Origin: Chitinophagales bacterium
GTDB lineage: Bacteria > Bacteroidota > Bacteroidia > Chitinophagales > JADIYW01
Direction: 5' to 3'
NCBI GenBank assembly: GCA_023957245.1
Contig: JAMLHJ010000002.1
Location: forward strand, 248,001-312,000
Length of the DNA: 64,000 nucleotides
Below, piece by piece: positions 1 through 64,000 of the stretch. The stretch's first letter is position 1, and each line of letters starts with the position of its first letter. The notes under the pieces were generated by a model. It did not search any database, was not told where the DNA came from, and was given only the letters and a program-made list of their open reading frames with translations. Both the position numbers and the translations under genes were made by a program.

Positions 1-1415
1 GCTTCTAATGCTTTGATATATTTTTCAAATGAAATTCTTTCAATGGCATGCTGTTGATGAATTAATACCAATCCAGATTTGATTTGTGTGAGAATATATT
101 TTTGATGTAATTGTATCGGCTCAAATGGTGCATGAATCTCATTCTCGTCAAACAATGAATGATGAGAAAAACTGTCAAAAGTTTCATCATCCATTTTACT
201 CTTCAAGGTAATAATATCTGTAGCTGCCTGCATAGCAGAAGGTAATATTGTCTGCCAATTGGCACGTTGAGGTGTTGATAGTGGAGTTTGCTGTCCTGAG
301 GAGGAAGGAAATCCATGTCCACCTGTATATTTGCTTAAGATTCTTTCATCTGCTTTGGGAGCAAATCTTACAGCTTCTAAATTGCTGAACTGTGCTTCCT
401 GTGAAAAATCAAGCGTAGGTGTTACACTATATTGCGCAAGTCCATGCTTTACAGCAGCTTGTATAATCATAAATACACTTTTTTCATCTTCAAATTTGAT
501 TTCTTGCTTAGTAGGATGTACATTGACATCTATTGCAGCAGGATTGATTTGGATGAATAATGTATAAAATGGAAAACTTTTTTCTGCAATCAATTCTTCA
601 TACGCTTTACCCACTGCATAATTCAAAAATTGACTTTTGATGAATCTATTATTGACAAAGAAAAACTGCTCGCCTCTAGTCTTTTTGGCTATCTCTGGTT
701 TGCCAATAAATCCACTCACGCTTACATAGTCGGTCATCTCTTCAACAGGCACCAATTTGTCATTGACTTGCTTACCGAAAATACTGACTATTCTTTGTCT
801 CAAATTACCAATATTGAGATGGTAAAGTTCTAATCCATTATGGTGAAATGTAAATCCAATGTGTGGATGAGCTAGTGCAATACGAGTGAATTCATCTATG
901 GTATGCTTTAACTCTACTTGGTTGGATTTTAAAAAATTTCTTCTTGCAGGAACATTGAAAAATAAATTTCTGACAATAGTAGTTGTTCCAACATGATGAT
1001 TAATAGGTTCTTGTGAAATGACTTTCGAGCCTTCTATACGTATATGAGTGCCGACAGTATCAGTAGATTGACGTGATTTGAGCTCGACTTGTGCTACTGC
1101 TGCGATGGAAGCCATAGCTTCGCCACGAAAGCCCATAGTGAAAATGCTGAAAATATCGTTGATTTCTCTGATTTTAGAAGTCGCATGTCTTTCAAAGCAC
1201 ATTCTAGCATCTATCATTGACATTCCTCGCCCGTCATCTACTATCTGAATAAGTGAACGACCCGCATCATTTAATATCAGTTGTATTTGAGTGCTACCCG
1301 CATCAATGGAATTTTCTAATAGTTCTTTGACAACAGAAGCAGGTCTTTGTACGACCTCCCCAGCAGCAATTTGATTTGCAATAGCGTCTGGAAGTAAATG
1401 AATAATGTCTGCCAT
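1..1415 (-). CDS. mutL: DNA mismatch repair protein MutL (partial, 3' end off the window)
   Basis: The ORF starts at the ATG at 1415 on the minus strand and runs open to base 1, so about 471 residues are visible. The N-terminus carries the GHKL ATPase motifs of MutL: an early IANQIAAGEVVQRP block and a following VVKELLENSIDAG block that binds ATP-Mg. At the window edge the C-terminal dimerisation domain is under way (a LIHQQHAIERISFEKY block, the usual DQHAAHER region with the first D replaced by Q). MutL couples MutS mismatch recognition to strand excision in the cytoplasm. It is divergent from the GH3 gene at 1615, with about 200 bp between them that must hold both promoters. Family assignment is firm; the missing part is only the last residues beyond the window. 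Confidence 0.95.
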   Translation of the reverse strand, partial: MADIIHLLPDAIANQIAAGEVVQRPASVVKELLENSIDAGSTQIQLILNDAGRSLIQIVDDGRGMSMIDARMCFERHATSKIREINDIFSIFTMGFRGEAMASIAAVAQVELKSRQSTDTVGTHIRIEGSKVISQEPINHHVGTTTIVRNLFFNVPARRNFLKSNQVELKHTIDEFTRIALAHPHIGFTFHHNGLELYHLNIGNLRQRIVSIFGKQVNDKLVPVEEMTDYVSVSGFIGKPEIAKKTRGEQFFFVNNRFIKSQFLNYAVGKAYEELIAEKSFPFYTLFIQINPAAIDVNVHPTKQEIKFEDEKSVFMIIQAAVKHGLAQYSVTPTLDFSQEAQFSNLEAVRFAPKADERILSKYTGGHGFPSSSGQQTPLSTPQRANWQTILPSAMQAATDIITLKSKMDDETFDSFSHHSLFDENEIHAPFEPIQLHQKYILTQIKSGLVLIHQQHAIERISFEKYIKALE

Positions 1416-1614
1416 CTGTTAATCAAGACTTATTTTAGCAATATTACATAATTCTTGATGAATGACCTTGTTTTCAGTGAAAGGAATACCAACAAGATTT
1501 CCCCAACCAGTGTGAATAAATGTTTTTTAAGAAATAAGAAAGGAATTTTCTAGATAAAGGCGCAAATCCTTATCTTAACCTCTTTTTCGGTATAAATATT
1601 GTCAATTGGTTTTT

Positions 1615-4557
1615 ATGAGGATGAAATTATTTTGTTATTTATTTTTTACGTTTCTTTTTTCTATTCCAATCTATCAAGTTCAGGCTCAGGTCGCACCTCC
1701 ATACCTGATGGATGTTCCTCAAGAAGCTAATCTTTGGGTGGACTCATTGTTATCTCGTATGACTCCAGAAGCAAAGGTGGCTCAGTTGTTTATGATATCG
1801 GCCTATTCCAATAAAGATGAAGCACATGAGAGAGAAATTGAAAATTTTGTAAAGAAATATCAGATAGGTGGCTTGATAATGATGCAGGGGACACCACAAA
1901 GACAAGTTGAACTTTTGAATAAATACCAATCTGTTTCCAATATTCCTTTAATGATAGGTTTTGACGGGGAATGGGGATTGTCAATGAGGTTGAAGAATGT
2001 GGTAGATTACCCAAGACAAATGTTATTAGGAGCATTGCAAAATGATTTGTTGATATATGAAATGGGGAGAGAATTTGCTCGTCAGATGAAATTGGTAGGC
2101 ATACATTTTAATTTTGCTCCCGTTGTAGATGTCAATAATAATGCAAGCAATCCTGTCATTAATGATAGGTCTTTTGGTGAGAACGTACAAAATGTGATTA
2201 AGAAAAGTATCATGTATATGAAGGGGCTTCAAGATGGTGGAGTATTGGCTTGTGCAAAGCATTTCCCTGGTCATGGAGATACAGATACAGATTCGCATTA
2301 TGATTTGCCGGTGATAAAACAAAGTAAAGCGCGATTAGATTCTATAGAATTAAAACCATTTAAAGCACTTTCTGCCAATGGCGTGGGAAGTATGATGGTG
2401 GCACATTTGAGCATACCCTCTTTGGATAATACCCCAAATTTGCCGAGTACATTGTCTCCTAAAATTATTAATGGAATTTTGAGAAATGAAATTGGCTATC
2501 AAGGTCTAGTGTTTACAGATGCTTTAAATATGAAAGGAGTAAGCAAATATTTCCCTTCAGGAGAAGCAGAAGTAAGAGCACTTTTGGCTGGAAATGATAT
2601 TATGCTTTTTTCTGAAAATGTACCCAAAGCTATGGATGGTGTTTTGGCGGCTGTGAAAAGTGGTCGATTGTCTCAAGAATTAATAGATGAAAAAGTTAAA
2701 AAGGTATTATTGGCAAAATATTGGTTGGGGCTTAATCATAAAAGCCAACCAATAGACCCGAAACAATTAGATACTCAATTGAACACAGATTATGCGTCAT
2801 ATCTCAATGAAAAATTAATCACTGAGGCCATTACAATTGTTTCAGACAATGACAATAATATTCCAATTGGAGATTTAAGTCAATTGAAAATAGCTTCTGT
2901 TCAGATTGAAGGAGGTGCTTCCAATAAGATGACAGAAATGTTGAATAAATATGGTGATGTTACACATTTTTATATTTCAAAAGATGCTTCTGTTCAAGAT
3001 TTTCAGTCTTTGCAATCCCAGTTAAATGATTATGATTTAATTATTGTTGCTCATTTTGGACTATTGAGATCGGCTAGTAAAAAGCATGGAATAACTGCAA
3101 ACTCAGTGAATTTTATTCAGCAATTGCAAGAAAAAAAGCGTACAATAAATATTTTCTTTGGACTTCCTTATGTACTGAATCAGTTTTCAGATTTAAAGAC
3201 AAGTATAGTCGCTTATGTAGATGATCCTATTGCGCAGTCAGCGGCAGTTCAATTGATATTTGGAGGAATTGGTGCTACAGCCAAGTTGCCTGTAAAAGCT
3301 GGGAAATATCCAGCAGGTACAGGGATAAATAGAGTAGGAGGAGTGAGGTTAAGGTATGTCAGTCCATATTATATGGGCATTTCTCCTTCAAAATTTAAAG
3401 AGATAGATCAATTAGCTGAAGAGTCTATTCGTATGAAAGCTACGCCTGGTTGTCAAATTGTAGTGGCATATAAAGGAGCTGTTATCTATGAGAAATCTTT
3501 TGGAAGAAAAGAATATGGAGGTGAAGAGGTCAAAAATACAGATTTGTATGATATTGCTTCTATTACTAAAATCACTGCTACCGCTCCAGTGTTGATGCAC
3601 ATGAGTGAGTTGGGAAAGTTTGATATCAATAAGAAATTATCAGATTATTTACCTGATTTGAAAGGAAATAAACGCAGTTTGGTGATAAAAGATATTCTTG
3701 CTCATCAGTCTGGCTTGCCTGCTTGGATTCCTTTTTATAAGAAGACATTAGGTGAAAATAAAAAACCTAATCCAGAGATTTACAGTAAAGAATATAGTCC
3801 ACAGTTCTCTTATGAAGTAACCAATAATATGTTTATGGATAAAAGGTATATTGATACCATTTATAAAGATATTGATGAAGTTCCTCTACAAGAAGCAACT
3901 TATAGATATAGCGATTTAGGCTATTATTATTTCAAACAGATAATTGAAAATAATTTTCATCGCCCACTTGATGTTGTAGCAGATTCATTAATATGGAAAA
4001 AATTAGGTGGAACAAAGACAATGTATAATCCATTGCGACATGGTGTTGCGTTGAATAATATTGTCCCTTCGGAAGAGGATAAAGATTTTAGAATGCAGAA
4101 AATTCAAGGATATGTCAATGACCAAGGTGCAGCGATGATGGGTGGTGTAGCTGGACATGCAGGCTTGTTTAGCAATGCAAATGATTTGACAAAATATTTT
4201 CAAATGCTATTGAATAAAGGATATTTTGGAGGAGTTCAATTCTTTAGCCCTCAATTAGTAGAAAGATTTACTTCACGAGTAAGTAAAGGAAATAGGCGAG
4301 CTTTAGCTTTTGATAAGTCTGCGTTGAGTGGGAGCAATGGACCTTCTTGTGATTGTGTTTCTGATGAATCTTTTGGACATACTGGATTTACGGGAACTAT
4401 TGCTTGGGCAGATCCTAAGAATGAAGTCATATTTATTTTCCTTTCTAATAGAACTTATCCAAGTCCAGAAAATAGGCTTCTTATCAATCAAAATATCAGA
4501 CCTAGAATGCAGAAGATTATTTATGATATAATTGGTAAAAGTTCTGAAGATCACTAA
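1615..4557 (+). CDS. GH3 beta-N-acetylhexosaminidase fused to a beta-lactamase-type serine hydrolase
   Basis: A 980-residue secreted protein. The N-terminus has a hydrophobic signal segment ending near QVQAQ. A GH3 domain follows, with the NagZ-type general acid/base motif KHFPGHGDTDTDSHYDLP near residue 215 and the nucleophile Asp in GLVFTDALNMKG near residue 302. The C-terminal third is a penicillin-binding-protein/beta-lactamase fold with an SxxK motif (ASITK, near residue 650), a YSD motif and HTGFTGT. This NagZ-plus-hydrolase fusion is known in Bacteroidota and is thought to act in cell-wall (muropeptide) turnover in the periplasm; the substrate of the second domain is not established. 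An upstream TTG at 1606 is possible, but ATG 1615 (or 1621) precedes a cleaner signal peptide. It converges with the acyltransferase gene, 3 bp apart. Confidence 0.9.
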   Translation: MRMKLFCYLFFTFLFSIPIYQVQAQVAPPYLMDVPQEANLWVDSLLSRMTPEAKVAQLFMISAYSNKDEAHEREIENFVKKYQIGGLIMMQGTPQRQVELLNKYQSVSNIPLMIGFDGEWGLSMRLKNVVDYPRQMLLGALQNDLLIYEMGREFARQMKLVGIHFNFAPVVDVNNNASNPVINDRSFGENVQNVIKKSIMYMKGLQDGGVLACAKHFPGHGDTDTDSHYDLPVIKQSKARLDSIELKPFKALSANGVGSMMVAHLSIPSLDNTPNLPSTLSPKIINGILRNEIGYQGLVFTDALNMKGVSKYFPSGEAEVRALLAGNDIMLFSENVPKAMDGVLAAVKSGRLSQELIDEKVKKVLLAKYWLGLNHKSQPIDPKQLDTQLNTDYASYLNEKLITEAITIVSDNDNNIPIGDLSQLKIASVQIEGGASNKMTEMLNKYGDVTHFYISKDASVQDFQSLQSQLNDYDLIIVAHFGLLRSASKKHGITANSVNFIQQLQEKKRTINIFFGLPYVLNQFSDLKTSIVAYVDDPIAQSAAVQLIFGGIGATAKLPVKAGKYPAGTGINRVGGVRLRYVSPYYMGISPSKFKEIDQLAEESIRMKATPGCQIVVAYKGAVIYEKSFGRKEYGGEEVKNTDLYDIASITKITATAPVLMHMSELGKFDINKKLSDYLPDLKGNKRSLVIKDILAHQSGLPAWIPFYKKTLGENKKPNPEIYSKEYSPQFSYEVTNNMFMDKRYIDTIYKDIDEVPLQEATYRYSDLGYYYFKQIIENNFHRPLDVVADSLIWKKLGGTKTMYNPLRHGVALNNIVPSEEDKDFRMQKIQGYVNDQGAAMMGGVAGHAGLFSNANDLTKYFQMLLNKGYFGGVQFFSPQLVERFTSRVSKGNRRALAFDKSALSGSNGPSCDCVSDESFGHTGFTGTIAWADPKNEVIFIFLSNRTYPSPENRLLINQNIRPRMQKIIYDIIGKSSEDH

Positions 4558-4560
4558 CTG

Positions 4561-5442
4561 TCAATAAGGTAAAGTTCCTTTCCATCTTTTATGACTCCAA
4601 AGCCAATATGCTGGATTTTGGATAATATTGGATTCCAGTCGTTTGATGTATTGCTCTGTTGCGACACCATCTTCCAAAGATGAGATATTGTCTGTAATTG
4701 TTTCTAAATGGATAATATATTTTGCAAAAGATACTTTTTCAAGATGTACATATAGAACAACAGCATCTAGTCTTTTGGCAATCTTTTCTCCTCCTATAAA
4801 AAAACGAGTATCTAAAGAAAGAAACCTACTTTCGTAGAAATTTGTTCTTCCAGTGGGGGATTGGTCAGCTACTACAGCGACAATAGAAGCTTGCTTTTGG
4901 AGTGTCTGCATGAAGTTTCTTGATTTGGAAGCATCTATCATTGTAGCCCCAAATCTTTCTCTTTTTGTTTTGATAAAATTATCTACAGTCGGATTACTCA
5001 TTGAAGAATAAAAGGCAAAAGCTTTTAGTGATGTAAATTTTTGTATGATTAATAATGCCCATTCCCAATTGCCATAATGCCCCAATAGAAGGACGATATG
5101 GCGATTTTCTTCGGTGAACTTTTGAAGCAGATTTTGGGAAGCATTATCTAATGTGATTCTTTGTAATAAATCTTTCAACGAAATACTCCAACTTTTAATG
5201 ACTTCGACAATTAATTCAGAAAGATGTTGGTAAAACGCTGGTTGAACTTGCTTAAATTTTGATTCTTCCATATAAGGAAGTGCGTAATAGAGATTGGTAC
5301 GGACGACTCTATTTCTATACCTTAAGACTTTGAATATTAAAAAGTATAAAGATCTTGAAAGGTATTTCAATAGAGAAAATGGGAGAATAGAGATTATTCC
5401 TGACAATATTTTTATTAGCCACAATGTACCTTTCTCTCTCAT
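4561..5442 (-). CDS. lipid A biosynthesis (LpxL/HtrB-type) acyltransferase
   Basis: A 293-residue membrane-associated acyltransferase of the lysophospholipid/lipid A family. It has an N-terminal hydrophobic segment of about 20 residues and the family HX4D/E signature as LLGHYGNWEWAL near residue 120, where His and Glu form the catalytic pair. A VVADQSPTGRT block lies further on. These enzymes add secondary acyl chains to lipid A at the inner membrane, using acyl-ACP. The C-terminus ends in WLWSHKRWK, typical for the family. The gene stands alone, convergent with the GH3 gene and divergent from wbqC. Family is clear; the exact acyl chain and acceptor position cannot be told from sequence. Confidence 0.9.
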   Translation of the reverse strand: MREKGTLWLIKILSGIISILPFSLLKYLSRSLYFLIFKVLRYRNRVVRTNLYYALPYMEESKFKQVQPAFYQHLSELIVEVIKSWSISLKDLLQRITLDNASQNLLQKFTEENRHIVLLLGHYGNWEWALLIIQKFTSLKAFAFYSSMSNPTVDNFIKTKRERFGATMIDASKSRNFMQTLQKQASIVAVVADQSPTGRTNFYESRFLSLDTRFFIGGEKIAKRLDAVVLYVHLEKVSFAKYIIHLETITDNISSLEDGVATEQYIKRLESNIIQNPAYWLWSHKRWKGTLPY

Positions 5443-5523
5443 GTTTCAAAAATAAGGAAGATTTATTCTTAGGAGGTATAAAAGAATATTTTTAGAACAA
5501 GCAATTTAACTGTCTTGTTTCAT

Positions 5524-5531
5524 TAATTTTG
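5524..5531 (+). promoter_or_regulatory. possible Bacteroidota -7 box of wbqC
   Basis: TAATTTTG matches the phylum's TAnnTTTG -7 consensus and sits only 7 nt before the ATG at 5539, so the transcript would be leaderless or nearly so. No good TTTG -33 element is visible at the usual distance, which keeps this tentative. Confidence 0.3.
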
Positions 5532-5538
5532 TTGCATT

Positions 5539-6162
5539 ATGTCACAATCGATATTAATTGAACCACATTATTGGGGTAGTATTACTTATTTTCAGCAATT
5601 ATTTTCAGCAGAATCAATAGTATTTGATATTCATTCTCATTTCAAAAAAGGCACATATCGCAATCGTTGTCAAATCATGGGGCCTAATGGAAAATTGTCT
5701 TTATCTGTGCCATTGATTAAAGGGAAAGATCAACATTCTGTCTTTAAAGATGTAAGTATTAGCTATGCTGAAAATTGGAAGAAAGATCATTGGCAGAGTT
5801 TACTTTCATCGTATAGACGTTCTTCTTATTTTGAATATTATGAAGATGAAATAGCTCCATTGTACCAAGAGAATTTTGATAAATTGTCTCAATTAAATAT
5901 GGCATCTATTCACTTAGTTATGAGGTTGCTTAAAAAAGATTTGAAAATTTCATTTACAGAAAATTATATTACGCCTGGAGATTTTGAAGGTTTGGATTTA
6001 AGAAATACGATTCATCCCAATATCAATAAGATGAGTGTTACACCTATGACAAAGCCTTATGTGCAAGTATTTATGGACAGAATGGATTTTTTGTCTGACT
6101 TGAGTATTCTGGATTTGTTGTTTAATTTGGGGCCAAGAGCATTGGAATATTTAGAACAATAG
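5539..6162 (+). CDS. WbqC-like family protein
   Basis: A 207-residue protein matching the WbqC family along its whole length: an N-terminal EPHYWGSITYFQQL, then KGTYRNRCQI, LSVPLIKGK and the segment ENWKKDHWQSLLSSYRRSSY with FEYYEDEIAPLY. Relatives occur in polysaccharide and lipoprotein-related loci; the reaction is not established in the literature I know. It is a single gene, followed by a strong bidirectional terminator before the convergent DUF2911 gene. Confidence 0.85.
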   Translation: MSQSILIEPHYWGSITYFQQLFSAESIVFDIHSHFKKGTYRNRCQIMGPNGKLSLSVPLIKGKDQHSVFKDVSISYAENWKKDHWQSLLSSYRRSSYFEYYEDEIAPLYQENFDKLSQLNMASIHLVMRLLKKDLKISFTENYITPGDFEGLDLRNTIHPNINKMSVTPMTKPYVQVFMDRMDFLSDLSILDLLFNLGPRALEYLEQ

Positions 6163-6184
6163 ATAAAGATTAATCTTCAAAAAT

Positions 6185-6217
6185 AAAAGGCTATCTCAAT
6201 ATTGAAATAGCCTTTTT
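6185..6217. terminator. bidirectional intrinsic terminator
   Basis: An inverted repeat built on AAGGCTAT and ATAGCCTT with an AT-rich middle, flanked by A-run and T-run, lies between the convergent wbqC and DUF2911 genes. It can terminate transcription from either side. Confidence 0.8.
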
Positions 6218-6240
6218 GGCATTTAATAGGAAAAGAAAGA

Positions 6241-7149
6241 TTATCTCTTTTTCTTAGGAATATTGGTATTGCTCGGTTGAATAGGTAGTTTTTTCAACTC
6301 TGCTTGACAAGCTTCGATAAGTTCATTGCTCATTTTTACATATTCTGCACTTTGTGCTTCTTCTGCTTTTGCTTTAGCAAGATTGGCAGTTTCTATAGCT
6401 TGTTGGTATTTTTTAAGACCTTTTTCAATTTTAGCTTTGCTCAAGATGTGCCAAAATGCATACGGAGCTTGATCTACTGCTTTTTGTATCCATTCGTATG
6501 CTTGATTTAAGTCTTTGCCATTATTTAGATAATAAGTAGCAGCTTGACCATAAGGACGACTATCTTTCATTGCTTTTTCGATATTTCCCATCACTTTAGC
6601 GTCAATCTCAGCACTTACATTGAATGAAACAGAAGTGTTTTCCCATGTTAGAGAAATATTAGCAGAATTGTCTGTCAAATTATTCACTTGAATAGTAAAA
6701 GTCTCTACTTTATCTGCTAGTTTTTTAACAGGTAATTGTAGTGAAACAACCTCTTTTGTTGGGTCGTAGCTATTGACATTTCCACCAAGAGTCAAGTCGC
6801 TATATAATGCTAATTTCCATTCATTGCCACCAGGTACTGTATAGATAGCATAAGTCCCAGCTTTAACATCTTTGCCATTTACCTTTACGTCTTCTCCGAA
6901 AGTGATAGTAGTAGAGCTATTTGCTCCTGTTCTCCATACTTGCCCAAAAGGAACTAAGCCGCCAAAGATAACTCTTCCTTTTGCGCTAGGTCTTGAGTAG
7001 TCAATTTGAATTTCTGACAAGGCAAATCCTTGAGTGATTTTTTGTTGAGGGCTAGGTACTGGAGTTTTTAGTCCTTGTGCTTGAGAATAGCCTCCTAAAG
7101 TCAGAGCTACTGCGAATAGTAAGGAATGAATAGTTCTGGTTTTTTTCAT
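6241..7149 (-). CDS. DUF2911 domain secreted protein with C-terminal helical repeats
   Basis: A 302-residue protein with an N-terminal signal peptide (cleavage near GYSQAQG). The DUF2911 domain spans roughly residues 30-180, recognised from IDYSRPSAKGRVIFGGLVPF, QVWRTGANSSTTI and the AGTYAIYTVPGGNEW segment. The C-terminal part (about 190-290) is Lys/Ala-rich and helical, with a TPR-like look (AYEWIQKAVDQAPYAFWHI, then AIETANLAKAKAEEAQ). DUF2911 proteins are common secreted Bacteroidota proteins of unknown role. No operon partner is visible. Confidence 0.85.
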   Translation of the reverse strand: MKKTRTIHSLLFAVALTLGGYSQAQGLKTPVPSPQQKITQGFALSEIQIDYSRPSAKGRVIFGGLVPFGQVWRTGANSSTTITFGEDVKVNGKDVKAGTYAIYTVPGGNEWKLALYSDLTLGGNVNSYDPTKEVVSLQLPVKKLADKVETFTIQVNNLTDNSANISLTWENTSVSFNVSAEIDAKVMGNIEKAMKDSRPYGQAATYYLNNGKDLNQAYEWIQKAVDQAPYAFWHILSKAKIEKGLKKYQQAIETANLAKAKAEEAQSAEYVKMSNELIEACQAELKKLPIQPSNTNIPKKKR

Positions 7150-7288
7150 GATAAAACTGTTTGTTTAATAATATAAGTTTAAGGTATGTTGGTAAAGATA
7201 AGTATATAGTTCTTTGACCTATCCCTATTAACATAGTTTCTCAATAATAGTTCAATTTTAAGTAAATGGTTTCTTATTTTTGGGACAC

Positions 7289-8548
7289 ATGTTATCATCT
7301 GGATTATTAATTAAGGAATCTTTGAGGCTTTCTGTTCAGCAATTGTTGAGTAATAAGCTACGTTCAGGACTTTCTTTACTAGGGGTAACAATAGGGATTT
7401 TTAGTATTATCACCATTCTCACTTCCATAGATGCACTTAAAAAAGATATCAAAGGTTCTATTGATAAAATGGGTAATCAAGTAGTTTTTGTGAGTAAATG
7501 GCCTTGGACGTTTGGAGATTCAGATTATCCATGGTGGGAATATTTCAAAAGGTCTCAAGCGACTTATAGTGATTATAAGAAGTTGAAAACGAGATTGTCA
7601 AAGGCTGAAAGTATTTCTTACTCTGTTGAAATAGATGATGCTTCACCAGAATTTAAAGGCAATGTGATTGATAACGCCAAAGTTGAGGGTACAACTCAAG
7701 AGTTTGTTGATGTTTTTGATTTAGACATTGAGAAGGGGCGATTTTTTTCTACTATGGAATCTTTGTCGGGGAATGCTGTAGCTGTAATTGGTGGAGGTCT
7801 TGCTGAAGAATTAAATAAAAGCTCAAATCATATCTTGGGAGAAGATATTGTAGTGTGGGGACGGAAAGTAAAGATTATCGGAATTGTCAAAAAGGAGGGA
7901 CAAGGCGGGCTTTTGGGGATGAATAATGATCAGAAGATTTATGTTCCTTTTTCTTATGCCAATAATGTCAGTTTTTTAAGCCCAGACAATGACAATCAGG
8001 CTATTCAAGTCAGAGCCAAACAAGGTGTTTCATTAGATGATTTGATGTTTGATATTCAACAACACATGCGTTCTGTCAGAAAGCTCAGACCTAAGGAGGC
8101 TGATGATTTTTCATTGAATCAATTGAGTATCGTTGCCAATGGATTTAATGGGATTTTTTCTGTTTTAAATATTATCGGCTGGGTGATTGGTTTTTTTGCA
8201 TTGATAGTTGGAGGTTTTGGTATCGCTAATATTATGTATGTTTCAGTGACAGAGCGAACAAATATTATAGGAGTCAAAAAAGCTTTAGGAGCAAAAAGAA
8301 GTTATATTTTAATGGAGTTTCTCATCGAGTCAATTATACTTTGCTTAATGGGAGGGCTTATAGGACTCATCTTTGTAGGGATATTGACTTATCCAATATC
8401 AAGTATGTCGGGAATGAGCTTTGAGTTAAGTGTGAAAAATGCAGCTATAGGATTGAGTATTTCAATTTTGATAGGACTTATTTCTGGATATCTGCCAGCG
8501 AAAAAAGCCGCTCTTCTTGATGCAGTGGAAGCTATCCGCTCCAAATAA
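7289..8548 (+). CDS. MacB-type ABC transporter permease
   Basis: A 419-residue FtsX/MacB permease. One N-terminal transmembrane segment (LRSGLSLLGVTIGIFSIITI) is followed by a large periplasmic MacB-PCD domain with the GRFFS and AVIGGGLAEEL segments. Three C-terminal transmembrane helices then surround the ERTNIIGVKKALGAKRSYIL coupling region. Such permeases work with a cytoplasmic ATPase in mechanotransmission-type export or envelope processes; no ATPase gene lies next to it, so the partner must be elsewhere. I start at ATG 7289, preferred to a TTG at 7280. The gene ends at a terminator. Confidence 0.88.
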   Translation: MLSSGLLIKESLRLSVQQLLSNKLRSGLSLLGVTIGIFSIITILTSIDALKKDIKGSIDKMGNQVVFVSKWPWTFGDSDYPWWEYFKRSQATYSDYKKLKTRLSKAESISYSVEIDDASPEFKGNVIDNAKVEGTTQEFVDVFDLDIEKGRFFSTMESLSGNAVAVIGGGLAEELNKSSNHILGEDIVVWGRKVKIIGIVKKEGQGGLLGMNNDQKIYVPFSYANNVSFLSPDNDNQAIQVRAKQGVSLDDLMFDIQQHMRSVRKLRPKEADDFSLNQLSIVANGFNGIFSVLNIIGWVIGFFALIVGGFGIANIMYVSVTERTNIIGVKKALGAKRSYILMEFLIESIILCLMGGLIGLIFVGILTYPISSMSGMSFELSVKNAAIGLSISILIGLISGYLPAKKAALLDAVEAIRSK

Positions 8549-8592
8549 AAAATGCCCCTAAAAAAGAGGCATTTGAAAATATTTTTTTAGAA
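8548..8592. terminator. intrinsic terminator between convergent genes
   Basis: A hairpin with arms AAATGCC(C)CT and AGAGGCATTT around an A-rich loop is followed by a run of T. It lies between the permease gene and the convergent DUF4332 gene. Confidence 0.75.
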
Positions 8593-8594
8593 TC

Positions 8595-8996
8595 TTAGTA
8601 AGTAACTACTGGTTCTAATTCTTTTGCTTGTGCAATAAAATCTTCAACTTGTGATAAAGAAGGAACAACACGAGTTAGTTTTTTCTCAGCATTGACTTCA
8701 GTTAATTTTGCATGAAGATTTTCAGGAACTCTATGTCTTAATTCTTTGATAGTGTCCACTCCAGAAGCTTTTAATAATTCTGCAAATTGAGATGCAACAC
8801 CTTTGATTCTAAATAAATCTGCCATGTTTACCCAATCCAAAATTTTATCTTCACTAATGCCAGATTCTTCTGCAATTTTCTTTCTACCAGCTTTAGTAGC
8901 TCCAGCTTTCAAAAGACCTTCTACTGTTTTAATAGATGCGTTTCCTAGTTTTGCACCAAATGCAGGTCCGATGCCTTCAATTTCTTCAATGTTCAT
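8595..8996 (-). CDS. DUF4332 helix-hairpin-helix protein
   Basis: A 133-residue protein with two helix-hairpin-helix-like units: IEGIGPAFGAKLGNASIKTV at residues 5-24 and FRIKGVASQFAELLKASGVD in the second half. This is the DUF4332 arrangement, which resembles DNA-binding HhH domains. A non-specific nucleic-acid binding role is plausible, but no function is established. Single gene. Confidence 0.85.
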   Translation of the reverse strand: MNIEEIEGIGPAFGAKLGNASIKTVEGLLKAGATKAGRKKIAEESGISEDKILDWVNMADLFRIKGVASQFAELLKASGVDTIKELRHRVPENLHAKLTEVNAEKKLTRVVPSLSQVEDFIAQAKELEPVVTY

Positions 8997-9127
8997 AATG
9001 TTTAAATTTAATAGGTAATCAATTCAAATAATTCTATTTATATTCTATTAAGATAGTATTTTTTTAAAAAAATAAAAAACTTAATTAGGAATATTTAAAA
9101 CATCCTCACAATATTTATGCCTTAATT

Positions 9128-10954
9128 TTAATAAGAGCTACCTTTTCTATCTTTATTGGCTTCTAGTAAAAGTCTTTTTTTTTCTTTTCTCTCTTCCCTT
9201 TGGCGAATAGCTCTATAAACATTTCCTTCATGGTATGCAAAAGCATTGGCTAGGTCTTCACTAAAGACATCTGGTTCTGCTTCACGGAGAGATTGTCTTT
9301 GAGCTTCTGGTTTCATTAATTCCTCAATAACTTTTACAGATTTTTCTTGTAATGCATTGAGTGCCCATTGTCCAAATACGCAGTGTCCTCCTTCGTACAT
9401 TTGTAGCTGATATTCTTCAATTGTTACGATATATCCATTGTATGCATTGGCATAAGGTGCAAGAATAACGTGTTGAATACCTTGTTTTGCAACCTTTTCT
9501 TCTATCGTTTTTATTAATCTTTTACTAGCAATAGTAGTGATTTCAAATGGAATGCCTAAAATTAATATAGCACCGATGCGCATGGCTTGTACAGGCAGTA
9601 CTTGTGGAGCTATAGTAATCTGGTCATAAATACCGATTTTGTCAAAATATTTAATGTTTCTTACCAACTCGTCGGCAAAATCGGGTAAGATTAAATTTTT
9701 AGGTCTTGCACCCATGACTAGATTTCTTCCTGTTTCCAAGATAACTGGTTTGACACCTTGCGCTTTAATCATACGGTCAATATATGCCTTCGGTTCTCCT
9801 TTGCTGAGCAATTCTCTTTTTTTGGTGATGATTTTAGATAGAGTTACAGCTCCTTTGCCTAATAATTCTGGCATCCCTGGTCCATCCATTATTGAACCGA
9901 CTAGAAATGCTGCTCCCATACAAGAAGGGCTGGTCACACAACCTTCTTTGCCTCCAGTAAACTCAGGGTTAATATCTATTTTCCCAAAGTCAGTATATAA
10001 AAGTTGTGCGTCAACTCCTCCTGTGCCTAAGTCTTGAGTTGTGTCAATATTATTGATGATTTCTTTGGCTTTTTTATACTGTATATTGCCGTTGTATTTT
10101 GAGCTTTTTAGGTCATCTTCAAAAGGGCCTTCCCAATATCCTCTTTGTCTATCGAGTTTGGGATTAAATTTTACTCTAGCAGATACATCGCCACAAGCAC
10201 CTTGAGCAAAAGCAGATACATAATTTTTGTTTTCATTGCCAAAAGATTCTTCCAGCTCTGTTGCAGCAAATCCTTTATTGTCTGAACATATTTTTGTCCA
10301 ATTGTTAGGTAAATTGGTTGTATGCACTGCAAACCAATTCACTGAAGCTCTAGGTCTTCCGTTTTCATCGGTGATTTGTAATAAAGTCATTCGTTTATCA
10401 GCTGCTTTATGTCTTTCTGCAAACGAAATCTTATGCTCAACTTCAGGGTTCAGATTATATGCAGCAATAGAGCGATTATAACTGATAGAAGTTTCTAAAT
10501 CAAAATCACCTGTGCCGACTTGTATTTTGCCCGGTGCTTTATTTATTTCTGCTTTAACGATAGCTTCATAGATTCCATTCACTATTTTGTCATAGATTTC
10601 TCTGACAAATCCTGGAGCTCCCATACTATAAAGCGGATGCAAAGAATATCCACTCGGACCAGTATGTGTATGTTGTGCAGTCAACAGAACATTGTCATAA
10701 TCATAATTCCAATCTGGGTAGTTTTGTTTTAATAGTCGAATGACACCATCTTTTAAAGAGGGATTAATCATGCATAATTCGGTATTGACAAATACAACTC
10801 TTTTTTTTGTACTAGGGTCATAAAATGCAAAAGCTCTAGCATGTAATGGAGTTTCGATATCTAGCATGACTTGCGTAGCTAATCCATAACCCAACATGCC
10901 AACACCTCTTTTGAAGGCAGTAATATCGCCTTTCCCTATTCCTATTTCCAACAT
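9128..10954 (-). CDS. neutral/alkaline non-lysosomal ceramidase family protein
   Basis: A 608-residue protein matching neutral ceramidases. The N-terminal zinc-site motif is LLTAQHTHTGPSGYS (near residue 92). The FAQGACGDVSAR block (near residue 255) corresponds to the catalytic-region NxGDVSPN motif of the family, here with several substitutions. It lacks a clear signal peptide. Neutral ceramidases hydrolyse the N-acyl bond of ceramide, and several Bacteroidota make sphingolipids, so a lipid role is reasonable. However, many bacterial members with the N-terminal domain are untested. The length is slightly short of the usual 650-700, and the C-terminal tail is very Lys/Arg-rich. Stands alone. 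Confidence 0.8.
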   Translation of the reverse strand: MLEIGIGKGDITAFKRGVGMLGYGLATQVMLDIETPLHARAFAFYDPSTKKRVVFVNTELCMINPSLKDGVIRLLKQNYPDWNYDYDNVLLTAQHTHTGPSGYSLHPLYSMGAPGFVREIYDKIVNGIYEAIVKAEINKAPGKIQVGTGDFDLETSISYNRSIAAYNLNPEVEHKISFAERHKAADKRMTLLQITDENGRPRASVNWFAVHTTNLPNNWTKICSDNKGFAATELEESFGNENKNYVSAFAQGACGDVSARVKFNPKLDRQRGYWEGPFEDDLKSSKYNGNIQYKKAKEIINNIDTTQDLGTGGVDAQLLYTDFGKIDINPEFTGGKEGCVTSPSCMGAAFLVGSIMDGPGMPELLGKGAVTLSKIITKKRELLSKGEPKAYIDRMIKAQGVKPVILETGRNLVMGARPKNLILPDFADELVRNIKYFDKIGIYDQITIAPQVLPVQAMRIGAILILGIPFEITTIASKRLIKTIEEKVAKQGIQHVILAPYANAYNGYIVTIEEYQLQMYEGGHCVFGQWALNALQEKSVKVIEELMKPEAQRQSLREAEPDVFSEDLANAFAYHEGNVYRAIRQREERKEKKRLLLEANKDRKGSSY

Positions 10955-11147
10955 TTCTCTAACTATTTTTAATGATGAGAATAGGATAAAAGTAATGGAT
11001 AATTATAAATAAATACCTATCAGAAAATAATTATGTTTTGATAATTGTTAAAATTTATCACAATAAACATTGAAGGTCATTATTGAAAGTTTTAAAACCA
11101 TGTTTTGTCAAACAATGCTTAGAAATAGAATAGATGAATTGGTAGCT

Positions 11148-11816
11148 TTAGTTGAGAAATTTGCTAAAAAATGTAACTGCGAGCATTTGTCCTCCAATTC
11201 CTACTAAAAAACCGATGTACAATTCTTTTACAGTATGTGCCTTTAGGTATAATCTTGCAGTTGCGATTAATCCATTGAGGGTAATTATTAAAAGGAATAT
11301 TGTAATTAATGACTTTTCTGCACTCATCATCATTAGCATAGTAGCAACAAGCAAACCACTAACGCCGACCATGTGAATACTCAATTTGAAAAATAGATTG
11401 ATGAAAAATGATGCCATTAAAGAGATGACAGTTCCTAACATAAATATGATATAGATATTAGGCATGAAATTGAAATAATCTTTAACCGCCAAAAATGCCC
11501 AAATATAAAAGGTCATCGTAGCTATAAAAGGAATGATACGATCTTTTTTGTCTTCCATTTCCAAGTTCTTAATGAAGCCAATCCCTTTCATCATCAATAT
11601 TGCAATTGCAGGCATCATGAAAGTGTTAATAAAGACAGACATTAATACATGTTGAGGTGTTCTTACGATATCACCTTCTTCGATGGGTGTGCTCGGTGAA
11701 ATAGAAGGATATGCCCATAGAAACAATATTGTTCCGTAAGTGGGCATCAAAAGAGGATGAAAAACGATTGAAATAATTTTGAAAACAATTTGCAATAATG
11801 AGTTTTGGTTTTTCAT
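11148..11816 (-). CDS. PAP2-like multi-pass membrane protein
   Basis: A 222-residue protein with about six hydrophobic helices starting at residue 10 (VFHPLLMPTYGTILFLWAYP). The C-terminal half holds SIHMVGVSG and ARLYLKAHTVKELYIGFLVG, which resemble the later signature motifs of PAP2/bacteriopanetetrol-type phosphatases (a catalytic His and the HTxxxVxxG motif). Key residues of the first motif are not evident, so activity on lipid phosphates is only a suggestion. Confidence 0.6.
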   Translation of the reverse strand: MKNQNSLLQIVFKIISIVFHPLLMPTYGTILFLWAYPSISPSTPIEEGDIVRTPQHVLMSVFINTFMMPAIAILMMKGIGFIKNLEMEDKKDRIIPFIATMTFYIWAFLAVKDYFNFMPNIYIIFMLGTVISLMASFFINLFFKLSIHMVGVSGLLVATMLMMMSAEKSLITIFLLIITLNGLIATARLYLKAHTVKELYIGFLVGIGGQMLAVTFFSKFLN

Positions 11817-11865
11817 CTATTTGTATTTAAAATATTGATTGTTAATGAATTAATATCCGCTCTGC

Positions 11866-13338
11866 TTACAATTCTTTTCGTAATCTTGCTACAGGAATAT
11901 TGAGTTGTTCTCTGTATTTGGCAACTGTACGACGAGCGATATTATATCCTTTTTCGGTAAGAGCTTCTGTCAATTGTTCATCTGACATTGGTTTGCTTTT
12001 GTCTTCTGAATCAATTAAATTTTCAAGGATTTTTTTCACTTCACGAGTAGAAACTTCCTCACCACTGTCTGTTTGTAGAGATTCTGAGAAAAAATGTTTT
12101 AAAAGGAATGTGCCAAATTCGGTTTGAATATATTTGCTATTCGCTACCCTAGAAATTGTAGAGATATCCAATTCTGTAATTTCGGCAATATCTTTTAATA
12201 TCATTGGACGCATTTGCACCTCGTCACCTGTCAACAAATATTCTTTCTGATATGAAACTATCGCATTCATTGTTACTAAAAGAGTATGTTGTCGCTGTTT
12301 GATTGCATCAATAAACCATTTTGCTGAATCTATTTTTTGCTTAATAAATAGTAAGGCTTCTTTTTGTTTTTTGTCTTTGACTTTACTTTTGTTGTAATCT
12401 TTTATCATGTCTTTAAAACTCTCACTGACACGAAGATCTGGAGCGTTTTTCCCATTGAGTAAAACCTCAAGTTTTCCATTATTATTGATTAAAGTAAAAT
12501 CAGGAATAATGACTTGATGCAAACCAATACTATTCCCAGCACTTGAGCCTCCTGGTTTAGGATTGAGCTTTAAGATTTCGTCAACGACATCTTTCAATGT
12601 GCTCTCATCAATATTTAACTGTTTGAGTAGCTTGTCGTAATGTTTTTTTGTGAAAGCTTCAAAATGATTTTCTATGACAAGAATGGCATATTTTGTAATC
12701 TGTTTCGAATCATTTTTTCTTTTCAATTGGATGAGCAGACATTCTTGCAAATCTCTAGCGCCTACTCCTGCAGGGTCAAATCGTTGGATATCTTTAAGAA
12801 CTTTTTCCACTTGTTCCTCTGTTACCATTATGCCACGAGAAAACGCAATATCATCAACTATAGCATCTATTTCTCTACGGATATAGCCATCATCGTCAAT
12901 GCTGCCTACAATTTGATCCGCGATAATATATTCATCTTCATCTAGATTGAGTAGAGATAATTGTTCGTATAATAAATCATGAAAACTTTTACCTACTGCA
13001 AAGGGAATCGTTTTATTATCATCTTCACCTGAATATTCATCTCCATCTTCTCGGTAATCATAGCTTTCTTTGTCCAAATAATCATCCAATCCCAAATCTT
13101 CATCTTGGCTAGAAGATTCTTCTGACTCATGTTCATTGTCAGTTTCTTGTGCTTCAGACAATCCTTCACTTTCAAAATCATTATCATTCGAACCTTCTTC
13201 CAATGCAGGATTGACCTCCAATTCTTCTTTTATTCTTTGTTCTAAAGATGCAGTAGGAACTTGCAACAATTTCATTAACTGAATTTGTTGTGGAGATAGC
13301 TTTTGAAGCATCTTTTGGCTTAAACTTTGACTCAGCAT
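11866..13338 (-). CDS. rpoN: RNA polymerase sigma-54 factor
   Basis: A 490-residue sigma-54. The N-terminal activator-interacting domain is Gln/Leu-rich (SQKMLQKLSPQQIQLMKLLQ). A very acidic linker follows (about residues 50-110, many Asp/Glu), then the core-binding domain. The C-terminal DNA-binding part ends in the RpoN box ARRTVAKYRE (near residue 475). It directs RNA polymerase to -24/-12 promoters with an enhancer-binding ATPase. It lies just downstream of asnS on the same strand, with a gap of 44 bp, so co-transcription is likely. Confidence 0.95.
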   Translation of the reverse strand: MLSQSLSQKMLQKLSPQQIQLMKLLQVPTASLEQRIKEELEVNPALEEGSNDNDFESEGLSEAQETDNEHESEESSSQDEDLGLDDYLDKESYDYREDGDEYSGEDDNKTIPFAVGKSFHDLLYEQLSLLNLDEDEYIIADQIVGSIDDDGYIRREIDAIVDDIAFSRGIMVTEEQVEKVLKDIQRFDPAGVGARDLQECLLIQLKRKNDSKQITKYAILVIENHFEAFTKKHYDKLLKQLNIDESTLKDVVDEILKLNPKPGGSSAGNSIGLHQVIIPDFTLINNNGKLEVLLNGKNAPDLRVSESFKDMIKDYNKSKVKDKKQKEALLFIKQKIDSAKWFIDAIKQRQHTLLVTMNAIVSYQKEYLLTGDEVQMRPMILKDIAEITELDISTISRVANSKYIQTEFGTFLLKHFFSESLQTDSGEEVSTREVKKILENLIDSEDKSKPMSDEQLTEALTEKGYNIARRTVAKYREQLNIPVARLRKEL

Positions 13339-13382
13339 AAGTTTTTGTCTTTATTATATATACGAAAAAGGACTGTAGTTGT

Positions 13383-14822
13383 TTAAAAATTGGCACTTTT
13401 AGGTGTGCGAGGGAATGGAATTACATCTCTGATATTTTTCATACCTGTCACAAATAAGACTAATCTTTCAAAACCCAATCCAAAACCGCTATGAGGAACA
13501 GTTCCAAATTTCCTAGTTTCTAAATACCACCAAATCGTATCGTGATGAATACCGACTTCATCAACTCGTTTCATCAATTTATCATAATCTTCTTCTCTCT
13601 GAGAACCTCCGATAATCTCACCAATTCCAGGGAATAATACGTCCATAGCTCTGACAGTTTTGCCATCATCACTTTGTTTCATATAGAAAGATTTAATTTC
13701 TCTAGGATAATCTGTTAAAATGACTGGTGCATTGTATTCCTTTTCAACAAGATATCTTTCATGCTCTGATTGCAAGTCTGTTCCCCAAGAAACAGGGTAT
13801 TTGAATTGACCTTTCTTATTTGGTTTTGAGTTTTCTAAAACTTTTATTGCTTCAGTATAAGTCAATCTTTTAAATGAATTATTGACAATGAAATGTAGTT
13901 TTTCTCTCAAAGGCATAGGGGATTGCTCCTCTTTTTTCAATGATTTTTCTTCATCAATTAATCTTTTCTCTAAGAAAACTAAATCATCAGCACAGTTTTC
14001 TAAAGCATATTTTACTAAATATTGTAAAAATTCTTCAGCCAAATTCATGTTGTCCTCCAACTCATAGAATGCCATTTCTGGTTCAATCATCCAAAACTCT
14101 GCTAAATGTCGAGCGGTATTTGAATTTTCGGCACGGAATGTAGGTCCGAAAGTATAGATTTTTCCTAGTGCCATCGCTCCCAATTCACCTTCAAGCTGAC
14201 CTGAAACGGTAAGGTTGGTTTCTCTGCCAAAAAAGTCTTCTTTATAATCTACTTTCCCTTCTTCATTCAAAGGCGGATTTTTGGGGTCCAAAGTGGTCAC
14301 TCTGAACATTTCTCCTGCTCCTTCTGCATCTGAACCTGTAATGATAGGCGTGTGCAAATAATAAAATCCTCTTTCATTGAAGAATTGATGAATAGCAAAA
14401 GCTAAGGCATGTCTTATTCTTAAAATAGCACCAAATGTATTGGTACGTGGACGTAAATGTGCGATTTCACGAAGAAATTCCAATGAATGTTTTTTAGGTT
14501 GCAAAGGATATTTCTCTGGATCTGCTGTTCCATAGACAATAATATTAGATGCTAATAATTCAACATCTTGTCCGCTGCCCTGAGATGCGGTCAATACGCC
14601 AGTAATCGCTACGCCTGCCCCTGTAACCACTTTTTGAAGTACGCTCTCGTCAATATCTGTTGGGGAGGCTACAGCTTGAATATTATTGATAGTAGAGCCA
14701 TCATTAATATTGATAAATATTACGTTTTTACTATCTCGTTTTGTTCTTACCCAACCTTTAATCGTGATTTCTGAACCGATCTGGGCTTCATTAAGTATTG
14801 TTGCAATGGTCTTTGGCGTCAT
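13383..14822 (-). CDS. asnS: asparagine--tRNA ligase
   Basis: A 479-residue class IIb aminoacyl-tRNA synthetase. The N-terminal OB-fold anticodon domain has [20 protein letters not shown]. The catalytic domain shows motif 2 ([20 protein letters not shown]) and motif 3 ([20 protein letters not shown]), the latter near the C-terminus. It charges tRNA-Asn in the cytoplasm. The ATG at 14822 ([10 protein letters not shown]) is preferred over an upstream start at 14858 because the family begins here. rpoN follows on the same strand. Confidence 0.95.
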
Positions 14823-14919
14823 CTTTTTTGCCTTTAAAATTGAAGCGCAAAGATACAAAATCTACTCATCTTTTTTGATGAAAAAAGACATGCAATATTT
14901 AAGTAATAGCTAAAGAAGT

Positions 14920-15107
14920 CTATGACGATTTGTTTTTCTTTTTTGTAGAAATTCTCAGCATGCCCCATATTGGACAGAAGCTTAAATATGCAGTTGACAC
15001 CAATATTCCTGCAATCATGGCAAGAAATATTCCAATAGATTTCGGGACTAATTCTAGAAAATATAATGCAATCAATACAATCGCTATTAATAGCCTGATA
15101 ATTCTAT
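14920..15107 (-). pseudogene. DUF2892 (YgaP-like) membrane protein gene, 3' part, split by the prophage
   Basis: This fragment codes for the last 60 residues (from IIRLLIAIVLI to KKKNKSS) of a two-helix DUF2892 protein with the conserved LSFCPIWGMLRI end. The first 12 codons (MRAAPNLGNLDR) lie 34 kb away at 49,439-49,474, on the far side of the prophage. Joining the two restores a 72-residue protein with the family's usual N-G-x-x-D-R-I-I-R pattern. The minus-strand ORF that starts at 15138 reads into phage DNA and gives a false N-terminus. Confidence 0.9.
15103..15107. repeat. target-site duplication TCTAT, copy 1
   Basis: TCTAT here and at 49439-49443 flank the prophage. The base at 15107 is ambiguous between host and phage, so the duplication is 5 bp (as in Mu) or 4 bp (TCTA). 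Confidence 0.8.
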
Positions 15108-15131
15108 AATTTCCAAAAAACAAAAAATCAC
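15107..15131 (+). repeat. prophage terminal inverted repeat, right (tail-gene) end
   Basis: The 25 bases here match the reverse complement of 49414-49438 at 21 positions, sharing TAA at the tip, CC, and the block CAAAAAATCAC. A second shared word, CAAAAAGTAA, lies at 15143-15152 and, inverted, at 49324-49333. Both are candidate transposase binding sites. Confidence 0.75.
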
Positions 15132-15158
15132 ATAACAAATTTCAAAAAGTAATTTTTT

Positions 15159-16826
15159 CTATATTATGAAAAGAAAGCTCGGCAAATTGCTATTTATTCT
15201 TACACGAAACAGTGAAGATGCTGTTATGTTATTATCTAAACAAACATAAAAATTTTTTTTAAATAACATAAAAAAAGTCTTTACTGAATATCTTTCTAAA
15301 TCAAAACCAGTGATATAAATCAGTGACTTCAAATATCCTACGTTTTCATTATCAAGTATAAAATTTTGGGTTATAATATAAGGATCATTACCTTCAATGT
15401 CTGTGATCGTTTCTTGTGCCATTACACTTACAACATCTTGAGAAAACAATTCAACTGTACTATCGCTAACTGATTTCACTACCCCTAAAATTGGGAAAAA
15501 TGTTATGGGAAGCTTACCTATTACACCCTCAGCTACAATATCTCCTTCCTCCTCCATCCATGACCCCCAAAATGATGAGTAATTTTCATTGACATCTATC
15601 ACTCCATCAAACGTCACGTCTTCATTGATATATAGCTCAAAGCGAAATGTCATAGAATTAGGCATAGTTATCGAATCAAAAAAATAAAACCGGGTCAAGT
15701 AATATTCAAAGAAATCCAATACTTCGCTATAGCCATTGGGCAAGTAGTAAGTACTGTAGCTTTTATTGCCAAAACCATGTACTTTTCTACTAAAAAAGGT
15801 ATCAGTAGAGTATAAATTATCAAAAGCATTTTCAATACTGGTATCAAGCAGTCCCAATCCATCTAGAAATATTAATGGAGCTAAACAGTCTCCCATCTGT
15901 ATTGATGGAGTAAGTGCTGGAACTGTACTAGTAACAAAGTTTCCTGTCATATTAGTAATTGAGAAAACGCTTGGATTTGCAAATAAACCATTAAAAGGCA
16001 CAACATACTCTTTAATTACCAACGTATCATTTACTGGTGAGCCAGCTATATCTGCTGTAAAAAACTCACCAAGATTATCAGAAACAAATTGCGCCATATT
16101 GGCAACAGTAGCTTCTATATTAGCCCCTATTTGTATTTCGCCACTACCTGCACTGGGCTTGAATGAAAACGGCTTCGTACTAAAATTTGGCATTACCAGA
16201 TCAAAGCCATCGCCATCTTGAGGATTGTCATGTAGTATTAAAGAGATGGATAATGGAGTAAATGAGACCATAACATCACGAGCCAACTGAAAATCTACAA
16301 TTCTTTTCTCTGGAAGTATATAAGGCGTAAATGTAGGTAGTATAGCATGACTACCGTCCCATACGACTACCTTACCGACATCAGAAGAAGTAAGTCCTTG
16401 ATGAGGAAATATCATCTTATAACCATCATCTATTGAAGGTTTATTTTGAATAAATGCTGGGCTTTCAATATCTACCTCATTCCAGTCTGCTTGTTGTTGT
16501 TCTACATCAACGTTGATAGGTGGAATAAACTCTCCCTTGATAAGCCCTTGGCTGTCCAGAAGCTGTTGTAATCCTTCCAGTTTCTCTTTGAGTATTGTAG
16601 TGAAATCCTCAGTGGATAGTCCTTTGCCCACTTGCTTATCCACTTTATTAGCTAAATCTGCTGCTGTTGGCAAGCTATTGATAAGAGGAATCAATCCTTC
16701 AACATCTGCCATAGATATTGGTTCGTCTGAAAATCTACATGCCTCTATCCAAGCCCAGAACTGTGCCTGTGTAGGCTTATTATGGGTTCTAAACCATTCT
16801 TTTACGCTATTTTTATCGATTGCCAT
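15159..16826 (-). CDS. putative tail fibre / distal tail protein
   Basis: A 555-residue protein, the last gene before the phage end. The N-terminus (VKEWFRTHNKPTQAQFWAWIEACRFSDEPI) is a short conserved module seen at the start of tail-fibre-like proteins of Bacteroidota phages. It is followed by a helical stretch (about residues 55-100) and a long beta-rich region without recognised motifs. Position after the baseplate and collar-type fibre genes suggests a receptor-binding or fibre role, but no enzymatic domain is visible. Confidence 0.6.
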   Translation of the reverse strand: MAIDKNSVKEWFRTHNKPTQAQFWAWIEACRFSDEPISMADVEGLIPLINSLPTAADLANKVDKQVGKGLSTEDFTTILKEKLEGLQQLLDSQGLIKGEFIPPINVDVEQQQADWNEVDIESPAFIQNKPSIDDGYKMIFPHQGLTSSDVGKVVVWDGSHAILPTFTPYILPEKRIVDFQLARDVMVSFTPLSISLILHDNPQDGDGFDLVMPNFSTKPFSFKPSAGSGEIQIGANIEATVANMAQFVSDNLGEFFTADIAGSPVNDTLVIKEYVVPFNGLFANPSVFSITNMTGNFVTSTVPALTPSIQMGDCLAPLIFLDGLGLLDTSIENAFDNLYSTDTFFSRKVHGFGNKSYSTYYLPNGYSEVLDFFEYYLTRFYFFDSITMPNSMTFRFELYINEDVTFDGVIDVNENYSSFWGSWMEEEGDIVAEGVIGKLPITFFPILGVVKSVSDSTVELFSQDVVSVMAQETITDIEGNDPYIITQNFILDNENVGYLKSLIYITGFDLERYSVKTFFMLFKKNFYVCLDNNITASSLFRVRINSNLPSFLFII

Positions 16827-16836
16827 GATGTTTTTT

Positions 16837-17712
16837 TTAATTGCCAGTATAAATAATATATGCTAGTGTGTAATATGGAGGACGGTTCTCATGTGGTTGA
16901 TCTCCTCCTGTGTTAAATACTAAGACACCTCCCGTTATATCCGCCTCTGATTCTGATGTTTCGTAGATTCGCCCAGTACCCGTATTGTTTGCAGATATAT
17001 TAGCAGTGGCTGAGCCTACAGGATGAATATCATTATTAACCCTTAGTGAATTAGTAGCCCCATTACTATCGTCTGAGAACAAGTGTCTATGACCATTATC
17101 CCAAATAACTACATATGTTTCATGGTTATGCAATGGCATTTGAGCTTCTGTGAGGACTACTGAATTGCTACCACCTGTTTTACCAATTGCATTATAATCA
17201 TTAACATTGGGGTCAAAACCGACTATAAATTGACCTCTCAAATCTGGAGTGCCATTGGTGCCGTCACAGAGTTGCCAGCCAAAAGGGATATTATTGACAG
17301 ATCCACAAAACAGCTGAGGATTAGTACCCGCAGGAAGTAGCCTTCTTTTGATTTCACTAGCTCTGAAGAAGCTAGCCCATGGAAATGCTCCCGAAAGCGA
17401 ATTACCAAATTTAGCCTGCCTTCTTATCTCTACGTCTTTCAATTCTCCTCCTTCAAATTCCAATTGAACGACAGTTTCTTCAATAATAACATGTGATGTG
17501 ATAGCACCTCCTTTAAATGGAAGCACCTCTCCATTGATATATACCACACCGTCTGAGGCCGTAGCTCCTGTTACTTCTACACCTTTCAGAATACTCAAAT
17601 TTCCTACAATCTCACCCAATGCATTGAACAGGCTATATGCTTCTTGCATAAATGCCAGCGTATCTTGGTCTAGTGGGAAACCTCCTACATTATCTAATTT
17701 TAATCGATTCAT
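16837..17712 (-). CDS. tail collar domain fibre protein
   Basis: A 291-residue protein. Residues about 130-190 form a phage tail collar domain: FCGSVNNIPFGWQLCDGTNG, TPDLRGQFIVGFD and LTEAQMPLHNHETYV. The His-rich end (NGHRHLFSDD) is typical of short-tail-fibre collars that hold metal ions. It is expected to sit at the baseplate and to attach or carry fibres. It follows the gp47/gp48-position genes with short gaps, as fibre genes do in Mu. Confidence 0.82.
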   Translation of the reverse strand: MNRLKLDNVGGFPLDQDTLAFMQEAYSLFNALGEIVGNLSILKGVEVTGATASDGVVYINGEVLPFKGGAITSHVIIEETVVQLEFEGGELKDVEIRRQAKFGNSLSGAFPWASFFRASEIKRRLLPAGTNPQLFCGSVNNIPFGWQLCDGTNGTPDLRGQFIVGFDPNVNDYNAIGKTGGSNSVVLTEAQMPLHNHETYVVIWDNGHRHLFSDDSNGATNSLRVNNDIHPVGSATANISANNTGTGRIYETSESEADITGGVLVFNTGGDQPHENRPPYYTLAYIIYTGN

Positions 17713-17716
17713 AATT

Positions 17717-18187
17717 TTAATCTTTTGGTTCTATTGTATATCGTTTTGATGCTAGTCGGTAAATATCTACCAGTGCTTTTATCTCTATATTTTTAAACAT
17801 TAATTCAATAGGTACAAGTACAATAAAGTCAACTCTTGTATCCTCGTAGTCTGTACGTTGGCGAATATACTTTACACCCAAGTATTGAGGTTTATTCAGA
17901 CCTCTGCTGTAGATATACCACCTACCAAATCTATAACCATCTATAATCTCTATTCGTCGTTGTTCATTATCAAATCTATCATTGAGTGCGGCTCTTAAAT
18001 AGCACACTTGGCTATTATGCTCCAATGTATAAATGTCATCGCTTCTCTCGGTGATAAATCTTCCATACAAACTATGAATAGGACGAGTCAATGCTTTGAG
18101 CCATGCCATCATCTTTACTTGTCGCCACTGGATAGGAAGCAACAAGACAGTTAATCGCTCTATATTGATATCAAATACCTTATTCAT
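17717..18187 (-). CDS. baseplate-region protein in the Mu gp48 position
   Basis: A 156-residue protein, not recognised by motif. It overlaps the baseplate J-like gene by 8 bp and precedes the fibre genes, the place of Mu gp48 (tail-end baseplate protein). It contains a Trp/Tyr-rich stretch (YRFGRWYIYSRGLNKPQYLG). A baseplate-to-fibre adaptor is a guess from position only. Confidence 0.5.
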   Translation of the reverse strand: MNKVFDINIERLTVLLLPIQWRQVKMMAWLKALTRPIHSLYGRFITERSDDIYTLEHNSQVCYLRAALNDRFDNEQRRIEIIDGYRFGRWYIYSRGLNKPQYLGVKYIRQRTDYEDTRVDFIVLVPIELMFKNIEIKALVDIYRLASKRYTIEPKD

Positions 18188-19031
18188 AACTAATTATACT
18201 TTTATAGTCATTATCGGTATAGCTTACAGTATAATATCCACTTTCAGGCACTTTATGAATATCTATAGATTCCCAATTACCATAGTCTTGTAGTGTGCCA
18301 TCGATCCAGCAGGTGAGAGCTTCATCTATTGATAAATCTTCTACTCCTTCCACTTGTTGAATATTGTCGATAAGTTTCTGGACACTAAAATTGCCATTGA
18401 AAGGCAATAGTTTTAAATAACCCTTTATAGCATCTTCTACTGGTTTATTGCCATATCTTATACTTCTACCTTCCGCATCAAGCAATAAAGGATTTCTGAT
18501 GATTCTGATAGTTAGTTTTAAACGATCAGGCAAATAATTAATCACTGTGATAGCCACTCCTGCATCTTTTATTTCAGCGATATATTCTTGAAAGCTCTCT
18601 AATATATTTTCATCTACTGGTTTTAATCCATCACTATCTTCAGTAGCAATCTTGATGATTAATCGACTAACGCTTTCACTTTCTACGACTGCACAATATT
18701 TAATCACTTTTGAATTATCAATTTCACTTTCATCAACTCCAGTATTATCATAATTATCACTATCGGGCAATAAATCAAATCCATTTTGGAATAACAACGC
18801 CTTTGAGCGATACCACCGAGCAGTATGAGGCTTTAGATGAGCTAATTTGCTATTGACTTCACTGCTGTGCAAATCAAATAGCTTCTCTAACGACCATATT
18901 GCAACCGCTGTGATATATGTCCACATTCGCCATACGGACACCTTGCTTGTACTATTTAGACCTACAAGCTCTGGCTGTTCATTTTTTTGCTCAATGATTT
19001 CGTCCTGAATTTCTTTTATGCTTCTTGCCAT
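18180..19031 (-). CDS. baseplate J-like (Mu gp47-type) wedge protein
   Basis: A 283-residue protein. The N-terminal segment (VWRMWTYITAVAIWSLEKLFDLHSSEV) and the mid/C-terminal part (ITVINYLPDRLKLTIRI, then a VEDAIKGYLKLLPFNG block) match the pattern of baseplate J/gp47 wedge proteins of contractile tails. It is shorter than Mu gp47 (about 360). Position before the gp48-like and fibre genes agrees. Confidence 0.65.
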   Translation of the reverse strand: MARSIKEIQDEIIEQKNEQPELVGLNSTSKVSVWRMWTYITAVAIWSLEKLFDLHSSEVNSKLAHLKPHTARWYRSKALLFQNGFDLLPDSDNYDNTGVDESEIDNSKVIKYCAVVESESVSRLIIKIATEDSDGLKPVDENILESFQEYIAEIKDAGVAITVINYLPDRLKLTIRIIRNPLLLDAEGRSIRYGNKPVEDAIKGYLKLLPFNGNFSVQKLIDNIQQVEGVEDLSIDEALTCWIDGTLQDYGNWESIDIHKVPESGYYTVSYTDNDYKSIISYE

Positions 19032-19043
19032 CTCTGTTTATTT

Positions 19044-19340
19044 CTAACTCACCTTAAAATTGTCTTCTATTATCCAACATCCTATACCTTCACAATTAGT
19101 AATATCTTCTGATATTTCTATAGTAAGCCCTGTTGCTGGTTGAATATTTTTGACCTTATAATAATCCAGTATATCATCATCAGTCAATACACCGTTTGTT
19201 TGCAATATGGTTCCCGTTATAAGATTTTCTGTGATACTGAGATTATTCTGATTTGCCAATTCAAATACTCCTTCTATTGTTCCGCAGTTTTGCAGACAAA
19301 CATCAAATATTGATTGCCCTTGTAATACCATTGCTTCCAT
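19044..19340 (-). CDS. small LysM-like tail protein
   Basis: A 98-residue protein whose first half (VLQGQSIFDVCLQNCGTIEG, then VFELANQNNLSI and GTIL) resembles a LysM-type fold as seen in small Bacteroidota phage tail proteins. LysM modules bind peptidoglycan, so a role at the tail tip during cell-wall passage is possible. Assignment is from pattern and position between the lysis-like genes and the baseplate J gene. Confidence 0.5.
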   Translation of the reverse strand: MEAMVLQGQSIFDVCLQNCGTIEGVFELANQNNLSITENLITGTILQTNGVLTDDDILDYYKVKNIQPATGLTIEISEDITNCEGIGCWIIEDNFKVS

Positions 19341-19769
19341 TTACTGTTGGTCTATATATTTTTTCAAGTCACGATATTTTCCTTTCCACAGTTCAAGATT
19401 GCGCTTTAGGCTTTCCACTTCCTTTTTGAGTTCAGCAATTTCGTCCTGCTTTTCTTCTGCCAATCGTTGAAATTTTCGTTCATAATCTTTCTTCAAATCT
19501 TCATGTCGGATTTCATACTCTTTTTTTAGATAATCAAATCGCTCGTCATATCGTTTTTTGAGATCATCCAATGCCTCTTGGTATTGCGACATGATTTGCT
19601 TAGAACTATCCATTTTCATGTGTTCTATCTCCTCATTTTTTTGCAATAATTCAAGCCTTTTTTCTTCCAGCTCCACCAACCTCTTTTTTCTTGACACTAG
19701 CCATGTAGCTAATCCTGTTAGAATAGAAGAAATAGTTGTAATTATCACTGTCAATACACCTGCATCCAT
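19341..19769 (-). CDS. membrane-anchored coiled-coil protein
   Basis: A 142-residue protein with one N-terminal transmembrane helix (VLTVIITTISSILTGLATWL) and then a nearly unbroken charged coiled coil to the C-terminus, rich in Lys and Glu. The ATG at 19769 overlaps the stop of the spanin-like gene (TGATG), so the two are translationally coupled; upstream in-frame starts would run inside that gene. One membrane helix next to a spanin suggests a lysis accessory or holin-like role, but this is inference. Confidence 0.6.
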   Translation of the reverse strand: MDAGVLTVIITTISSILTGLATWLVSRKKRLVELEEKRLELLQKNEEIEHMKMDSSKQIMSQYQEALDDLKKRYDERFDYLKKEYEIRHEDLKKDYERKFQRLAEEKQDEIAELKKEVESLKRNLELWKGKYRDLKKYIDQQ

Positions 19770-20275
19770 CACAATATTTTTAATCGTTGCAAAATATTGA
19801 CGATAAAAGAAGTAATAGCAACTAGCACGATTATATATAACCACCATGGCCATTTGACCTTCACTACCTCTCTTTCTTTTATACTCTTTTTCACAGAGGA
19901 GTTGATATGAGCCATACTATCCTGCTCAATTCTCAATCTGTAATCTTTTTCAAGAACTTCTTTAATAGAATCTAGTTTTAAGTCAAAATACAAAGCTCCA
20001 TCTTTAGTATATAAGCTACCCTTGTTATTGCCCGAACCTATCGTGTAATAAAAATTATGAATATTACCCAAGCTATCACATGGAGTAGGTATAACGACAG
20101 CCCCTTCTACCGCTTTAGTAATATTTATCTGCGTTTGTGTTGATGAAGTATCTATAACGCTACTCTTCTCATAAAGGCTATCTTTAGAGATTTCTGTGAG
20201 TGAAATATTACTCTTTTTACTCGCACTACAAGCACTGAGCAACAATAAAATCAATATATTAACAAACATCTGCAT
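19769..20275 (-). CDS. candidate unimolecular spanin (lysis lipoprotein with C-terminal membrane anchor)
   Basis: A 168-residue protein. It has a lipoprotein signal with the lipobox LLSAC, putting the lipidated Cys at residue 16. About 120 periplasm-exposed residues follow, then a C-terminal transmembrane helix (KWPWWLYIIVLVAITSFIV, about residues 138-160) and a short basic tail. A lipid anchor at one end and an inner-membrane helix at the other is the layout of u-spanins such as T1 gp11, which join the two membranes and fuse them at lysis. It overlaps the membrane coiled-coil gene by 1 bp. Function rests on topology only. Confidence 0.65.
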   Translation of the reverse strand: MQMFVNILILLLLSACSASKKSNISLTEISKDSLYEKSSVIDTSSTQTQINITKAVEGAVVIPTPCDSLGNIHNFYYTIGSGNNKGSLYTKDGALYFDLKLDSIKEVLEKDYRLRIEQDSMAHINSSVKKSIKEREVVKVKWPWWLYIIVLVAITSFIVNILQRLKIL

Positions 20276-20553
20276 TACTGTCTTTTTAGTTGAATGTGAA
20301 TAGCTTCTTTAATATCATCATACTCCTTATCGTCAATAGCAAGTTGTATTCTTACAATATCTTGAAGAACCCTAGGTGTGACACGTCTATTGATAAGATA
20401 GACTAGATTAGCACCAATAAGCGGTTCGTTTTTGAAATTTCCTTGAGCACTGACAAGGATATTATCAACATCTTGAAGCGTATTTTCGTCAATGCGAAAA
20501 TCACCACCTAATAGTGTAATGTCATATTCCTGTGTCAATACTATATCTTTCAT
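20275..20553 (-). CDS. gp46/GPW_gp25-like baseplate protein
   Basis: A 92-residue protein. The pattern DITLLGGDFRIDENTLQDVD, followed by a helix and NEPLIGANLVYLINRRVTP, resembles the small Mu gp46/gp25-like baseplate wedge protein. It is also in the right place, two genes after the spike. It abuts the spanin-like gene directly. Confidence 0.6.
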   Translation of the reverse strand: MKDIVLTQEYDITLLGGDFRIDENTLQDVDNILVSAQGNFKNEPLIGANLVYLINRRVTPRVLQDIVRIQLAIDDKEYDDIKEAIHIQLKRQ

Positions 20554-20554
20554 C

Positions 20555-20776
20555 TTATATCAGATTTCCTTCAAATACCCCTGTTACTGTTCCTCCCAAT
20601 GGTGGAGCTACTAATCCTGCTGTATATATAATTTCAGCTTCTTTTACATAATCATCTATTGCTGTTGATAGCTCATCAGCAAACTGCTCTATAGCATCTG
20701 CTTGATTTTCCTCATCCTTTAGCCCATTGAGAAGGTTTTTTATTTTCGTCTTTAATATTTGCTTGTTTAATGCCAT
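20555..20776 (-). CDS. small conserved phage protein of unknown function
   Basis: A 73-residue protein: an amphipathic helical N-terminus (KTKIKNLLNGLKDEENQADA), then a Gly-rich end (GLVAPPLGGTVTGVFEGNLI). Not recognised. It sits between the spike gene and the gp46-like gene with very short gaps, so it is likely a baseplate or tail-tip component. Confidence 0.5.
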   Translation of the reverse strand: MALNKQILKTKIKNLLNGLKDEENQADAIEQFADELSTAIDDYVKEAEIIYTAGLVAPPLGGTVTGVFEGNLI

Positions 20777-20795
20777 TTTAATTGCCCTTTAATCG

Positions 20796-21293
20796 TTATT
20801 TAAAAAGATTTAAAACATCGGTTTTCAACTCACCAAACTTTGTTACATCATCAGGTGAAAAATTACCTGGCCCCGATGGCGTTAGTATTTTGGCAACCAT
20901 TAACTGTTCAAAGGCTTCTTTCAATATTGATTTTATATCAGCCTTATCATTTTTTATCACAAATCCATCCTTAGTGATATGGAGTTCATTTTTGCCACTG
21001 GTATATATTTTTTCTTCATATTCCTCTACATCTATCAGATAAGTATCTGCTTCTTGATTTAAAATTGAGCCGATTAAGCATCTTGTTCCTATCACTGGCT
21101 TAATGAGACGATTACCAACACCCAAACTAACTCCATAATACTCAAGCTCATCTACTAAGCCCACGACTGTACACTGCTTTTTATCCCAGTCTATAGCCGA
21201 TACCGTCCCCCAGCTCACCTGATTGGGTATCTGGCGTTTGGCTCTACCATCTAGTAGGTCTTTAAGTTTCTCTATGTTAGTTCCTGCGCTCAT
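20796..21293 (-). CDS. baseplate spike protein (Mu gp45-like)
   Basis: A 165-residue protein. The N-terminal OB-fold-like part (VSWGTVSAIDWDKKQCTVVG) is followed by GVGNRLIKPVIGTRCLIGSI and a beta-helical needle region with ELHITKDGFVIKN, then a helical tail. This is the arrangement of Mu gp45/P2 gpV central spikes, which form a trimeric needle for outer-membrane piercing. The start overlaps the hub gene's end by 17 bp. Confidence 0.7.
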   Translation of the reverse strand: MSAGTNIEKLKDLLDGRAKRQIPNQVSWGTVSAIDWDKKQCTVVGLVDELEYYGVSLGVGNRLIKPVIGTRCLIGSILNQEADTYLIDVEEYEEKIYTSGKNELHITKDGFVIKNDKADIKSILKEAFEQLMVAKILTPSGPGNFSPDDVTKFGELKTDVLNLFK

Positions 21294-22257
21294 ATAAATT
21301 GCCTATTTTAATTTGTTGGCGATAACCGCCCGTATCAAAACTCTTATTGACACCTTCTATATAATATACGCCATCTCTATCAGGATACCGTGTACTAACT
21401 AGCCTTGCTTTTCGGCCATGTAGAACACTAGGTACTCCAAAGCCAGTAAAACTACCATCGAAGCCATCAGATTTATTGGCATCATACATCCGTTTGACTG
21501 CCTCTTCTAAATCCTTTTGAGTACTCACCAAAAACTGCCAATCTATATTCTTATCCGCATCCTCATCACCAAAAGAATATTCCAGTTTTTCTCCTGATTT
21601 GATAGCCGTACCTGTTACTTTTACTCGTACATCATCTTTGTTTCGATAAACAAGGTCATTGCTGACGATATTACGGTCGAGGTCAAACATATAAGCCTGC
21701 TCATCTGAATTGTCGGCATATATCTTGCCACTCACTATCTTTTTGGTGCCTGGTTCGATATAGGTATATATTTTAAATTCAGATTGTAACTTTTCAAGTA
21801 CCGCTCCGACATTTGTTTTTGTAAATCTCACTTTCCCAAGTTCACAACCCTCCAATGCATCTATCTCATAACCTTTGATAATAGATTTTAATAAAACATC
21901 TAAACTGATATCCACTGAAGAAAAGTTGACAGGTATCTTTTTTATCATAAACATCTCATCTTCACACTTGAGCTCAATAGGTATATCGGCAGATACCTGA
22001 GAGATATAACCCGAAAATTCAGAATACATACGATCATTATATCCTAGATATATAGTTACTGCATCGCCTCTTTTAAATACATCCCTTACCTTACTACGGT
22101 CAAATTCCATCACATTTCTTGGAAGAGTAATAGTGGCAGTATCTGTCAGCATACGCCAGCTACTTTCTATCTCCACGCTATTAATTTTCCTAATGGCAAA
22201 AGACTTGCGAATATCATTAGCAGAAAATAGTATATATGCACACATCGCTACTGTCAT
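21277..22257 (-). CDS. baseplate hub protein (Mu gp44/gpP-like)
   Basis: A 326-residue protein with the hub-type pattern: an early SSWRMLTDTATITLPRNV followed by VFKRGDAVTIYLGYNDRMY and FSGYISQV. This is the region in gp44/gp27-like proteins that describes a tube-like barrel. The C-terminus ends in KSFDTGGYRQQIKIG, also typical. It forms the trimeric hub between tail tube and spike. Its ATG overlaps the stop of the upstream gene (ATGA). Confidence 0.72.
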   Translation of the reverse strand: MTVAMCAYILFSANDIRKSFAIRKINSVEIESSWRMLTDTATITLPRNVMEFDRSKVRDVFKRGDAVTIYLGYNDRMYSEFSGYISQVSADIPIELKCEDEMFMIKKIPVNFSSVDISLDVLLKSIIKGYEIDALEGCELGKVRFTKTNVGAVLEKLQSEFKIYTYIEPGTKKIVSGKIYADNSDEQAYMFDLDRNIVSNDLVYRNKDDVRVKVTGTAIKSGEKLEYSFGDEDADKNIDWQFLVSTQKDLEEAVKRMYDANKSDGFDGSFTGFGVPSVLHGRKARLVSTRYPDRDGVYYIEGVNKSFDTGGYRQQIKIGNLYERRN

Positions 22258-22991
22258 CTTGTCTTTTCTTTCAATATTAATTCAATCGGTTCATCAGATA
22301 TTGCAGTAATCTCAAAAGGGATTACTCCTGGTTTAGCTTGTATTTGAGTGAAATTAATATCTGTAATAGCTATCCTATAGATACTTTTCTCAGAAAACAA
22401 TACTCCATCTACTTTGATAGAACCAGCTATCTCTTGCCAGCGCAAGAGCTGTTCCTTTTGAGAAGATGGACTACTATTCTTATCTGCTAGACAGACACCT
22501 CGCATTCTTATTTGCCAGTCATCAAATCCATATATCTCTTTGACTGTACCGTTACCTCCCACTACATTGGTGCGTGAGATGATTTTTGCCCGACTGAAAT
22601 CCACCAGTGTAGCTACAGGTATCGGAAAATTATTAAATGCTCTATTTCTTAATTTTCCATTACTATCATACACTTGATACCGCTCTCCCTCGCCGATAAA
22701 TTGAATTGGAAACATAACAGGCGTACCTAGATAACTCAACTGCAACGCTTCTTGTTCTTCTATCAACTGTATGCCCATATAAGGAGCAATAGGAGATTGC
22801 ACTGGATGATTATTATCTATCTGATATGGAGATATTGCATGACCACTATCAGTGGCTTCATTTATTTGGTAAGAAGGTTTCTTACTACTGTCTGCTCCAA
22901 AACCAGTAGGATTGACCATATAGATGGGCGAGCTGATTCCAAAAGCCGCTTGGAATATCTCGTTAATATTATATCTCACATCTACTGCCAT
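22254..22991 (-). CDS. tail protein in the Mu gpN position (DUF6046-like)
   Basis: A 245-residue protein lying between the tape measure and the hub, where Mu has gpN (DNA circularisation/baseplate). The C-terminal half has GFDDWQIRMRGVCLADKNSS and a QKEQLLRWQEIAGSIKVDG segment, and I think this is the Bacteroidota phage family DUF6046. The role is likely in the distal tail or baseplate. The family name is from memory and not certain. Confidence 0.55.
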   Translation of the reverse strand: MAVDVRYNINEIFQAAFGISSPIYMVNPTGFGADSSKKPSYQINEATDSGHAISPYQIDNNHPVQSPIAPYMGIQLIEEQEALQLSYLGTPVMFPIQFIGEGERYQVYDSNGKLRNRAFNNFPIPVATLVDFSRAKIISRTNVVGGNGTVKEIYGFDDWQIRMRGVCLADKNSSPSSQKEQLLRWQEIAGSIKVDGVLFSEKSIYRIAITDINFTQIQAKPGVIPFEITAISDEPIELILKEKTR

Positions 22992-23000
22992 ATAGTCTAT

Positions 23001-25004
23001 TTATACGCTTACAATTGCATCTTGAAGACGGTCGCTAATTTTCCCTGCCACTTGGTCTGCAAGTTGACGGATATTAACGCCTGATGCTGCGGTGAAATAA
23101 TTATTTATCGTCATAGTGATATTAGAAGCTCCACTTTTGCCAGATATTGACATTCCTGAATCTTCTTTGCTTGTATTTTTGCCTTTATCCTTTTCCTCAG
23201 AGAAAGTAAGAAGCGTTGGCTTTACGCCTTGTATTGTGTCATTAACACTTGTAGAAGAAGCTTCTTTCTTCGTTTCGTTTTCACTTTTTGGGTTGGCTGT
23301 TTCAAGTTTTTTTTCTTTTTCTTTTTCTCCAGCTGTCTCTAATTCATGAGATTGCCTGAACGCTTTGATTGCCTCAGCTCCTTTACTAGCCAATCCCGTA
23401 GGGTCAAACTTTGCGATAGTTTCCAGTATCTGCTGAAGAGGTTTTAATATGACATCCATTATCACCTCTCCGATACGCTTCAATCCTTCTAAAATACCAC
23501 CATCTCTAAAAGCAGTAACAATAGACTGCCAGTGATCATATATTGTTTTTATCACCGAGATGACAATTCCAAAAGGACCTAAAAGACTTTTAAAAATAAG
23601 GCTACCTACAACTGAAAAAATAAGCATCATTGCAGCTCCAAATTCATCCCATTTTTTAATAGCTATCGTGATAAAGGTTATCAAGGCTGCCACTATTATT
23701 ACTATTTTGAAAATAGGATTTTGAAGTGTGACAATATTCCATAATGCTTGAGATTTTCTAAGGCTGTCAATAATAGGAATTGCACCTGCAAGTATCTCTA
23801 TCGTTGGAGATAGTTGAGTGGCATAAATGCCGATTTCACCAAAGGCATCTCCAGCCCAGCTCTTGACATTGGAAAAAAACTTCTTAAAGCCACTAGCAGA
23901 TTCTTCTACTTCTGGTAGTGTAGATAAATCGGGTATCTCTTGAGATAGATTTTGAACAAAAGCAATACCACTCTCTTTTCCTGCCTCGCCAAATACTTTA
24001 GCCAGTACATTCTGTTTAGCTTGTTCGTTCATGCCTTCCATGGCTTTAGATACAGTCTGCACCGCCTCCCATGCACTCTTACCTGTTAGTTGACTGATAT
24101 CTACACCTATCTGTTTTAAGGCTTCCTTTTGCCCAGGCCCCATTTCTTTGATGGCATCACTGGCTCTTTTTAAGGATTCAACTGCTTTATCTCCATCTAT
24201 GCCCTCTTTCTCTGCTTTTGCCATAATGACCATAGCTTGATCGGCAGAGACACCCATCTCTGCAAATGCACCACTATATCTTTCCATGTTTTTCAAAAGA
24301 TTGCCAGATAGATTTGCCCCTCTTTTAAATCCTTCCTCCATCAAAGTGAAATTTTCTTCATAGCTACCTCCAAACTGCTTTGTCATTGCATTGACAGACT
24401 TGGCAACAGCCATAGAGTCTTGACCATAGACATCTGCTATCTCTCTGCTATGACGGACATACTCATTGAGAGCATCGCCACTTAGCTCGGTCAACCGCTC
24501 TATTTCCTTTTTCTGATTTTTATAATCTACTGTAAAATTTAAGGCATTGCTCATTTTTTTAGCGACTTCCATAGTTTGGTTCACTTTGATAGCCATTTCA
24601 TGCCAAATCTTATTCCCATCCTTAATTTTGTCTAATTCTTCTTGGTGTCCCACAAGTTCTTCACTTATCTCTGTTATTTTAACTTTCAGTAGGTCAACAG
24701 ACTGAGCATGCTTTGTGTAAGTATCCCACATTTCACTCTGCTCTGGGCCAGGTGCCATAGCATCAATGGCTTTTTTTAAATCATTCATTTCTGTTTCAAG
24801 CAACTCAAGGTCTGTTATGTATTTTAACAGACTCGTTTTACCTTCTTCAATTTTAGATAAAATAGTTTTAACAGACATTGCGGAACTATCCCCCATATTT
24901 GTAAAAGACTTGGAGGCAGAAGATACCGTGTCCATCATCTTTTTGACAGGCGCAGATACTCTATCCCCAAATTCTAATGCCCATTTTGTAATAATATCCG
25001 CCAT
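23001..25004 (-). CDS. tail tape measure protein
   Basis: A 667-residue protein. It has a coiled-coil N-terminus (about residues 30-150), then the TP901-type core (YVRHSREIADVYGQDSMAVA, then SGAFAEMGVSADQAMVIMAK). Two or three hydrophobic segments follow near residues 430-490 (FKIVIIVAALITFITIAI), with a Lys/Glu-rich end. It sets tail length inside the tube. At about 0.15 nm per residue, the usual rule, the tail would be roughly 100 nm. It lies just after the frameshifted chaperone, as expected. Confidence 0.85.
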   Translation of the reverse strand: MADIITKWALEFGDRVSAPVKKMMDTVSSASKSFTNMGDSSAMSVKTILSKIEEGKTSLLKYITDLELLETEMNDLKKAIDAMAPGPEQSEMWDTYTKHAQSVDLLKVKITEISEELVGHQEELDKIKDGNKIWHEMAIKVNQTMEVAKKMSNALNFTVDYKNQKKEIERLTELSGDALNEYVRHSREIADVYGQDSMAVAKSVNAMTKQFGGSYEENFTLMEEGFKRGANLSGNLLKNMERYSGAFAEMGVSADQAMVIMAKAEKEGIDGDKAVESLKRASDAIKEMGPGQKEALKQIGVDISQLTGKSAWEAVQTVSKAMEGMNEQAKQNVLAKVFGEAGKESGIAFVQNLSQEIPDLSTLPEVEESASGFKKFFSNVKSWAGDAFGEIGIYATQLSPTIEILAGAIPIIDSLRKSQALWNIVTLQNPIFKIVIIVAALITFITIAIKKWDEFGAAMMLIFSVVGSLIFKSLLGPFGIVISVIKTIYDHWQSIVTAFRDGGILEGLKRIGEVIMDVILKPLQQILETIAKFDPTGLASKGAEAIKAFRQSHELETAGEKEKEKKLETANPKSENETKKEASSTSVNDTIQGVKPTLLTFSEEKDKGKNTSKEDSGMSISGKSGASNITMTINNYFTAASGVNIRQLADQVAGKISDRLQDAIVSV

Positions 25005-25022
25005 TTGTTATATCTTTATACT

Positions 25023-25190
25023 ATGAAACGCTTAGCTGTTGCTTTTAGAATCCTTGTCTTTCTGTTAATTATAGCATATTCTGCTATAATGGGATTTTTA
25101 TTGGCTACTAACCTTTCTGCATTTACTTTTCTGCTTATTATTTCTTTCTGGTTGCTAGTGGAATGGGTAATGAGAAGTGAAAGGGTTTGA
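25023..25190 (+). CDS. small two-helix membrane protein on the opposite strand (possible moron)
   Basis: A 55-residue ORF (MKRLAVAFRILVFLLIIAYS onward) with two strongly hydrophobic helices and a charged C-terminus. It is the only plus-strand ORF in the 16-kb minus-strand tail operon. It fits exactly in the 190-bp gap between the tape measure start (25004) and the end of the chaperone extension (25196). An insert of this kind in a late operon suggests a separately expressed lysogenic gene, for example superinfection exclusion. I see no clear promoter. It could also be chance. Confidence 0.45.
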   Translation: MKRLAVAFRILVFLLIIAYSAIMGFLLATNLSAFTFLLIISFWLLVEWVMRSERV

Positions 25191-25195
25191 TAGTT

Positions 25196-25441
25196 CTACC
25201 TTTTCCCATACATTGCCTCTATCACTTCTACAGCTACTTTTCTGATTTCATTACCGATCATCACTGCCAACATTTCATTTTCAATTCTTGTCAAATAGAC
25301 CCAGTCTTGAAACTTCTGAGCCCAATCTCGGTCAGATAAGCTATCAGGTGCCATACCATATTCTTTGCGTATAATAGCATTGATTTTTTCTATATCTGCA
25401 CCTGATTCATCTGACGGATCTATCCGAAATCGAGCTATATC
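25196..25441 (-). CDS. tail assembly chaperone, -1 frameshift extension
   Basis: This reading frame has no early ATG of its own. It begins exactly where the slippery site of the upstream ORF would deliver ribosomes: after slippage it reads DIARFRIDPSDESGADIEK and continues for 81 codons to a TAG at 25196. The result is a 206-residue fusion, the counterpart of lambda gpGT. The segment DWAQKFQDWVYLTRIENEML is well-formed protein sequence, so it is under coding constraint. Confidence 0.85.
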   Translation of the reverse strand, partial: DIARFRIDPSDESGADIEKINAIIRKEYGMAPDSLSDRDWAQKFQDWVYLTRIENEMLAVMIGNEIRKVAVEVIEAMYGKR

Positions 25442-25815
25442 TTTTTTAGTCCAGACTGAGCTTCTTCGATAAGCTGACTGATTTGTTGAAGGAGATTAGC
25501 ATATATCGCACCATCGTACTCATAAGCTGACTTATCTCCCTCTAGCACACAAGCAATCATTATTTTCTGAATCAAATCTGTATCTTGCTTTTGACCAGCA
25601 CTTGCAACAGCTTGCACCTCTTTTCGTCCGGGTTTCTTGATTAGATAGAAAAACTCATCACCGCCAATCTTCTCTTCAATTCTTCTTTCAGTAGTAACTG
25701 TTTCATAATTGACTCTAACACTCACCTCTCTGAGATTGCGCCTGCCACCCACTTTAGCTGCATGGTCATTGATTTCCGTCTCACCGTATGGCTTGATTAT
25801 ATTCACTTCACTCAT
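25435..25815 (-). CDS. tail assembly chaperone (gpG-like), zero-frame product
   Basis: A 126-residue protein lying between the tail tube gene and the tape measure gene. It ends SGLKKI followed by TAG. The last codons read CTA AAA AAG, containing the slippery heptamer A AAA AAG at 25441-25447. In tailed phages the short and frameshifted forms both coat the tape measure during tail assembly and neither stays in the virion. The N-terminal half has a GGDEFFYLIKKPGRKEVQAV pattern. The identification rests on position plus frameshift logic. Confidence 0.8.
   Translation of the reverse strand: MSEVNIIKPYGETEINDHAAKVGGRRNLREVSVRVNYETVTTERRIEEKIGGDEFFYLIKKPGRKEVQAVASAGQKQDTDLIQKIMIACVLEGDKSAYEYDGAIYANLLQQISQLIEEAQSGLKKI
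25441..25447 (-). promoter_or_regulatory. programmed -1 ribosomal frameshift site
   Basis: On the minus strand the bases read A AAA AAG in the correct phase (preceded by CT), the same heptamer that E. coli dnaX uses. The zero-frame stop follows two codons later and the -1 frame stays open for 81 codons. Confidence 0.85.
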
Positions 25816-25834
25816 AGTTGATGATTTTGCTCAC

Positions 25835-26269
25835 TTATATAATATTCCATTCAATATGACTTACGATAAGGTCACTTTGATAGATCATAGACTTATCGTT
25901 TTGATTACTCTCCACACCTCTGCCAGTAAATTGACAATTTCTAATTCTGTCTTTCAGCACTCTACCATCTGGCAATGCATATTCCACAGTGATATCAAAT
26001 GGTGCGATATCTGATAGACGTTTGCCTGGAGGAAGTGCGGACTGTATAGCATCATATTCCTCTTTGAGAAGTGATATAGAAGCCTCTGCCTGATAATTGC
26101 CAGAACCTCTACCTACGGGATATTTCCCTGCTCCATAGATGTTTTCGATTTCTTCTGAGTCTTTATAAGACAAGGTAGTGATACCTTCCACATCTCTACC
26201 CATGATATTGACAGTCGCATTGTTCCAACCTTGAAGACTGCCGAATTTATTAATAATTGTTTCTACCAT
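25835..26269 (-). CDS. tail tube protein (Mu gpM-like)
   Basis: A 144-residue protein following the sheath gene. It has the tube-type pattern NIMGRDVEGITTLSYKDSEE near the N-terminus, then GSGNYQAEASISLLKEEYDA, PFDITVEYALPDGRVLKDRI and CQFTGRGVESNQ. These match the small beta-barrel tube proteins of Mu-type myophages that stack into the inner tube. A composite repeat separates it from the sheath gene. Confidence 0.78.
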   Translation of the reverse strand: MVETIINKFGSLQGWNNATVNIMGRDVEGITTLSYKDSEEIENIYGAGKYPVGRGSGNYQAEASISLLKEEYDAIQSALPPGKRLSDIAPFDITVEYALPDGRVLKDRIRNCQFTGRGVESNQNDKSMIYQSDLIVSHIEWNII

Positions 26270-26279
26270 TTTATTAGAT

Positions 26280-26432
26280 TTTAGTTGTTAGTTTTTAGTT
26301 TTGAGTATTGGGTATTGAGTAGTGAGTAGTGAGTATTGGGTAGTGAGTATTGGGACGATGGTCGATATTTCGTAATTCATAATTCTCAATTCGTCCTTCG
26401 TCCTTCATAAATCATAACTCATAACTCATAAT
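26280..26432 (-). repeat. composite heptamer repeat 1 (sheath-tube gap)
   Basis: In the direction of transcription the gap reads short tandem 7-mers: TTATGAG/TTATGAT units, a GGACGA block, a CCAATAC/TCACTAC block and a CTAAAAA block just before the next ATG. Confidence 0.8.
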
Positions 26433-26439
26433 TTGCCAT

Positions 26440-27681
26440 TTATCCCACTTGATTGGTCAATCCTAAGTCGATTTCAAATTCATGGACAATACCATCAGAG
26501 ACGATTTGTGCTTTACCTGTTACAGGGCTTTCATCATTGACAATCTGTTTCCCATTGATATAAAAATCAAAACCGCTGATTTCATCATCTATCATCATGT
26601 TTTCAAGTGCTTTATTGACAAGTCCTTCCCAATAACTAATAGTAGTACTTTTGATAAATCCAGACTGTGGATCTTTCTTTGCTGTTGATTTGACTACAGG
26701 CAATAGTGCTAGTCTTATCACTCTTGCTGCTTTATTCCACACCCTATTGTTTTCTATATAGGCATAATCGGAGGTCTTAGCAATCGCCGTTGGTGAGTTT
26801 TGAAAATATACACCTGCATAACCTTCATAGGAAGCGGCATAGATATATCCTTTGTCATTGATAGACTTCAAATCAACTTTTGACAAGGATTCAATATCTT
26901 GACCATCTGATAACCATCCTTTCAACCACAATACACCATCTGTTAATGGATAATTGGCTTGTGCTTTTTTGAGCCTTGGTTTATCTTTGATATTGACAGA
27001 ACCTATATTTTCATTGATTTTACGCACTGCCAACATGCCCATTGTAGAGCCTACTGCGGCATAGTCATCATAGTCACCAGAACCTAATGCCACTATGTGC
27101 GGATCTTGAGCTACAACTACACTACAATGCTTAGCATTCTTAGTTCGTAAATCAACAAGATTATTCACTACAATAGCTCCTGAAGATTTACCTTCCAATA
27201 TTACAAAGTCGATAAACCTATTCTCCAGAGCCAGTGCATCTACTAATGATGTTTCTATCAGCTCAATATGAGTAGGTAGAGTATTGAGATTGTCATCAAA
27301 ACCAACAAAACCTATACCCTTAATATCTTTATTGGCTCGGATAGTAGGTAAAAGTCCTGCTATATAATCCTTTACGTTGCTATCCACACCATTCGCTGGT
27401 TCTACTCCAGCAAAATACAAGGTAGCATCAGGTGCCAATCTAAATACTTCACTAATGTGATGATGTGCCAACACATTTTGGTTGGCATCATAAGCAGGCG
27501 TAACGCCCAATTGTTCTGCATCCATAGTTTGCATAAGTCTCACAGCCTTATACTCTTCCAACTCTGTCAATGTATCCATAGGCATACAGCTGACAAGTAG
27601 AAATACACTATCTGTATTGTCTGCTCTTCTTCCCAGCCCTCCTTCCATCCTGTTGATGCTTACTCCAGTTAATTGTGCCAT
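26440..27681 (-). CDS. tail sheath protein (DUF2586-like)
   Basis: A 413-residue protein whose place (before the tube gene) and pattern fit the contractile sheath of Bacteroidota Mu-like phages: VSINRMEGGLGRRADNTDSV at the start, a middle segment ANKDIKGIGFVGFDDNLNT, and SKVDLKSINDKGYIYAASYE further on. The C-terminal domain ends with GIVHEFEIDLGLTNQVG. The sheath contracts to drive the tube through the envelope. Confidence 0.8.
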   Translation of the reverse strand: MAQLTGVSINRMEGGLGRRADNTDSVFLLVSCMPMDTLTELEEYKAVRLMQTMDAEQLGVTPAYDANQNVLAHHHISEVFRLAPDATLYFAGVEPANGVDSNVKDYIAGLLPTIRANKDIKGIGFVGFDDNLNTLPTHIELIETSLVDALALENRFIDFVILEGKSSGAIVVNNLVDLRTKNAKHCSVVVAQDPHIVALGSGDYDDYAAVGSTMGMLAVRKINENIGSVNIKDKPRLKKAQANYPLTDGVLWLKGWLSDGQDIESLSKVDLKSINDKGYIYAASYEGYAGVYFQNSPTAIAKTSDYAYIENNRVWNKAARVIRLALLPVVKSTAKKDPQSGFIKSTTISYWEGLVNKALENMMIDDEISGFDFYINGKQIVNDESPVTGKAQIVSDGIVHEFEIDLGLTNQVG

Positions 27682-27693
27682 GTTTTTTATTTT

Positions 27694-27945
27694 TTAGTTT
27701 TTGTTCTTAATTTGTTTTAATAAGTTTTTAAACTGACGGCCTTGTCTTTGTTCTTGGCTTATCTGCCTGCGAAAGACGGTTACTTTGCCACCGTTTGAAT
27801 GTTCAATAGCTTCGTTTTCATCTATGAAGACATTGCCGTCACAACAAGCAAATAATATGTCTATATCTGAAAAATTATCAAACATTTTCTTAGCTCTTGA
27901 TTCCAGATCCGTAGCGCAATATATCTTGATTTCTGACTCTGACAT
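27694..27945 (-). CDS. small phage protein of unknown function
   Basis: An 83-residue protein between the amidase and the sheath genes. It has a mixed alpha/beta pattern (SDIDILFACCDGNVFIDENE) and a basic C-terminus (RQGRQFKNLLKQIKNKN). Not recognised. Position suggests a head-tail connector or tail accessory. Confidence 0.5.
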   Translation of the reverse strand: MSESEIKIYCATDLESRAKKMFDNFSDIDILFACCDGNVFIDENEAIEHSNGGKVTVFRRQISQEQRQGRQFKNLLKQIKNKN

Positions 27946-27963
27946 TTTTCTTTGTTTATGGGT

Positions 27964-28374
27964 TTATAATGTCATATACTCTGCTTTCGCATTGAATGAC
28001 GGACAATCTTTTTTCACCCCAGGGAAATCTCTATGCCCTTGTATAATTGCATGAGGATAATTGCCCTTTAGCTCTGTCAACAGATTGATTAAGCTGTTTT
28101 TTTGAGCCGTGGTTCTATTATCTATAGCCTTACCTGTGTTATCTACTCCTCCGATATAAGCAACATTGATACTTTTTGAATTATACCCTTTCACGCCATT
28201 GCTGACCTGACTGACAGGCAATAATGACACCACTTGACCATCTGCCTTGATGATATAATGATAACCAGGCATCTTCCAACCCAACTCAGCGTGCCAGTAT
28301 CTTTGCATAGAAGACACAGTCGCACTTTGTGGCGTAGCTGTACAGTGTACTACTATATAATCAATCTGTCTCAT
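27964..28374 (-). CDS. endolysin, N-acetylmuramoyl-L-alanine amidase
   Basis: A 136-residue single-domain amidase (Amidase_2/T7 lysozyme-like fold). It has zinc ligands in YIVVHCTATP (residue 10) and in GHRDFPGVKKDCPSF near the C-terminus, and the central YHYIIKADGQVVSL. It cuts the bond between MurNAc and L-Ala in peptidoglycan at lysis. There is no signal peptide, so export by a holin is expected. Overlaps the upstream gene by 1 bp. Confidence 0.9.
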   Translation of the reverse strand: MRQIDYIVVHCTATPQSATVSSMQRYWHAELGWKMPGYHYIIKADGQVVSLLPVSQVSNGVKGYNSKSINVAYIGGVDNTGKAIDNRTTAQKNSLINLLTELKGNYPHAIIQGHRDFPGVKKDCPSFNAKAEYMTL

Positions 28375-28991
28375 TATGCGGCAGCTTCAATAGTAAATGT
28401 GACCGTTCCTTCTACAAATCCACTATAGGCAATCGCTTTAATTGTTACAGCTCCTTCTGCCAGCATTGTTACTACACCTTCATCATCCACAGTCGCTTTC
28501 TGTTCATCAGAGCTGACAAAATATACTGAGGTGTCCACCTGATCTGTAGCAGGCGTAATTGTCAATGCAAGATTGACTGTTTCTCCTACTTTAGGGGCTA
28601 CAACTGCTGCAATAGCTATTGCGGAAGGTGATTTTCCTACATAATCTTCTAATGCTTTAATGACCGACTTTCTATTCTTTCCACTCTGCTCACTAGCAAT
28701 ATACCCATTGGCTACACTTCTTTGTAGCGACTTTATACCTGCAATTACGATAGCTGCATTAGCAGATAAGTAATCCACAGAAGTTTCACTTTCTACATCG
28801 GGCGTACTATCACCTTTAGAGTAGGCATATACAGACAGACCGCTCGCCTGTGCGTGTAAGTATGCACGATTCTCACTTCTGAATAAATAGCCATCTGAAG
28901 TTGCATAGCACATTGTATCATGCTCATAAGTATCAAAGTGAGTTCCTACTTTTGTTTTCAGCGCATTGGCTGTATAATGTTGTCTTTTCAC
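28374..28991 (-). CDS. head-region protein with C-terminal Ig-like (Big_2) domain
   Basis: A 205-residue protein just downstream of the major capsid gene, after the terminator. The last 75 residues look like a bacterial Ig-like domain of the Big_2 type (VYFVSSDEQKATVDDEGVVT, followed by GAVTIKAIAYSGFVEGTVTF). Ig-like domains on phage heads or tails often decorate the particle and bind surface sugars. The N-terminal half is unrecognised. A decoration or head-completion protein is likely. Confidence 0.6.
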   Translation of the reverse strand: MKRQHYTANALKTKVGTHFDTYEHDTMCYATSDGYLFRSENRAYLHAQASGLSVYAYSKGDSTPDVESETSVDYLSANAAIVIAGIKSLQRSVANGYIASEQSGKNRKSVIKALEDYVGKSPSAIAIAAVVAPKVGETVNLALTITPATDQVDTSVYFVSSDEQKATVDDEGVVTMLAEGAVTIKAIAYSGFVEGTVTFTIEAAA

Positions 28992-29010
28992 GTTATTGAT
29001 TTTTGATTTT

Positions 29011-29039
29011 AAAAAATAGGGCTGTCATAAAACAGCCCT
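29011..29039 (-). terminator. intrinsic terminator after the major capsid gene
   Basis: Read on the minus strand, GGGCTGT and ACAGCCC form a perfect 7-bp stem around 6 nt, followed by TATTTTTT. It may cut transcription after the capsid gene, giving more capsid than tail message. Confidence 0.8.
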
Positions 29040-29045
29040 TGGTTG

Positions 29046-30026
29046 CTACACCGTACCATCTACGAAGGCAGCAATGCCTTCGCTTCTAAATGCTACTCCA
29101 ATGAAGTGTAATCTAAAGCCGATAGTACTCTCCCTATACTCAGGGTTTTCTTTTGCATCTCTTGCATATCTGATAACAGAACCTCTCGCTTTTGCAGTAC
29201 TTCTTTTGTGAAAGACAACAGAGGCATCTTTACCAGCATCTGAGCTTTCAAAAGGAAGTTTTTCAAGCCCTGCATTATACTTAGGCGGATAAGTAGCTTC
29301 ATAGGTCTTAAAGCCATAGAAGTTATCTGCTATCGCACCGCTACTTGTATTTTGATACCTTGTTGCAAATCCCTTGTCTTCAATAAGTAAGTCTGCCACA
29401 TGATCAGGAGATAAGACTAATACTCTTCCAGACTTAGGTACATTCAACTTGTCAAGCTGTTTTTTGAGTGTAATCAAGTCTTTTGAACACAAACGCTTTC
29501 TTCCATTGTCAGCGTCACCAGTAGTCTCTAATACTGGAGTTGCACCCGAATTTTCATCTGGAGCAATGGCATGCAATGCATGCTCTAATGTCTTGTCTTC
29601 AAGTTCTTCTCTATGCTGCAACTGCACATCAGATACTTTCTCATAAGGCAATGCATACAGCTCATCATCTGTTACAGTTGTATTTTCTGTATCGTATTTG
29701 TTGAGAGCCAATACCACCTGACCATCTTCTCTGTTATTGCTCACAATAGGATAGATATTGTTATTGATCAATACCTTTGGAGCTGCACCTTGTACCGGTA
29801 TCTTGATAACATCATTGTTGACCCATTGATTTTTACTCGGCACTTCTTCCAGCCAACTGCCATCATGTCTGAATTGTTTTATCATCTCCTTTTCTGCCAG
29901 TTCATTTTTTATTGGCAAGGCAACCACTGCCACCGCAGCCAGTGCAAATACTGCATGTCCTTCAACAATGCAATCCAAGGCAGTTACTACTGCCAAAATC
30001 ATTAGTGTTAATATCCACTTTTTCAT
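29046..30026 (-). CDS. major capsid protein
   Basis: A 326-residue protein placed directly after the protease/scaffold gene. It has HK97-fold-type features: a helical segment EDKTLEHALHAI, the DLITLKKQLDKLNVPKSGRV spine, then LVLSPDHVADLLIEDKGFAT and DNFYGFKTYEATYPP. The C-terminal segment IGFRLHFIGVAFRSEGIAAF is also typical. The first 40 residues are strongly hydrophobic (MKKWILTLMILAVVTALD and on), odd for a capsid, and may be a cleaved delta-domain or a membrane-targeting peptide. Confidence 0.78.
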   Translation of the reverse strand: MKKWILTLMILAVVTALDCIVEGHAVFALAAVAVVALPIKNELAEKEMIKQFRHDGSWLEEVPSKNQWVNNDVIKIPVQGAAPKVLINNNIYPIVSNNREDGQVVLALNKYDTENTTVTDDELYALPYEKVSDVQLQHREELEDKTLEHALHAIAPDENSGATPVLETTGDADNGRKRLCSKDLITLKKQLDKLNVPKSGRVLVLSPDHVADLLIEDKGFATRYQNTSSGAIADNFYGFKTYEATYPPKYNAGLEKLPFESSDAGKDASVVFHKRSTAKARGSVIRYARDAKENPEYRESTIGFRLHFIGVAFRSEGIAAFVDGTV

Positions 30027-30027
30027 A

Positions 30028-30178
30028 ATTTTTGTTTTTTAGTTTTTAGTATTGGGTATTGGGTAGTGAGTATTGGGTATTGAGATTTAAGAGCCAAGAG
30101 CCAAGAATCAAGACTTTTCGTCCTTCGTAATTCGTAATTCGTAACTCATAAATCATAAATCTTAACTCATAAATCATA
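30028..30178 (-). repeat. composite heptamer repeat 2 (protease-capsid gap)
   Basis: The whole gap consists of TTATGA-type, ACGAAGG, TCTTGGC/TCTTGAT, CCAATAC and CTAAAAA heptamer blocks in the order seen in the other copies. Confidence 0.8.
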
Positions 30179-31316
30179 AATTGCTTGCCAAATACGCTTT
30201 TTCCAATTCAGCAAATTTTTTCGGGTCATTGACTGCAAGAGCTTCTAAGCCTTTAGGATCATTAGCAAGATAATCGTCAAAAGTCCATTTGCTTTTAATA
30301 GCTTCTCCTGAACTGTCATCATCTATCTGGACTGATAATTTTGTGATAGACGGCATCACACTCAATGCCTTTTTTGTTGATTCAAAATCCTTGCGTGCCA
30401 AATCCTTATAAGTAGCTACCATATCAGCACCTATCTTTTTGTCTTTCACCGCATCAGCTACCAGCGCACTGATCACCGCTTCTTGCTGTTTGTCTATTAA
30501 GGCTTGAAGTGCCTCTGTTTTTTCTGCACTCTTTCCCAGTGCTTCTACAGCTTCCAATATTTGTGCATCCGTAGCATCTTTTGCCAGCTTGAGCGTGGCA
30601 ATCAATTCATCTCTGTTTTCCATGTTGTTGTCTGATTTTAATGCTTTTATTTCTATTGTATGAGGTGCGCCACACGCCGCTATCATCATAGCTGTCTGTG
30701 GGCTTACTTTTTCTTTTTGTGTCATCACTTCGGTGATAAAACCATTTTCTAAAGCCTCTTTGGCTGTCAACCATACATCTCCTTTTGACCAGTTTTGTTC
30801 TATCTCATCTTCTTTCAGTCCAGTCAATTCTGAATATCTACTGCGATATTGATTGGTGATATCTCGCAATAACTTTAATCTGCTGGCAACCTCATCTTCA
30901 TTGCCCTCTATCCACGCTTTAGGCTTATGATACATATACTGACCATTGGTAGGCATTTTAAATTGATCGCAATAAGAGGCTATCAAAGTAGCAGCAGATG
31001 CCACGATAGCACCGCCTATACCTACAACACTACCCTCAAATCTCGAAAGCTCATTGATAATCTGATTGGCGGAAAATACATCACCACCCGGAGAGTTGAT
31101 ATACAACACTACATCTGCGACACCATCCTCTATTAACCTATCCAACTCATACTTAAATTCCGAATGAGAAAAACTCCATATCGTTCCTTCGATATGTATA
31201 TGCGCTTTGCCCTCTTTCTTCTCTGCTCGAATATTCAAAGGATAACGCTTAGCTATCTCTGACCAATCTCTATCTCCGTGAGCTACTATCAACAATGCTT
31301 GTTTGTTTATGTGCAT
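30174..31316 (-). CDS. ClpP-like head maturation protease with scaffold tail
   Basis: A 380-residue protein. The S14/ClpP-type protease domain spans about residues 30-200: VADVVLYINSPGGDVFSANQ, the active-site Ser in IVASAATLIAS, and the His in YMYHKPKAW. The C-terminal half (about 215-380) is Lys/Glu/Ala-rich and helical and serves as the internal scaffold. The protease cleaves scaffold and capsid during head maturation. I start at ATG 31316; the in-frame TTG at 31343 overlaps the late promoter element. Confidence 0.85.
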   Translation of the reverse strand: MHINKQALLIVAHGDRDWSEIAKRYPLNIRAEKKEGKAHIHIEGTIWSFSHSEFKYELDRLIEDGVADVVLYINSPGGDVFSANQIINELSRFEGSVVGIGGAIVASAATLIASYCDQFKMPTNGQYMYHKPKAWIEGNEDEVASRLKLLRDITNQYRSRYSELTGLKEDEIEQNWSKGDVWLTAKEALENGFITEVMTQKEKVSPQTAMMIAACGAPHTIEIKALKSDNNMENRDELIATLKLAKDATDAQILEAVEALGKSAEKTEALQALIDKQQEAVISALVADAVKDKKIGADMVATYKDLARKDFESTKKALSVMPSITKLSVQIDDDSSGEAIKSKWTFDDYLANDPKGLEALAVNDPKKFAELEKAYLASNL

Positions 31317-31340
31317 CTGAACTGCTTTAAAATTCTTCCA

Positions 31341-31475
31341 CAAACTTGGCAGGCTTTTTTCTTTTTTAAAAATCTCGATTCCAAATCATACCGTAAATAC
31401 GGTATGATTCAGACAGTAAACACGGTACGATTTGGAATCGACTTTTCTTTAACAATATCCTTACCTGCATCTTTG
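31341..31475. promoter_or_regulatory. bidirectional late promoter with 65-bp dyad
   Basis: A dyad at 31376-31440 has outer arms CGATTCCAAATC and GATTTGGAATCG, and an inner pair ATCATACCGT/ACGGTATGAT around AAAT. A third half-site is ACGGTACGAT at 31422-31431. On each side, exactly 27 nt beyond the dyad, comes a TAnnTTTG-like element: CATCTTTG (31468-31475, plus) and CAAGTTTG (31348-31341, minus). The two late operons start here in opposite directions, so an activator bound to the dyad would switch on both. Confidence 0.72.
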
Positions 31476-31492
31476 TATGACAAATAAATGCT

Positions 31493-31990
31493 ATGGCAAA
31501 AGACAAAGAAAAGGCAGTGGCAAAAAAGCTATTCATCGAACAACTCATGAGTCGCAAGGATATCGCTGAATATATAGGTATTACAGAAAAGACTGTGGGC
31601 AAATGGGTGCAAGTCGAAAATTGGGAGCAAATCAGAGATGCCAAACTCAATAATAGCAAGTCAAGAAGCGAAAATATTAAAAAGGTGATTGACGAGCTGA
31701 CCAATATGACCTTACAGATCATTGAAAAAATCAAACATGCAGAAAAGCATGGAGATACTGATACGTTGTTGAACCTCAAAAAAGAGACTACTCGTCTAAG
31801 TCAAGAAGTGGCGATGTACAACAAAGCATTAGAGAAATTAGAAGCTGAGTATAAAATCAGCCTTTCCACCTATCTCGATGTGATGGAAGATATCTTCCAG
31901 TCACTCAACAGACACAACCATCAGCTGTGGATGCAGACACTCGACTTTCAAAAACAACACCTGCAAAGTGTAGCCAATAAAATCGGTTAA
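31493..31990 (+). CDS. terminase small subunit-like protein (DUF1804 type)
   Basis: A 165-residue protein with an N-terminal helix-turn-helix (LMSRKDIAEYIGITEKTVGK, then WVQVENWEQIRDAKL), as found in small terminases and Mu gp27-like proteins. A long helical region follows. It is directly upstream of the large subunit, two nt apart. It should recognise phage DNA for headful packaging. It is the first gene of the plus-strand late operon. Confidence 0.75.
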   Translation: MAKDKEKAVAKKLFIEQLMSRKDIAEYIGITEKTVGKWVQVENWEQIRDAKLNNSKSRSENIKKVIDELTNMTLQIIEKIKHAEKHGDTDTLLNLKKETTRLSQEVAMYNKALEKLEAEYKISLSTYLDVMEDIFQSLNRHNHQLWMQTLDFQKQHLQSVANKIG

Positions 31991-31992
31991 GC

Positions 31993-33513
31993 ATGAAAAA
32001 AACGGATAAGCTAAGAGTAGAGGCATACCAAAAGAGCTTGGAGCTGGCAAAGTCCAGAGGCTTGGCTAATCCTTTTGAGTCCGAATGGGAGCAAAAACAG
32101 GCCATCGAAAGAGCAAAAAACGATTATGCTTTTATGGTCAAGAGATACTTTCCGCATTATGCAGCTTTTGATACTCCTGATTTTCATATTGACTTTGCCA
32201 AAAAAGTAAAAGCCAATCCTGCATTCAAGGGATTTGCACAGTGGGGACGTGGACTGGCTAAGTCTGTAGTCAATAATATCATGCTACCTTTCTGGCTTTG
32301 GATCAATGAAGAACAGTGCTACTTCGTACTCATAGGAAACAACTATGACAGAGCCGCACAGCTACTTGACGACATCAGAGCCGAGTTTGAAGCCAATCCG
32401 CAAATACAAAAGGATTTTGGCACACAAATCAATCCAGGTAATTGGGAGTCGGGCTTCTTTATCACCAAAAGTGGATTTATCGGACAAGCTATCGGTGCTG
32501 GGCAATCTGCAAGAGGATTGAGAGTCAAAGACAAAAGACCCTCTCATATTGTGGCAGATGACTTAGAAACTAAAGACATCAACAAAAATCCAAAAAGACA
32601 AAGAGAATACGCCAAATGGATAGAAGCTGAAATATTGCCGACCATGGATGGCGATGTCAGACGTTTTGTACAGGCAAACAACAAGTATGCAAAACGGATG
32701 ATACAAACCATACTACAAGAGGAACATCCGGACTGGCTTGTGCATCAAATCAATGCTTACGACCCAGTGACATACCAGCCTGCATGGCAGGGTAAGTATT
32801 CTGCTACTTACTACAAGAGCTTAGAAACTGAAATAGGCATCATTGCAGCAAAAAGCGAATATAATAACGATCCTCACAGCGAAGGAACCATATTTTTAGA
32901 GTCTCAAATACAGTTTGCCAAAAGACCACGTCTCAACCAGTTCAAAATTATTTATGGATGGTGGGATGTTGCTTATGGTGGTACTGCTACATCTGACTAC
33001 AACGCCGTAGTAGTACAAGGGCTGTACAATCCCGATTTTTGGGTTTTAGATGTTTTTCTAAAACAGTGTAAAATGGATGAAGCTATATCTTTCATGTGCC
33101 AATATCAAAAATCATTGCCTAAAACAGTGATGATACATTGGGTATTTGAAGCCCAGTTTTGGAATGATGCAGTAAAAGATACCATTGCCGTAGTAGAGAA
33201 AAAAGAGAATATCAAACTCAATATCATCAAAAAGAACGTAGCCAAAGTACGCAAATACGACAGAATACTATCTCTACAACCTTACTACCAAAACGGACGT
33301 ATCTTTTATGATGAGAGACTCAAATCTCATAACGATGCACAGCAGGCACTCTCTCAACTGTATGGCATAGAACCCGGATATTCCACCCATGATGACTACC
33401 CTGATGCGCATCAGGCTGGTATCGCCATGTTAGAACCTTATGTTACAAACGAGAACGGCGAATATGCAGAAATACTCATGGGCGATTACAAACCTTCTGA
33501 AAATTTATACTGA
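31993..33513 (+). CDS. terminase large subunit
   Basis: A 506-residue packaging motor. The Walker A-like motif GRGLAKS is near residue 85, a Walker B-like HIVADDLETKD near residue 188, and the RNase H-type nuclease begins with GWWDVAYGGTATSDYNAVVV near residue 318, holding the metal-binding Asp residues. It translocates DNA into the prohead and cuts it. The next gene starts within its stop codon. Confidence 0.88.
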   Translation: MKKTDKLRVEAYQKSLELAKSRGLANPFESEWEQKQAIERAKNDYAFMVKRYFPHYAAFDTPDFHIDFAKKVKANPAFKGFAQWGRGLAKSVVNNIMLPFWLWINEEQCYFVLIGNNYDRAAQLLDDIRAEFEANPQIQKDFGTQINPGNWESGFFITKSGFIGQAIGAGQSARGLRVKDKRPSHIVADDLETKDINKNPKRQREYAKWIEAEILPTMDGDVRRFVQANNKYAKRMIQTILQEEHPDWLVHQINAYDPVTYQPAWQGKYSATYYKSLETEIGIIAAKSEYNNDPHSEGTIFLESQIQFAKRPRLNQFKIIYGWWDVAYGGTATSDYNAVVVQGLYNPDFWVLDVFLKQCKMDEAISFMCQYQKSLPKTVMIHWVFEAQFWNDAVKDTIAVVEKKENIKLNIIKKNVAKVRKYDRILSLQPYYQNGRIFYDERLKSHNDAQQALSQLYGIEPGYSTHDDYPDAHQAGIAMLEPYVTNENGEYAEILMGDYKPSENLY

Positions 33514-33938
33514 TGATGACATATCTCGAAAAAAATGACCTCATTACTCACAGCTTTGAACGATTTATTGATGAAAGCTCTGATGACTTTGAAGATACAC
33601 TGGAAAATACTGAAGCTGAAAATATCGGTATCATAAAAAGCTATCTCGGTGCGCTCTACGATGTGGACACAATATTTGACAAGACCACACCCATTCGCAA
33701 TCCACTGCTGATACGCATACTGGTAAAAATGGTGCTGTACGACATCATCAGAAGAAATGCTGCTAGAAAAGTACCTACCGACTATGTGGAAGATTACAAA
33801 GATGCGATGAGCATACTCGAAAAGATAGCATTTAGAAAACTAGAACTGGCAGGTCTGCCACCAGCTACCGACTCAAACGGTGAAACAATCAGATATTCCA
33901 CTTATGGCAATAATTCAAACCCTAATTTTTATATATAA
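33513..33938 (+). CDS. DUF1320 (Mu gp36-like) head-completion protein
   Basis: A 141-residue protein with the DUF1320 pattern: YLEKNDLITHSFERFIDESS, EAENIGIIKSYLGALYDVD and RNPLLIRILVKMVLYDIIRR. Mu gp36 relatives act at the head-tail connector. Here it precedes the portal rather than following the capsid, a reordered position compared with Mu. Overlaps the terminase end and the portal start by 1 bp each. Confidence 0.78.
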   Translation: MMTYLEKNDLITHSFERFIDESSDDFEDTLENTEAENIGIIKSYLGALYDVDTIFDKTTPIRNPLLIRILVKMVLYDIIRRNAARKVPTDYVEDYKDAMSILEKIAFRKLELAGLPPATDSNGETIRYSTYGNNSNPNFYI

Positions 33939-36532
33939 TGGCAAACTTTCTGACAAAAATAGAGAATAGATTAGAAAACTTTTTTCTCAGCAGAGCCGAT
34001 GAAAGACAGTTGCGTGTACATGCTGAAATGAAAAAAGACAAACAATTGAGTGGTCAAATAGATATGCAACAGGAAAGCATGCAAGTACAGACTCTAAGAG
34101 AATGGAAAGCTGCACTGCTTATGGCGACTGATACGCAAAACCCTGACCGCTCTTTATTACAAACCTTATACGATAATCTACTTTTGGATAATCACCTGGC
34201 ATCTATCATAGAAAGTCGCATCATACACTCTCAGCGCGCACCATTCAAAATAATAGACAGTAGCGACAATGAGGTAGATGAACTGTCGGAACTGTTTAGA
34301 AGACCGTGGTTTGAAGACTTTGTCAAAATGGCATTAGAGGTCAGATTTAGAGGTGCGCAGCTCATAGAGCTATTTGAGCTTGACGAGCGCACCGGAGAGC
34401 TTAAAGAAGTAGAGCTTATCCCCATGGGACATTTCAATCCGGTAAAAGGTATCATCATCAAACAGCTGGGTGATGAAAACGGATGGAACTACAATCAAGC
34501 TCCACTGTCAAGATTTTACTTGCAGGTAGGCAAAGACAGAGATTTGGGTATGTTGGCAAAAATGGCACCTATCGTATTGGGTAAAAAAATGGGATGGGGA
34601 TCATGGTTGGACTACCTTGACAAATACGGTGTAGGAAATCTGTTTGTCACTACCGAACATCAAGACATGACCGCACTCAAAAGATTAGAGAATGCAGCAA
34701 GAAACTTCAAGGCGAATGGCTGGATGGTCACTAACGGCAATGAGACTTTTGAGATAAAAGGAAATGAAGCAGGCAATCCGCAAAACTTTGACCTGCTCAT
34801 GGATAGGGCTAATTCGGAAATGAGTAAGCGAGTCTTAGGTGGCGCAGGGCTAACAGATGAACGCTCTTTTGTAGGCAGTGCAGAGATACAGTTTAAACTG
34901 GCAGAAGACAGATACAACTCTGACCTTCTGCTTTTAGAAAACCTCATCAATCAAGAGCTGATACCCAGACTTGTTATGCTCAGCCCGGTATATGCACCAC
35001 TGGCAAACACTACCTTTGAGTTTAGAGACAAACCTGAAGACCTCAAAGACCTAAGAGATACAGTAGCCGCATTAGCACCACACTTCCGTATGGACGTGGA
35101 AGAAGTGAGCCAAAGATTAGGCATCACACTTTTAGACCAAAAAGACAATACAGGTATTACCGACAACGGTATTCAAAAAAAAAAGCCTGAAATAGACGCT
35201 CGTACGCAAAGGAGTATTTTATACGCCGAGCTGGATAGTTTTTACAATGATGTTTGTTGCTTGCACGAACATTCCCTTCAGGCACTCGACTTCAGTAAAT
35301 GGGATGAGCTGATAGACCAAGTGGCAAAACAAATGCACGAGGGCAAACTCAAACCTCAAGACCTCAATGTAAAAATGATACAAACCACTTATGATGAGCT
35401 GAATGATGCAGCACACCAAGGTTATGGTAAAGATTGGATTTCATTTCCATCTGACGGCAAAGGCACGCTACCCAATGAGCTGAAAAAAAACCTATACATG
35501 TTTTCAGGTGCGAAAACCTATAGTCAACTGAAGGAACTCAACGACCTGCTATATGACAAAAACGGCAAACTGAGACCTTATAATCAATATGAAGTACTGG
35601 CGAGAAAAATCAACCGTAAGTACAACAAAAACTGGCTACAGGCAGAATGGCAGACCGCAAAGACAGCAGCGCAAATGGCGCAAAAATGGGAGCAGATACA
35701 AGCCACCAAAGACCTATTCCCAAATCTCGAATTTAGAACCGTAGGAGATGACAGAGTGAGACCTGCACACAAAAAGTTAGACGGTATCATCAAACCCATA
35801 GATGACGAGTTTTGGAGTACACACTACCCACCCTTAGATTGGAGATGCAGATGTGATGCAGTGCCGACCGCCGCCGACCCCAAAGGTGAAATACCAGAAG
35901 ATATGCAAGAGCCTAAATTTGTGGGAAATGTGGGAGTTGACGGCGAGATATTTCAATCTAATCATAATTTCTTCAGACTGATTAGAAGCGATGAAAACGC
36001 AGGACGAAACATGGAGCTGATGAAATTGAATGCGCCTTATGAAGTTGTATATAAATCTAAAAATGACAAGAAAGTTTACAGGAGCATTTTCTACGATAAA
36101 TCAGACTATTCCCAAAACTTAGAAAGTGCTATCAAGATAGCAGACAATCTTAATATAGATGTACGAATCAGACCACATTTAGATACAAATATTGCAACTG
36201 GAAGAAAGAATCCTGAGTATTTCATTAATCATTATGTTTCAGACTTAAAAATAAAATTTAAAAAGGATAATTACAATGGCATCACTAATGCATTTAAAAG
36301 CGCTAGGCTTCAAAAGGTAGAGTCTATTGTTTTTGACTTTACTCACACATTTAAAACCTTAAATATTACAGAAGTAAATCGACTAATACTAAGCAACATA
36401 AACGAAAAACGAGGGAAGCAGTTTAAGGAGGTAATATTTATTTATAAAGACAACGTGGTGCGTGTAGAGAGAGAAACCATTGTAAACAAAGAACTTAGAA
36501 AAGCCCTAGAAAAGCTAAAAGCCGACTCATAA
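33938..36532 (+). CDS. fused portal (DUF935) - MuF head protein - nuclease-like C-terminal domain
   Basis: An 864-residue fusion. Residues about 1-420 are a DUF935 (Mu gp29) portal, with ETFEIKGNEAGNPQNFDLLM and VLGGAGLTDERSFVGSAEIQ. About 430-660 is a MuF-type minor head domain, with RTVGDDRVRPAHKKLDG, DDEFWSTHYPPLDWRCRCDA. The last ~170 residues form a separate domain (SAIKIADNLNIDVRIR, KNPEYFINHYVSDLKIKF, QKVESIVFDF) resembling the CdiA C-terminal tRNA-nuclease fold. MuF proteins are known to carry toxin-like tails that may be delivered with the DNA. In Mu, portal and F are separate genes. The coding end forms a terminator-like hairpin. Confidence 0.85.
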   Translation: MANFLTKIENRLENFFLSRADERQLRVHAEMKKDKQLSGQIDMQQESMQVQTLREWKAALLMATDTQNPDRSLLQTLYDNLLLDNHLASIIESRIIHSQRAPFKIIDSSDNEVDELSELFRRPWFEDFVKMALEVRFRGAQLIELFELDERTGELKEVELIPMGHFNPVKGIIIKQLGDENGWNYNQAPLSRFYLQVGKDRDLGMLAKMAPIVLGKKMGWGSWLDYLDKYGVGNLFVTTEHQDMTALKRLENAARNFKANGWMVTNGNETFEIKGNEAGNPQNFDLLMDRANSEMSKRVLGGAGLTDERSFVGSAEIQFKLAEDRYNSDLLLLENLINQELIPRLVMLSPVYAPLANTTFEFRDKPEDLKDLRDTVAALAPHFRMDVEEVSQRLGITLLDQKDNTGITDNGIQKKKPEIDARTQRSILYAELDSFYNDVCCLHEHSLQALDFSKWDELIDQVAKQMHEGKLKPQDLNVKMIQTTYDELNDAAHQGYGKDWISFPSDGKGTLPNELKKNLYMFSGAKTYSQLKELNDLLYDKNGKLRPYNQYEVLARKINRKYNKNWLQAEWQTAKTAAQMAQKWEQIQATKDLFPNLEFRTVGDDRVRPAHKKLDGIIKPIDDEFWSTHYPPLDWRCRCDAVPTAADPKGEIPEDMQEPKFVGNVGVDGEIFQSNHNFFRLIRSDENAGRNMELMKLNAPYEVVYKSKNDKKVYRSIFYDKSDYSQNLESAIKIADNLNIDVRIRPHLDTNIATGRKNPEYFINHYVSDLKIKFKKDNYNGITNAFKSARLQKVESIVFDFTHTFKTLNITEVNRLILSNINEKRGKQFKEVIFIYKDNVVRVERETIVNKELRKALEKLKADS

Positions 36533-36544
36533 GAAACGGCTTTT
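36517..36544 (+). terminator. hairpin over the stop codon of the portal fusion gene
   Basis: AAAAGCCG and CGGCTTTT form an 8-bp stem around a 12-nt loop containing the stop codon, with only four T in the tract. It could attenuate transcription into the downstream head genes, but the weak T-run leaves this open. Confidence 0.5.
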
Positions 36545-36626
36545 AGGTGGTGGGGCAAGTTGCCTATTCCCACATAAGAACTATTTCTAGCTCCTATGGA
36601 CAAATATAAGTAATAAATTTAAATAA

Positions 36627-36935
36627 ATGATAGAAGTGATTAACAAACTAAAAACCAAACGATTCTGTATGCTCAATGCGTTATACGAATTTATGGAAGG
36701 AAACACCCAAAAATGGTGCAATCTAAAAGAATTATGCCAATCCCAAGGGATTCCTTTTGACAGCAACACTTTTGCTTATCTGCAAGAAGAAGGTTTGATT
36801 AAAATGTACGGTGCCGCATTTACCTGTTTTCTTTCTCATGACGGCGTGAGGGCAATAGAAGAAGCTTGGGGGAATCCGCACAGGGAAACAATGTATTTCC
36901 CAGCCATCGCCAATATGACACCGCAAAATGGCTAA
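36627..36935 (+). CDS. small phage protein of unknown function
   Basis: A 102-residue protein with a winged-helix feel (FMEGNTQKWCNLKELCQSQG, LQEEGLIKMYGAAF). Not recognised. It is separated from the fusion gene by 94 bp and a hairpin, and overlaps the gpG-like gene by 8 bp. Being next to a toxin-like domain makes an immunity protein possible, but nothing in the sequence proves it. Confidence 0.5.
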   Translation: MIEVINKLKTKRFCMLNALYEFMEGNTQKWCNLKELCQSQGIPFDSNTFAYLQEEGLIKMYGAAFTCFLSHDGVRAIEEAWGNPHRETMYFPAIANMTPQNG

Positions 36936-37437
36936 AACAAACAAAACACCGGACTTTCTCGCAATTGCGGATATGCTCAAAGCAGACATGCGAAGACATG
37001 CCAAAGTGTACTGTCTCAAGTGGTTTGACGACAGCTTTCAAAATGAAGGGTTTACCGATGCGGCTTTTGATGAATGGCCAAAAAGAAACCCGAACAAAGA
37101 CCCGGACAGAGCAGTAATGACAGACACCACTTTTCTGCGCAAAAGTATAAACGTACTGCAGGAAGATGAAAACACAATTGTCTTTGGCACTCACGTACCT
37201 TATGCAGCAGTACATAACTACGGATTGAGAGTCAGAGCCATACAAAACGTCAGAGCGCATCACAGGCTCTCTAAAAACGGAACCCGACACCAAGTGCAAG
37301 CTCACAGTAGAAAGATGGACACACAGTTCCCTAAACGGCAATTTATGGGCGAATCTAAACAAATGATGGGTGGGCTGGATAACTGGCTCATTACTCAAAT
37401 AGAAAAGAGGTTTAAAACCGATTTAAAGAACGTTTAA
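36928..37437 (+). CDS. virion morphogenesis protein (Mu gpG-like)
   Basis: A 169-residue protein with the gpG pattern: FDEWPKRNPNKDPDRAVMTD, TFLRKSINV, VFGTHVPYAAVHNYGLRVRA and FPKRQFMGESKQM. In Mu, gpG is a head/tail-joining protein whose loss stops tail attachment. Position in the head operon agrees. Confidence 0.85.
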   Translation: MAKTNKTPDFLAIADMLKADMRRHAKVYCLKWFDDSFQNEGFTDAAFDEWPKRNPNKDPDRAVMTDTTFLRKSINVLQEDENTIVFGTHVPYAAVHNYGLRVRAIQNVRAHHRLSKNGTRHQVQAHSRKMDTQFPKRQFMGESKQMMGGLDNWLITQIEKRFKTDLKNV

Positions 37438-37448
37438 ACTATATATAA

Positions 37449-37991
37449 ATGCAAAATTTTAAAGAATTGTACAAAGAGCTATCTGATAAACTGACAGAAA
37501 ATATAGAAGACATCAGATGGATAGACCTGTGGAACTCGCAAGTCTATCACCTTGAAGAAGAGCATCCATTCCCGACACCCGCTATCTTTCTGGCATTTCG
37601 CTCTTCGCAGATGAATGATGTAGGAGTCAAAGTGCAAAACCTCATCATGCAAGTGGATGTATTTGTGTTTTACGAAACTTTCTTAGATACCTATAAAGGG
37701 GCGTATAATCAAAAAGATGCTTTAGCTTTTTTGGACATTATGGACAGTATCAACCAAACACTACATGGCAGTAGCGGAGAAAACTACAGTTCTATGCGCC
37801 GTATTGCTTTTTCTCCTGTAGATACCGGAGGAAGTGGCAATCTATGGTCTATTACTTATGAAACAGCTTTGGTGGACTACTCAGCCGTGAAAAAGTACAT
37901 AGATGTAGATATAGACGGTGTAGAAATAGAAAGAGGAGACATCATCAAGTCGGCTGTCGATTTGTCAAATGGATATGTTATACCCGGTTAA
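37449..37991 (+). CDS. putative tail completion / terminator protein (Mu gp37 position)
   Basis: A 180-residue protein, last in the plus-strand late operon. Its pattern EEHPFPTPAIFLAFRSSQMN, followed by IMQVDVFVFYETF, resembles small tail-completion proteins. It is supported by place after gpG but not by a firm motif. Its end overlaps the convergent HTH gene by 14 bp. Confidence 0.5.
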   Translation: MQNFKELYKELSDKLTENIEDIRWIDLWNSQVYHLEEEHPFPTPAIFLAFRSSQMNDVGVKVQNLIMQVDVFVFYETFLDTYKGAYNQKDALAFLDIMDSINQTLHGSSGENYSSMRRIAFSPVDTGGSGNLWSITYETALVDYSAVKKYIDVDIDGVEIERGDIIKSAVDLSNGYVIPG

Positions 37992-38157
37992 AGATGATGT
38001 TCTCAATAGTGGAAGGACTGCGGTAGTATTTTTCTGACAACTTACAGATGATGTATTCTGTGGTGTATTTTCTTGCACCATTTTCTTGTATAGCACTCAT
38101 CTCTTTAAAGTCATGGCGTATCGCCTTATACATACGTTGAATATTGGATGTTATCAT
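37978..38157 (-). CDS. small HTH protein, candidate late activator (Mor/C-like by position)
   Basis: A 59-residue protein from ATG 38157. The C-terminal half (RKYTTEYIICKLSEKYYRSP, STIENIIFNRV) fits a helix-turn-helix of the kind at the end of Mor/C activators. It lies just beyond the terminator of the early operon, with its own upstream inverted repeat, which is the genomic place of Mu gene C. Too short for a full Mor fold. Identity as the activator of the 31.4-kb promoter is a hypothesis. Confidence 0.5.
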   Translation of the reverse strand: MITSNIQRMYKAIRHDFKEMSAIQENGARKYTTEYIICKLSEKYYRSPSTIENIIFNRV

Positions 38158-38189
38158 ATAGTCGTAGTGTATTAAGTGAAGATGTGGCA

Positions 38190-38216
38190 AAATAAGTAAA
38201 ACTTATAAACTTATTT
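38190..38216. promoter_or_regulatory. inverted repeat upstream of the small HTH gene
   Basis: AAATAAGT and ACTTATTT form a perfect 8-bp inverted repeat with an 11-bp spacer, ending 32 bp before the ATG at 38157. An imperfect -7 box TTATTTTG overlaps the arm. The poor promoter consensus suggests activator dependence, like Mu Pm. Confidence 0.45.
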
Positions 38217-38237
38217 ATATTTATCAACGTTTTCTAT

Positions 38238-38438
38238 TTAGATGTTAAAAAAATACGCCTCTATCTTCTTGCGAAAAGACATAAAAAAAGGAGCTGTTAA
38301 AGCTCCTAATACTCCTATTGGTTTTCCACATTGGTCACAATGTGTACTCACACGCTTATCATTATATGTTCCACAGATAGGACACTTGCGCCAGATTTCA
38401 TGATTACTTTCCATGGCTTCATTTTTTGTGTTGCTCAT
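38238..38438 (-). CDS. small zinc-ribbon protein
   Basis: A 66-residue protein with paired CPICGTYN and CDQCGKPIG knuckles that would bind one zinc ion, then a hydrophobic tail (VLGALTAPFFMSF). It overlaps the previous gene by 20 bp and is the last gene of the early operon. The terminator hairpin lies inside its 3' coding part. Function unknown. Confidence 0.6.
   Translation of the reverse strand: MSNTKNEAMESNHEIWRKCPICGTYNDKRVSTHCDQCGKPIGVLGALTAPFFMSFRKKIEAYFFNI
38282..38307 (-). terminator. intrinsic terminator of the early operon
   Basis: Read on the minus strand, AGGAGCT and AGCTCCT form a perfect 7-bp stem with a 5-nt loop, followed by six or seven T. It sits inside the last codons of the zinc-ribbon gene and before the small HTH gene. 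Confidence 0.8.
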
Positions 38439-38958
38439 TGAAATATTGAGATTGAAAGGCATTGAAGGCATTGTCATTGACTACATTCTGCATACTCTTT
38501 CTATCTTCATTGTGTTTAGTTGATAAATGTGCATTATAGTTGTTCTGCATGATGAGCTGAGTACGCTCCTCCAGATGCTGTTCTACAGCTTTGAGAATGA
38601 TAGGCACTTTGAGTTTGTAGGTGTGGGAGCGTTTCAGCTGAGAGCAAATCAGAAATAAGTCTTCTAATGATAGATTGCTACTGATACCGTTTTGTATTTC
38701 ATAGACAGCTTCTATGATTTCATCTTTGCTCATATCACCTCCAAATGATGTGTTGAGGTCGGAGACTAAGACTGCCATCACCTTGCGCACCTGCTCTTTG
38801 CCTTGTGAGCGTGTGAGTGCGCCTATACTGGCATAGTTAGCTTGGACAATATCCGAAAGTGTGAGCTTGGAATACTGTTCTATCAAGTCATATTTAGATG
38901 CTCCTTCTAAAATCATCTGATAGACTGTTGGCTTTGCTTTTACTATCTGATTGTCCAT
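38419..38958 (-). CDS. early phage protein of unknown function
   Basis: A 179-residue, mostly helical protein. The N-terminus has a KYDLIEQYSKLTLSDIVQAN segment and a middle EDLFLICSQLKRSHTYKLKV. Not recognised. It overlaps both neighbours (by 65 bp with the gene before it), so they are likely translated together. Comparable genes follow GemA in Bacteroidota Mu-like phages, as far as I recall. Confidence 0.55.
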   Translation of the reverse strand: MDNQIVKAKPTVYQMILEGASKYDLIEQYSKLTLSDIVQANYASIGALTRSQGKEQVRKVMAVLVSDLNTSFGGDMSKDEIIEAVYEIQNGISSNLSLEDLFLICSQLKRSHTYKLKVPIILKAVEQHLEERTQLIMQNNYNAHLSTKHNEDRKSMQNVVNDNAFNAFQSQYFNEQHKK

Positions 38959-39445
38959 TTTTGAGAAAATTTAAGATGATATTGAGATTGGAATTGATTT
39001 GACGGAGTTCGATTTGTTTTTGATAGAAGTCTGGTAGTTTGTGCCAGTTGTTCAAGATATTTTCAAATACGATTTGGACTTCATTGTCGTCTGCTGATTG
39101 TTTACGAAGGAAGGCTATACACTGATTGAGATGCATACCTGTTATCCCATTGATGCGTGGAGTGATACCACTGTGTCCTTGATACCAGATAGTGTATATA
39201 TCTAATAGCGTTGCGAATAAAGACTGACTTGTCGGCTCGGCTCGCTCATATTGCACATTGAAGTATCTATTGATATATTCATCTATCTGCTCTGGTGATG
39301 GTGGTACTATCTTCATCAGTGCATCCCATTGAGCATTAGAGAGCGTACCTCGTTTGCGTTCAAGTCTTTTGAGTAGCTTGCCTTGATAGGTGGCAACAAA
39401 TACAGCATCAGAACCTTTGCTGGTGATATGTATCGTGAGTTTCAT
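38894..39445 (-). CDS. early phage protein of unknown function
   Basis: A 183-residue protein. A short beta-rich start (TIHITSKGSDAVFVATYQGK) is followed by helices and a Ser/Lys-rich end. Not recognised. Overlaps the GemA-like gene by 4 bp at the start, and the next gene by 65 bp. Confidence 0.55.
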   Translation of the reverse strand: MKLTIHITSKGSDAVFVATYQGKLLKRLERKRGTLSNAQWDALMKIVPPSPEQIDEYINRYFNVQYERAEPTSQSLFATLLDIYTIWYQGHSGITPRINGITGMHLNQCIAFLRKQSADDNEVQIVFENILNNWHKLPDFYQKQIELRQINSNLNIILNFLKNGQSDSKSKANSLSDDFRRSI

Positions 39446-39846
39446 AATTTTTCGATATAAGATTTTAACATGTATTCTGCTTGTTTAATCAGCGTTTGAA
39501 GACCCTTTAAACTATATTTATTGAGCGGACAATGTTCGACACCGTGAGAGATACACCAACCATTGATCCGTTCCATATCTGCTTTACCATCTATCACATA
39601 ACCGCACTGACACAGTGTAGCTACTACCTTTCGGCGCATGCGTTGTTTCTTATCTTCTTGATAACTGCTATTGCCTAACAGGCTATTGAGCTGACGTATT
39701 AGTTCACGGTATTCCCTCGCTGATAAATCTTGTAGCGATTCGGTACGTCCTTCCGTATAGTCAGCTATCAATTCTGAACGGTCAATATCTATACCTGAAT
39801 GTTTCATCTTCTGTTCTATGGCGAAGTATTGGGCGTATTTGTTCAT
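39442..39846 (-). CDS. GemA-like (Mu gp16, DUF1018) protein
   Basis: A 134-residue protein with the early-phage regulator pattern: ELIADYTEGRTESLQDLSAR, then a basic QRMRRKVVATLCQCGYV block, and CPLNKYSLKGLQTLIKQAEY near the C-terminus. Mu GemA modulates host gene expression and DNA supercoiling. The ATG at 39846 is used because the upstream in-frame start lies in repeat DNA. Confidence 0.62.
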   Translation of the reverse strand: MNKYAQYFAIEQKMKHSGIDIDRSELIADYTEGRTESLQDLSAREYRELIRQLNSLLGNSSYQEDKKQRMRRKVVATLCQCGYVIDGKADMERINGWCISHGVEHCPLNKYSLKGLQTLIKQAEYMLKSYIEKL

Positions 39847-39849
39847 GGT

Positions 39850-39920
39850 TTTTAGTTTTGGGTAGTGAGTATTGGGTATCAAGATGTGAGACTTTGTTTT
39901 TGCTTTGTTTTTAGTTGTTA
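39850..39920 (-). repeat. composite heptamer repeat 3 (degenerate)
   Basis: A short copy with CCAATAC/TCACTAC units and CTAAAAA blocks on both sides, next to the end of the cassette-like gene. Confidence 0.6.
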
Positions 39921-40517
39921 GTTATGCCCAATGCTAAAACTGCGGTTCAGACGGTTCAACGTGGACATAATTGTTTCGCTTATTGATTAATGTTGTGCAA
40001 TGCCTGTAAATTCTGTCTTTTATGGTGTTTTTGTTTCTGACGTTAATTGCAATTCGGTTTATCCTTTTGAGTTGGTGCTTTTCAAGTTTGTTCCATTTTT
40101 TAGTTAAGTAATAGCTAAACCAAAACGACACTTGTAAAAATCCATTTACCTTTTTAAAACTTTCTGACAAAATCACCCACAAAAAGGATAATAAGATGTA
40201 CACACAACCAAAAAACATTGTTCCAAAACACCATAAAAGACAAGTAATCTTTTCATTTTTTGTGTCGTGCCATTTGTAAGTGTCGGCTAAATAATATCCT
40301 GCAAAAAACAGGTTTGCACCAATGTAAAATTTTGTAATAAGCTCAATCATTTTATTTCAATTTAAAGTTAGACAAAAAGCACTGGGCATAACACGTGTTT
40401 TGCGTTATGGCGATTGACGTGCTAAAATCAACCGCAGTAATTCTATTCAACTTTGGTGCTATGCCGACAGTTAGTGCTACTAATCCGCCACAAACGCAAA
40501 ACACGTGAACGTTAGCG
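39921..40517 (-). mobile_element. attC-like gene cassette inside the prophage
   Basis: A single gene (39934-40350) is bounded by GTTATGCCCAATGC (39921-39934) and GCACTGGGCATAAC (40379-40392), inverted copies agreeing at 13 of 14 bases. One of them ends at the gene's stop codon. Beside the second lies a ~130-bp fold (40386-40517) with inner arms ACACGTGTTTTGCGTT and AACGCAAAACACGTGA and outer GCATAAC/GTTAGCG. This is how an integron cassette looks: TTATGC at its start, GCATAAC at its end, and the attC of the previous unit in front. No integrase is nearby. An IR-bounded MITE-like insert is the alternative. Confidence 0.55.
39934..40350 (-). CDS. cassette-borne membrane protein of unknown function
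   Basis: A 138-residue protein with two hydrophobic helices (FYIGANLFFAGYYLADTYKW and MFFGCVYILLSFLWVILSES) and a strongly basic C-terminal half (many Lys, Arg, Asn). Not recognised. Its stop codon TAG overlaps the GTTATGCCCAATGC repeat. Unlike the surrounding early genes it has generous non-coding flanks, consistent with insertion. Confidence 0.55.
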   Translation of the reverse strand: MIELITKFYIGANLFFAGYYLADTYKWHDTKNEKITCLLWCFGTMFFGCVYILLSFLWVILSESFKKVNGFLQVSFWFSYYLTKKWNKLEKHQLKRINRIAINVRNKNTIKDRIYRHCTTLINKRNNYVHVEPSEPQF

Positions 40518-40691
40518 GATATTGCTTAGATCCGTCAACCCAAGAATTACGCTCTCGGCATCCATTACTACGCTTTTTCTTAGAAGTGTCAACGTTTGAA
40601 AAATACTTTGTTCTAATTCTTCTGTCATTTCAAACTCTTTCAAATAAGCCTCTAAACAGCGAACAACATCCATTTTAGCTAATGGTCTCAT
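40512..40691 (-). CDS. short early protein of unknown function
   Basis: A 59-residue ORF (MRPLAKMDVVRCLEAYLKEF onward) immediately downstream of the glycosidase-like gene, 6 bp apart. It is helical with a Glu-rich middle and ends in DLSNIR; its TAA lies in the outer core of the attC-like fold. The cassette may therefore have cut or replaced its original end. Good coding character, no known family. Confidence 0.5.
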   Translation of the reverse strand: MRPLAKMDVVRCLEAYLKEFEMTEELEQSIFQTLTLLRKSVVMDAESVILGLTDLSNIR

Positions 40692-40697
40692 AACTGA

Positions 40698-41696
40698 TTA
40701 TTTTACAAATGAGAAATGGTTGGATTGTGGCACAAACAACGTATGCTTAAACACACCCTTTACACCCTTGGCTTGAGCAAACTTTGAGAAACGATACATA
40801 AAATCACTTTCCTGTTCTTGTGAAAGGCTTGGTGCTGTTTCTTCCGTACCAAACTCAGTTATATATACATCATAACCTTGTGTGTCTGCTAATTCTTGAT
40901 TGAGAGCATCTAATATCTCCACATCAGAAGTGCCTGATAGATAAACATGAGGAACTAAGAAGATATTGACTTCTTTTGACTTCATTCTCTTAGCAAATCT
41001 TAATGCTTCTTCTCTCCAATACTTCCATGCTCTATTGGCTGGTTTACAAAATGAGATACCTATTGGCATTTCCTTTCCTACTATCTTCTGTATTTCGGGA
41101 ACAACTGTATCTTCAAGATACCTAAAGAAACTATCTATATTAGCAATATAATTTCCTTTCACTCCTCCAGTAAGATAATCGCTCATGTAAGTTTCATTCT
41201 CTAACTCTACTGTTTTTAAAGGAAAATTATCATACACATATTTCAAACTAGCTAAACTATCATCTAATGAACACTTACCCATAAAAGGTAGATGTGAATT
41301 AAAAGTGAAGTAGAAGTTCTTGGCTTTCAACTGCTCAAAAGCTTTATTCATGTTATACAAGTAGCTTCTATCTACTTTCTTTTCAATGTTGTTAAAAATA
41401 GCTTTTGTATTTCCTGTTAAGGCCCAACTAGTTAATTTTAATTGATCCATAAAACTTGGATATAGCTTCTTATGCAATTGCACCATCATTGTAGAAGCAT
41501 TATATTCATCTCCAAAACCTATTTTATTTAAGTTCATAGTATTAGACATAGTGCCACTGAATCTTAGGTTTTCTACCCAATCTTTAGGCGTAACCTTTAA
41601 TATCTTATTGACATGTGCAGACGTAAGATCTGCGTTCCCTTTTTGGGACATTGCAAGAAAGTGTTGCATTTGTCCGACATTGAATCCTGTAATCAT
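40698..41696 (-). CDS. TIM-barrel glycoside hydrolase-like protein (clan GH-A pattern)
   Basis: A 332-residue protein. A segment VELENETYMSDY puts Glu168 in the Asn-Glu context of the clan GH-A acid/base residue. YDVYITEFGTEE puts Glu281 in the TEFG context of the nucleophile, about 113 residues later, as expected for strands 4 and 7 of the barrel. Between them, IGISFCKPANRAWKYW and VNIFLVPHVYLSG look like barrel strands 5 and 6. No signal peptide is seen, so it would stay in the cytoplasm unless carried in the virion. Such an enzyme in an early phage operon is unusual. The substrate cannot be told, and the N-terminal 120 residues match nothing I know. Confidence 0.6.
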   Translation of the reverse strand: MITGFNVGQMQHFLAMSQKGNADLTSAHVNKILKVTPKDWVENLRFSGTMSNTMNLNKIGFGDEYNASTMMVQLHKKLYPSFMDQLKLTSWALTGNTKAIFNNIEKKVDRSYLYNMNKAFEQLKAKNFYFTFNSHLPFMGKCSLDDSLASLKYVYDNFPLKTVELENETYMSDYLTGGVKGNYIANIDSFFRYLEDTVVPEIQKIVGKEMPIGISFCKPANRAWKYWREEALRFAKRMKSKEVNIFLVPHVYLSGTSDVEILDALNQELADTQGYDVYITEFGTEETAPSLSQEQESDFMYRFSKFAQAKGVKGVFKHTLFVPQSNHFSFVK

Positions 41697-41702
41697 GGTG
41701 TT

Positions 41703-41755
41703 TGGTTTTTAGTATTGAGTATTGGGTATTGAGTATTGGGTAGTGGGTATTGAAA
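41703..41755 (-). repeat. composite heptamer repeat 4
   Basis: CCAATAC/TCAATAC/CCACTAC units followed by CTAAAAA before the glycosidase-like gene's ATG. The stop of the preceding ORF lies within it. Confidence 0.75.
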
Positions 41756-41909
41756 TTTTTCTAAATTCTTTATGTGTGGTGATAATTGCGTTCAATTCCA
41801 ATAATACTTGGTGAAACTTGTGCCTGTCTGGACTATTGACGTATTCATTGAAAGTGATATTGGACATATAATAGTAACCATTGCGCTGAAGAGGAAGAGT
41901 GAATATCAT
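41709..41909 (-). CDS. small early protein with repeat-encoded C-terminus
   Basis: A 66-residue protein starting at ATG 41909 (MIFTLPLQRNGYYYM). The last 14 residues (SIPTTQYSIPNTQY) are translated from the heptamer repeat that follows, so the repeat has replaced or extended the original end. Not recognised. Confidence 0.5.
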   Translation of the reverse strand: MIFTLPLQRNGYYYMSNITFNEYVNSPDRHKFHQVLLELNAIITTHKEFRKISIPTTQYSIPNTQY

Positions 41910-41919
41910 GGTGTTTTTT

Positions 41920-42020
41920 TTTAGGATTGAGTATTGGATATTGGGTATTGGGTATTGGATATTGGGAATCAAGAATCAAGAGCCAAGACTTTTCGTCCAT
42001 CGTCCATCACAACTCATAAA
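41920..42020 (-). repeat. composite heptamer repeat 5
   Basis: Block order on the minus strand: GATGGAC units, CTTGGCTCTTGATTC, CCAATAC/CCAATAT units, then the A-rich start region of the next gene. Confidence 0.78.
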
Positions 42021-42022
42021 TT

Positions 42023-42652
42023 TTAAATAGTTGAGAAATTCAATTCTACGGCCTGATAAGCTCCATTATCATCTTTAAACCATACACGATAATAAGTCTT
42101 ACTATCTGGTCTGCTGATACTCTTATCTATCAGCTTCATGGCTTTTTCCCATTCTTCTTTTACTTCCTTATTTTTGATGCGATCAGAATGGCGTTTGAGT
42201 CCCAATATCTTGCGTGTATCCAAGCGACCTCTTGATGTTTGGAAAGCATCTTCGACTAATGCCAGTATAAAATCATCACCTTGGATATTTTTACGGACAA
42301 TATCGAGAAGTACTTCTTTAGCACTCTCTAGCATCAGATCATCAAATCGGATTAACTCGCTGATATTGACCTCTACTTTGAGAGAACGGTCAAAATTGAA
42401 GAATGTAAAATTGCCTTTACTATTCAATCTGACTTCATTGGCATTGCGAGCAGCATCAATGATCTCCTGTACTCCATCTTGAATCTCTTGTTTGAGTTTC
42501 TGAAGCTGTTCATTGGCTTTGATGGATTGCTGATAGAACGTAAATAGTTTGCGTTCCATTAGTCGCTCTAATGGTGTGGTGCGATTGTAAGGAATCTGCA
42601 CATTGGACTCGTTTGTCCAAAATTCATCTTTTGATGTTTGTTTGTAATTCAT
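42023..42652 (-). CDS. DUF3164 family early protein (Mu gp8-like)
   Basis: A 209-residue protein with the DUF3164 pattern: a helical N-terminus, then GNFTFFNFDRSLKVEVNISE, FQTSRGRLDTRKILGLKRH and SDRIKNKEVKEEWEKAMKLI. It ends with DSKTYYRVWFKDDNG. DUF3164 proteins are found in early regions of Mu-like phages; their biochemical role is not established. Confidence 0.8.
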   Translation of the reverse strand: MNYKQTSKDEFWTNESNVQIPYNRTTPLERLMERKLFTFYQQSIKANEQLQKLKQEIQDGVQEIIDAARNANEVRLNSKGNFTFFNFDRSLKVEVNISELIRFDDLMLESAKEVLLDIVRKNIQGDDFILALVEDAFQTSRGRLDTRKILGLKRHSDRIKNKEVKEEWEKAMKLIDKSISRPDSKTYYRVWFKDDNGAYQAVELNFSTI

Positions 42653-42659
42653 AACGTTT

Positions 42660-42722
42660 GTTTTTAGTATTGAGTATTGGGTATTGGGTATTGAGTATTG
42701 GGTATTGGGTATTGGGACGGCA
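42660..42722 (-). repeat. composite heptamer repeat 6
   Basis: Seven CCAATAC/TCAATAC units and a CTAAAAA block immediately upstream of the DUF3164 gene. Confidence 0.78.
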
Positions 42723-42757
42723 TTTCGACAGGCTCAATGACCCTGAACACTTTTAAT

Positions 42758-43030
42758 CTATGGTATAAATTGAGGTGGTGTGGAGCAATCTTCACACATT
42801 TGGTTGCGTGCAGCTTCAAGAGCTTCATCCCATTTGGCTTTGCCGTAAGATTTTCCAGCTTCAATCAATACCTTAATAATAAATCCATCTTTATCTTCTT
42901 CGGCGATTAACGTTTCATAAGTTATACATTCTAGTTCTTTTAATACGTTTGAAAAATTTTCTTGCCAGTTTGCTGGTTTATTTAGTTCGACGGTGTTTAT
43001 TTCTTTTATAATAATTTCTTTTAGTGTCAT
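42758..43030 (-). CDS. small early protein of unknown function
   Basis: A 90-residue protein from ATG 43030 (MTLKEIIIKEINT). Acidic helical middle, ending with CEDCSTPPQFIP, where CxxC is a possible metal site. In-frame starts further upstream lie in the heptamer repeat and are not credible. Not recognised. Confidence 0.5.
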   Translation of the reverse strand: MTLKEIIIKEINTVELNKPANWQENFSNVLKELECITYETLIAEEDKDGFIIKVLIEAGKSYGKAKWDEALEAARNQMCEDCSTPPQFIP

Positions 43031-43033
43031 GGT

Positions 43034-43205
43034 ATTTTTTTTTAGTATTGAGTAATGGGTATTGAGTATTGAGTATTGAGTATTGGGTATTGAGTATTGG
43101 GTATTGGGTATTGGGTATTGAGAATCAAGAATCAAGAGCCAAGACTTTTTGTCCATTGTCCATTGTCCATTGTCCATCGTCCATCATAATTCATAATTCT
43201 CAATT
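43034..43205 (-). repeat. composite heptamer repeat 7 (longest copy)
   Basis: Order on the minus strand: AATTATGA units, GATGGACAATGGACAATGG, then AAAGTCTTGGCTCTTGATTC, about ten CCAATAC/TCAATAC units, then CTAAAAA. All parts have a 7-bp period. Confidence 0.82.
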
Positions 43206-43206
43206 C

Positions 43207-43467
43207 TTAATTATTGATGATTTTATTCAGTTGCCTCAACTCTGTAAGGCTCAATTCTTCTTTGAGTGGGATAAATCCGTATTCTTTATTAGCAATCCCT
43301 GCTTCCACTGCGGTTGTCGGTGTATATTGGAGGGTAACTTCAAGATATCCTTTTGCCCACACTTCATAGTGTAGCTCAACATCATCACCAGGAATGTCTA
43401 GTGAATCTAATGTCATCTCAAAGCCCATGTCTTCAAGCTGACTGCGTAATTTATTAGTATATATCAT
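43207..43467 (-). CDS. small early protein of unknown function
   Basis: An 86-residue acidic protein (ELHYEVWAKGYLEVTLQYTP in the middle) starting within the end of the gene before it (14-bp overlap). Not recognised. Confidence 0.5.
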   Translation of the reverse strand: MIYTNKLRSQLEDMGFEMTLDSLDIPGDDVELHYEVWAKGYLEVTLQYTPTTAVEAGIANKEYGFIPLKEELSLTELRQLNKIINN

Positions 43468-43837
43468 TGTCTGTGGTATTGATGTTAGGAAATAGGGTTA
43501 TAAATTGTTGCAATGCTAGGTACATACGTCTGCTATGGACTATCTCGTTCATACGGCGTTGATATTGCTCTAATGGATCGGGACAATCTTTCTTGATAAT
43601 ACGTAAGGCAATATCTTCATAGCGCAACCAGTGCAACTTGAAAAAATTCCAATACTCCCGACTATAGGAGACCTTGCGAATATCTTCCTGGTGAACCAAA
43701 TTGACTTCTAATAATTGCATACCAATTTCAAATTGGAATCCGTTGTACTGTTCAACGGAAATCTGTGACATCTTCAGTACAACATCTTGTTGCCTGTGCA
43801 TGTCTGCTCTGAGTGTGTCTAGTTGTGTAGCTTCCAT
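43454..43837 (-). CDS. early protein of unknown function
   Basis: A 127-residue helical protein from ATG 43837 (MEATQLDTLRADMHRQQDVV). The middle (FFKLHWLRYEDIALRIIKKD) and end (RRMYLALQQFITLFPNIN) are amphipathic. An upstream start at 43864 lies in repeat DNA. Not recognised. Confidence 0.5.
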   Translation of the reverse strand: MEATQLDTLRADMHRQQDVVLKMSQISVEQYNGFQFEIGMQLLEVNLVHQEDIRKVSYSREYWNFFKLHWLRYEDIALRIIKKDCPDPLEQYQRRMNEIVHSRRMYLALQQFITLFPNINTTDNDIY

Positions 43838-43842
43838 GGTTT

Positions 43843-43905
43843 TAGTTTTAGATCCAAGAGTCAAGATCCAAGATTCAAGACTTTCGTATTTCGTACTTCA
43901 TAATT
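43843..43905 (-). repeat. composite heptamer repeat 8 (partial)
   Basis: Contains the TTATGAA block, an AAAGTCTTGAATCTTGGATC block and the CTAAAA block, but lacks the CCAATAC part. Confidence 0.65.
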
Positions 43906-44528
43906 CATAGTTCCTCATTCATCTGTGTCCAATATTCTGATGCTCCTTCTTCCCATACGGTAAAAGGCATTCCACCACCAAATCGTGAGGTGATAAAAGC
44001 TTTGTGTCCTTCTATCCATATTTTGATGTCTGCATCGTACTTGACAAATCGAGCGGTACGTCCTTCTGGTAATTTGCCTTCTGCATGGCTGATGAAGATG
44101 AATAGCTTGTTTGCAAATGCTTCTTTAAGATGGATATACTGCTGTTTATTGAGTCCGAAATATTGAAAGCTGTCGATGATGATAATATCTGGACTGCGAC
44201 GTTTCCCAAGTCTCTTTATCAATGTATCTGTATCTTCATTGATGATGATAAAGTTGCCAGCTTGATGCATCTGTTCACGTTCCAAAGCGAGTTTAAATGA
44301 CTTACTCGCTCCTTCTTCCAGTGTATTATAAGCCACTCTACCATACTGTGTGAGATACTTAGCTACTTGTAATGAAAAACTTGTCTTGCCATTGCCTGAA
44401 CCTCCCCATACGAGCCATACACCTGTACGTGCAGGTTCGCCAAAGCTGTCTTTCCATTTTTCTGTGAATTTCATATCGTCAAATTTCATGTTATAGATGT
44501 CGCTGACTGTATAAGCTCTTTTGGGCAT
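43905..44528 (-). CDS. RecA/AAA-type ATPase, early gene
   Basis: A 207-residue P-loop protein: Walker A GGSGNGKTS at residues 42-50, Walker B IIIIDSFQYF near residue 116. It matches small RecA-fold ATPases found after MuB in Bacteroidota Mu-like phages. Possible roles are DNA replication or target-site choice together with MuB. Gap to the MuB-like gene is 11 bp. Confidence 0.72.
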   Translation of the reverse strand: MPKRAYTVSDIYNMKFDDMKFTEKWKDSFGEPARTGVWLVWGGSGNGKTSFSLQVAKYLTQYGRVAYNTLEEGASKSFKLALEREQMHQAGNFIIINEDTDTLIKRLGKRRSPDIIIIDSFQYFGLNKQQYIHLKEAFANKLFIFISHAEGKLPEGRTARFVKYDADIKIWIEGHKAFITSRFGGGMPFTVWEEGASEYWTQMNEEL

Positions 44529-44539
44529 TTAAAACAGGT

Positions 44540-45457
44540 TTAATCGTGGTTTACAAGTTGTTTAATTGCTATATCTGCTTCTTGCTCTTCTATATCCATA
44601 GCTTGCTGGCGTTCCATAGCACGGATAGCATGTATCTTGCGTTTGACACGCCTTAAATCGCCTTGGCTGTCTTTGATGATTTCTTTGATTAAAGATTTAG
44701 AATCTACGCCATTAGCCATACATACCTGCATGATGTCGGTTTCGCCTACTCCTTTGAGTTCTATACATCTGCGACCGATACGGCTGTATATTTCCTGATA
44801 GCCTTTCTTGTTATAATTCAAACCACTTTTCAATCGCTTATCCAAGTGATCAGTTGCCGCCATGACGATACCACAATGGTCTTCCAACTGGTTGTATAGC
44901 GTGATAAAGAAATAAAGTACCTTATCTGTCAGCTTGTCTGCTTCATCCATGATAATCAGTGGATTTGACAGCCTTTTAAGTTCTTCTACTATTTTGAGCA
45001 TCATCTCTGATACACTCAACCCTGCATGGTCTCTACCCATGGCTTGGAGTAGTTCTTTGAGAAAATATTTGCGATTCCAATACTCATTGCATTGCAATAC
45101 ATATACCTGTGCATTTTCTGAAGCATATTGATTGATAGCTACTGTCTTACCACTACCTGCATTGCCTGTCATGGCAAATACTCCTGCATTCATCTGAGCA
45201 TCTGCAAGCAATAATGATATACGCTTATAGTCACGAGTAGATACTAAGTTCCACTCCTGGGACCTATATCCCACCTGTACTGCTACTGTTCTTAATTTTT
45301 CATCAGAGATACCTTCATAATTACCATCTACTATCAGACGGACATAAGATTTTGAAATACCTTTCAATGAATTGGCAGCTCTCTCTATCGAACCATCATA
45401 GCGATTGAGATATTGGCGGAGTTGCTCGGTGATTTGTTGCTTTTCTGTGTTTGTCAT
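44540..45457 (-). CDS. MuB-like target-selection ATPase
   Basis: A 305-residue protein. An N-terminal HTH-like part (NSLKGISKSYVRLIVDGNYE) is followed by an AAA+ domain: Walker A TGNAGSGKT at residues 97-105 and Walker B PLIIMDEAD near residue 172. MuB binds target DNA, activates the transposase and gives target immunity. It lies directly after the transposase gene as in Mu. Confidence 0.88.
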   Translation of the reverse strand: MTNTEKQQITEQLRQYLNRYDGSIERAANSLKGISKSYVRLIVDGNYEGISDEKLRTVAVQVGYRSQEWNLVSTRDYKRISLLLADAQMNAGVFAMTGNAGSGKTVAINQYASENAQVYVLQCNEYWNRKYFLKELLQAMGRDHAGLSVSEMMLKIVEELKRLSNPLIIMDEADKLTDKVLYFFITLYNQLEDHCGIVMAATDHLDKRLKSGLNYNKKGYQEIYSRIGRRCIELKGVGETDIMQVCMANGVDSKSLIKEIIKDSQGDLRRVKRKIHAIRAMERQQAMDIEEQEADIAIKQLVNHD

Positions 45458-45459
45458 AG

Positions 45460-45592
45460 TTTTTAGTTTTGAGTATTGGGTATTGGGTATTGGGTATTGG
45501 GTATTGGGTATTGAGAATCAAGAGCCAAGACTTTTCGTCCATCGTCCATCGTCCATTGTCCATCGTCCATCGTCCATCGTCCTTCATAATTC
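45460..45592 (-). repeat. composite heptamer repeat 9 (MuA-MuB gap)
   Basis: TTATGAA unit, six GATGGAC-type units, AAAGTCTTGGCTCTTGATTC, six CCAATAC/TCAATAC units and CTAAAA before the MuB ATG. Confidence 0.82.
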
Positions 45593-45593
45593 A

Positions 45594-47654
45594 TTAATAA
45601 CTATTATACAAGTCCATTTCATCATCCATATCTGCTGTCATATTGCTCAATAGCTTGTTATATCCAGCGATATCATCTGATACGTCTGATTTCTTCTTGA
45701 TGATTTCCACTTTTGGAGTTTTAGATTTTTGAGAACGGCGGTTTTCTATCCCTTTGAGCGTAGTAGAATTGAGTCCATAATCTTCTGGACGTGTGCCAAA
45801 TTCTTTCTGAATAGCTACCATACGGTCTCTCATTTCGATACGAGTAGCTTTATTTGCCGATGCAACCTGTAATCTGAATGCTTCCTGCTCAGGAGTAATC
45901 TCTTGACGACCTCTAGCGATGTCTATTTTGGTTTCAGCGGCAGTTACTAATCGCATACCAAGTGGTGTCTGCTCATATAGATAGATAAGCGTCATGTCCT
46001 CTGGGTCAAATCTCACAATGAATTTCTTGTCTTGATTATCTCTGTGAAACTTGGCATCTAATACCCCTGGTGATTGATAGACAAGATATTCATAAGTACT
46101 ACCTTTCTCAGTGAATGACAGACCACCAGGCTTATATGGAACTGGTATTGTGCGAGTGATCCAGAATAGATCGACCATATCCAAGACTGAGAGCTGAGGA
46201 GTCTCGGGATTAGTGCTATTCAGATACAAGTCTATACGGCGGTCTGCCTCACCTTGAAGTCGTGGGGCTTCATTCCACAACTGTCTTTCTTGATAGTATA
46301 TTGCTTTTACCTCTTCGAGTGTAGGTAGGCTCTTTTGATTGGCTAGGATAAACTCCATGCGTGCTTTGCTCTCCTCAGTAGTGGCTGTTATGTTCTGACC
46401 AGTAAAGAACCAGTGCTTTTTGAGAAATTTCATTTGAAATCTGCCAAAGGCACTTTCTATGGTTTTTGACTTACCATTATACGGCTGTGTGCTGATGGAT
46501 AGACGTGCCAACTTATTTAAGAAACTTTTATTTTTGGCGTTTTTATGCTCACCTTGATTGTCATAATTAGTCTGAAAAGGGCGATGTTTGGCATAAACAG
46601 CCGCTGCTTTGTAAGCCATATATTTCGCTTCATAATCCTCTTTGTCGCTGATATGACAGCCTAGGAACACTTCACTATAAGCATCCATCACTTCATATAC
46701 ATTGGTAGTACACATCTTGCCACGGCTATCTTGATAGTACATATTGAGTTTAGTACCATCAGAATACCAAAGTGAATCTCGCATAGTAGGCAATTTTGTA
46801 GTATGATGTAGCGTAAACTTCTCTTTGGCTTTGAGAGTACCGTATCTATGACCATACCAGTAGGATTGTATATCTTCTTTGAACAGAAAATTGCGGATAG
46901 TATCTTCTGTTTCAAGTACTTTCCAACCTTTATCCTTGCTCTGACTGTTATACTCTTGCCAAAGCTCATAGATACCAGGTACTTTATTGACCTGATCTGC
47001 CCAGCGATTGATAAGCCATAGCTTGGCAGTGTCATTGACTTTCTCAGGATTGGTATTACCGTGGTTCTTGTGGACCAGACTTTTGTAATTATTCATATCC
47101 TTGCGGTGATATCTCTCATACTTACGGCGGAGCGATACAGGATTCTGTGGTAGAGAGTGAGGTAAAGCATCTGTATTGACCTGATGAACTGCTTTGGCAA
47201 TATTAGGCCATGGGTCTATCCCTTTGCCTACACCTCTACGTTTGTAGATACGTGTTTCCAATATCTCTGCAATCGCATTGAGTACCATCACCTGAGCGAG
47301 GTATTTGTTTTTGGCTTTTTCAGAGAGACGTAAGCCTTCACCATAAGTATAATCATCAAAATAGTTCTTAGCATTTTGATCATGACGTAGATAATCGGAG
47401 AGCCTGATTTTAGAAGCCTCCTTGCGTGGATCTCCGAATATTTCCTCAATTCTCAACCTATAAGTGTAGGGAATACTGTCATAAGCAATCATGGCAGGAT
47501 GATTGGGAGCAGAGCGACGAATAACCTTTATAACGTTCTGCTCTGAAGTTAAATCATAATAATACGACCTTGACATCAACTGTTTTTCCCAGAGGATATT
47601 GGCACGGATGCACAATACATTATCTATATACTTAGTCAGCTCTCTGATTTCCAT
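45594..47654 (-). CDS. MuA-like DDE transposase
   Basis: A 686-residue transposase. The catalytic core (rve/RNase H fold) has the first Asp in WYSDGTKLNMYY (near residue 297), the second in YDNQGEHKNAK (near 364) and the Glu in KTIESAFGRFQ (near 399), a usual D-D(67)-E(35) spacing. N-terminal DNA-binding domains come first; a Mu C-terminal beta-barrel (VYQSPGVLDAKFHRDNQDKK) and a basic end for MuB contact follow. It moves the phage by replicative transposition and binds the phage ends. It is the third gene of the early operon. Confidence 0.92.
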   Translation of the reverse strand: MEIRELTKYIDNVLCIRANILWEKQLMSRSYYYDLTSEQNVIKVIRRSAPNHPAMIAYDSIPYTYRLRIEEIFGDPRKEASKIRLSDYLRHDQNAKNYFDDYTYGEGLRLSEKAKNKYLAQVMVLNAIAEILETRIYKRRGVGKGIDPWPNIAKAVHQVNTDALPHSLPQNPVSLRRKYERYHRKDMNNYKSLVHKNHGNTNPEKVNDTAKLWLINRWADQVNKVPGIYELWQEYNSQSKDKGWKVLETEDTIRNFLFKEDIQSYWYGHRYGTLKAKEKFTLHHTTKLPTMRDSLWYSDGTKLNMYYQDSRGKMCTTNVYEVMDAYSEVFLGCHISDKEDYEAKYMAYKAAAVYAKHRPFQTNYDNQGEHKNAKNKSFLNKLARLSISTQPYNGKSKTIESAFGRFQMKFLKKHWFFTGQNITATTEESKARMEFILANQKSLPTLEEVKAIYYQERQLWNEAPRLQGEADRRIDLYLNSTNPETPQLSVLDMVDLFWITRTIPVPYKPGGLSFTEKGSTYEYLVYQSPGVLDAKFHRDNQDKKFIVRFDPEDMTLIYLYEQTPLGMRLVTAAETKIDIARGRQEITPEQEAFRLQVASANKATRIEMRDRMVAIQKEFGTRPEDYGLNSTTLKGIENRRSQKSKTPKVEIIKKKSDVSDDIAGYNKLLSNMTADMDDEMDLYNSY

Positions 47655-47666
47655 CTTTTGAATATT

Positions 47667-47885
47667 TTATAATGAGACCTGCTGTTTGAATTTATTTTTA
47701 GCATAACGGATTTCACCTGGCGTGTAGTGAGCTTTTATTAAAGCCAGCATTTCTTTTTCTTTTTCTTTTATTATAGTTGGGCTGGCGGATAGTCTCTTCA
47801 TAGAAATTATCTCTATTATCTTAAAATCAATTACACGACCGATATTGGTCAGCTCATAAGCCCAGTGATTTCTTAAACTATTCAT
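47667..47885 (-). CDS. small early protein of unknown function
   Basis: A 72-residue basic protein (KEKEKEMLALIKAHYTPGEI, RYAKNKFKQQVSL). It lies between the Ner-like gene and the transposase with short gaps. Not recognised; likely DNA-associated by charge. Confidence 0.55.
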   Translation of the reverse strand: MNSLRNHWAYELTNIGRVIDFKIIEIISMKRLSASPTIIKEKEKEMLALIKAHYTPGEIRYAKNKFKQQVSL

Positions 47886-47904
47886 CTTAGTTGTTTTTTA
47901 TTTA

Positions 47905-48120
47905 TTAATCAGCAATGATTGCCACTTCTCGCTGTACGATACTGTCCAGCTCATTAGTTAATCTCTTGTAATCTTCCCTGATTTTATGTGCCAATATGCT
48001 TTTAGGTGCTCCTCTCAAACATTCTCTTACATAAATATGGGTGATGCCATACTTCTGTTCGATAGTCTTGACAGCTACTGTATTCCAAGAGTTGTTCTTT
48101 TTCGTTTTTTCTGTGTACAT
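47905..48120 (-). CDS. Ner-like small DNA-binding protein
   Basis: A 71-residue protein, first gene of the early operon, with a possible helix-turn-helix (AVKTIEQKYGITHIYVRECL, RGAPKSILAHKIREDY). In Mu, Ner is the first early gene and represses both early and repressor promoters. The place fits; the sequence family is only suggestive. Confidence 0.6.
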   Translation of the reverse strand: MYTEKTKKNNSWNTVAVKTIEQKYGITHIYVRECLRGAPKSILAHKIREDYKRLTNELDSIVQREVAIIAD

Positions 48121-48134
48121 TGCTTATCCTTTAT

Positions 48135-48176
48135 TTTGTAAAACAAATATAGTAGATATATTTACTAATATCCAAA
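48135..48176. promoter_or_regulatory. repressor/early promoter pair and operator
   Basis: Early promoter (minus): TTTG (48176-48173), 21 nt, TATATTTG (48151-48144). Repressor promoter (plus): TTTG (48135-48138), 18 nt, TATATTTA (48157-48164). The two overlap, and an inverted repeat TAGTA/TACTA (48150-48167) lies over both -7 boxes. A bound repressor or Ner protein would cover both. Confidence 0.7.
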
Positions 48177-48179
48177 TTT

Positions 48180-48854
48180 ATGGACAATAAACTTACCAAT
48201 ATAAAAGAGCGTATATTGTATATTGCTGAATATAAAGGAATTGCAAAGGAAATTTTTTTTGAAAAAATCAATATGACCTACGGAAATTTCAAAGGAAAAT
48301 CAAAACAAACACCTATTAACTCTAATGCAATAGCAGATATATTATCCATATACCCTGATATAAATTCCTATTGGCTCATCACAGGCAAAGGATCTATGTT
48401 GAAAGAAGATATTGTTATCGCAAAAAAACAAGACCATTTTCCCGATATGGATAAAATGGTTCCGTTGGTCAATATAAAGGCAATAGGCGGTTTTGGCAAT
48501 GCAGATTTTCGTATTGAAGAAAGCGATATCAAGGATCGCTATGTTATCCCTAAGTTTGCTCACAAGAAGATAGATTTTATGATAGAAGTAGAAGGTTCTT
48601 CCATGTCACCTCTATATAATAGTGGTGATATCGTAGCGTGTCGCATCATACACGACCGTCAATTCATACAATGGAATAAAGTACATGTCATCGCCAGCAG
48701 ATCACAAGGCATCCTTATCAAAAGAATCAAACCAGCCAATCAGACAGCTTATATCACTATGGTATCTGACAATAAGGACTTTGACCCATTCCACATCCCT
48801 GACAATGACATAGAAGGCATCGCTTTAGTCATCGGGACCATCCGTCTGGACTGA
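48180..48854 (+). CDS. S24-family phage repressor (LexA/CI-like)
   Basis: A 224-residue protein. The N-terminal XRE-like domain (about residues 1-65) has EIFFEKINMTYGNFKGKSKQ. The C-terminal S24 peptidase domain has the catalytic Ser in VEGSSMSPLYNSGDIV (near residue 142) and Lys in GILIKRIKPANQ (near residue 181). RecA-stimulated self-cleavage would link induction to DNA damage, unlike Mu c. It is the only gene on the plus strand in the left end and faces the early operon. Confidence 0.9.
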   Translation: MDNKLTNIKERILYIAEYKGIAKEIFFEKINMTYGNFKGKSKQTPINSNAIADILSIYPDINSYWLITGKGSMLKEDIVIAKKQDHFPDMDKMVPLVNIKAIGGFGNADFRIEESDIKDRYVIPKFAHKKIDFMIEVEGSSMSPLYNSGDIVACRIIHDRQFIQWNKVHVIASRSQGILIKRIKPANQTAYITMVSDNKDFDPFHIPDNDIEGIALVIGTIRLD

Positions 48855-49068
48855 CACCAATAACAAATCGTACATAAAAAACACAGTCGCTTTTCTATCC
48901 CTCCTTACTTCTTATTGATTATCAATCAATTGCGTTGTATTCTCTCATTTTAAAATGGGAATAAGGGTATAGATAAGAGGAATAAAGCCCACTTTAAAGG
49001 CTCAAAACTGCCTTTTTTGTCCTTTATTTGGCTTTATGGGTATCTTTTCGAGCATCTAAAAACCATGA

Positions 49069-49104
49069 TTTACGCATCTGTTTACGCATCTGTTTACGAT
49101 TCTG
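49069..49104 (+). repeat. three tandem 12-bp repeats TTTACGCATCTG
   Basis: Two perfect copies and a third with TTTACGATTCTG stand head to tail, one helical turn apart, downstream of the repressor gene. Likely operators or an internal activation sequence for the transposase. Confidence 0.7.
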
Positions 49105-49413
49105 TTACATAAAATACATGATTTTAGAGCTAGCTAGTGATAGATAGATCAGTTACAGAAAGAATGTCTTTTATACGCTGTTTATTCAGGCTTTATCGTG
49201 CTTTTATAGCCCCTAGATAGTAGTATTTAGGGCATTTCTACCTCAGGATGGTAGTTTAGTCTATTAATGGTATTTTATACCGCTATTTAGTGGTACTTCT
49301 ATGGAAGTAAAATGGTAGTTAATTTACTTTTTGTTTGTTTTGGTATTTTTCGCTTATATAGTGTGATTGCCTTTGTTTATTGGCATTTCAGCGTTTTTTA
49401 TTTTTTGTGTTTA

Positions 49414-49438
49414 GTGATTTTTTGTTTTTAGGCCTTTA
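49414..49438 (-). repeat. prophage terminal inverted repeat, left (repressor) end
   Basis: Partner of 15107-15131 (21 of 25 positions agree on the opposite strand), starting TAAAGGCC at the tip. Confidence 0.75.
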
Positions 49439-49443
49439 TCTAT
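49439..49443. repeat. target-site duplication TCTAT, copy 2
   Basis: Second copy of the host pentamer; see 15103-15107. Confidence 0.8.
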
Positions 49444-49474
49444 CTAGATTGCCTAAGTTGGGTGCTGCTCTCAT
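49439..49474 (-). pseudogene. DUF2892 gene, 5' part (12 codons)
   Basis: ATG at 49474 begins MRAAPNLGNLDR, whose last codon AGA is contained in the target duplication. In frame it continues with IIRLLIA at 15102 downward. The prophage reads on with TAA straight after, so the gene is inactive in the lysogen. Confidence 0.88.
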
Positions 49475-49668
49475 ATCTTTTTATTTGAAAAAGTATTTTT
49501 TGAAAATAAGAATTTTAAATAAAATCTCCTTGTAAAGTTTTAACGAATGTGTAAGATAAAAGTTGATGCAATGCGGATATTTTGTTATGATTTAAGTTGT
49601 ATGAATTTGTCAATTCATACATATTTGCTGAAGCTGTTTGTTTGGGATTATTTATTATCATTAAATAA

Positions 49669-49702
49669 AAAAGAGGCGAATTCAAAATAGAATTGCCTCC
49701 TT
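49669..49702 (-). terminator. intrinsic terminator of gdhA
   Basis: GAGGCGAATTC and GAATTGCCTC form a stem; on the minus strand it is followed by TTTTTTATTT, right after the gdhA stop. Confidence 0.78.
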
Positions 49703-49724
49703 AAATTATTTGAAATATGAACAG

Positions 49725-51071
49725 CTATACGTGTCCTTGTGCTACCATAGCATCGGCTACTTTAATAAATCCTCCGATGTTAGCACCTTTTACATAATTC
49801 ACTATATCTTGTTCTTGACCATAATTGACGCAAGTATCGTGGATGCTTGTCATGATTTGTTGAAGTCTAGTGTCCACTTCTTCTCTCGGCCAATTCAATC
49901 TCATATTATTTTGAGACATCTCCAAGCCAGAAATAGAAACACCACCTGCATTAGATGCCTTCCCAGGAGCAAATAAAATTTTATTTTCTTGGAAGACTTC
50001 GATAGCTTCAGCAGAAGAAGGCATATTTGCCCCTTCTCCGACACATTTCACGCCGTTTTTTACTAGTGTTCTTGCATCTTCTTCTAATAACTCATTTTGA
50101 GTGGCACAAGGAAGAGCAATATCACATTGAATTCCCCAAGGTTTTTTGCCTTCAAAATATTCAAGATTATATGCCTCAGCAAACTCCTTAATATCTCCTC
50201 GCTTATTATTTTTTAAATCTTTTATGAACTCAAGTTTCTCTTTTGTAATTCCTTCTTTGTCATATACAAAACCTCTGTGGTCAGAGATAGCAATTACTTT
50301 TGTTCCAAAGTGGAGTAATTTTTCAATAGCATATTGAGAAACATTTCCCGAGCCAGATACAACAGCAGTTAAACCTTCAAGGTTTAGATTGTGTTTTCTT
50401 AGCATTTGATCTACGAAGTAAACTAGTCCATAACCTGTAGATTCTGGTCTAATAAGAGAACCTCCGAAAGATAGACCTTTTCCAGTGAGTACGCCAGACC
50501 ATTCGTTAGCAATTCTTTTGTATTGACCAAACATATAGCCAATTTCTCTTGCGCCAACACCTATATCTCCCGCAGGAACGTCTGTGTCTGGGCCAATGTG
50601 TCTGACAAGTTCAGTCATAAAACTTTGACAGAATCTCATAACTTCATTGTCTGATTTTCTTTTTGGATTAAAATCAGAACCTCCTTTTCCTCCTCCCATA
50701 GGAAGAGTTGTTAAAGCATTTTTGAAAACTTGTTCGAAAGCTAAGAATTTTAAGATTGAGAGGTTCACGCTAGGGTGAAATCTTAATCCACCTTTGTAAG
50801 GACCTATTGCACTGTTCATTTGCACTCTATATCCTCTGTTGACCACTAGTTCCCCTTGGTCATTAATCCAAGGAACTCTAAATATAATTATTCTTTCTGG
50901 CTCTACTATTCTTGCGATTAAGTTGGCATCACTATATATTTTATTGCCTTCAATAAAAGGAACAATAGACTCTAATACTTCATGAACAGCCTGGTGAAAC
51001 TCTACTTCGCCTGGATTTCGTGCTGCGATGAATTCCATCAAATCAGCAACACTTTTACTTTTTGTTTTCAT
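49725..51071 (-). CDS. gdhA: NADP-specific-type glutamate dehydrogenase
   Basis: A 448-residue hexameric-type glutamate dehydrogenase: the glutamate-binding PYKGGLRFHPSVN, the catalytic-lysine block PMGGGKGGSDFNPKRKSD, DVPAGDIGVGAREIGYMFGQ, and a Rossmann GSGNVSQYA. It converts 2-oxoglutarate and ammonium to glutamate in nitrogen assimilation; the 448-residue length favours the NADP form. A GGTTTTA/TAAAACC inverted repeat lies just upstream. It has a clean terminator. In the prophage-free chromosome it would stand next to the DUF2892 gene. Confidence 0.93.
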   Translation of the reverse strand: MKTKSKSVADLMEFIAARNPGEVEFHQAVHEVLESIVPFIEGNKIYSDANLIARIVEPERIIIFRVPWINDQGELVVNRGYRVQMNSAIGPYKGGLRFHPSVNLSILKFLAFEQVFKNALTTLPMGGGKGGSDFNPKRKSDNEVMRFCQSFMTELVRHIGPDTDVPAGDIGVGAREIGYMFGQYKRIANEWSGVLTGKGLSFGGSLIRPESTGYGLVYFVDQMLRKHNLNLEGLTAVVSGSGNVSQYAIEKLLHFGTKVIAISDHRGFVYDKEGITKEKLEFIKDLKNNKRGDIKEFAEAYNLEYFEGKKPWGIQCDIALPCATQNELLEEDARTLVKNGVKCVGEGANMPSSAEAIEVFQENKILFAPGKASNAGGVSISGLEMSQNNMRLNWPREEVDTRLQQIMTSIHDTCVNYGQEQDIVNYVKGANIGGFIKVADAMVAQGHV

Positions 51072-51085
51072 AATAAAAAATAATT

Positions 51086-51101
51086 GGTTTTAGTTAAAAC
51101 C
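51086..51101. promoter_or_regulatory. perfect inverted repeat upstream of gdhA
   Basis: GGTTTTA and TAAAACC with a 2-bp spacer, 15 bp before the ATG. A possible regulator site or mRNA stem. The rest of the gap to 51361 shows nothing clear. Confidence 0.4.
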
Positions 51102-51361
51102 TATTCTTATACTCCTATGCGAAGAAAATAAATGATAGATTCGTAATACAAATCTATGAAAAATTCAAAAAGTACAATTATAGTATGTTTTTTTTAATGA
51201 ACTATTAAAAATAATTTAAAATAACTTTTCGGTATTTGTAATTCCTAAATTGTCCAATTTTATCTTGAGTTTTGAATATTAAAGAGCTTATTTCTTGCCG
51301 AATGGATGTCATGGAATAAGTTTATAAATATTTGTTTTGATTTTTCATTGATGAAAATGGT

Positions 51362-51931
51362 TTAGTGAAACTTCTTCCCTTCTTTCATCATTTGTACGAT
51401 TTCATTCATTCGTTTGGCTTTTGTTTCGGGCTTTTTGGCAGTTTGTAAGCGAAAATTGATAGCAAATTTATTTGTCTTATTGAGTGAATGATAAAAATTT
51501 TCAGCTGCTTTATCTTTTTTCAATTCATGTAAAAGTTCAACATCATCTTGCATCGTAGTATGCGAGTCATAAGCCCTTGCCCAACGCCCATCGGTTTTGG
51601 CTTTTTCAATTTCAGCAAAACCTCTTTCGGACATTTTTCCATCTTCAATTAATTTTTCCACCAAACCTATATTTCGTTTAGACCATATACTTTGATTTCT
51701 GCGAGGAACATATTTTTGTAAGTACGAATGCTCGTCATAACTTTTCCTTTTTCCATCTATCCAACCAAAGCAAAGGGCTTCGTCTAATGCTTTTGTAATT
51801 TTTATGGATTCAATTCCAGAGTCAACTTTGAATACACGTAGCCAAATACCTTCTTGTTGTTCTTGGTTTTTATCTAACCAATTTCGCCAAGCTTTGGCAG
51901 TTTTAAAGGATATTATAGAGGTATGTGTCAT
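51362..51931 (-). CDS. YdeI/OmpD-associated family protein
   Basis: A 189-residue protein of the OmdA/YdeI family: the pattern SFKTAKAWRNWLDKNQEQQE, ALDEALCFGWIDGKRKSYDE, YVPRRNQSIWSKRNIGLVEK and a C-terminal INFRLQTAKKPETKAKRM. Family members are linked to bacteriocin and peptide tolerance in enterics, but the biochemical role is unknown. It follows a second YdeI-type gene 26 bp upstream. Confidence 0.85.
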   Translation of the reverse strand: MTHTSIISFKTAKAWRNWLDKNQEQQEGIWLRVFKVDSGIESIKITKALDEALCFGWIDGKRKSYDEHSYLQKYVPRRNQSIWSKRNIGLVEKLIEDGKMSERGFAEIEKAKTDGRWARAYDSHTTMQDDVELLHELKKDKAAENFYHSLNKTNKFAINFRLQTAKKPETKAKRMNEIVQMMKEGKKFH

Positions 51932-51957
51932 TAAAAAGATTTATTTTTTACACTCAT

Positions 51958-52257
51958 TTATTTTTCTTCAAAATCAGTAATCTTCAAAAATTTTTTCGCT
52001 GAATCTCTACGGTGTGGGCAACCTGGCCAGCAACAAGGTCGTTTCTTCCCGATCAGAATATCTTCACTTAATCTTTTTATATGTTCTTTTCGAGTGACAT
52101 CTTGCTTTACAATTGTTGTCCAGCAAATCCATTCGTTTCGGGCAAGAGGAGTAAGTTGGTTCCACTTTTCTAATAGAATAATATTATCAAGTAATACAGT
52201 TTTAATATCCTCAGGAACGGTGTGTACTACACCCTCTTCTACAATTATCTTTGACAT
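51958..52257 (-). CDS. small YdeI/OmdA-type protein
   Basis: A 99-residue protein: ARNEWICWTTIVKQDVTRKE, HIKRLSEDILIGKKRPCCWP and GCPHRRDSAKKF. It corresponds to the C-terminal half of longer YdeI-family proteins, and the CCWPGCPHR motif could bind metal. Likely co-transcribed with the gene that follows. Confidence 0.7.
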   Translation of the reverse strand: MSKIIVEEGVVHTVPEDIKTVLLDNIILLEKWNQLTPLARNEWICWTTIVKQDVTRKEHIKRLSEDILIGKKRPCCWPGCPHRRDSAKKFLKITDFEEK

Positions 52258-52454
52258 TTGAAAAGGATTTATTAAATACTAATTTACGATTTGCCAGAGA
52301 ATAATAATCAACTAAAATATTATCATCTATCAATTTCAGTTCTATAGTCTTTGAAGTCAAATTGAGAATAACAATGTATATTGGGTAATGGATCTTGTAT
52401 GTCCAATAAGAAGTAAATGCCATCTAAATAGTGGATTAAACAAGTTGCACTCAA
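52258..52454. other. non-coding gap upstream of the YdeI pair
   Basis: No gene or clear signal supported here. Together with the repeat copy that follows it forms a 409-bp stretch without a gene. Confidence 0.4.
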
Positions 52455-52638
52455 TCATCAACTACAAAATCTAGTAGCCAAAAGCTACAAAACCACCTAT
52501 ATACTTTCTAGCACAAAAAGTCGCTGAACATTTTTCCACTGGAATGAAATTCATCTGGAGTAAATAGCAAAAAGCCTCACTATCTCAGCTTTAGATTGAT
52601 GTATTTATGGCTATTTTCTGTTTGTTATGATGTTGGCA
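52455..52638 (-). repeat. attC-like repeat E1 (divergent copy)
   Basis: Only the 80 bases nearest 52638 match the other copies (AATAGCAAAAAGCCTC, TTTATGGCTATTTTCTG, GTTATGATGTT). It ends in GTTGGCA (52632-52638), the exact reverse complement of TGCCAAC at the far end of the same cassette (53495). The rest has a different sequence with its own hairpins. Confidence 0.6.
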
Positions 52639-52666
52639 GATGGTTTTTTTATCAACCGTTAAATCA

Positions 52667-53419
52667 TCATTCTTTAGTATTCATTGTAATTATGTCAAGA
52701 ATATAATTGCTTACACCTACTTGATATAAACTTGAAAGCATATCATAACAATCGGATGAATTGAATTTTCCTACATTATATAGATAACTTATCAAGTGTA
52801 GAGTATGAAAGGATAAGTCGCTTGCCAAGATTTCAATAATAATACTTTCGTTAGTAAAATCGATAGGGTCTATTTTATAATATGCACCTTTTTTAATTAA
52901 TTCATAGCAAGCAATTCCATTTCCTTTTTCAGCTTCGTTAATTAAATCCAAATCTATTTTTCTAAATCCTTTTTTTAATGCATCGTTTATTTCATCTTCA
53001 TCCATCCATCCCTCGTTATCAAAAATGAAATGCCTTAGTGTTCTGAATTGAGAATAGTCTTTTAAATTATAGTTTGAAATTGAGAACTTGTTACAAATCC
53101 ATTCAATACAGGTAATGACTTTTTTATAATATTCAGCTGGATTGATACAATCATTTAAAACTTGAACTTTATTTGCATTATACATTTTGCGACATATTTT
53201 GTCTGTTTCAAAGTACTCATAGAGACCCCAAGCTGCCCAGTTTAAAATATCTAAAATATTAATCTCAATATAGTCCTTGTCCCAGTAAAGAGCAAAATAA
53301 CCGTCTTTTATTGGAATGGTTATGTGTAAGTCATTTTCTTTAGTAACTAATCTTTTAATAACATTTAGATCTGCATAATATGCCGACATAAATAATTCGA
53401 TATTTTTACCTGTCTTCAA
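52667..53419 (-). CDS. cassette gene of unknown function
   Basis: A 250-residue protein, Asp/Glu/Tyr-rich, not recognised. A helix-rich middle (KKGFRKIDLDLINEAEKGNG, IACYELIKKGAYYKIDPID) has a faint ankyrin-like look. The first codon is TTG at 53419; an ATG ten codons on (MSAYYADLN) is an alternative start. It lies between two repeat copies whose outer heptamers are perfect inverse copies. Confidence 0.5.
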   Translation of the reverse strand: MKTGKNIELFMSAYYADLNVIKRLVTKENDLHITIPIKDGYFALYWDKDYIEINILDILNWAAWGLYEYFETDKICRKMYNANKVQVLNDCINPAEYYKKVITCIEWICNKFSISNYNLKDYSQFRTLRHFIFDNEGWMDEDEINDALKKGFRKIDLDLINEAEKGNGIACYELIKKGAYYKIDPIDFTNESIIIEILASDLSFHTLHLISYLYNVGKFNSSDCYDMLSSLYQVGVSNYILDIITMNTKE

Positions 53420-53494
53420 TTTTGGAATTTAATTAGAAAGAAATTATTATTTGTGTAATGCATAGTAATTGTAGAACTGTCGTCCGAACCTTTC

Positions 53495-53707
53495 TGCCAA
53501 CGGCAGTCTGTGAAAAAAGTCTTTCTCAAACTCTTTCAAATATAATAAATATTTTGAATTCTAAAGCAATAAATGCAATATGTATAATGTCTTTGATAAT
53601 TGAATTGCTACTGAATCTGTTGAATTGCGTTGAATAGTAAAAAACCTTATCGCTTCAGTATTGGGCTGCTATATTTATGGCTTTTTCTATTCGTTATGAT
53701 GTTATGC
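53495..53707 (-). repeat. attC-like repeat E2
   Basis: A 213-bp copy, from TGCCAAC at 53495 to GTTATGC at 53707. Over about 130 bp it is almost identical to E4. Inside, GAATAG-AAAAAGCC and GGTTTTTTACTATTC (minus-strand reading) form a long stem. Confidence 0.72.
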
Positions 53708-53765
53708 TGCTGGTTTTCTTTGTCTTTGTTCTAGTACTATGTTTAAAATCATTTATTTACTCGTT

Positions 53766-54242
53766 TTAAGTTAGTTGTGTAATTAAATAAATTAAACAAG
53801 CTAATGAAAGTCCTAATGCCAATAGCGAAAGAAGCGTTTGATTTTTAATTCTTCTTCCATATTCTTCGCGTTCTATTGATGTCCATTCTTGTTCTCTTGA
53901 AGCAAAACGATGGATTTCCATCTGTCGGATGTCAATATATACTAAATAGACAAGATTCAGAATTGGAAATACAACCGTCCAAATATTTAGAATTGGCGAA
54001 TTGTTCGGAAAAGTTCCAAGAACCAAATAAACTCCAATTAAAACATTATTGAAATTAAAAACTTTGTCGTGAATTCTGTCAAATGTATTCTGAATTTGAT
54101 TTAAGGCATTTTCAACTCGTCTATCAGATTTTTCAAATAGTTTGTTCGATTCAGAATCTAGTTCATTTGTCTCTTGTCGAGCGTTTATCTTTTTTGAAAT
54201 CTCCCTAATTTGTTTTAATATTTCATTATTTTCTTTATCCAA
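53766..54242 (-). CDS. cassette gene: small membrane protein of unknown function
   Basis: A 158-residue protein: a charged coiled-coil N-terminus (EILKQIREISKKINARQETN) and two pairs of hydrophobic helices (NVLIGVYLVLGTFPNNSPIL, and TLLSLLALGLSLACLIYLIT at the end). Its start codon is TTG (54242); no in-frame ATG is near. It lies between E2 and E3. Confidence 0.5.
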   Translation of the reverse strand: MDKENNEILKQIREISKKINARQETNELDSESNKLFEKSDRRVENALNQIQNTFDRIHDKVFNFNNVLIGVYLVLGTFPNNSPILNIWTVVFPILNLVYLVYIDIRQMEIHRFASREQEWTSIEREEYGRRIKNQTLLSLLALGLSLACLIYLITQLT

Positions 54243-54282
54243 TTTGTTTCTCTTTTAATTTTTAATGTGTTAGTTTAGTATA

Positions 54283-54495
54283 GCATATAATATCAGTCTG
54301 TGAAAAAAAACCTTTCCATACTCTTTCAAATATAATAAATATTTTGTATTTTAAGAATAAGTACAAAACAAATAATGCCTTCAATAATTGAATTGCTACA
54401 GAATTTGACGAAGTGTGATGAATAGTAAAAAGCCGCACCGTATGAGTATTGGATTGTTGTATTCAGGGCTTTTATTAATTGTTATGATGTTGGGC
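54283..54495 (-). repeat. attC-like repeat E3
   Basis: A 213-bp copy, from GCATATAAT to GTTGGGC (54489-54495), a perfect GTTRRRY core that lies 6 bp after the RES toxin stop codon. Its other end resembles GCATAAC, the core expected from the next cassette, with two extra bases. Confidence 0.7.
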
Positions 54496-54501
54496 GTAGT
54501 T

Positions 54502-54954
54502 TTATAATAATCTTTCGTCCCATATGAAATCTTCTCTATTGATTATTTTTACATTGGTTTCAAAAAGAGGGTGTTTAGTATTTATTATGATATTGTATTC
54601 TTGTGGGATAATTGCCGAAGGTATTTTTAGAATTAAACTTTCTTGGGAATTATACCAATTTGATCCTATAGTTTGAAGTGTAGGATATGCCTCAATAGAT
54701 CTCCAATTTTGAGGAAGGATATTGGGGACAATTTCTTTTAAAGATGATTCAGAATTTAATATTTCAATTGTTAATAACTTATATGGGATTGAAGGGAAAA
54801 TGTATGATCTATGCACTACCATTTCAAGCGTTGATAATGCTCTATTGCTGCCAGTGTATATTACAAATTCATCTTTTTTATTCCATCTATTTGCAGATCC
54901 CGATGCAACTAAAGAAGATGAATGTTTTTCCTTTCTTATGTTGAATACTTCCAT
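54502..54954 (-). CDS. RES-domain toxin (NAD-degrading type)
   Basis: A 150-residue RES protein. The conserved ASGSANRWNKKDEFVIYTGS block, followed by ALSTLEMVVH, matches the GxRWN...VYTS...ALLE pattern of RES toxins such as MbcT, which deplete NAD+. It lies 6 bp after the antitoxin gene. Together they are a type II pair, common cargo of integron cassettes. Confidence 0.85.
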   Translation of the reverse strand: MEVFNIRKEKHSSSLVASGSANRWNKKDEFVIYTGSNRALSTLEMVVHRSYIFPSIPYKLLTIEILNSESSLKEIVPNILPQNWRSIEAYPTLQTIGSNWYNSQESLILKIPSAIIPQEYNIIINTKHPLFETNVKIINREDFIWDERLL

Positions 54955-54960
54955 TCTGAA

Positions 54961-55395
54961 TTATACATTATCACCATATTCAATGGCTGTAAGTTTGTCA
55001 TCAATAAATTTTAGTCCAGAAACTGTGTCAAGAAAATCCATAGGAGCTTTCTTGCCAAGTAAAAAATTTTCTGTGATTAACCATTTGTCAAAATTTTCAA
55101 TGCTATCGAAAACTTCAATACCGTGTTTATAGAGTGAAATCAACAAAACAATATGTTCCTTTGTGTTGTCTTTTAAAACAATATCAGATTTTTTATAATT
55201 TCTAAAAGTTCTCGTATTTATATTAAGCCAATTTGATATTATATCATCTTTCAAATTTGTTAATTCTTTTAAAATATTTAAATATCTAGAATTTATGTTA
55301 TGGTTGTTAACATAAAAGAAAATTTTAGTAAAGTCTCCTATCTCAGGAATATCCTTGATGCTTTCATTTACTTTCTTGTCAAGTACTGTATTCAT
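54961..55395 (-). CDS. Xre/MbcA/ParS-type antitoxin (DUF2384)
   Basis: A 144-residue protein: an Xre-like helical N-terminal half with WLNINTRTFRNYKKSDIVLK, and the typical DUF2384 C-terminus GKKAPMDFLDTVSGLKFIDD with AIEYGDN, which plugs the RES active site in known complexes. Antitoxin-first order is typical, and repression of its own promoter is expected. No clear operator could be marked in the 67-bp upstream gap. Confidence 0.85.
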   Translation of the reverse strand: MNTVLDKKVNESIKDIPEIGDFTKIFFYVNNHNINSRYLNILKELTNLKDDIISNWLNINTRTFRNYKKSDIVLKDNTKEHIVLLISLYKHGIEVFDSIENFDKWLITENFLLGKKAPMDFLDTVSGLKFIDDKLTAIEYGDNV

Positions 55396-55462
55396 AATTT
55401 GGTTCTTTTTGTAAATATAGGAAAATATTCCTTTTGTAAACGGCTTTTTTTACAAATAATAC

Positions 55463-55673
55463 AGCTAACGTCAGTCAGCGAAAAATCTTTCCCAAACTCT
55501 TCCAGGTATAGTTAATATTTTGTATTATAAAGTAAAAAATGCAATATGTATAATGTCTTTGATAATTGAATTGCTACTGAATCTGTTGAATTGCGTTGAA
55601 TAGTAAAAAACCTTATCGCTTCAGTATTGGGCTGCTGTATTTATGGCTTTTTCTATTCGTTATGATGTTAGGC
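55463..55673 (-). repeat. attC-like repeat E4
   Basis: A 211-bp copy from AGCTAACGTCA to TGATGTTAGGC. The ends are imperfect inverted copies (CTAACGTCA against CTAACATCA), and GTTAGGC (55667-55673) is the classic attC core consensus. Near-identical to E2 in its right two thirds. Confidence 0.75.
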
Positions 55674-56037
55674 GGTTCGTTCTTTTTCAAAGTTGTATAA
55701 TCAGTTTCAAATATCCTCCTCCATGTGCTTGCATTTTGTGCGGTGGATATTGCACAGCATACAGGTGTCCACATATTAGGCATACAGCTACATTACGTCA
55801 TTGTGCAAATTTAGTCTGTATAAGTAGTACTCGGTTTTATACTTCTGAGTCGTTAATGATTGCAACGTAAATTCTTTTCCTGTCTCTTGCAAAGATTGGA
55901 GCGTAAAGTGTGACCTGATAGGGAAAATGGAATGTCAAGTTTAAAATCTAAAAATGTAAACTTTCGGCATTACTTAATTAATTGAGTCATTATGCTCAGT
56001 TTTTTTAGTTGTCATTTGAGTTATTAAATTCTCGTAT
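55674..56037. other. gap with remnant of a cassette gene
   Basis: No intact gene. On the minus strand, 55797-55687 reads 36 residues ending in CLICGHLYAVQYPPHKMQAH and a short tail, then a stop 13 bp before the E4 core. It looks like the end of a decayed zinc-ribbon-like cassette gene. The rest is AT-rich with no clear signals. Confidence 0.4.
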
Positions 56038-57234
56038 TTAAAAAGAATACTTTAATCTTATCATCACATTATTCATTTCGCTTTTAATTTGCTGTTGTGT
56101 TAAATATAAGCTTTGCATAAATAGATCTGCTTCTATTTTGTCGTTAATTGAATAGTTAAGAGAAAGAAATAGATACATGGCATTTATTTCAAAAAAATAA
56201 ATAGCTGAAACAGCTCCTGAAAAAATAGGATTAGAAATACTTTTTAGTTGCAAAAATGCAGAATGTTTAGATGGGCTCATTTGCTTTGCTGAAATGCTTG
56301 TGTTATTCAACAATATATTTCCGGGTAATGAAGGGGCACTTACTAAGCCTTTATTAAAGAAAAGATAAGAAGCATTTACGTAAACTTTCCCTTTAATGGT
56401 ATAATCAAATTCTATTGAAGCGTTTATTACATCTGCTGAATCACGATTATTTTTACGTGGATGAAAATATGTGCCTTCTCCTTTAAATCCAACATTGCCA
56501 ATGCTTCCAGCCCATCCTAATCCTATGGCAATATCTTTCTCGTACCAACTAGTTAAAAACTGAAAATCATAATTCCATTTATTTAACTTGTACATCAGTG
56601 CATATACATCATCGTTCTTGTGTTTCCCTACTTTTGTTGCAGCTGTTATAGATGACATAGTGCTGATGTTATATTTTAATACTGCTGCATCAGATCCTGG
56701 TCTTTCTTCATAATCAAAATCAACAAATGAGTAGGTATTAAAAATATCATTAGGGTTCCATACTAAATTAATACCCCAGTTAATGCGTTGCCTTCCTAAG
56801 GTTAGCTCTAGCTTATCGTTTGAGATTTTAGTCCATAATCTTTCAACGGATGAAACCATTTTTGCAGCCTTGTTATCAAATGGCAAAAAGGTAGCGTCTA
56901 CAAGTCCTCCATCTTTATCTAACATAGAAGAAGGGTAGTTCCCTAACTTTACCGACTCTCCATAAATAATTCTGTTCCTTACATCCAATGCCAAAATAAA
57001 ATTTTTGTTAGGCTTCCATTTGCTGTTAATACGATTATGTAGTAAGCCCCATTGAGCCGATTGTTTATTGGGTGATAAAAGCATTCCATTCAAAATTTTA
57101 ACATAACCATTCAGCGTTACTGTCTTTTCCTTTTCCGGAATAATGGTTGAATCTGTTTGAACAGTATTAGAATCTGTTTGAGCATAAGTGCAAACAAAGA
57201 ATAAGAGAAAAATAAAAGTTATAAGTGCTCGCAT
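56038..57234 (-). CDS. outer-membrane beta-barrel protein of the ABC operon
   Basis: A 398-residue secreted protein (signal peptide ends near FVCTYAQ). It shows alternating beta strands with aromatic girdles and ends with MNNVMIRLKYSF, a typical C-terminal barrel strand ending in Phe. LTLGRQRINWGINLVWNPND is a motif of alginate/porin-like barrels (DUF1302-like). Last gene of the operon, overlapping the ATPase stop by 1 bp. It may be the outer-membrane exit or acceptor for the exporter's substrate. Confidence 0.7.
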   Translation of the reverse strand: MRALITFIFLLFFVCTYAQTDSNTVQTDSTIIPEKEKTVTLNGYVKILNGMLLSPNKQSAQWGLLHNRINSKWKPNKNFILALDVRNRIIYGESVKLGNYPSSMLDKDGGLVDATFLPFDNKAAKMVSSVERLWTKISNDKLELTLGRQRINWGINLVWNPNDIFNTYSFVDFDYEERPGSDAAVLKYNISTMSSITAATKVGKHKNDDVYALMYKLNKWNYDFQFLTSWYEKDIAIGLGWAGSIGNVGFKGEGTYFHPRKNNRDSADVINASIEFDYTIKGKVYVNASYLFFNKGLVSAPSLPGNILLNNTSISAKQMSPSKHSAFLQLKSISNPIFSGAVSAIYFFEINAMYLFLSLNYSINDKIEADLFMQSLYLTQQQIKSEMNNVMIRLKYSF

Positions 57235-57917
57235 TACTTATATATATCTGATTTTATTTGTCCATCTTCAAGTGTAATAACTCTTCGTGCACGATCAATT
57301 ACGCGTTGGTCGTGCGTAGAAAACACAAATGTCATTTGTTCGCGTTGGTTAAGCTCAACCATTATATCTAATAAATTGTTGGTAGAAGCACTATCAAGGT
57401 TGGCGGTTGGTTCATCTGCAAGAACAAATTTTGGATGCGATGCCAAAGCTCGTGCAACGGCAACTCGTTGTTGTTGCCCGCCCGACATTTGCGAAGGTTT
57501 GCTATTTACTTTTTCTTTTAATCCTACTTCTTCCAAAAGTTGCATGGCTCTTTGTTCTCTTTTATTTTTTTCCCATCCTTGCAGCAACATAATAAATTCA
57601 ACATTCTCTTTTGCTGTAAGTACTGGTATAAGATTGTAAGCCTGAAAAACAAATCCAATGTTGTTTAAGCGAAAATCTATCAACTCATTTGTTGCTAAGT
57701 GAGTAATATTTTTTCCAGCAACCTCTAAGCTGCCATCTGTAGCCGAATCCAAGCCTCCAATAATATTGAGCAAGGTTGTTTTTCCGGAGCCGGAAGGTCC
57801 AACAATGGCTGTAAACTCACCTTCGTTAATAGAAAGGTTAACTCCTTTTAAAGCGCTTACAGGAATATCTGTTTCGTTATAAACGCGATGTACATTTGTT
57901 ACTTGAATTAATGACAT
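57234..57917 (-). CDS. ABC transporter ATPase (LolD/MacB type)
   Basis: A 227-residue ATPase: Walker A GPSGSGKTTL at residue 39, signature MSGGQQQRVAVARAL near 143, Walker B FVLADEPTANLDSAS near 166, and an H-loop STHD near 200. It belongs to the LolD/MacB/FtsE branch that powers mechanotransmission rather than membrane pumping. It serves the two permeases encoded just upstream. Confidence 0.93.
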   Translation of the reverse strand: MSLIQVTNVHRVYNETDIPVSALKGVNLSINEGEFTAIVGPSGSGKTTLLNIIGGLDSATDGSLEVAGKNITHLATNELIDFRLNNIGFVFQAYNLIPVLTAKENVEFIMLLQGWEKNKREQRAMQLLEEVGLKEKVNSKPSQMSGGQQQRVAVARALASHPKFVLADEPTANLDSASTNNLLDIMVELNQREQMTFVFSTHDQRVIDRARRVITLEDGQIKSDIYK

Positions 57918-57925
57918 AATTGATT

Positions 57926-59140
57926 TTAATTTTGACGTACCGCTTCTGCTGCATTCATGCGTAAAGCACGCAATGATGGATAAATAGAAGCCAGTAAGGC
58001 TGTTAATACTACTACTATCGTGATGGTAAGATACATTTGCGAATCGAGCTTGGTGTAAATAATACTTCCTATGCCAAGGCTATCAAGCCCTTTACCCATA
58101 GACGAAAGGTTGATTCCTACTTTTCCAAAATGGTTGATGGTTGCCCATGCGCCTATAATTCCTATAGGACCACCGATTAAAGAAATATATAAGGTTTCAT
58201 TCAAAATCATGCTAAATACTTTTCGCTTATTCATCCCTACAGAAATGAGCATACCCAACTCTCGTTTCCTTTCTAATACAGCCATAAGCATGGTATTAAT
58301 AATTCCAAATGACATAGCAAGAATGATGATGAGTATAAATACAGAAAGTGCAATGCTCATGAGTTCGTTAGCGTATCCTAATTCCGGACTAATATCATCC
58401 CATGAACGTACCTGTAACATTGGAAGAGAAGTAGATAAATTATTTTTTGTTGGAGCTACATCTTTAACATCATCTAAAAAAACAATTACTTCATTAACTA
58501 TAGAACTTGTGCCTGCTAATTTTTCTAAATCTTTTTTATTTAGAAAAGCAATGGATTCATCAAACGAAGAAGACGCTGTTTTATAAATACCGGTAACTCT
58601 AAAAGCCCCTGAAATAATGTTGTTGGAAGTGTCTTGAAAAGTAACAACAATTTTATTATTCAACTCTACCTTGAGCTTACGAGCTAGTTTTTCTCCAATA
58701 ACAATTTGATTTTTTTTATCGCTAGTGAAATAAGTTCCTGAAATTATTTTGGTATGAATGGAGGTTGTATTTTTTTCTGTTAAAGGATTAATTCCAATAA
58801 GTGCAACACCATATCCGCTGGTAGGAGAGGCAATCATTCCTGTAAAATTATTATGATACGACCACGATTTAATAGTGGGTATTTGAGAAAGCGTTTGGCT
58901 TAACAAGGCGGTATCTTTTATAAAATATTTAGGATTATATTCTTTTGTGTATTCCGGATGATGAATTTGAATATGCCCTAATCCGGAGTTAATAGCATTG
59001 CCGATGCGTTGAGTGTTAAGTCCGGTTGTCAAAGACATCATAAACAAACCTGCCCAAATGCCCAAGGCAATAGAGGTAATAAGAATGATGCTTCTTAACT
59101 TATTTCTCCAAACATTTTTCCATGCAATTTTCTGTATCAT
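57926..59140 (-). CDS. ABC permease, FtsX/LolC-E type (second)
   Basis: A 404-residue permease. N-terminal membrane helix (LRSIILITSIALGIWAGLFM), periplasmic MacB-like domain with GEKLARKLKVELNNKIVVTF, and three C-terminal helices with ERKRELGMLISVGMNKRKVF between the first two. It pairs with the previous permease as a heterodimer, as LolC with LolE. Gap 4 bp to its partner. Confidence 0.9.
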   Translation of the reverse strand: MIQKIAWKNVWRNKLRSIILITSIALGIWAGLFMMSLTTGLNTQRIGNAINSGLGHIQIHHPEYTKEYNPKYFIKDTALLSQTLSQIPTIKSWSYHNNFTGMIASPTSGYGVALIGINPLTEKNTTSIHTKIISGTYFTSDKKNQIVIGEKLARKLKVELNNKIVVTFQDTSNNIISGAFRVTGIYKTASSSFDESIAFLNKKDLEKLAGTSSIVNEVIVFLDDVKDVAPTKNNLSTSLPMLQVRSWDDISPELGYANELMSIALSVFILIIILAMSFGIINTMLMAVLERKRELGMLISVGMNKRKVFSMILNETLYISLIGGPIGIIGAWATINHFGKVGINLSSMGKGLDSLGIGSIIYTKLDSQMYLTITIVVVLTALLASIYPSLRALRMNAAEAVRQN

Positions 59141-59144
59141 AATA

Positions 59145-60365
59145 TTATCGTTTAGAGGCTTCTAGTGGCTTAAGTTTAAGAATAGAGAATACGGAGTACA
59201 GAGAAAGAAAAAGTGATATCATCATTACTGCACTACCGTGGGTAAGAGGAATGGAGAAATCTAATAATGTTGGCATCTCAGGCTCAAAGCCAAATTTGCG
59301 GAGTGTATCGGCTGCTTTTCCTGTTAAGGTAATAGGGTTGGCGTTGAAGTAATATAAAAATGGTCTGGAAAATAAAACACCTCCACCTACACCTAATAAA
59401 GCAATCATAATAGATTCTAACAATACTACTGTAATGATGCGTAACCTGCTCATACCAATAGAAAGCAGAATACCAAATTCATATTTTCTTTCTGCAATCA
59501 TCATAAGTATTGTTCCAAAAATTCCGAAAGAGATAACCATATAGAGAATCAAAACCATAATCTCACCTCCGGAACTATCGGCTTTTATTATTTGAACCAA
59601 CTCAGGAAGCATTTCTGTCCAATCCATTATTTCATACTCTTGAACATTTAGCTTCGGATTAATTGCAGCCATTACGTTGGCAGCATTGCTGCCTTCTTTT
59701 AAATTGATGGCTAAAGCACTTATTCTGTTTCCTGTTCCATAAAATTCTTGTAATGAACCCAGAGTCATAAAAATGGTAGAGTTATTCATTCGTGAAGAAT
59801 TTAATTTTACAATACCTTTTATGGTATATTTTCCTCCGGCAGAAACAGCGTGATATCCTTGACTTATCAAAGCAATAGAATCTCCACATTTTAATTTTAA
59901 TTGCTCTGCTATTCCTTCACCAATTAATACCCCTTTGTCTTCCTGTATAAGGTAATTACCTTTTGTAATTTTATTTTTAAGAGAAGAAAAATTATTTTCT
60001 TCGTTAGGATCAATACCTGTAAGGCTTACACCTCTTACTTGTTCACCAAATGAGAGCAGTGCAAAACCCTCTAATCGAGGTACACAAGAAACAACATCTT
60101 TAGTAGTTTTAATTTCTTTTTCAAGATGGGCAGAACGTTCAAAAGTATTATCGAGCGATTGTTCTTCCCAATATCCTTTGCTGTGTATTTGTATATATCC
60201 GTAATATGAACCTACTACAGAGTCTATCATTTTAGCATACATTCCTAATTGCATTGAACGCATGAATACAGCAAAGAATACGGCAAAAAGGATAGATGCT
60301 ATGGTAATAAAACTTCTTCGTTTATTGCGCCAAATATTTTTCCAAGCTAATCGTAGGTAAAACAT
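59145..60365 (-). CDS. ABC permease, FtsX/LolC-E type (first)
   Basis: A 406-residue permease of the same design: N-terminal helix (RRSFITIASILFAVFFAVFM), periplasmic domain with GEGIAEQLKLKCGDSIALIS, and three C-terminal helices with ERKYEFGILLSIGMSRLRII. Gap 2 bp to the LolA-like gene. Confidence 0.9.
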   Translation of the reverse strand: MFYLRLAWKNIWRNKRRSFITIASILFAVFFAVFMRSMQLGMYAKMIDSVVGSYYGYIQIHSKGYWEEQSLDNTFERSAHLEKEIKTTKDVVSCVPRLEGFALLSFGEQVRGVSLTGIDPNEENNFSSLKNKITKGNYLIQEDKGVLIGEGIAEQLKLKCGDSIALISQGYHAVSAGGKYTIKGIVKLNSSRMNNSTIFMTLGSLQEFYGTGNRISALAINLKEGSNAANVMAAINPKLNVQEYEIMDWTEMLPELVQIIKADSSGGEIMVLILYMVISFGIFGTILMMIAERKYEFGILLSIGMSRLRIITVVLLESIMIALLGVGGGVLFSRPFLYYFNANPITLTGKAADTLRKFGFEPEMPTLLDFSIPLTHGSAVMMISLFLSLYSVFSILKLKPLEASKR

Positions 60366-60367
60366 AC

Positions 60368-61120
60368 TTATTTAAGGCTTTTCATTTTATCCGGACTAAA
60401 AAAATTATCAGCTATCTCTTTATCAAAAACAAGAGAGTTATAAATGAGAACTGTTTTTTGTTGCTTCTTATCCATTGGTGTCATCTCTATTCGAGAAGCT
60501 AATAATTTCCCTCCTAAAAGTTTAATATCCTTTCCAACCATCACATTGATGAGTGTTTCATCTTCATCATAAAATTCTGCTTTCATTTGTATGAAATCTT
60601 TTTTATCAATGAAAGTGATTATCTTTCCCCAAACTACTGCTGCATCAGGCTTTGGAGTCATACTAATTTTATAGCACAAACGATTATCTATTGTTACTTC
60701 TCCTTTCATCTCGTGCACATAATCTTCTAATAAAGAATTATGTTTTACTAAATCATCATTTGTAAAATCGGTACCCATCCAAGCCTGAGACATCATGGAA
60801 GGGGGCAGCTTAATAATTTTTTCAATAGAAGGAACCCAATTCCAAACTTCTTTATTCCTTTTTAAAAAGGCAGTCCCTTTTTCTTTAATAGGGCTGTTAA
60901 CATGAATCATAGAGTAGTTGGAGCCTTTTGTCCAAACGCTCAATGTTAATTCTCGTTGCCATTTGGGACGAATAATTTCTATTTTAATTTCTGCTTCAGT
61001 AGTTTTCCCTTTTAGTTTATCATCCATTTTTTTTACAATGTTGTAGGCGTTTTCATTACCTGTTAAAGAAGAAAAGACAAAAGGAAACACCAATAGAAAT
61101 AAAAGAATTCTTGTTTTCAT
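60368..61120 (-). CDS. LolA-like outer membrane lipoprotein-sorting protein
   Basis: A 250-residue secreted protein (signal peptide about residues 1-20). It has the LolA/LolB-like half-barrel pattern seen in proteins next to such permeases: VWTKGSNYSMIHVNSPIKEK, GTAFLKRNKEVWNWVPSIEK, MMSQAWMGTDFTNDDLVKH and KKDFIQMKAEFYDEDETLIN. It would carry a lipidic substrate across the periplasm between the ABC complex and the barrel. Confidence 0.85.
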   Translation of the reverse strand: MKTRILLFLLVFPFVFSSLTGNENAYNIVKKMDDKLKGKTTEAEIKIEIIRPKWQRELTLSVWTKGSNYSMIHVNSPIKEKGTAFLKRNKEVWNWVPSIEKIIKLPPSMMSQAWMGTDFTNDDLVKHNSLLEDYVHEMKGEVTIDNRLCYKISMTPKPDAAVVWGKIITFIDKKDFIQMKAEFYDEDETLINVMVGKDIKLLGGKLLASRIEMTPMDKKQQKTVLIYNSLVFDKEIADNFFSPDKMKSLK

Positions 61121-61129
61121 TTTCGCAAT

Positions 61130-61717
61130 TTATTTATTGTAACAATATATATGAATAGCTCCTTCTATCGTTTTATCAAGCAATATATTCTCCTCTCCTA
61201 ACAAGATATATTGCATCGCTAATCCATCCATCATAGCGCCATATCTAAAAGCTCTTTCTTCATAATCTTCATAACCCATTTCTTTAAAAATCAACACTGC
61301 ATTTTTAAATAACTGACTCCAATACTCATTTAATATTCTATACGAAGCACTCTCTTTATCTAATTGAAGAGATAAGGAAACAAACATTTTCCATACTTGT
61401 GGATTATTTTTAAGCATATCAAAACTTGATCGTATTAAAAATTCTAATCTTTCTCCAGGATTTTTTATTTGTGCTGCAGCTTGTATTCCTCCTACCACTC
61501 CTTCTAAAACCATTCTTAAACACTCTTCTAGTAGCATATCTTTACTTTCAAAATAGTTATACATTAATCCTTTTGAAATTCCGGCTGTCTTAGCAATATC
61601 ATTAATGGAAGTGTTTATAAATCCTTTCTTAGAAAAAAGTTCTAGTGCAGCAACAATAATCTTCATCCTACTTGCCTGTCGTTGAGCTTCAAATTGGTCT
61701 TTTGTTAATGGAGCCAT
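61130..61717 (-). CDS. TetR/AcrR family regulator of the ABC operon
   Basis: A 195-residue TetR-type repressor. The HTH domain comes at about residues 15-60 (ALELFSKKGFINTSINDIAK, TAGISKGLMYNYFESKDMLL). The ligand-binding half is all helical. It is the first gene of the operon (10 bp to the next), with a palindrome just upstream, so it probably represses its own operon and is released by a lipid or drug. Confidence 0.9.
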   Translation of the reverse strand: MAPLTKDQFEAQRQASRMKIIVAALELFSKKGFINTSINDIAKTAGISKGLMYNYFESKDMLLEECLRMVLEGVVGGIQAAAQIKNPGERLEFLIRSSFDMLKNNPQVWKMFVSLSLQLDKESASYRILNEYWSQLFKNAVLIFKEMGYEDYEERAFRYGAMMDGLAMQYILLGEENILLDKTIEGAIHIYCYNK

Positions 61718-61736
61718 GTTTTTTTACATTTATTTA

Positions 61737-61754
61737 TGACTGAACGGTTAGTCA
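61737..61754. promoter_or_regulatory. TetR-type operator
   Basis: TGACTGAACGGTTAGTCA is an inverted repeat (TGACT/AGTCA with an 8-bp core), 20 bp before the regulator's ATG. It resembles operators of AcrR-like repressors. Confidence 0.65.

Positions 61755-64000: not shown

Follow-up and report, generated by a model that had tools for sequence, protein, structure and literature searches.

The window, by which the whole analysed stretch of 64,000 nucleotides is meant, lies within a 3.09-Mb genome and carries a Mu-like prophage. It is placed with the Mu-like transposable phages by its MuA- and MuB-like transposition genes (phrog_310 and phrog_296) together with Mu-like head genes. The left end of the prophage (about 15.1 kb), flanked by two host genes, was placed by gene content alone, and the right side is the region past the S24 repressor (48180-48854). 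The late genes are organised in two operons which diverge from a gap of 176 bp, where the protease gene starts at 31316 on the minus strand and the small terminase gene at 31493 on the plus strand. The early region is transcribed leftwards and is convergent with the rightward late operon. The genes concerned are listed below.

11866-13338: sigma-54 host gene, left flank of the prophage
13383-14858: asparaginyl-tRNA synthetase-like host gene, left flank of the prophage
15159..31316, minus strand: left late operon (protease, capsid, sheath, tape measure, baseplate hub, distal genes)
21277-22257, minus strand: baseplate hub gene of the left late operon
23001-25004, minus strand: tape measure gene of the left late operon
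26440-27681, minus strand: sheath gene of the left late operon
29046-30026, minus strand: capsid gene of the left late operon
30174..31316, minus strand: ClpP-like / Mu I-like head protease, first gene of the leftward operon (PF00574, 8e-22; weak PF10123)
31493..37991, plus strand: right late operon (small terminase, terminase, adaptor, portal/head, neck, tail completion)
31493..31990, plus strand: small terminase, first gene of the rightward operon (PF10668, PF06056)
31993-33513, plus strand: terminase gene of the right late operon
33938-36532, plus strand: portal/head genes of the right late operon
37978..38157, minus strand: 59-residue helix-turn-helix (HTH) protein, proposed late activator, final gene ahead of the convergence point
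44540-45457: MuB-like gene of the early region (phrog_296)
45594..47654, minus strand: MuA-like transposase, start of the early region (phrog_310, 1e-59)
48180..48854, plus strand: S24/CI-like repressor

One further early-region protein (38894-39445) has a sub-threshold match to PF05704, a capsular polysaccharide synthesis family.

The putative operator and promoter boxes of the gap

The original prediction described in this gap a dyad of 65 bp with outer arms of 12 bp, an inner palindrome of 10 bp and a third half-site. The dyad is indeed present and its arms proved to be longer: the outer arms TCGATTCCAAATC (31375-31387) and GATTTGGAATCGA (31429-31441) are perfect over 13 bp, and the inner palindrome AATCATACCGTA-AA-TACGGTATGATT at 31384-31409 has arms of 12 bp. 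The third half-site is real as well and belongs to a second dyadic unit of 23 bp (31409-31431). Both units (31386-31408 and 31409-31431) form tandem repeats of 83% identity arranged about the global axis at 31408.

31341..31348 (read 31348-31341), minus strand: -7 box CAAGTTTG of the late promoter facing left, its start being predicted around 31336
31368..31372, minus strand: T-tract at the -33 position of the leftward promoter
31375..31441, no strand: compound dyad operator, 67 bp, axis 31408, 13-bp perfect outer arms
31386..31408, no strand: operator unit 1, dyadic, centre 31396.5
31409..31431, no strand: operator unit 2, dyadic, centre 31419.5, a tandem copy of unit 1
31443..31446, plus strand: T-tract at the -33 position of the rightward promoter
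31468..31475, plus strand: -7 box CATCTTTG of the late promoter facing right, its start being predicted around 31480

In comparison with 100 dinucleotide shuffles the gap of the window reaches z=11.3 for its palindrome score and z=7.9 for its direct-repeat score, neither of which is equalled by any shuffle. The operator core has no second copy elsewhere in the window, its minus-strand match being the dyad matching itself, and no further operator copies above shuffled expectation were found in the window or in the relatives.

The flavobacterial -7 box has the consensus TAnnTTTG and spans positions -12 to -5 (PMC9723704); the starts at 31336 and 31480 are predicted from this convention. Both boxes of the window read CAnnTTTG, thus with C in place of the first T of the consensus. 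Each of them is located 27 nt beyond the dyad at 31376-31440, exactly the distance that had been claimed for a TAnnTTTG-like box on each side, and because the boxes are equidistant from the dyad, their midpoint (31408) is also the dyad axis. The outermost dyads are centred about 49 bp upstream of each predicted start, which is near the site of the Mu activator Mor, bound at -51 to -36 (PMC4287176).

Geometry of the gap in related phages

Relatives were collected by a terminase search (three Flavobacteriaceae genomes, five viral contigs and the isolated phage Peternella_1) and by a profile-based terminase search, which added a further 80 viral contigs. The terminase of the window is 56-71% identical to those of relatives, the Mu-like Peternella among them, and in most relatives the protease gene and the small-terminase gene point away from each other across a similar gap. 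It had been expected that the dyad would be kept in this gap; the architecture and the box spacing are conserved, the letters are not. Operator letters vary by phage group (TTAGTA-N9-TACTAA types, TTCGGTAAC..GTTACCGAA, CCCATnATGGG and others). Direct repeats are found at p<=0.05 in 24 of 55 gaps, with an offset of 22 in 19 of them, 21 in four and 23 in the window only, and as regards palindromes about half of the relatives' gaps are not individually distinct from shuffles.

The distances of all CAAA-to-TTTG pairs within the gaps were determined without reference to the dyad. The spacing amounts to 131-134 bp in 50 of the 55 non-redundant gaps, the window included (38 loci have exactly 132 bp, eight have 131, three have 133, and the window has 134). 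The bin of 130-134 bp holds 50 pairs, the bins of 125-129 and 135-139 bp none, and the control orientation one; the exact pair is absent in 5 of 54 close relatives. In the gaps the dyad axis coincides with the midpoint of the boxes. In a midpoint-aligned profile of 38 loci (about 28 effective) the second position of the box, which played no part in the selection, is A in 100% of cases on either side, and the first position is C in 50-71%. The aligned relatives carry TTTT at 35-38 bp from the axis, corresponding to the -33 position (93-100% per position on the leftward side), and half-sites at 1-6, 16-21 and 23-28 bp from it. Pairwise covariation revealed two signals, an inversion centred on the axis and a direct repeat with a period of 22, each beating all 100 column shuffles. 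Weaker centres of inversion lie 11 and 22 bp to either side; the column shuffles keep relatedness in, and similar sequences were down-weighted.

The box spacing follows the repeat length and equals about 88 bp plus twice the repeat: a period of 21 corresponds to 130-131 bp, 22 to 132 and 23 to 134, as in the window. Locus L052 (with the near-identical L053, L054 and L098) has an extra unit of 21 bp and a spacing of 151 bp, that is 88 + 3 x 21, and can be regarded as a natural experiment on array length. In another four loci (L036, L068, L069 and L073) the -7 box ends 5 nt ahead of the terminase start codon, so leaderless late mRNAs are predicted there.

The layout is retained in distant relatives, whose terminases are 24-35% identical. 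Two further contig sets were gathered with distant terminases, neither of them used to set the spacing rule. The first (69 loci) contains 28 pairs at 130-133 bp vs 3 and 7 in the flanking bins, the second (57 loci) 23 pairs vs 7 and 7, and strong repeats in these sets are mostly 21 bp long. The exact pair is present in about 40% of the distant loci and absent in about 60%, so the feature should be called widespread and not universal. Boxes lie 132 bp apart with a period of 22 in an Elizabethkingia phage, and 130 bp apart with the same period in a P. gingivalis phage. A second, distant Mu-like prophage of the same genome (L110, G000:C1:90000-104000) has a spacing of 132 bp, a 22-bp repeat and other operator letters. 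The hankyphage gap has no box pair at 130-134 bp; in hankyphage p00 (L105, 8108-8323) the same genes diverge, repeats of 21-22 bp are visible by eye (CATG..CTTTAAA) and the boxes are 145 bp apart. Repressor-silencing RNA-seq has been published for the hankyphage group.

The HTH protein as a candidate ligand

The HTH protein encoded at 37978-38157 had been put forward as the factor acting on the dyad. Homologues of 56-78 residues occupy the same position in most loci that reach that far; 38 of the 47 loci counted have one, and four of the nine misses are duplicate loci with a match in another search, while in five loci long enough to contain the gene no recognisable HTH was found. The protein has no Pfam or PHROG family match, and none of 37 family members matches Mor (Pfam-A, E<=0.1). 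It has one Cys, and its fold is predicted with confidence (pLDDT 89, pTM 0.71): a long helix is joined by a small beta hairpin and the helix-turn-helix. The fold search returned generic HTH matches, the best with Z 6.2 to TnpE and those to sigma region-4 domains with about 5. Homology to Mor/C was considered and dropped, as Pfam, a PDB sequence search and the fold search yielded no match or generic HTH matches only. With matches absent or generic, nothing is concluded on the kinship of the fold.

Divergence of the operator between phages follows that of this protein. After divergence of terminase and protease was removed, the partial Mantel correlation between operator and HTH distances is 0.425 (p=0.001, n=29 loci), a test whose inputs are short sequences and an operator distance devised for this analysis. 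The corresponding value is 0.065 (p=0.23) for the small terminase, 0.11 for portal, -0.08 for neck, 0.13 for tail completion and 0.085 for capsid; the adaptor, the best of these five other genes, reaches a weak 0.19 (p=0.03). Of the seven phage genes tested, the proposed candidate is the only one that strongly tracks the operator beyond phylogeny. Linkage does not explain this association, since the small terminase gene adjoins the operator and the HTH gene is 6.5 kb away. The Mantel result is an association and not binding, and it leaves the sign of regulation (activator vs repressor) unfixed. When 398 genomes of the order were searched, the top three HTH matches outside the window's genome all came from terminase-bearing genomes. 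Judged from these comparisons, the HTH protein is the best ligand candidate for the operator.

The HTH gene of many relatives has, by eye, its own promoter of the TAnnTTTG type, and the late boxes mostly start with C. From this difference one may suppose that the HTH protein is expressed early or in the middle phase and that the late promoters would depend on an activator. The HTH gene is apparently transcribed as a unit by itself. Immediately upstream of it, a terminator-like hairpin followed by a TAnnTTTG-type promoter was noted in L003, L006, L021, L023, L031, L047 and L069. In the window, an inverted repeat AAATAAGT/ACTTATTT within 38158-38260, upstream of the gene, is possibly a regulatory site.

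The adjoining gene (38238-38477) encodes a zinc-ribbon protein of 79 residues with CPIC/CDQC spacing and weak matches which include Mu Com; it was rejected as an Ogr-like activator because it is not conserved in the relatives' loci. The last early genes of hankyphage (L105, 1178-1444) and of a P. gingivalis phage (L106, 1889-2227) encode small proteins which are 39% identical to each other and resemble counterparts of the HTH protein. Remote kinship with it appeared suggestive by eye, but profile comparison does not support it (hhalign probability only 1%).

Proposed late control and its relation to known systems

The dyad, its repeats, the boxes, the conserved geometry and the co-variation with the HTH protein are all features of the sequences themselves. 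In our judgement the gap is very likely a two-way late promoter, with an operator that would be bound by the HTH protein as the activator of both late operons. Two outward core promoters, each with a T-tract at about -33 and a CAnnTTTG box at -7, mirror each other across 31408. Between them, the half-sites of the operator recur with a period of 23 bp (in relatives 21-22 bp), close to two turns of the helix. Transcription of the early region would supply the 59-residue protein, several dimers of which may bind the array cooperatively. At either end of the array the last dimer, some 49 bp ahead of the start, would recruit sigma-A RNA polymerase to the weak -7/-33 pair, and one nucleoprotein complex would in this manner turn on operons of about 16 kb and 6.5 kb. 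What we infer from sequence is that the protein binds, that it activates and does not repress, how many dimers take part and that both promoters fire simultaneously; the original idea that they would fire through one activator complex has the same standing. A bolder version can be entertained tentatively, with the chances somewhat against it: an undescribed family of HTH proteins of about 60 residues might build a rigid double-ended complex, a short filament on the two-turn repeat array that holds two polymerases at once in mirror positions, with obligatory co-firing of the packaging and structural operons in Bacteroidota Mu-like phages. The axis and each -7 box are about six helical turns apart, and by the rule of about 88 + n x period the length of the array would set the spacing of the promoters.

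A symmetric dyad in the space between divergent genes often turns out to be the operator of a repressor, and an S24 repressor is encoded in the prophage. The dyad could therefore be a site at which an S24/CI-like protein, or the HTH protein acting as a repressor, silences the late operons in the lysogen with no activator needed; the HTH association by itself would fit either sign of regulation. This is held to be unlikely, since the operator is situated outside the core promoter (outermost dyads at about -49, the -33 T-tract free), where activators typically bind, Mor for instance at -51 to -36 (PMC4287176), the late boxes are off consensus and the boxes of the HTH gene on consensus. Moreover, only one of the loci has a recognisable counterpart of the window's S24 repressor, many loci ending before that region.

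The ligand could also be another protein, e.g. the neighbouring small terminase, which has an HTH and whose gene starts 52 bp from the dyad, so that the site would serve autoregulation or packaging. This is quite improbable: the small terminase is the nearest gene, yet it does not track the operator beyond phylogeny (it was rejected as the ligand for want of a partial correlation), and the zinc-ribbon gene is not conserved in the loci. Still less credit is given to a gap that is mainly a gyrase site. Situated about midway along the prophage, the gap occupies the same junction upstream of the I protease as the Mu G-I gap, where gyrase cuts at 17879 and gene I starts at 18056; nevertheless, a host gyrase fails to explain an operator diverging in step with a phage protein, or a fixed box spacing. 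A gyrase site could be present alongside the promoter. AT-rich gaps yield many short palindromes, and about half of the relatives' gaps are individually unremarkable, so a chance palindrome, or a terminator or mobile element remnant, has to be mentioned; it is barely credible in view of z=11.3 against shuffles in the window and an architecture kept in independent phage sets, and a palindrome arisen by chance is ruled out by the shuffles and the conservation in relatives.

The proposed two-way promoter was expected to be unlike Mu, and this is correct. In Mu the late genes are served by four promoters, Plys, PI, PP and Pmom, which are separate from one another and all depend on C (PMC4287176), and the middle promoter Pm is activated by Mor, whereas here a single compound bidirectional operator is shared and the candidate HTH protein has no Mor/C Pfam match. 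Likeness to Mu remains in that the phages are related transposable phages, the gap corresponds to the junction that precedes protease gene I in Mu, and the dyad is just upstream of a non-consensus core promoter, as is the Mor/C dimer site.

The layout is not unprecedented, however, because the pO and pP promoters of P2 share one activator site. The operon logic is the same, with terminase-portal in one direction and scaffold/capsid in the other (protease/capsid here). In the P2 record one Ogr activator site (3057-3087, centre 3072) is placed midway between the starts 3016 and 3127 (midpoint 3071.5); here, too, one site is equidistant from both starts, by sequence geometry with predicted starts. 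In the P2-like phage Smp131, PP' and PO' contain the same TGT-N12-ACA element (PMC3931495). This Ogr site is absent from the gap of the window and present in 1 of the 50 gaps, and neither the HTH protein nor its zinc-ribbon neighbour has the Ogr/Delta zinc-finger motif CX2CX22CX4C. The P2 activator is a zinc-finger protein and the candidate here an HTH protein of another phage lineage; the single P2 site contrasts with an array of 21-23-bp repeats, and the P2 starts are 111 bp apart in contrast to about 144 predicted here. P2 has two more late promoters, while no second operator copy was found here.

With P2 already annotated with one activator site shared by pO and pP, the principle is not new. 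What is new with respect to P2 is the other lineage, the unrelated candidate activator, the multi-unit operator, the Bacteroidota core boxes and the spacing rule. The literature searched contained no described late activator for Bacteroidota transposable phages, and nothing was found on phage bidirectional late promoters or on late promoters of these phages. The proposal would thus give a concrete model of their late gene control (activator, operator, two starts and a spacing rule) and a P2-style solution, one symmetric switch for the packaging and structural operons, with an unrelated candidate activator. Operators so diverse in letters and locked in geometry also provide a natural set for studying the co-evolution of a small DNA-binding protein and its site.

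In bacterial bidirectional promoters divergent transcription likewise arises from sequence symmetry; in those of E. coli a single -10 element serves both directions and one polymerase shuts out the other (PMC12825309), whereas the gap described here has two complete core promoters separated by about 130 bp. The DriD/CCNA_03891 promoter of Caulobacter likewise has an activator site between divergent units (PMC12340889), and DriD activates one direction only (PMC12340889).
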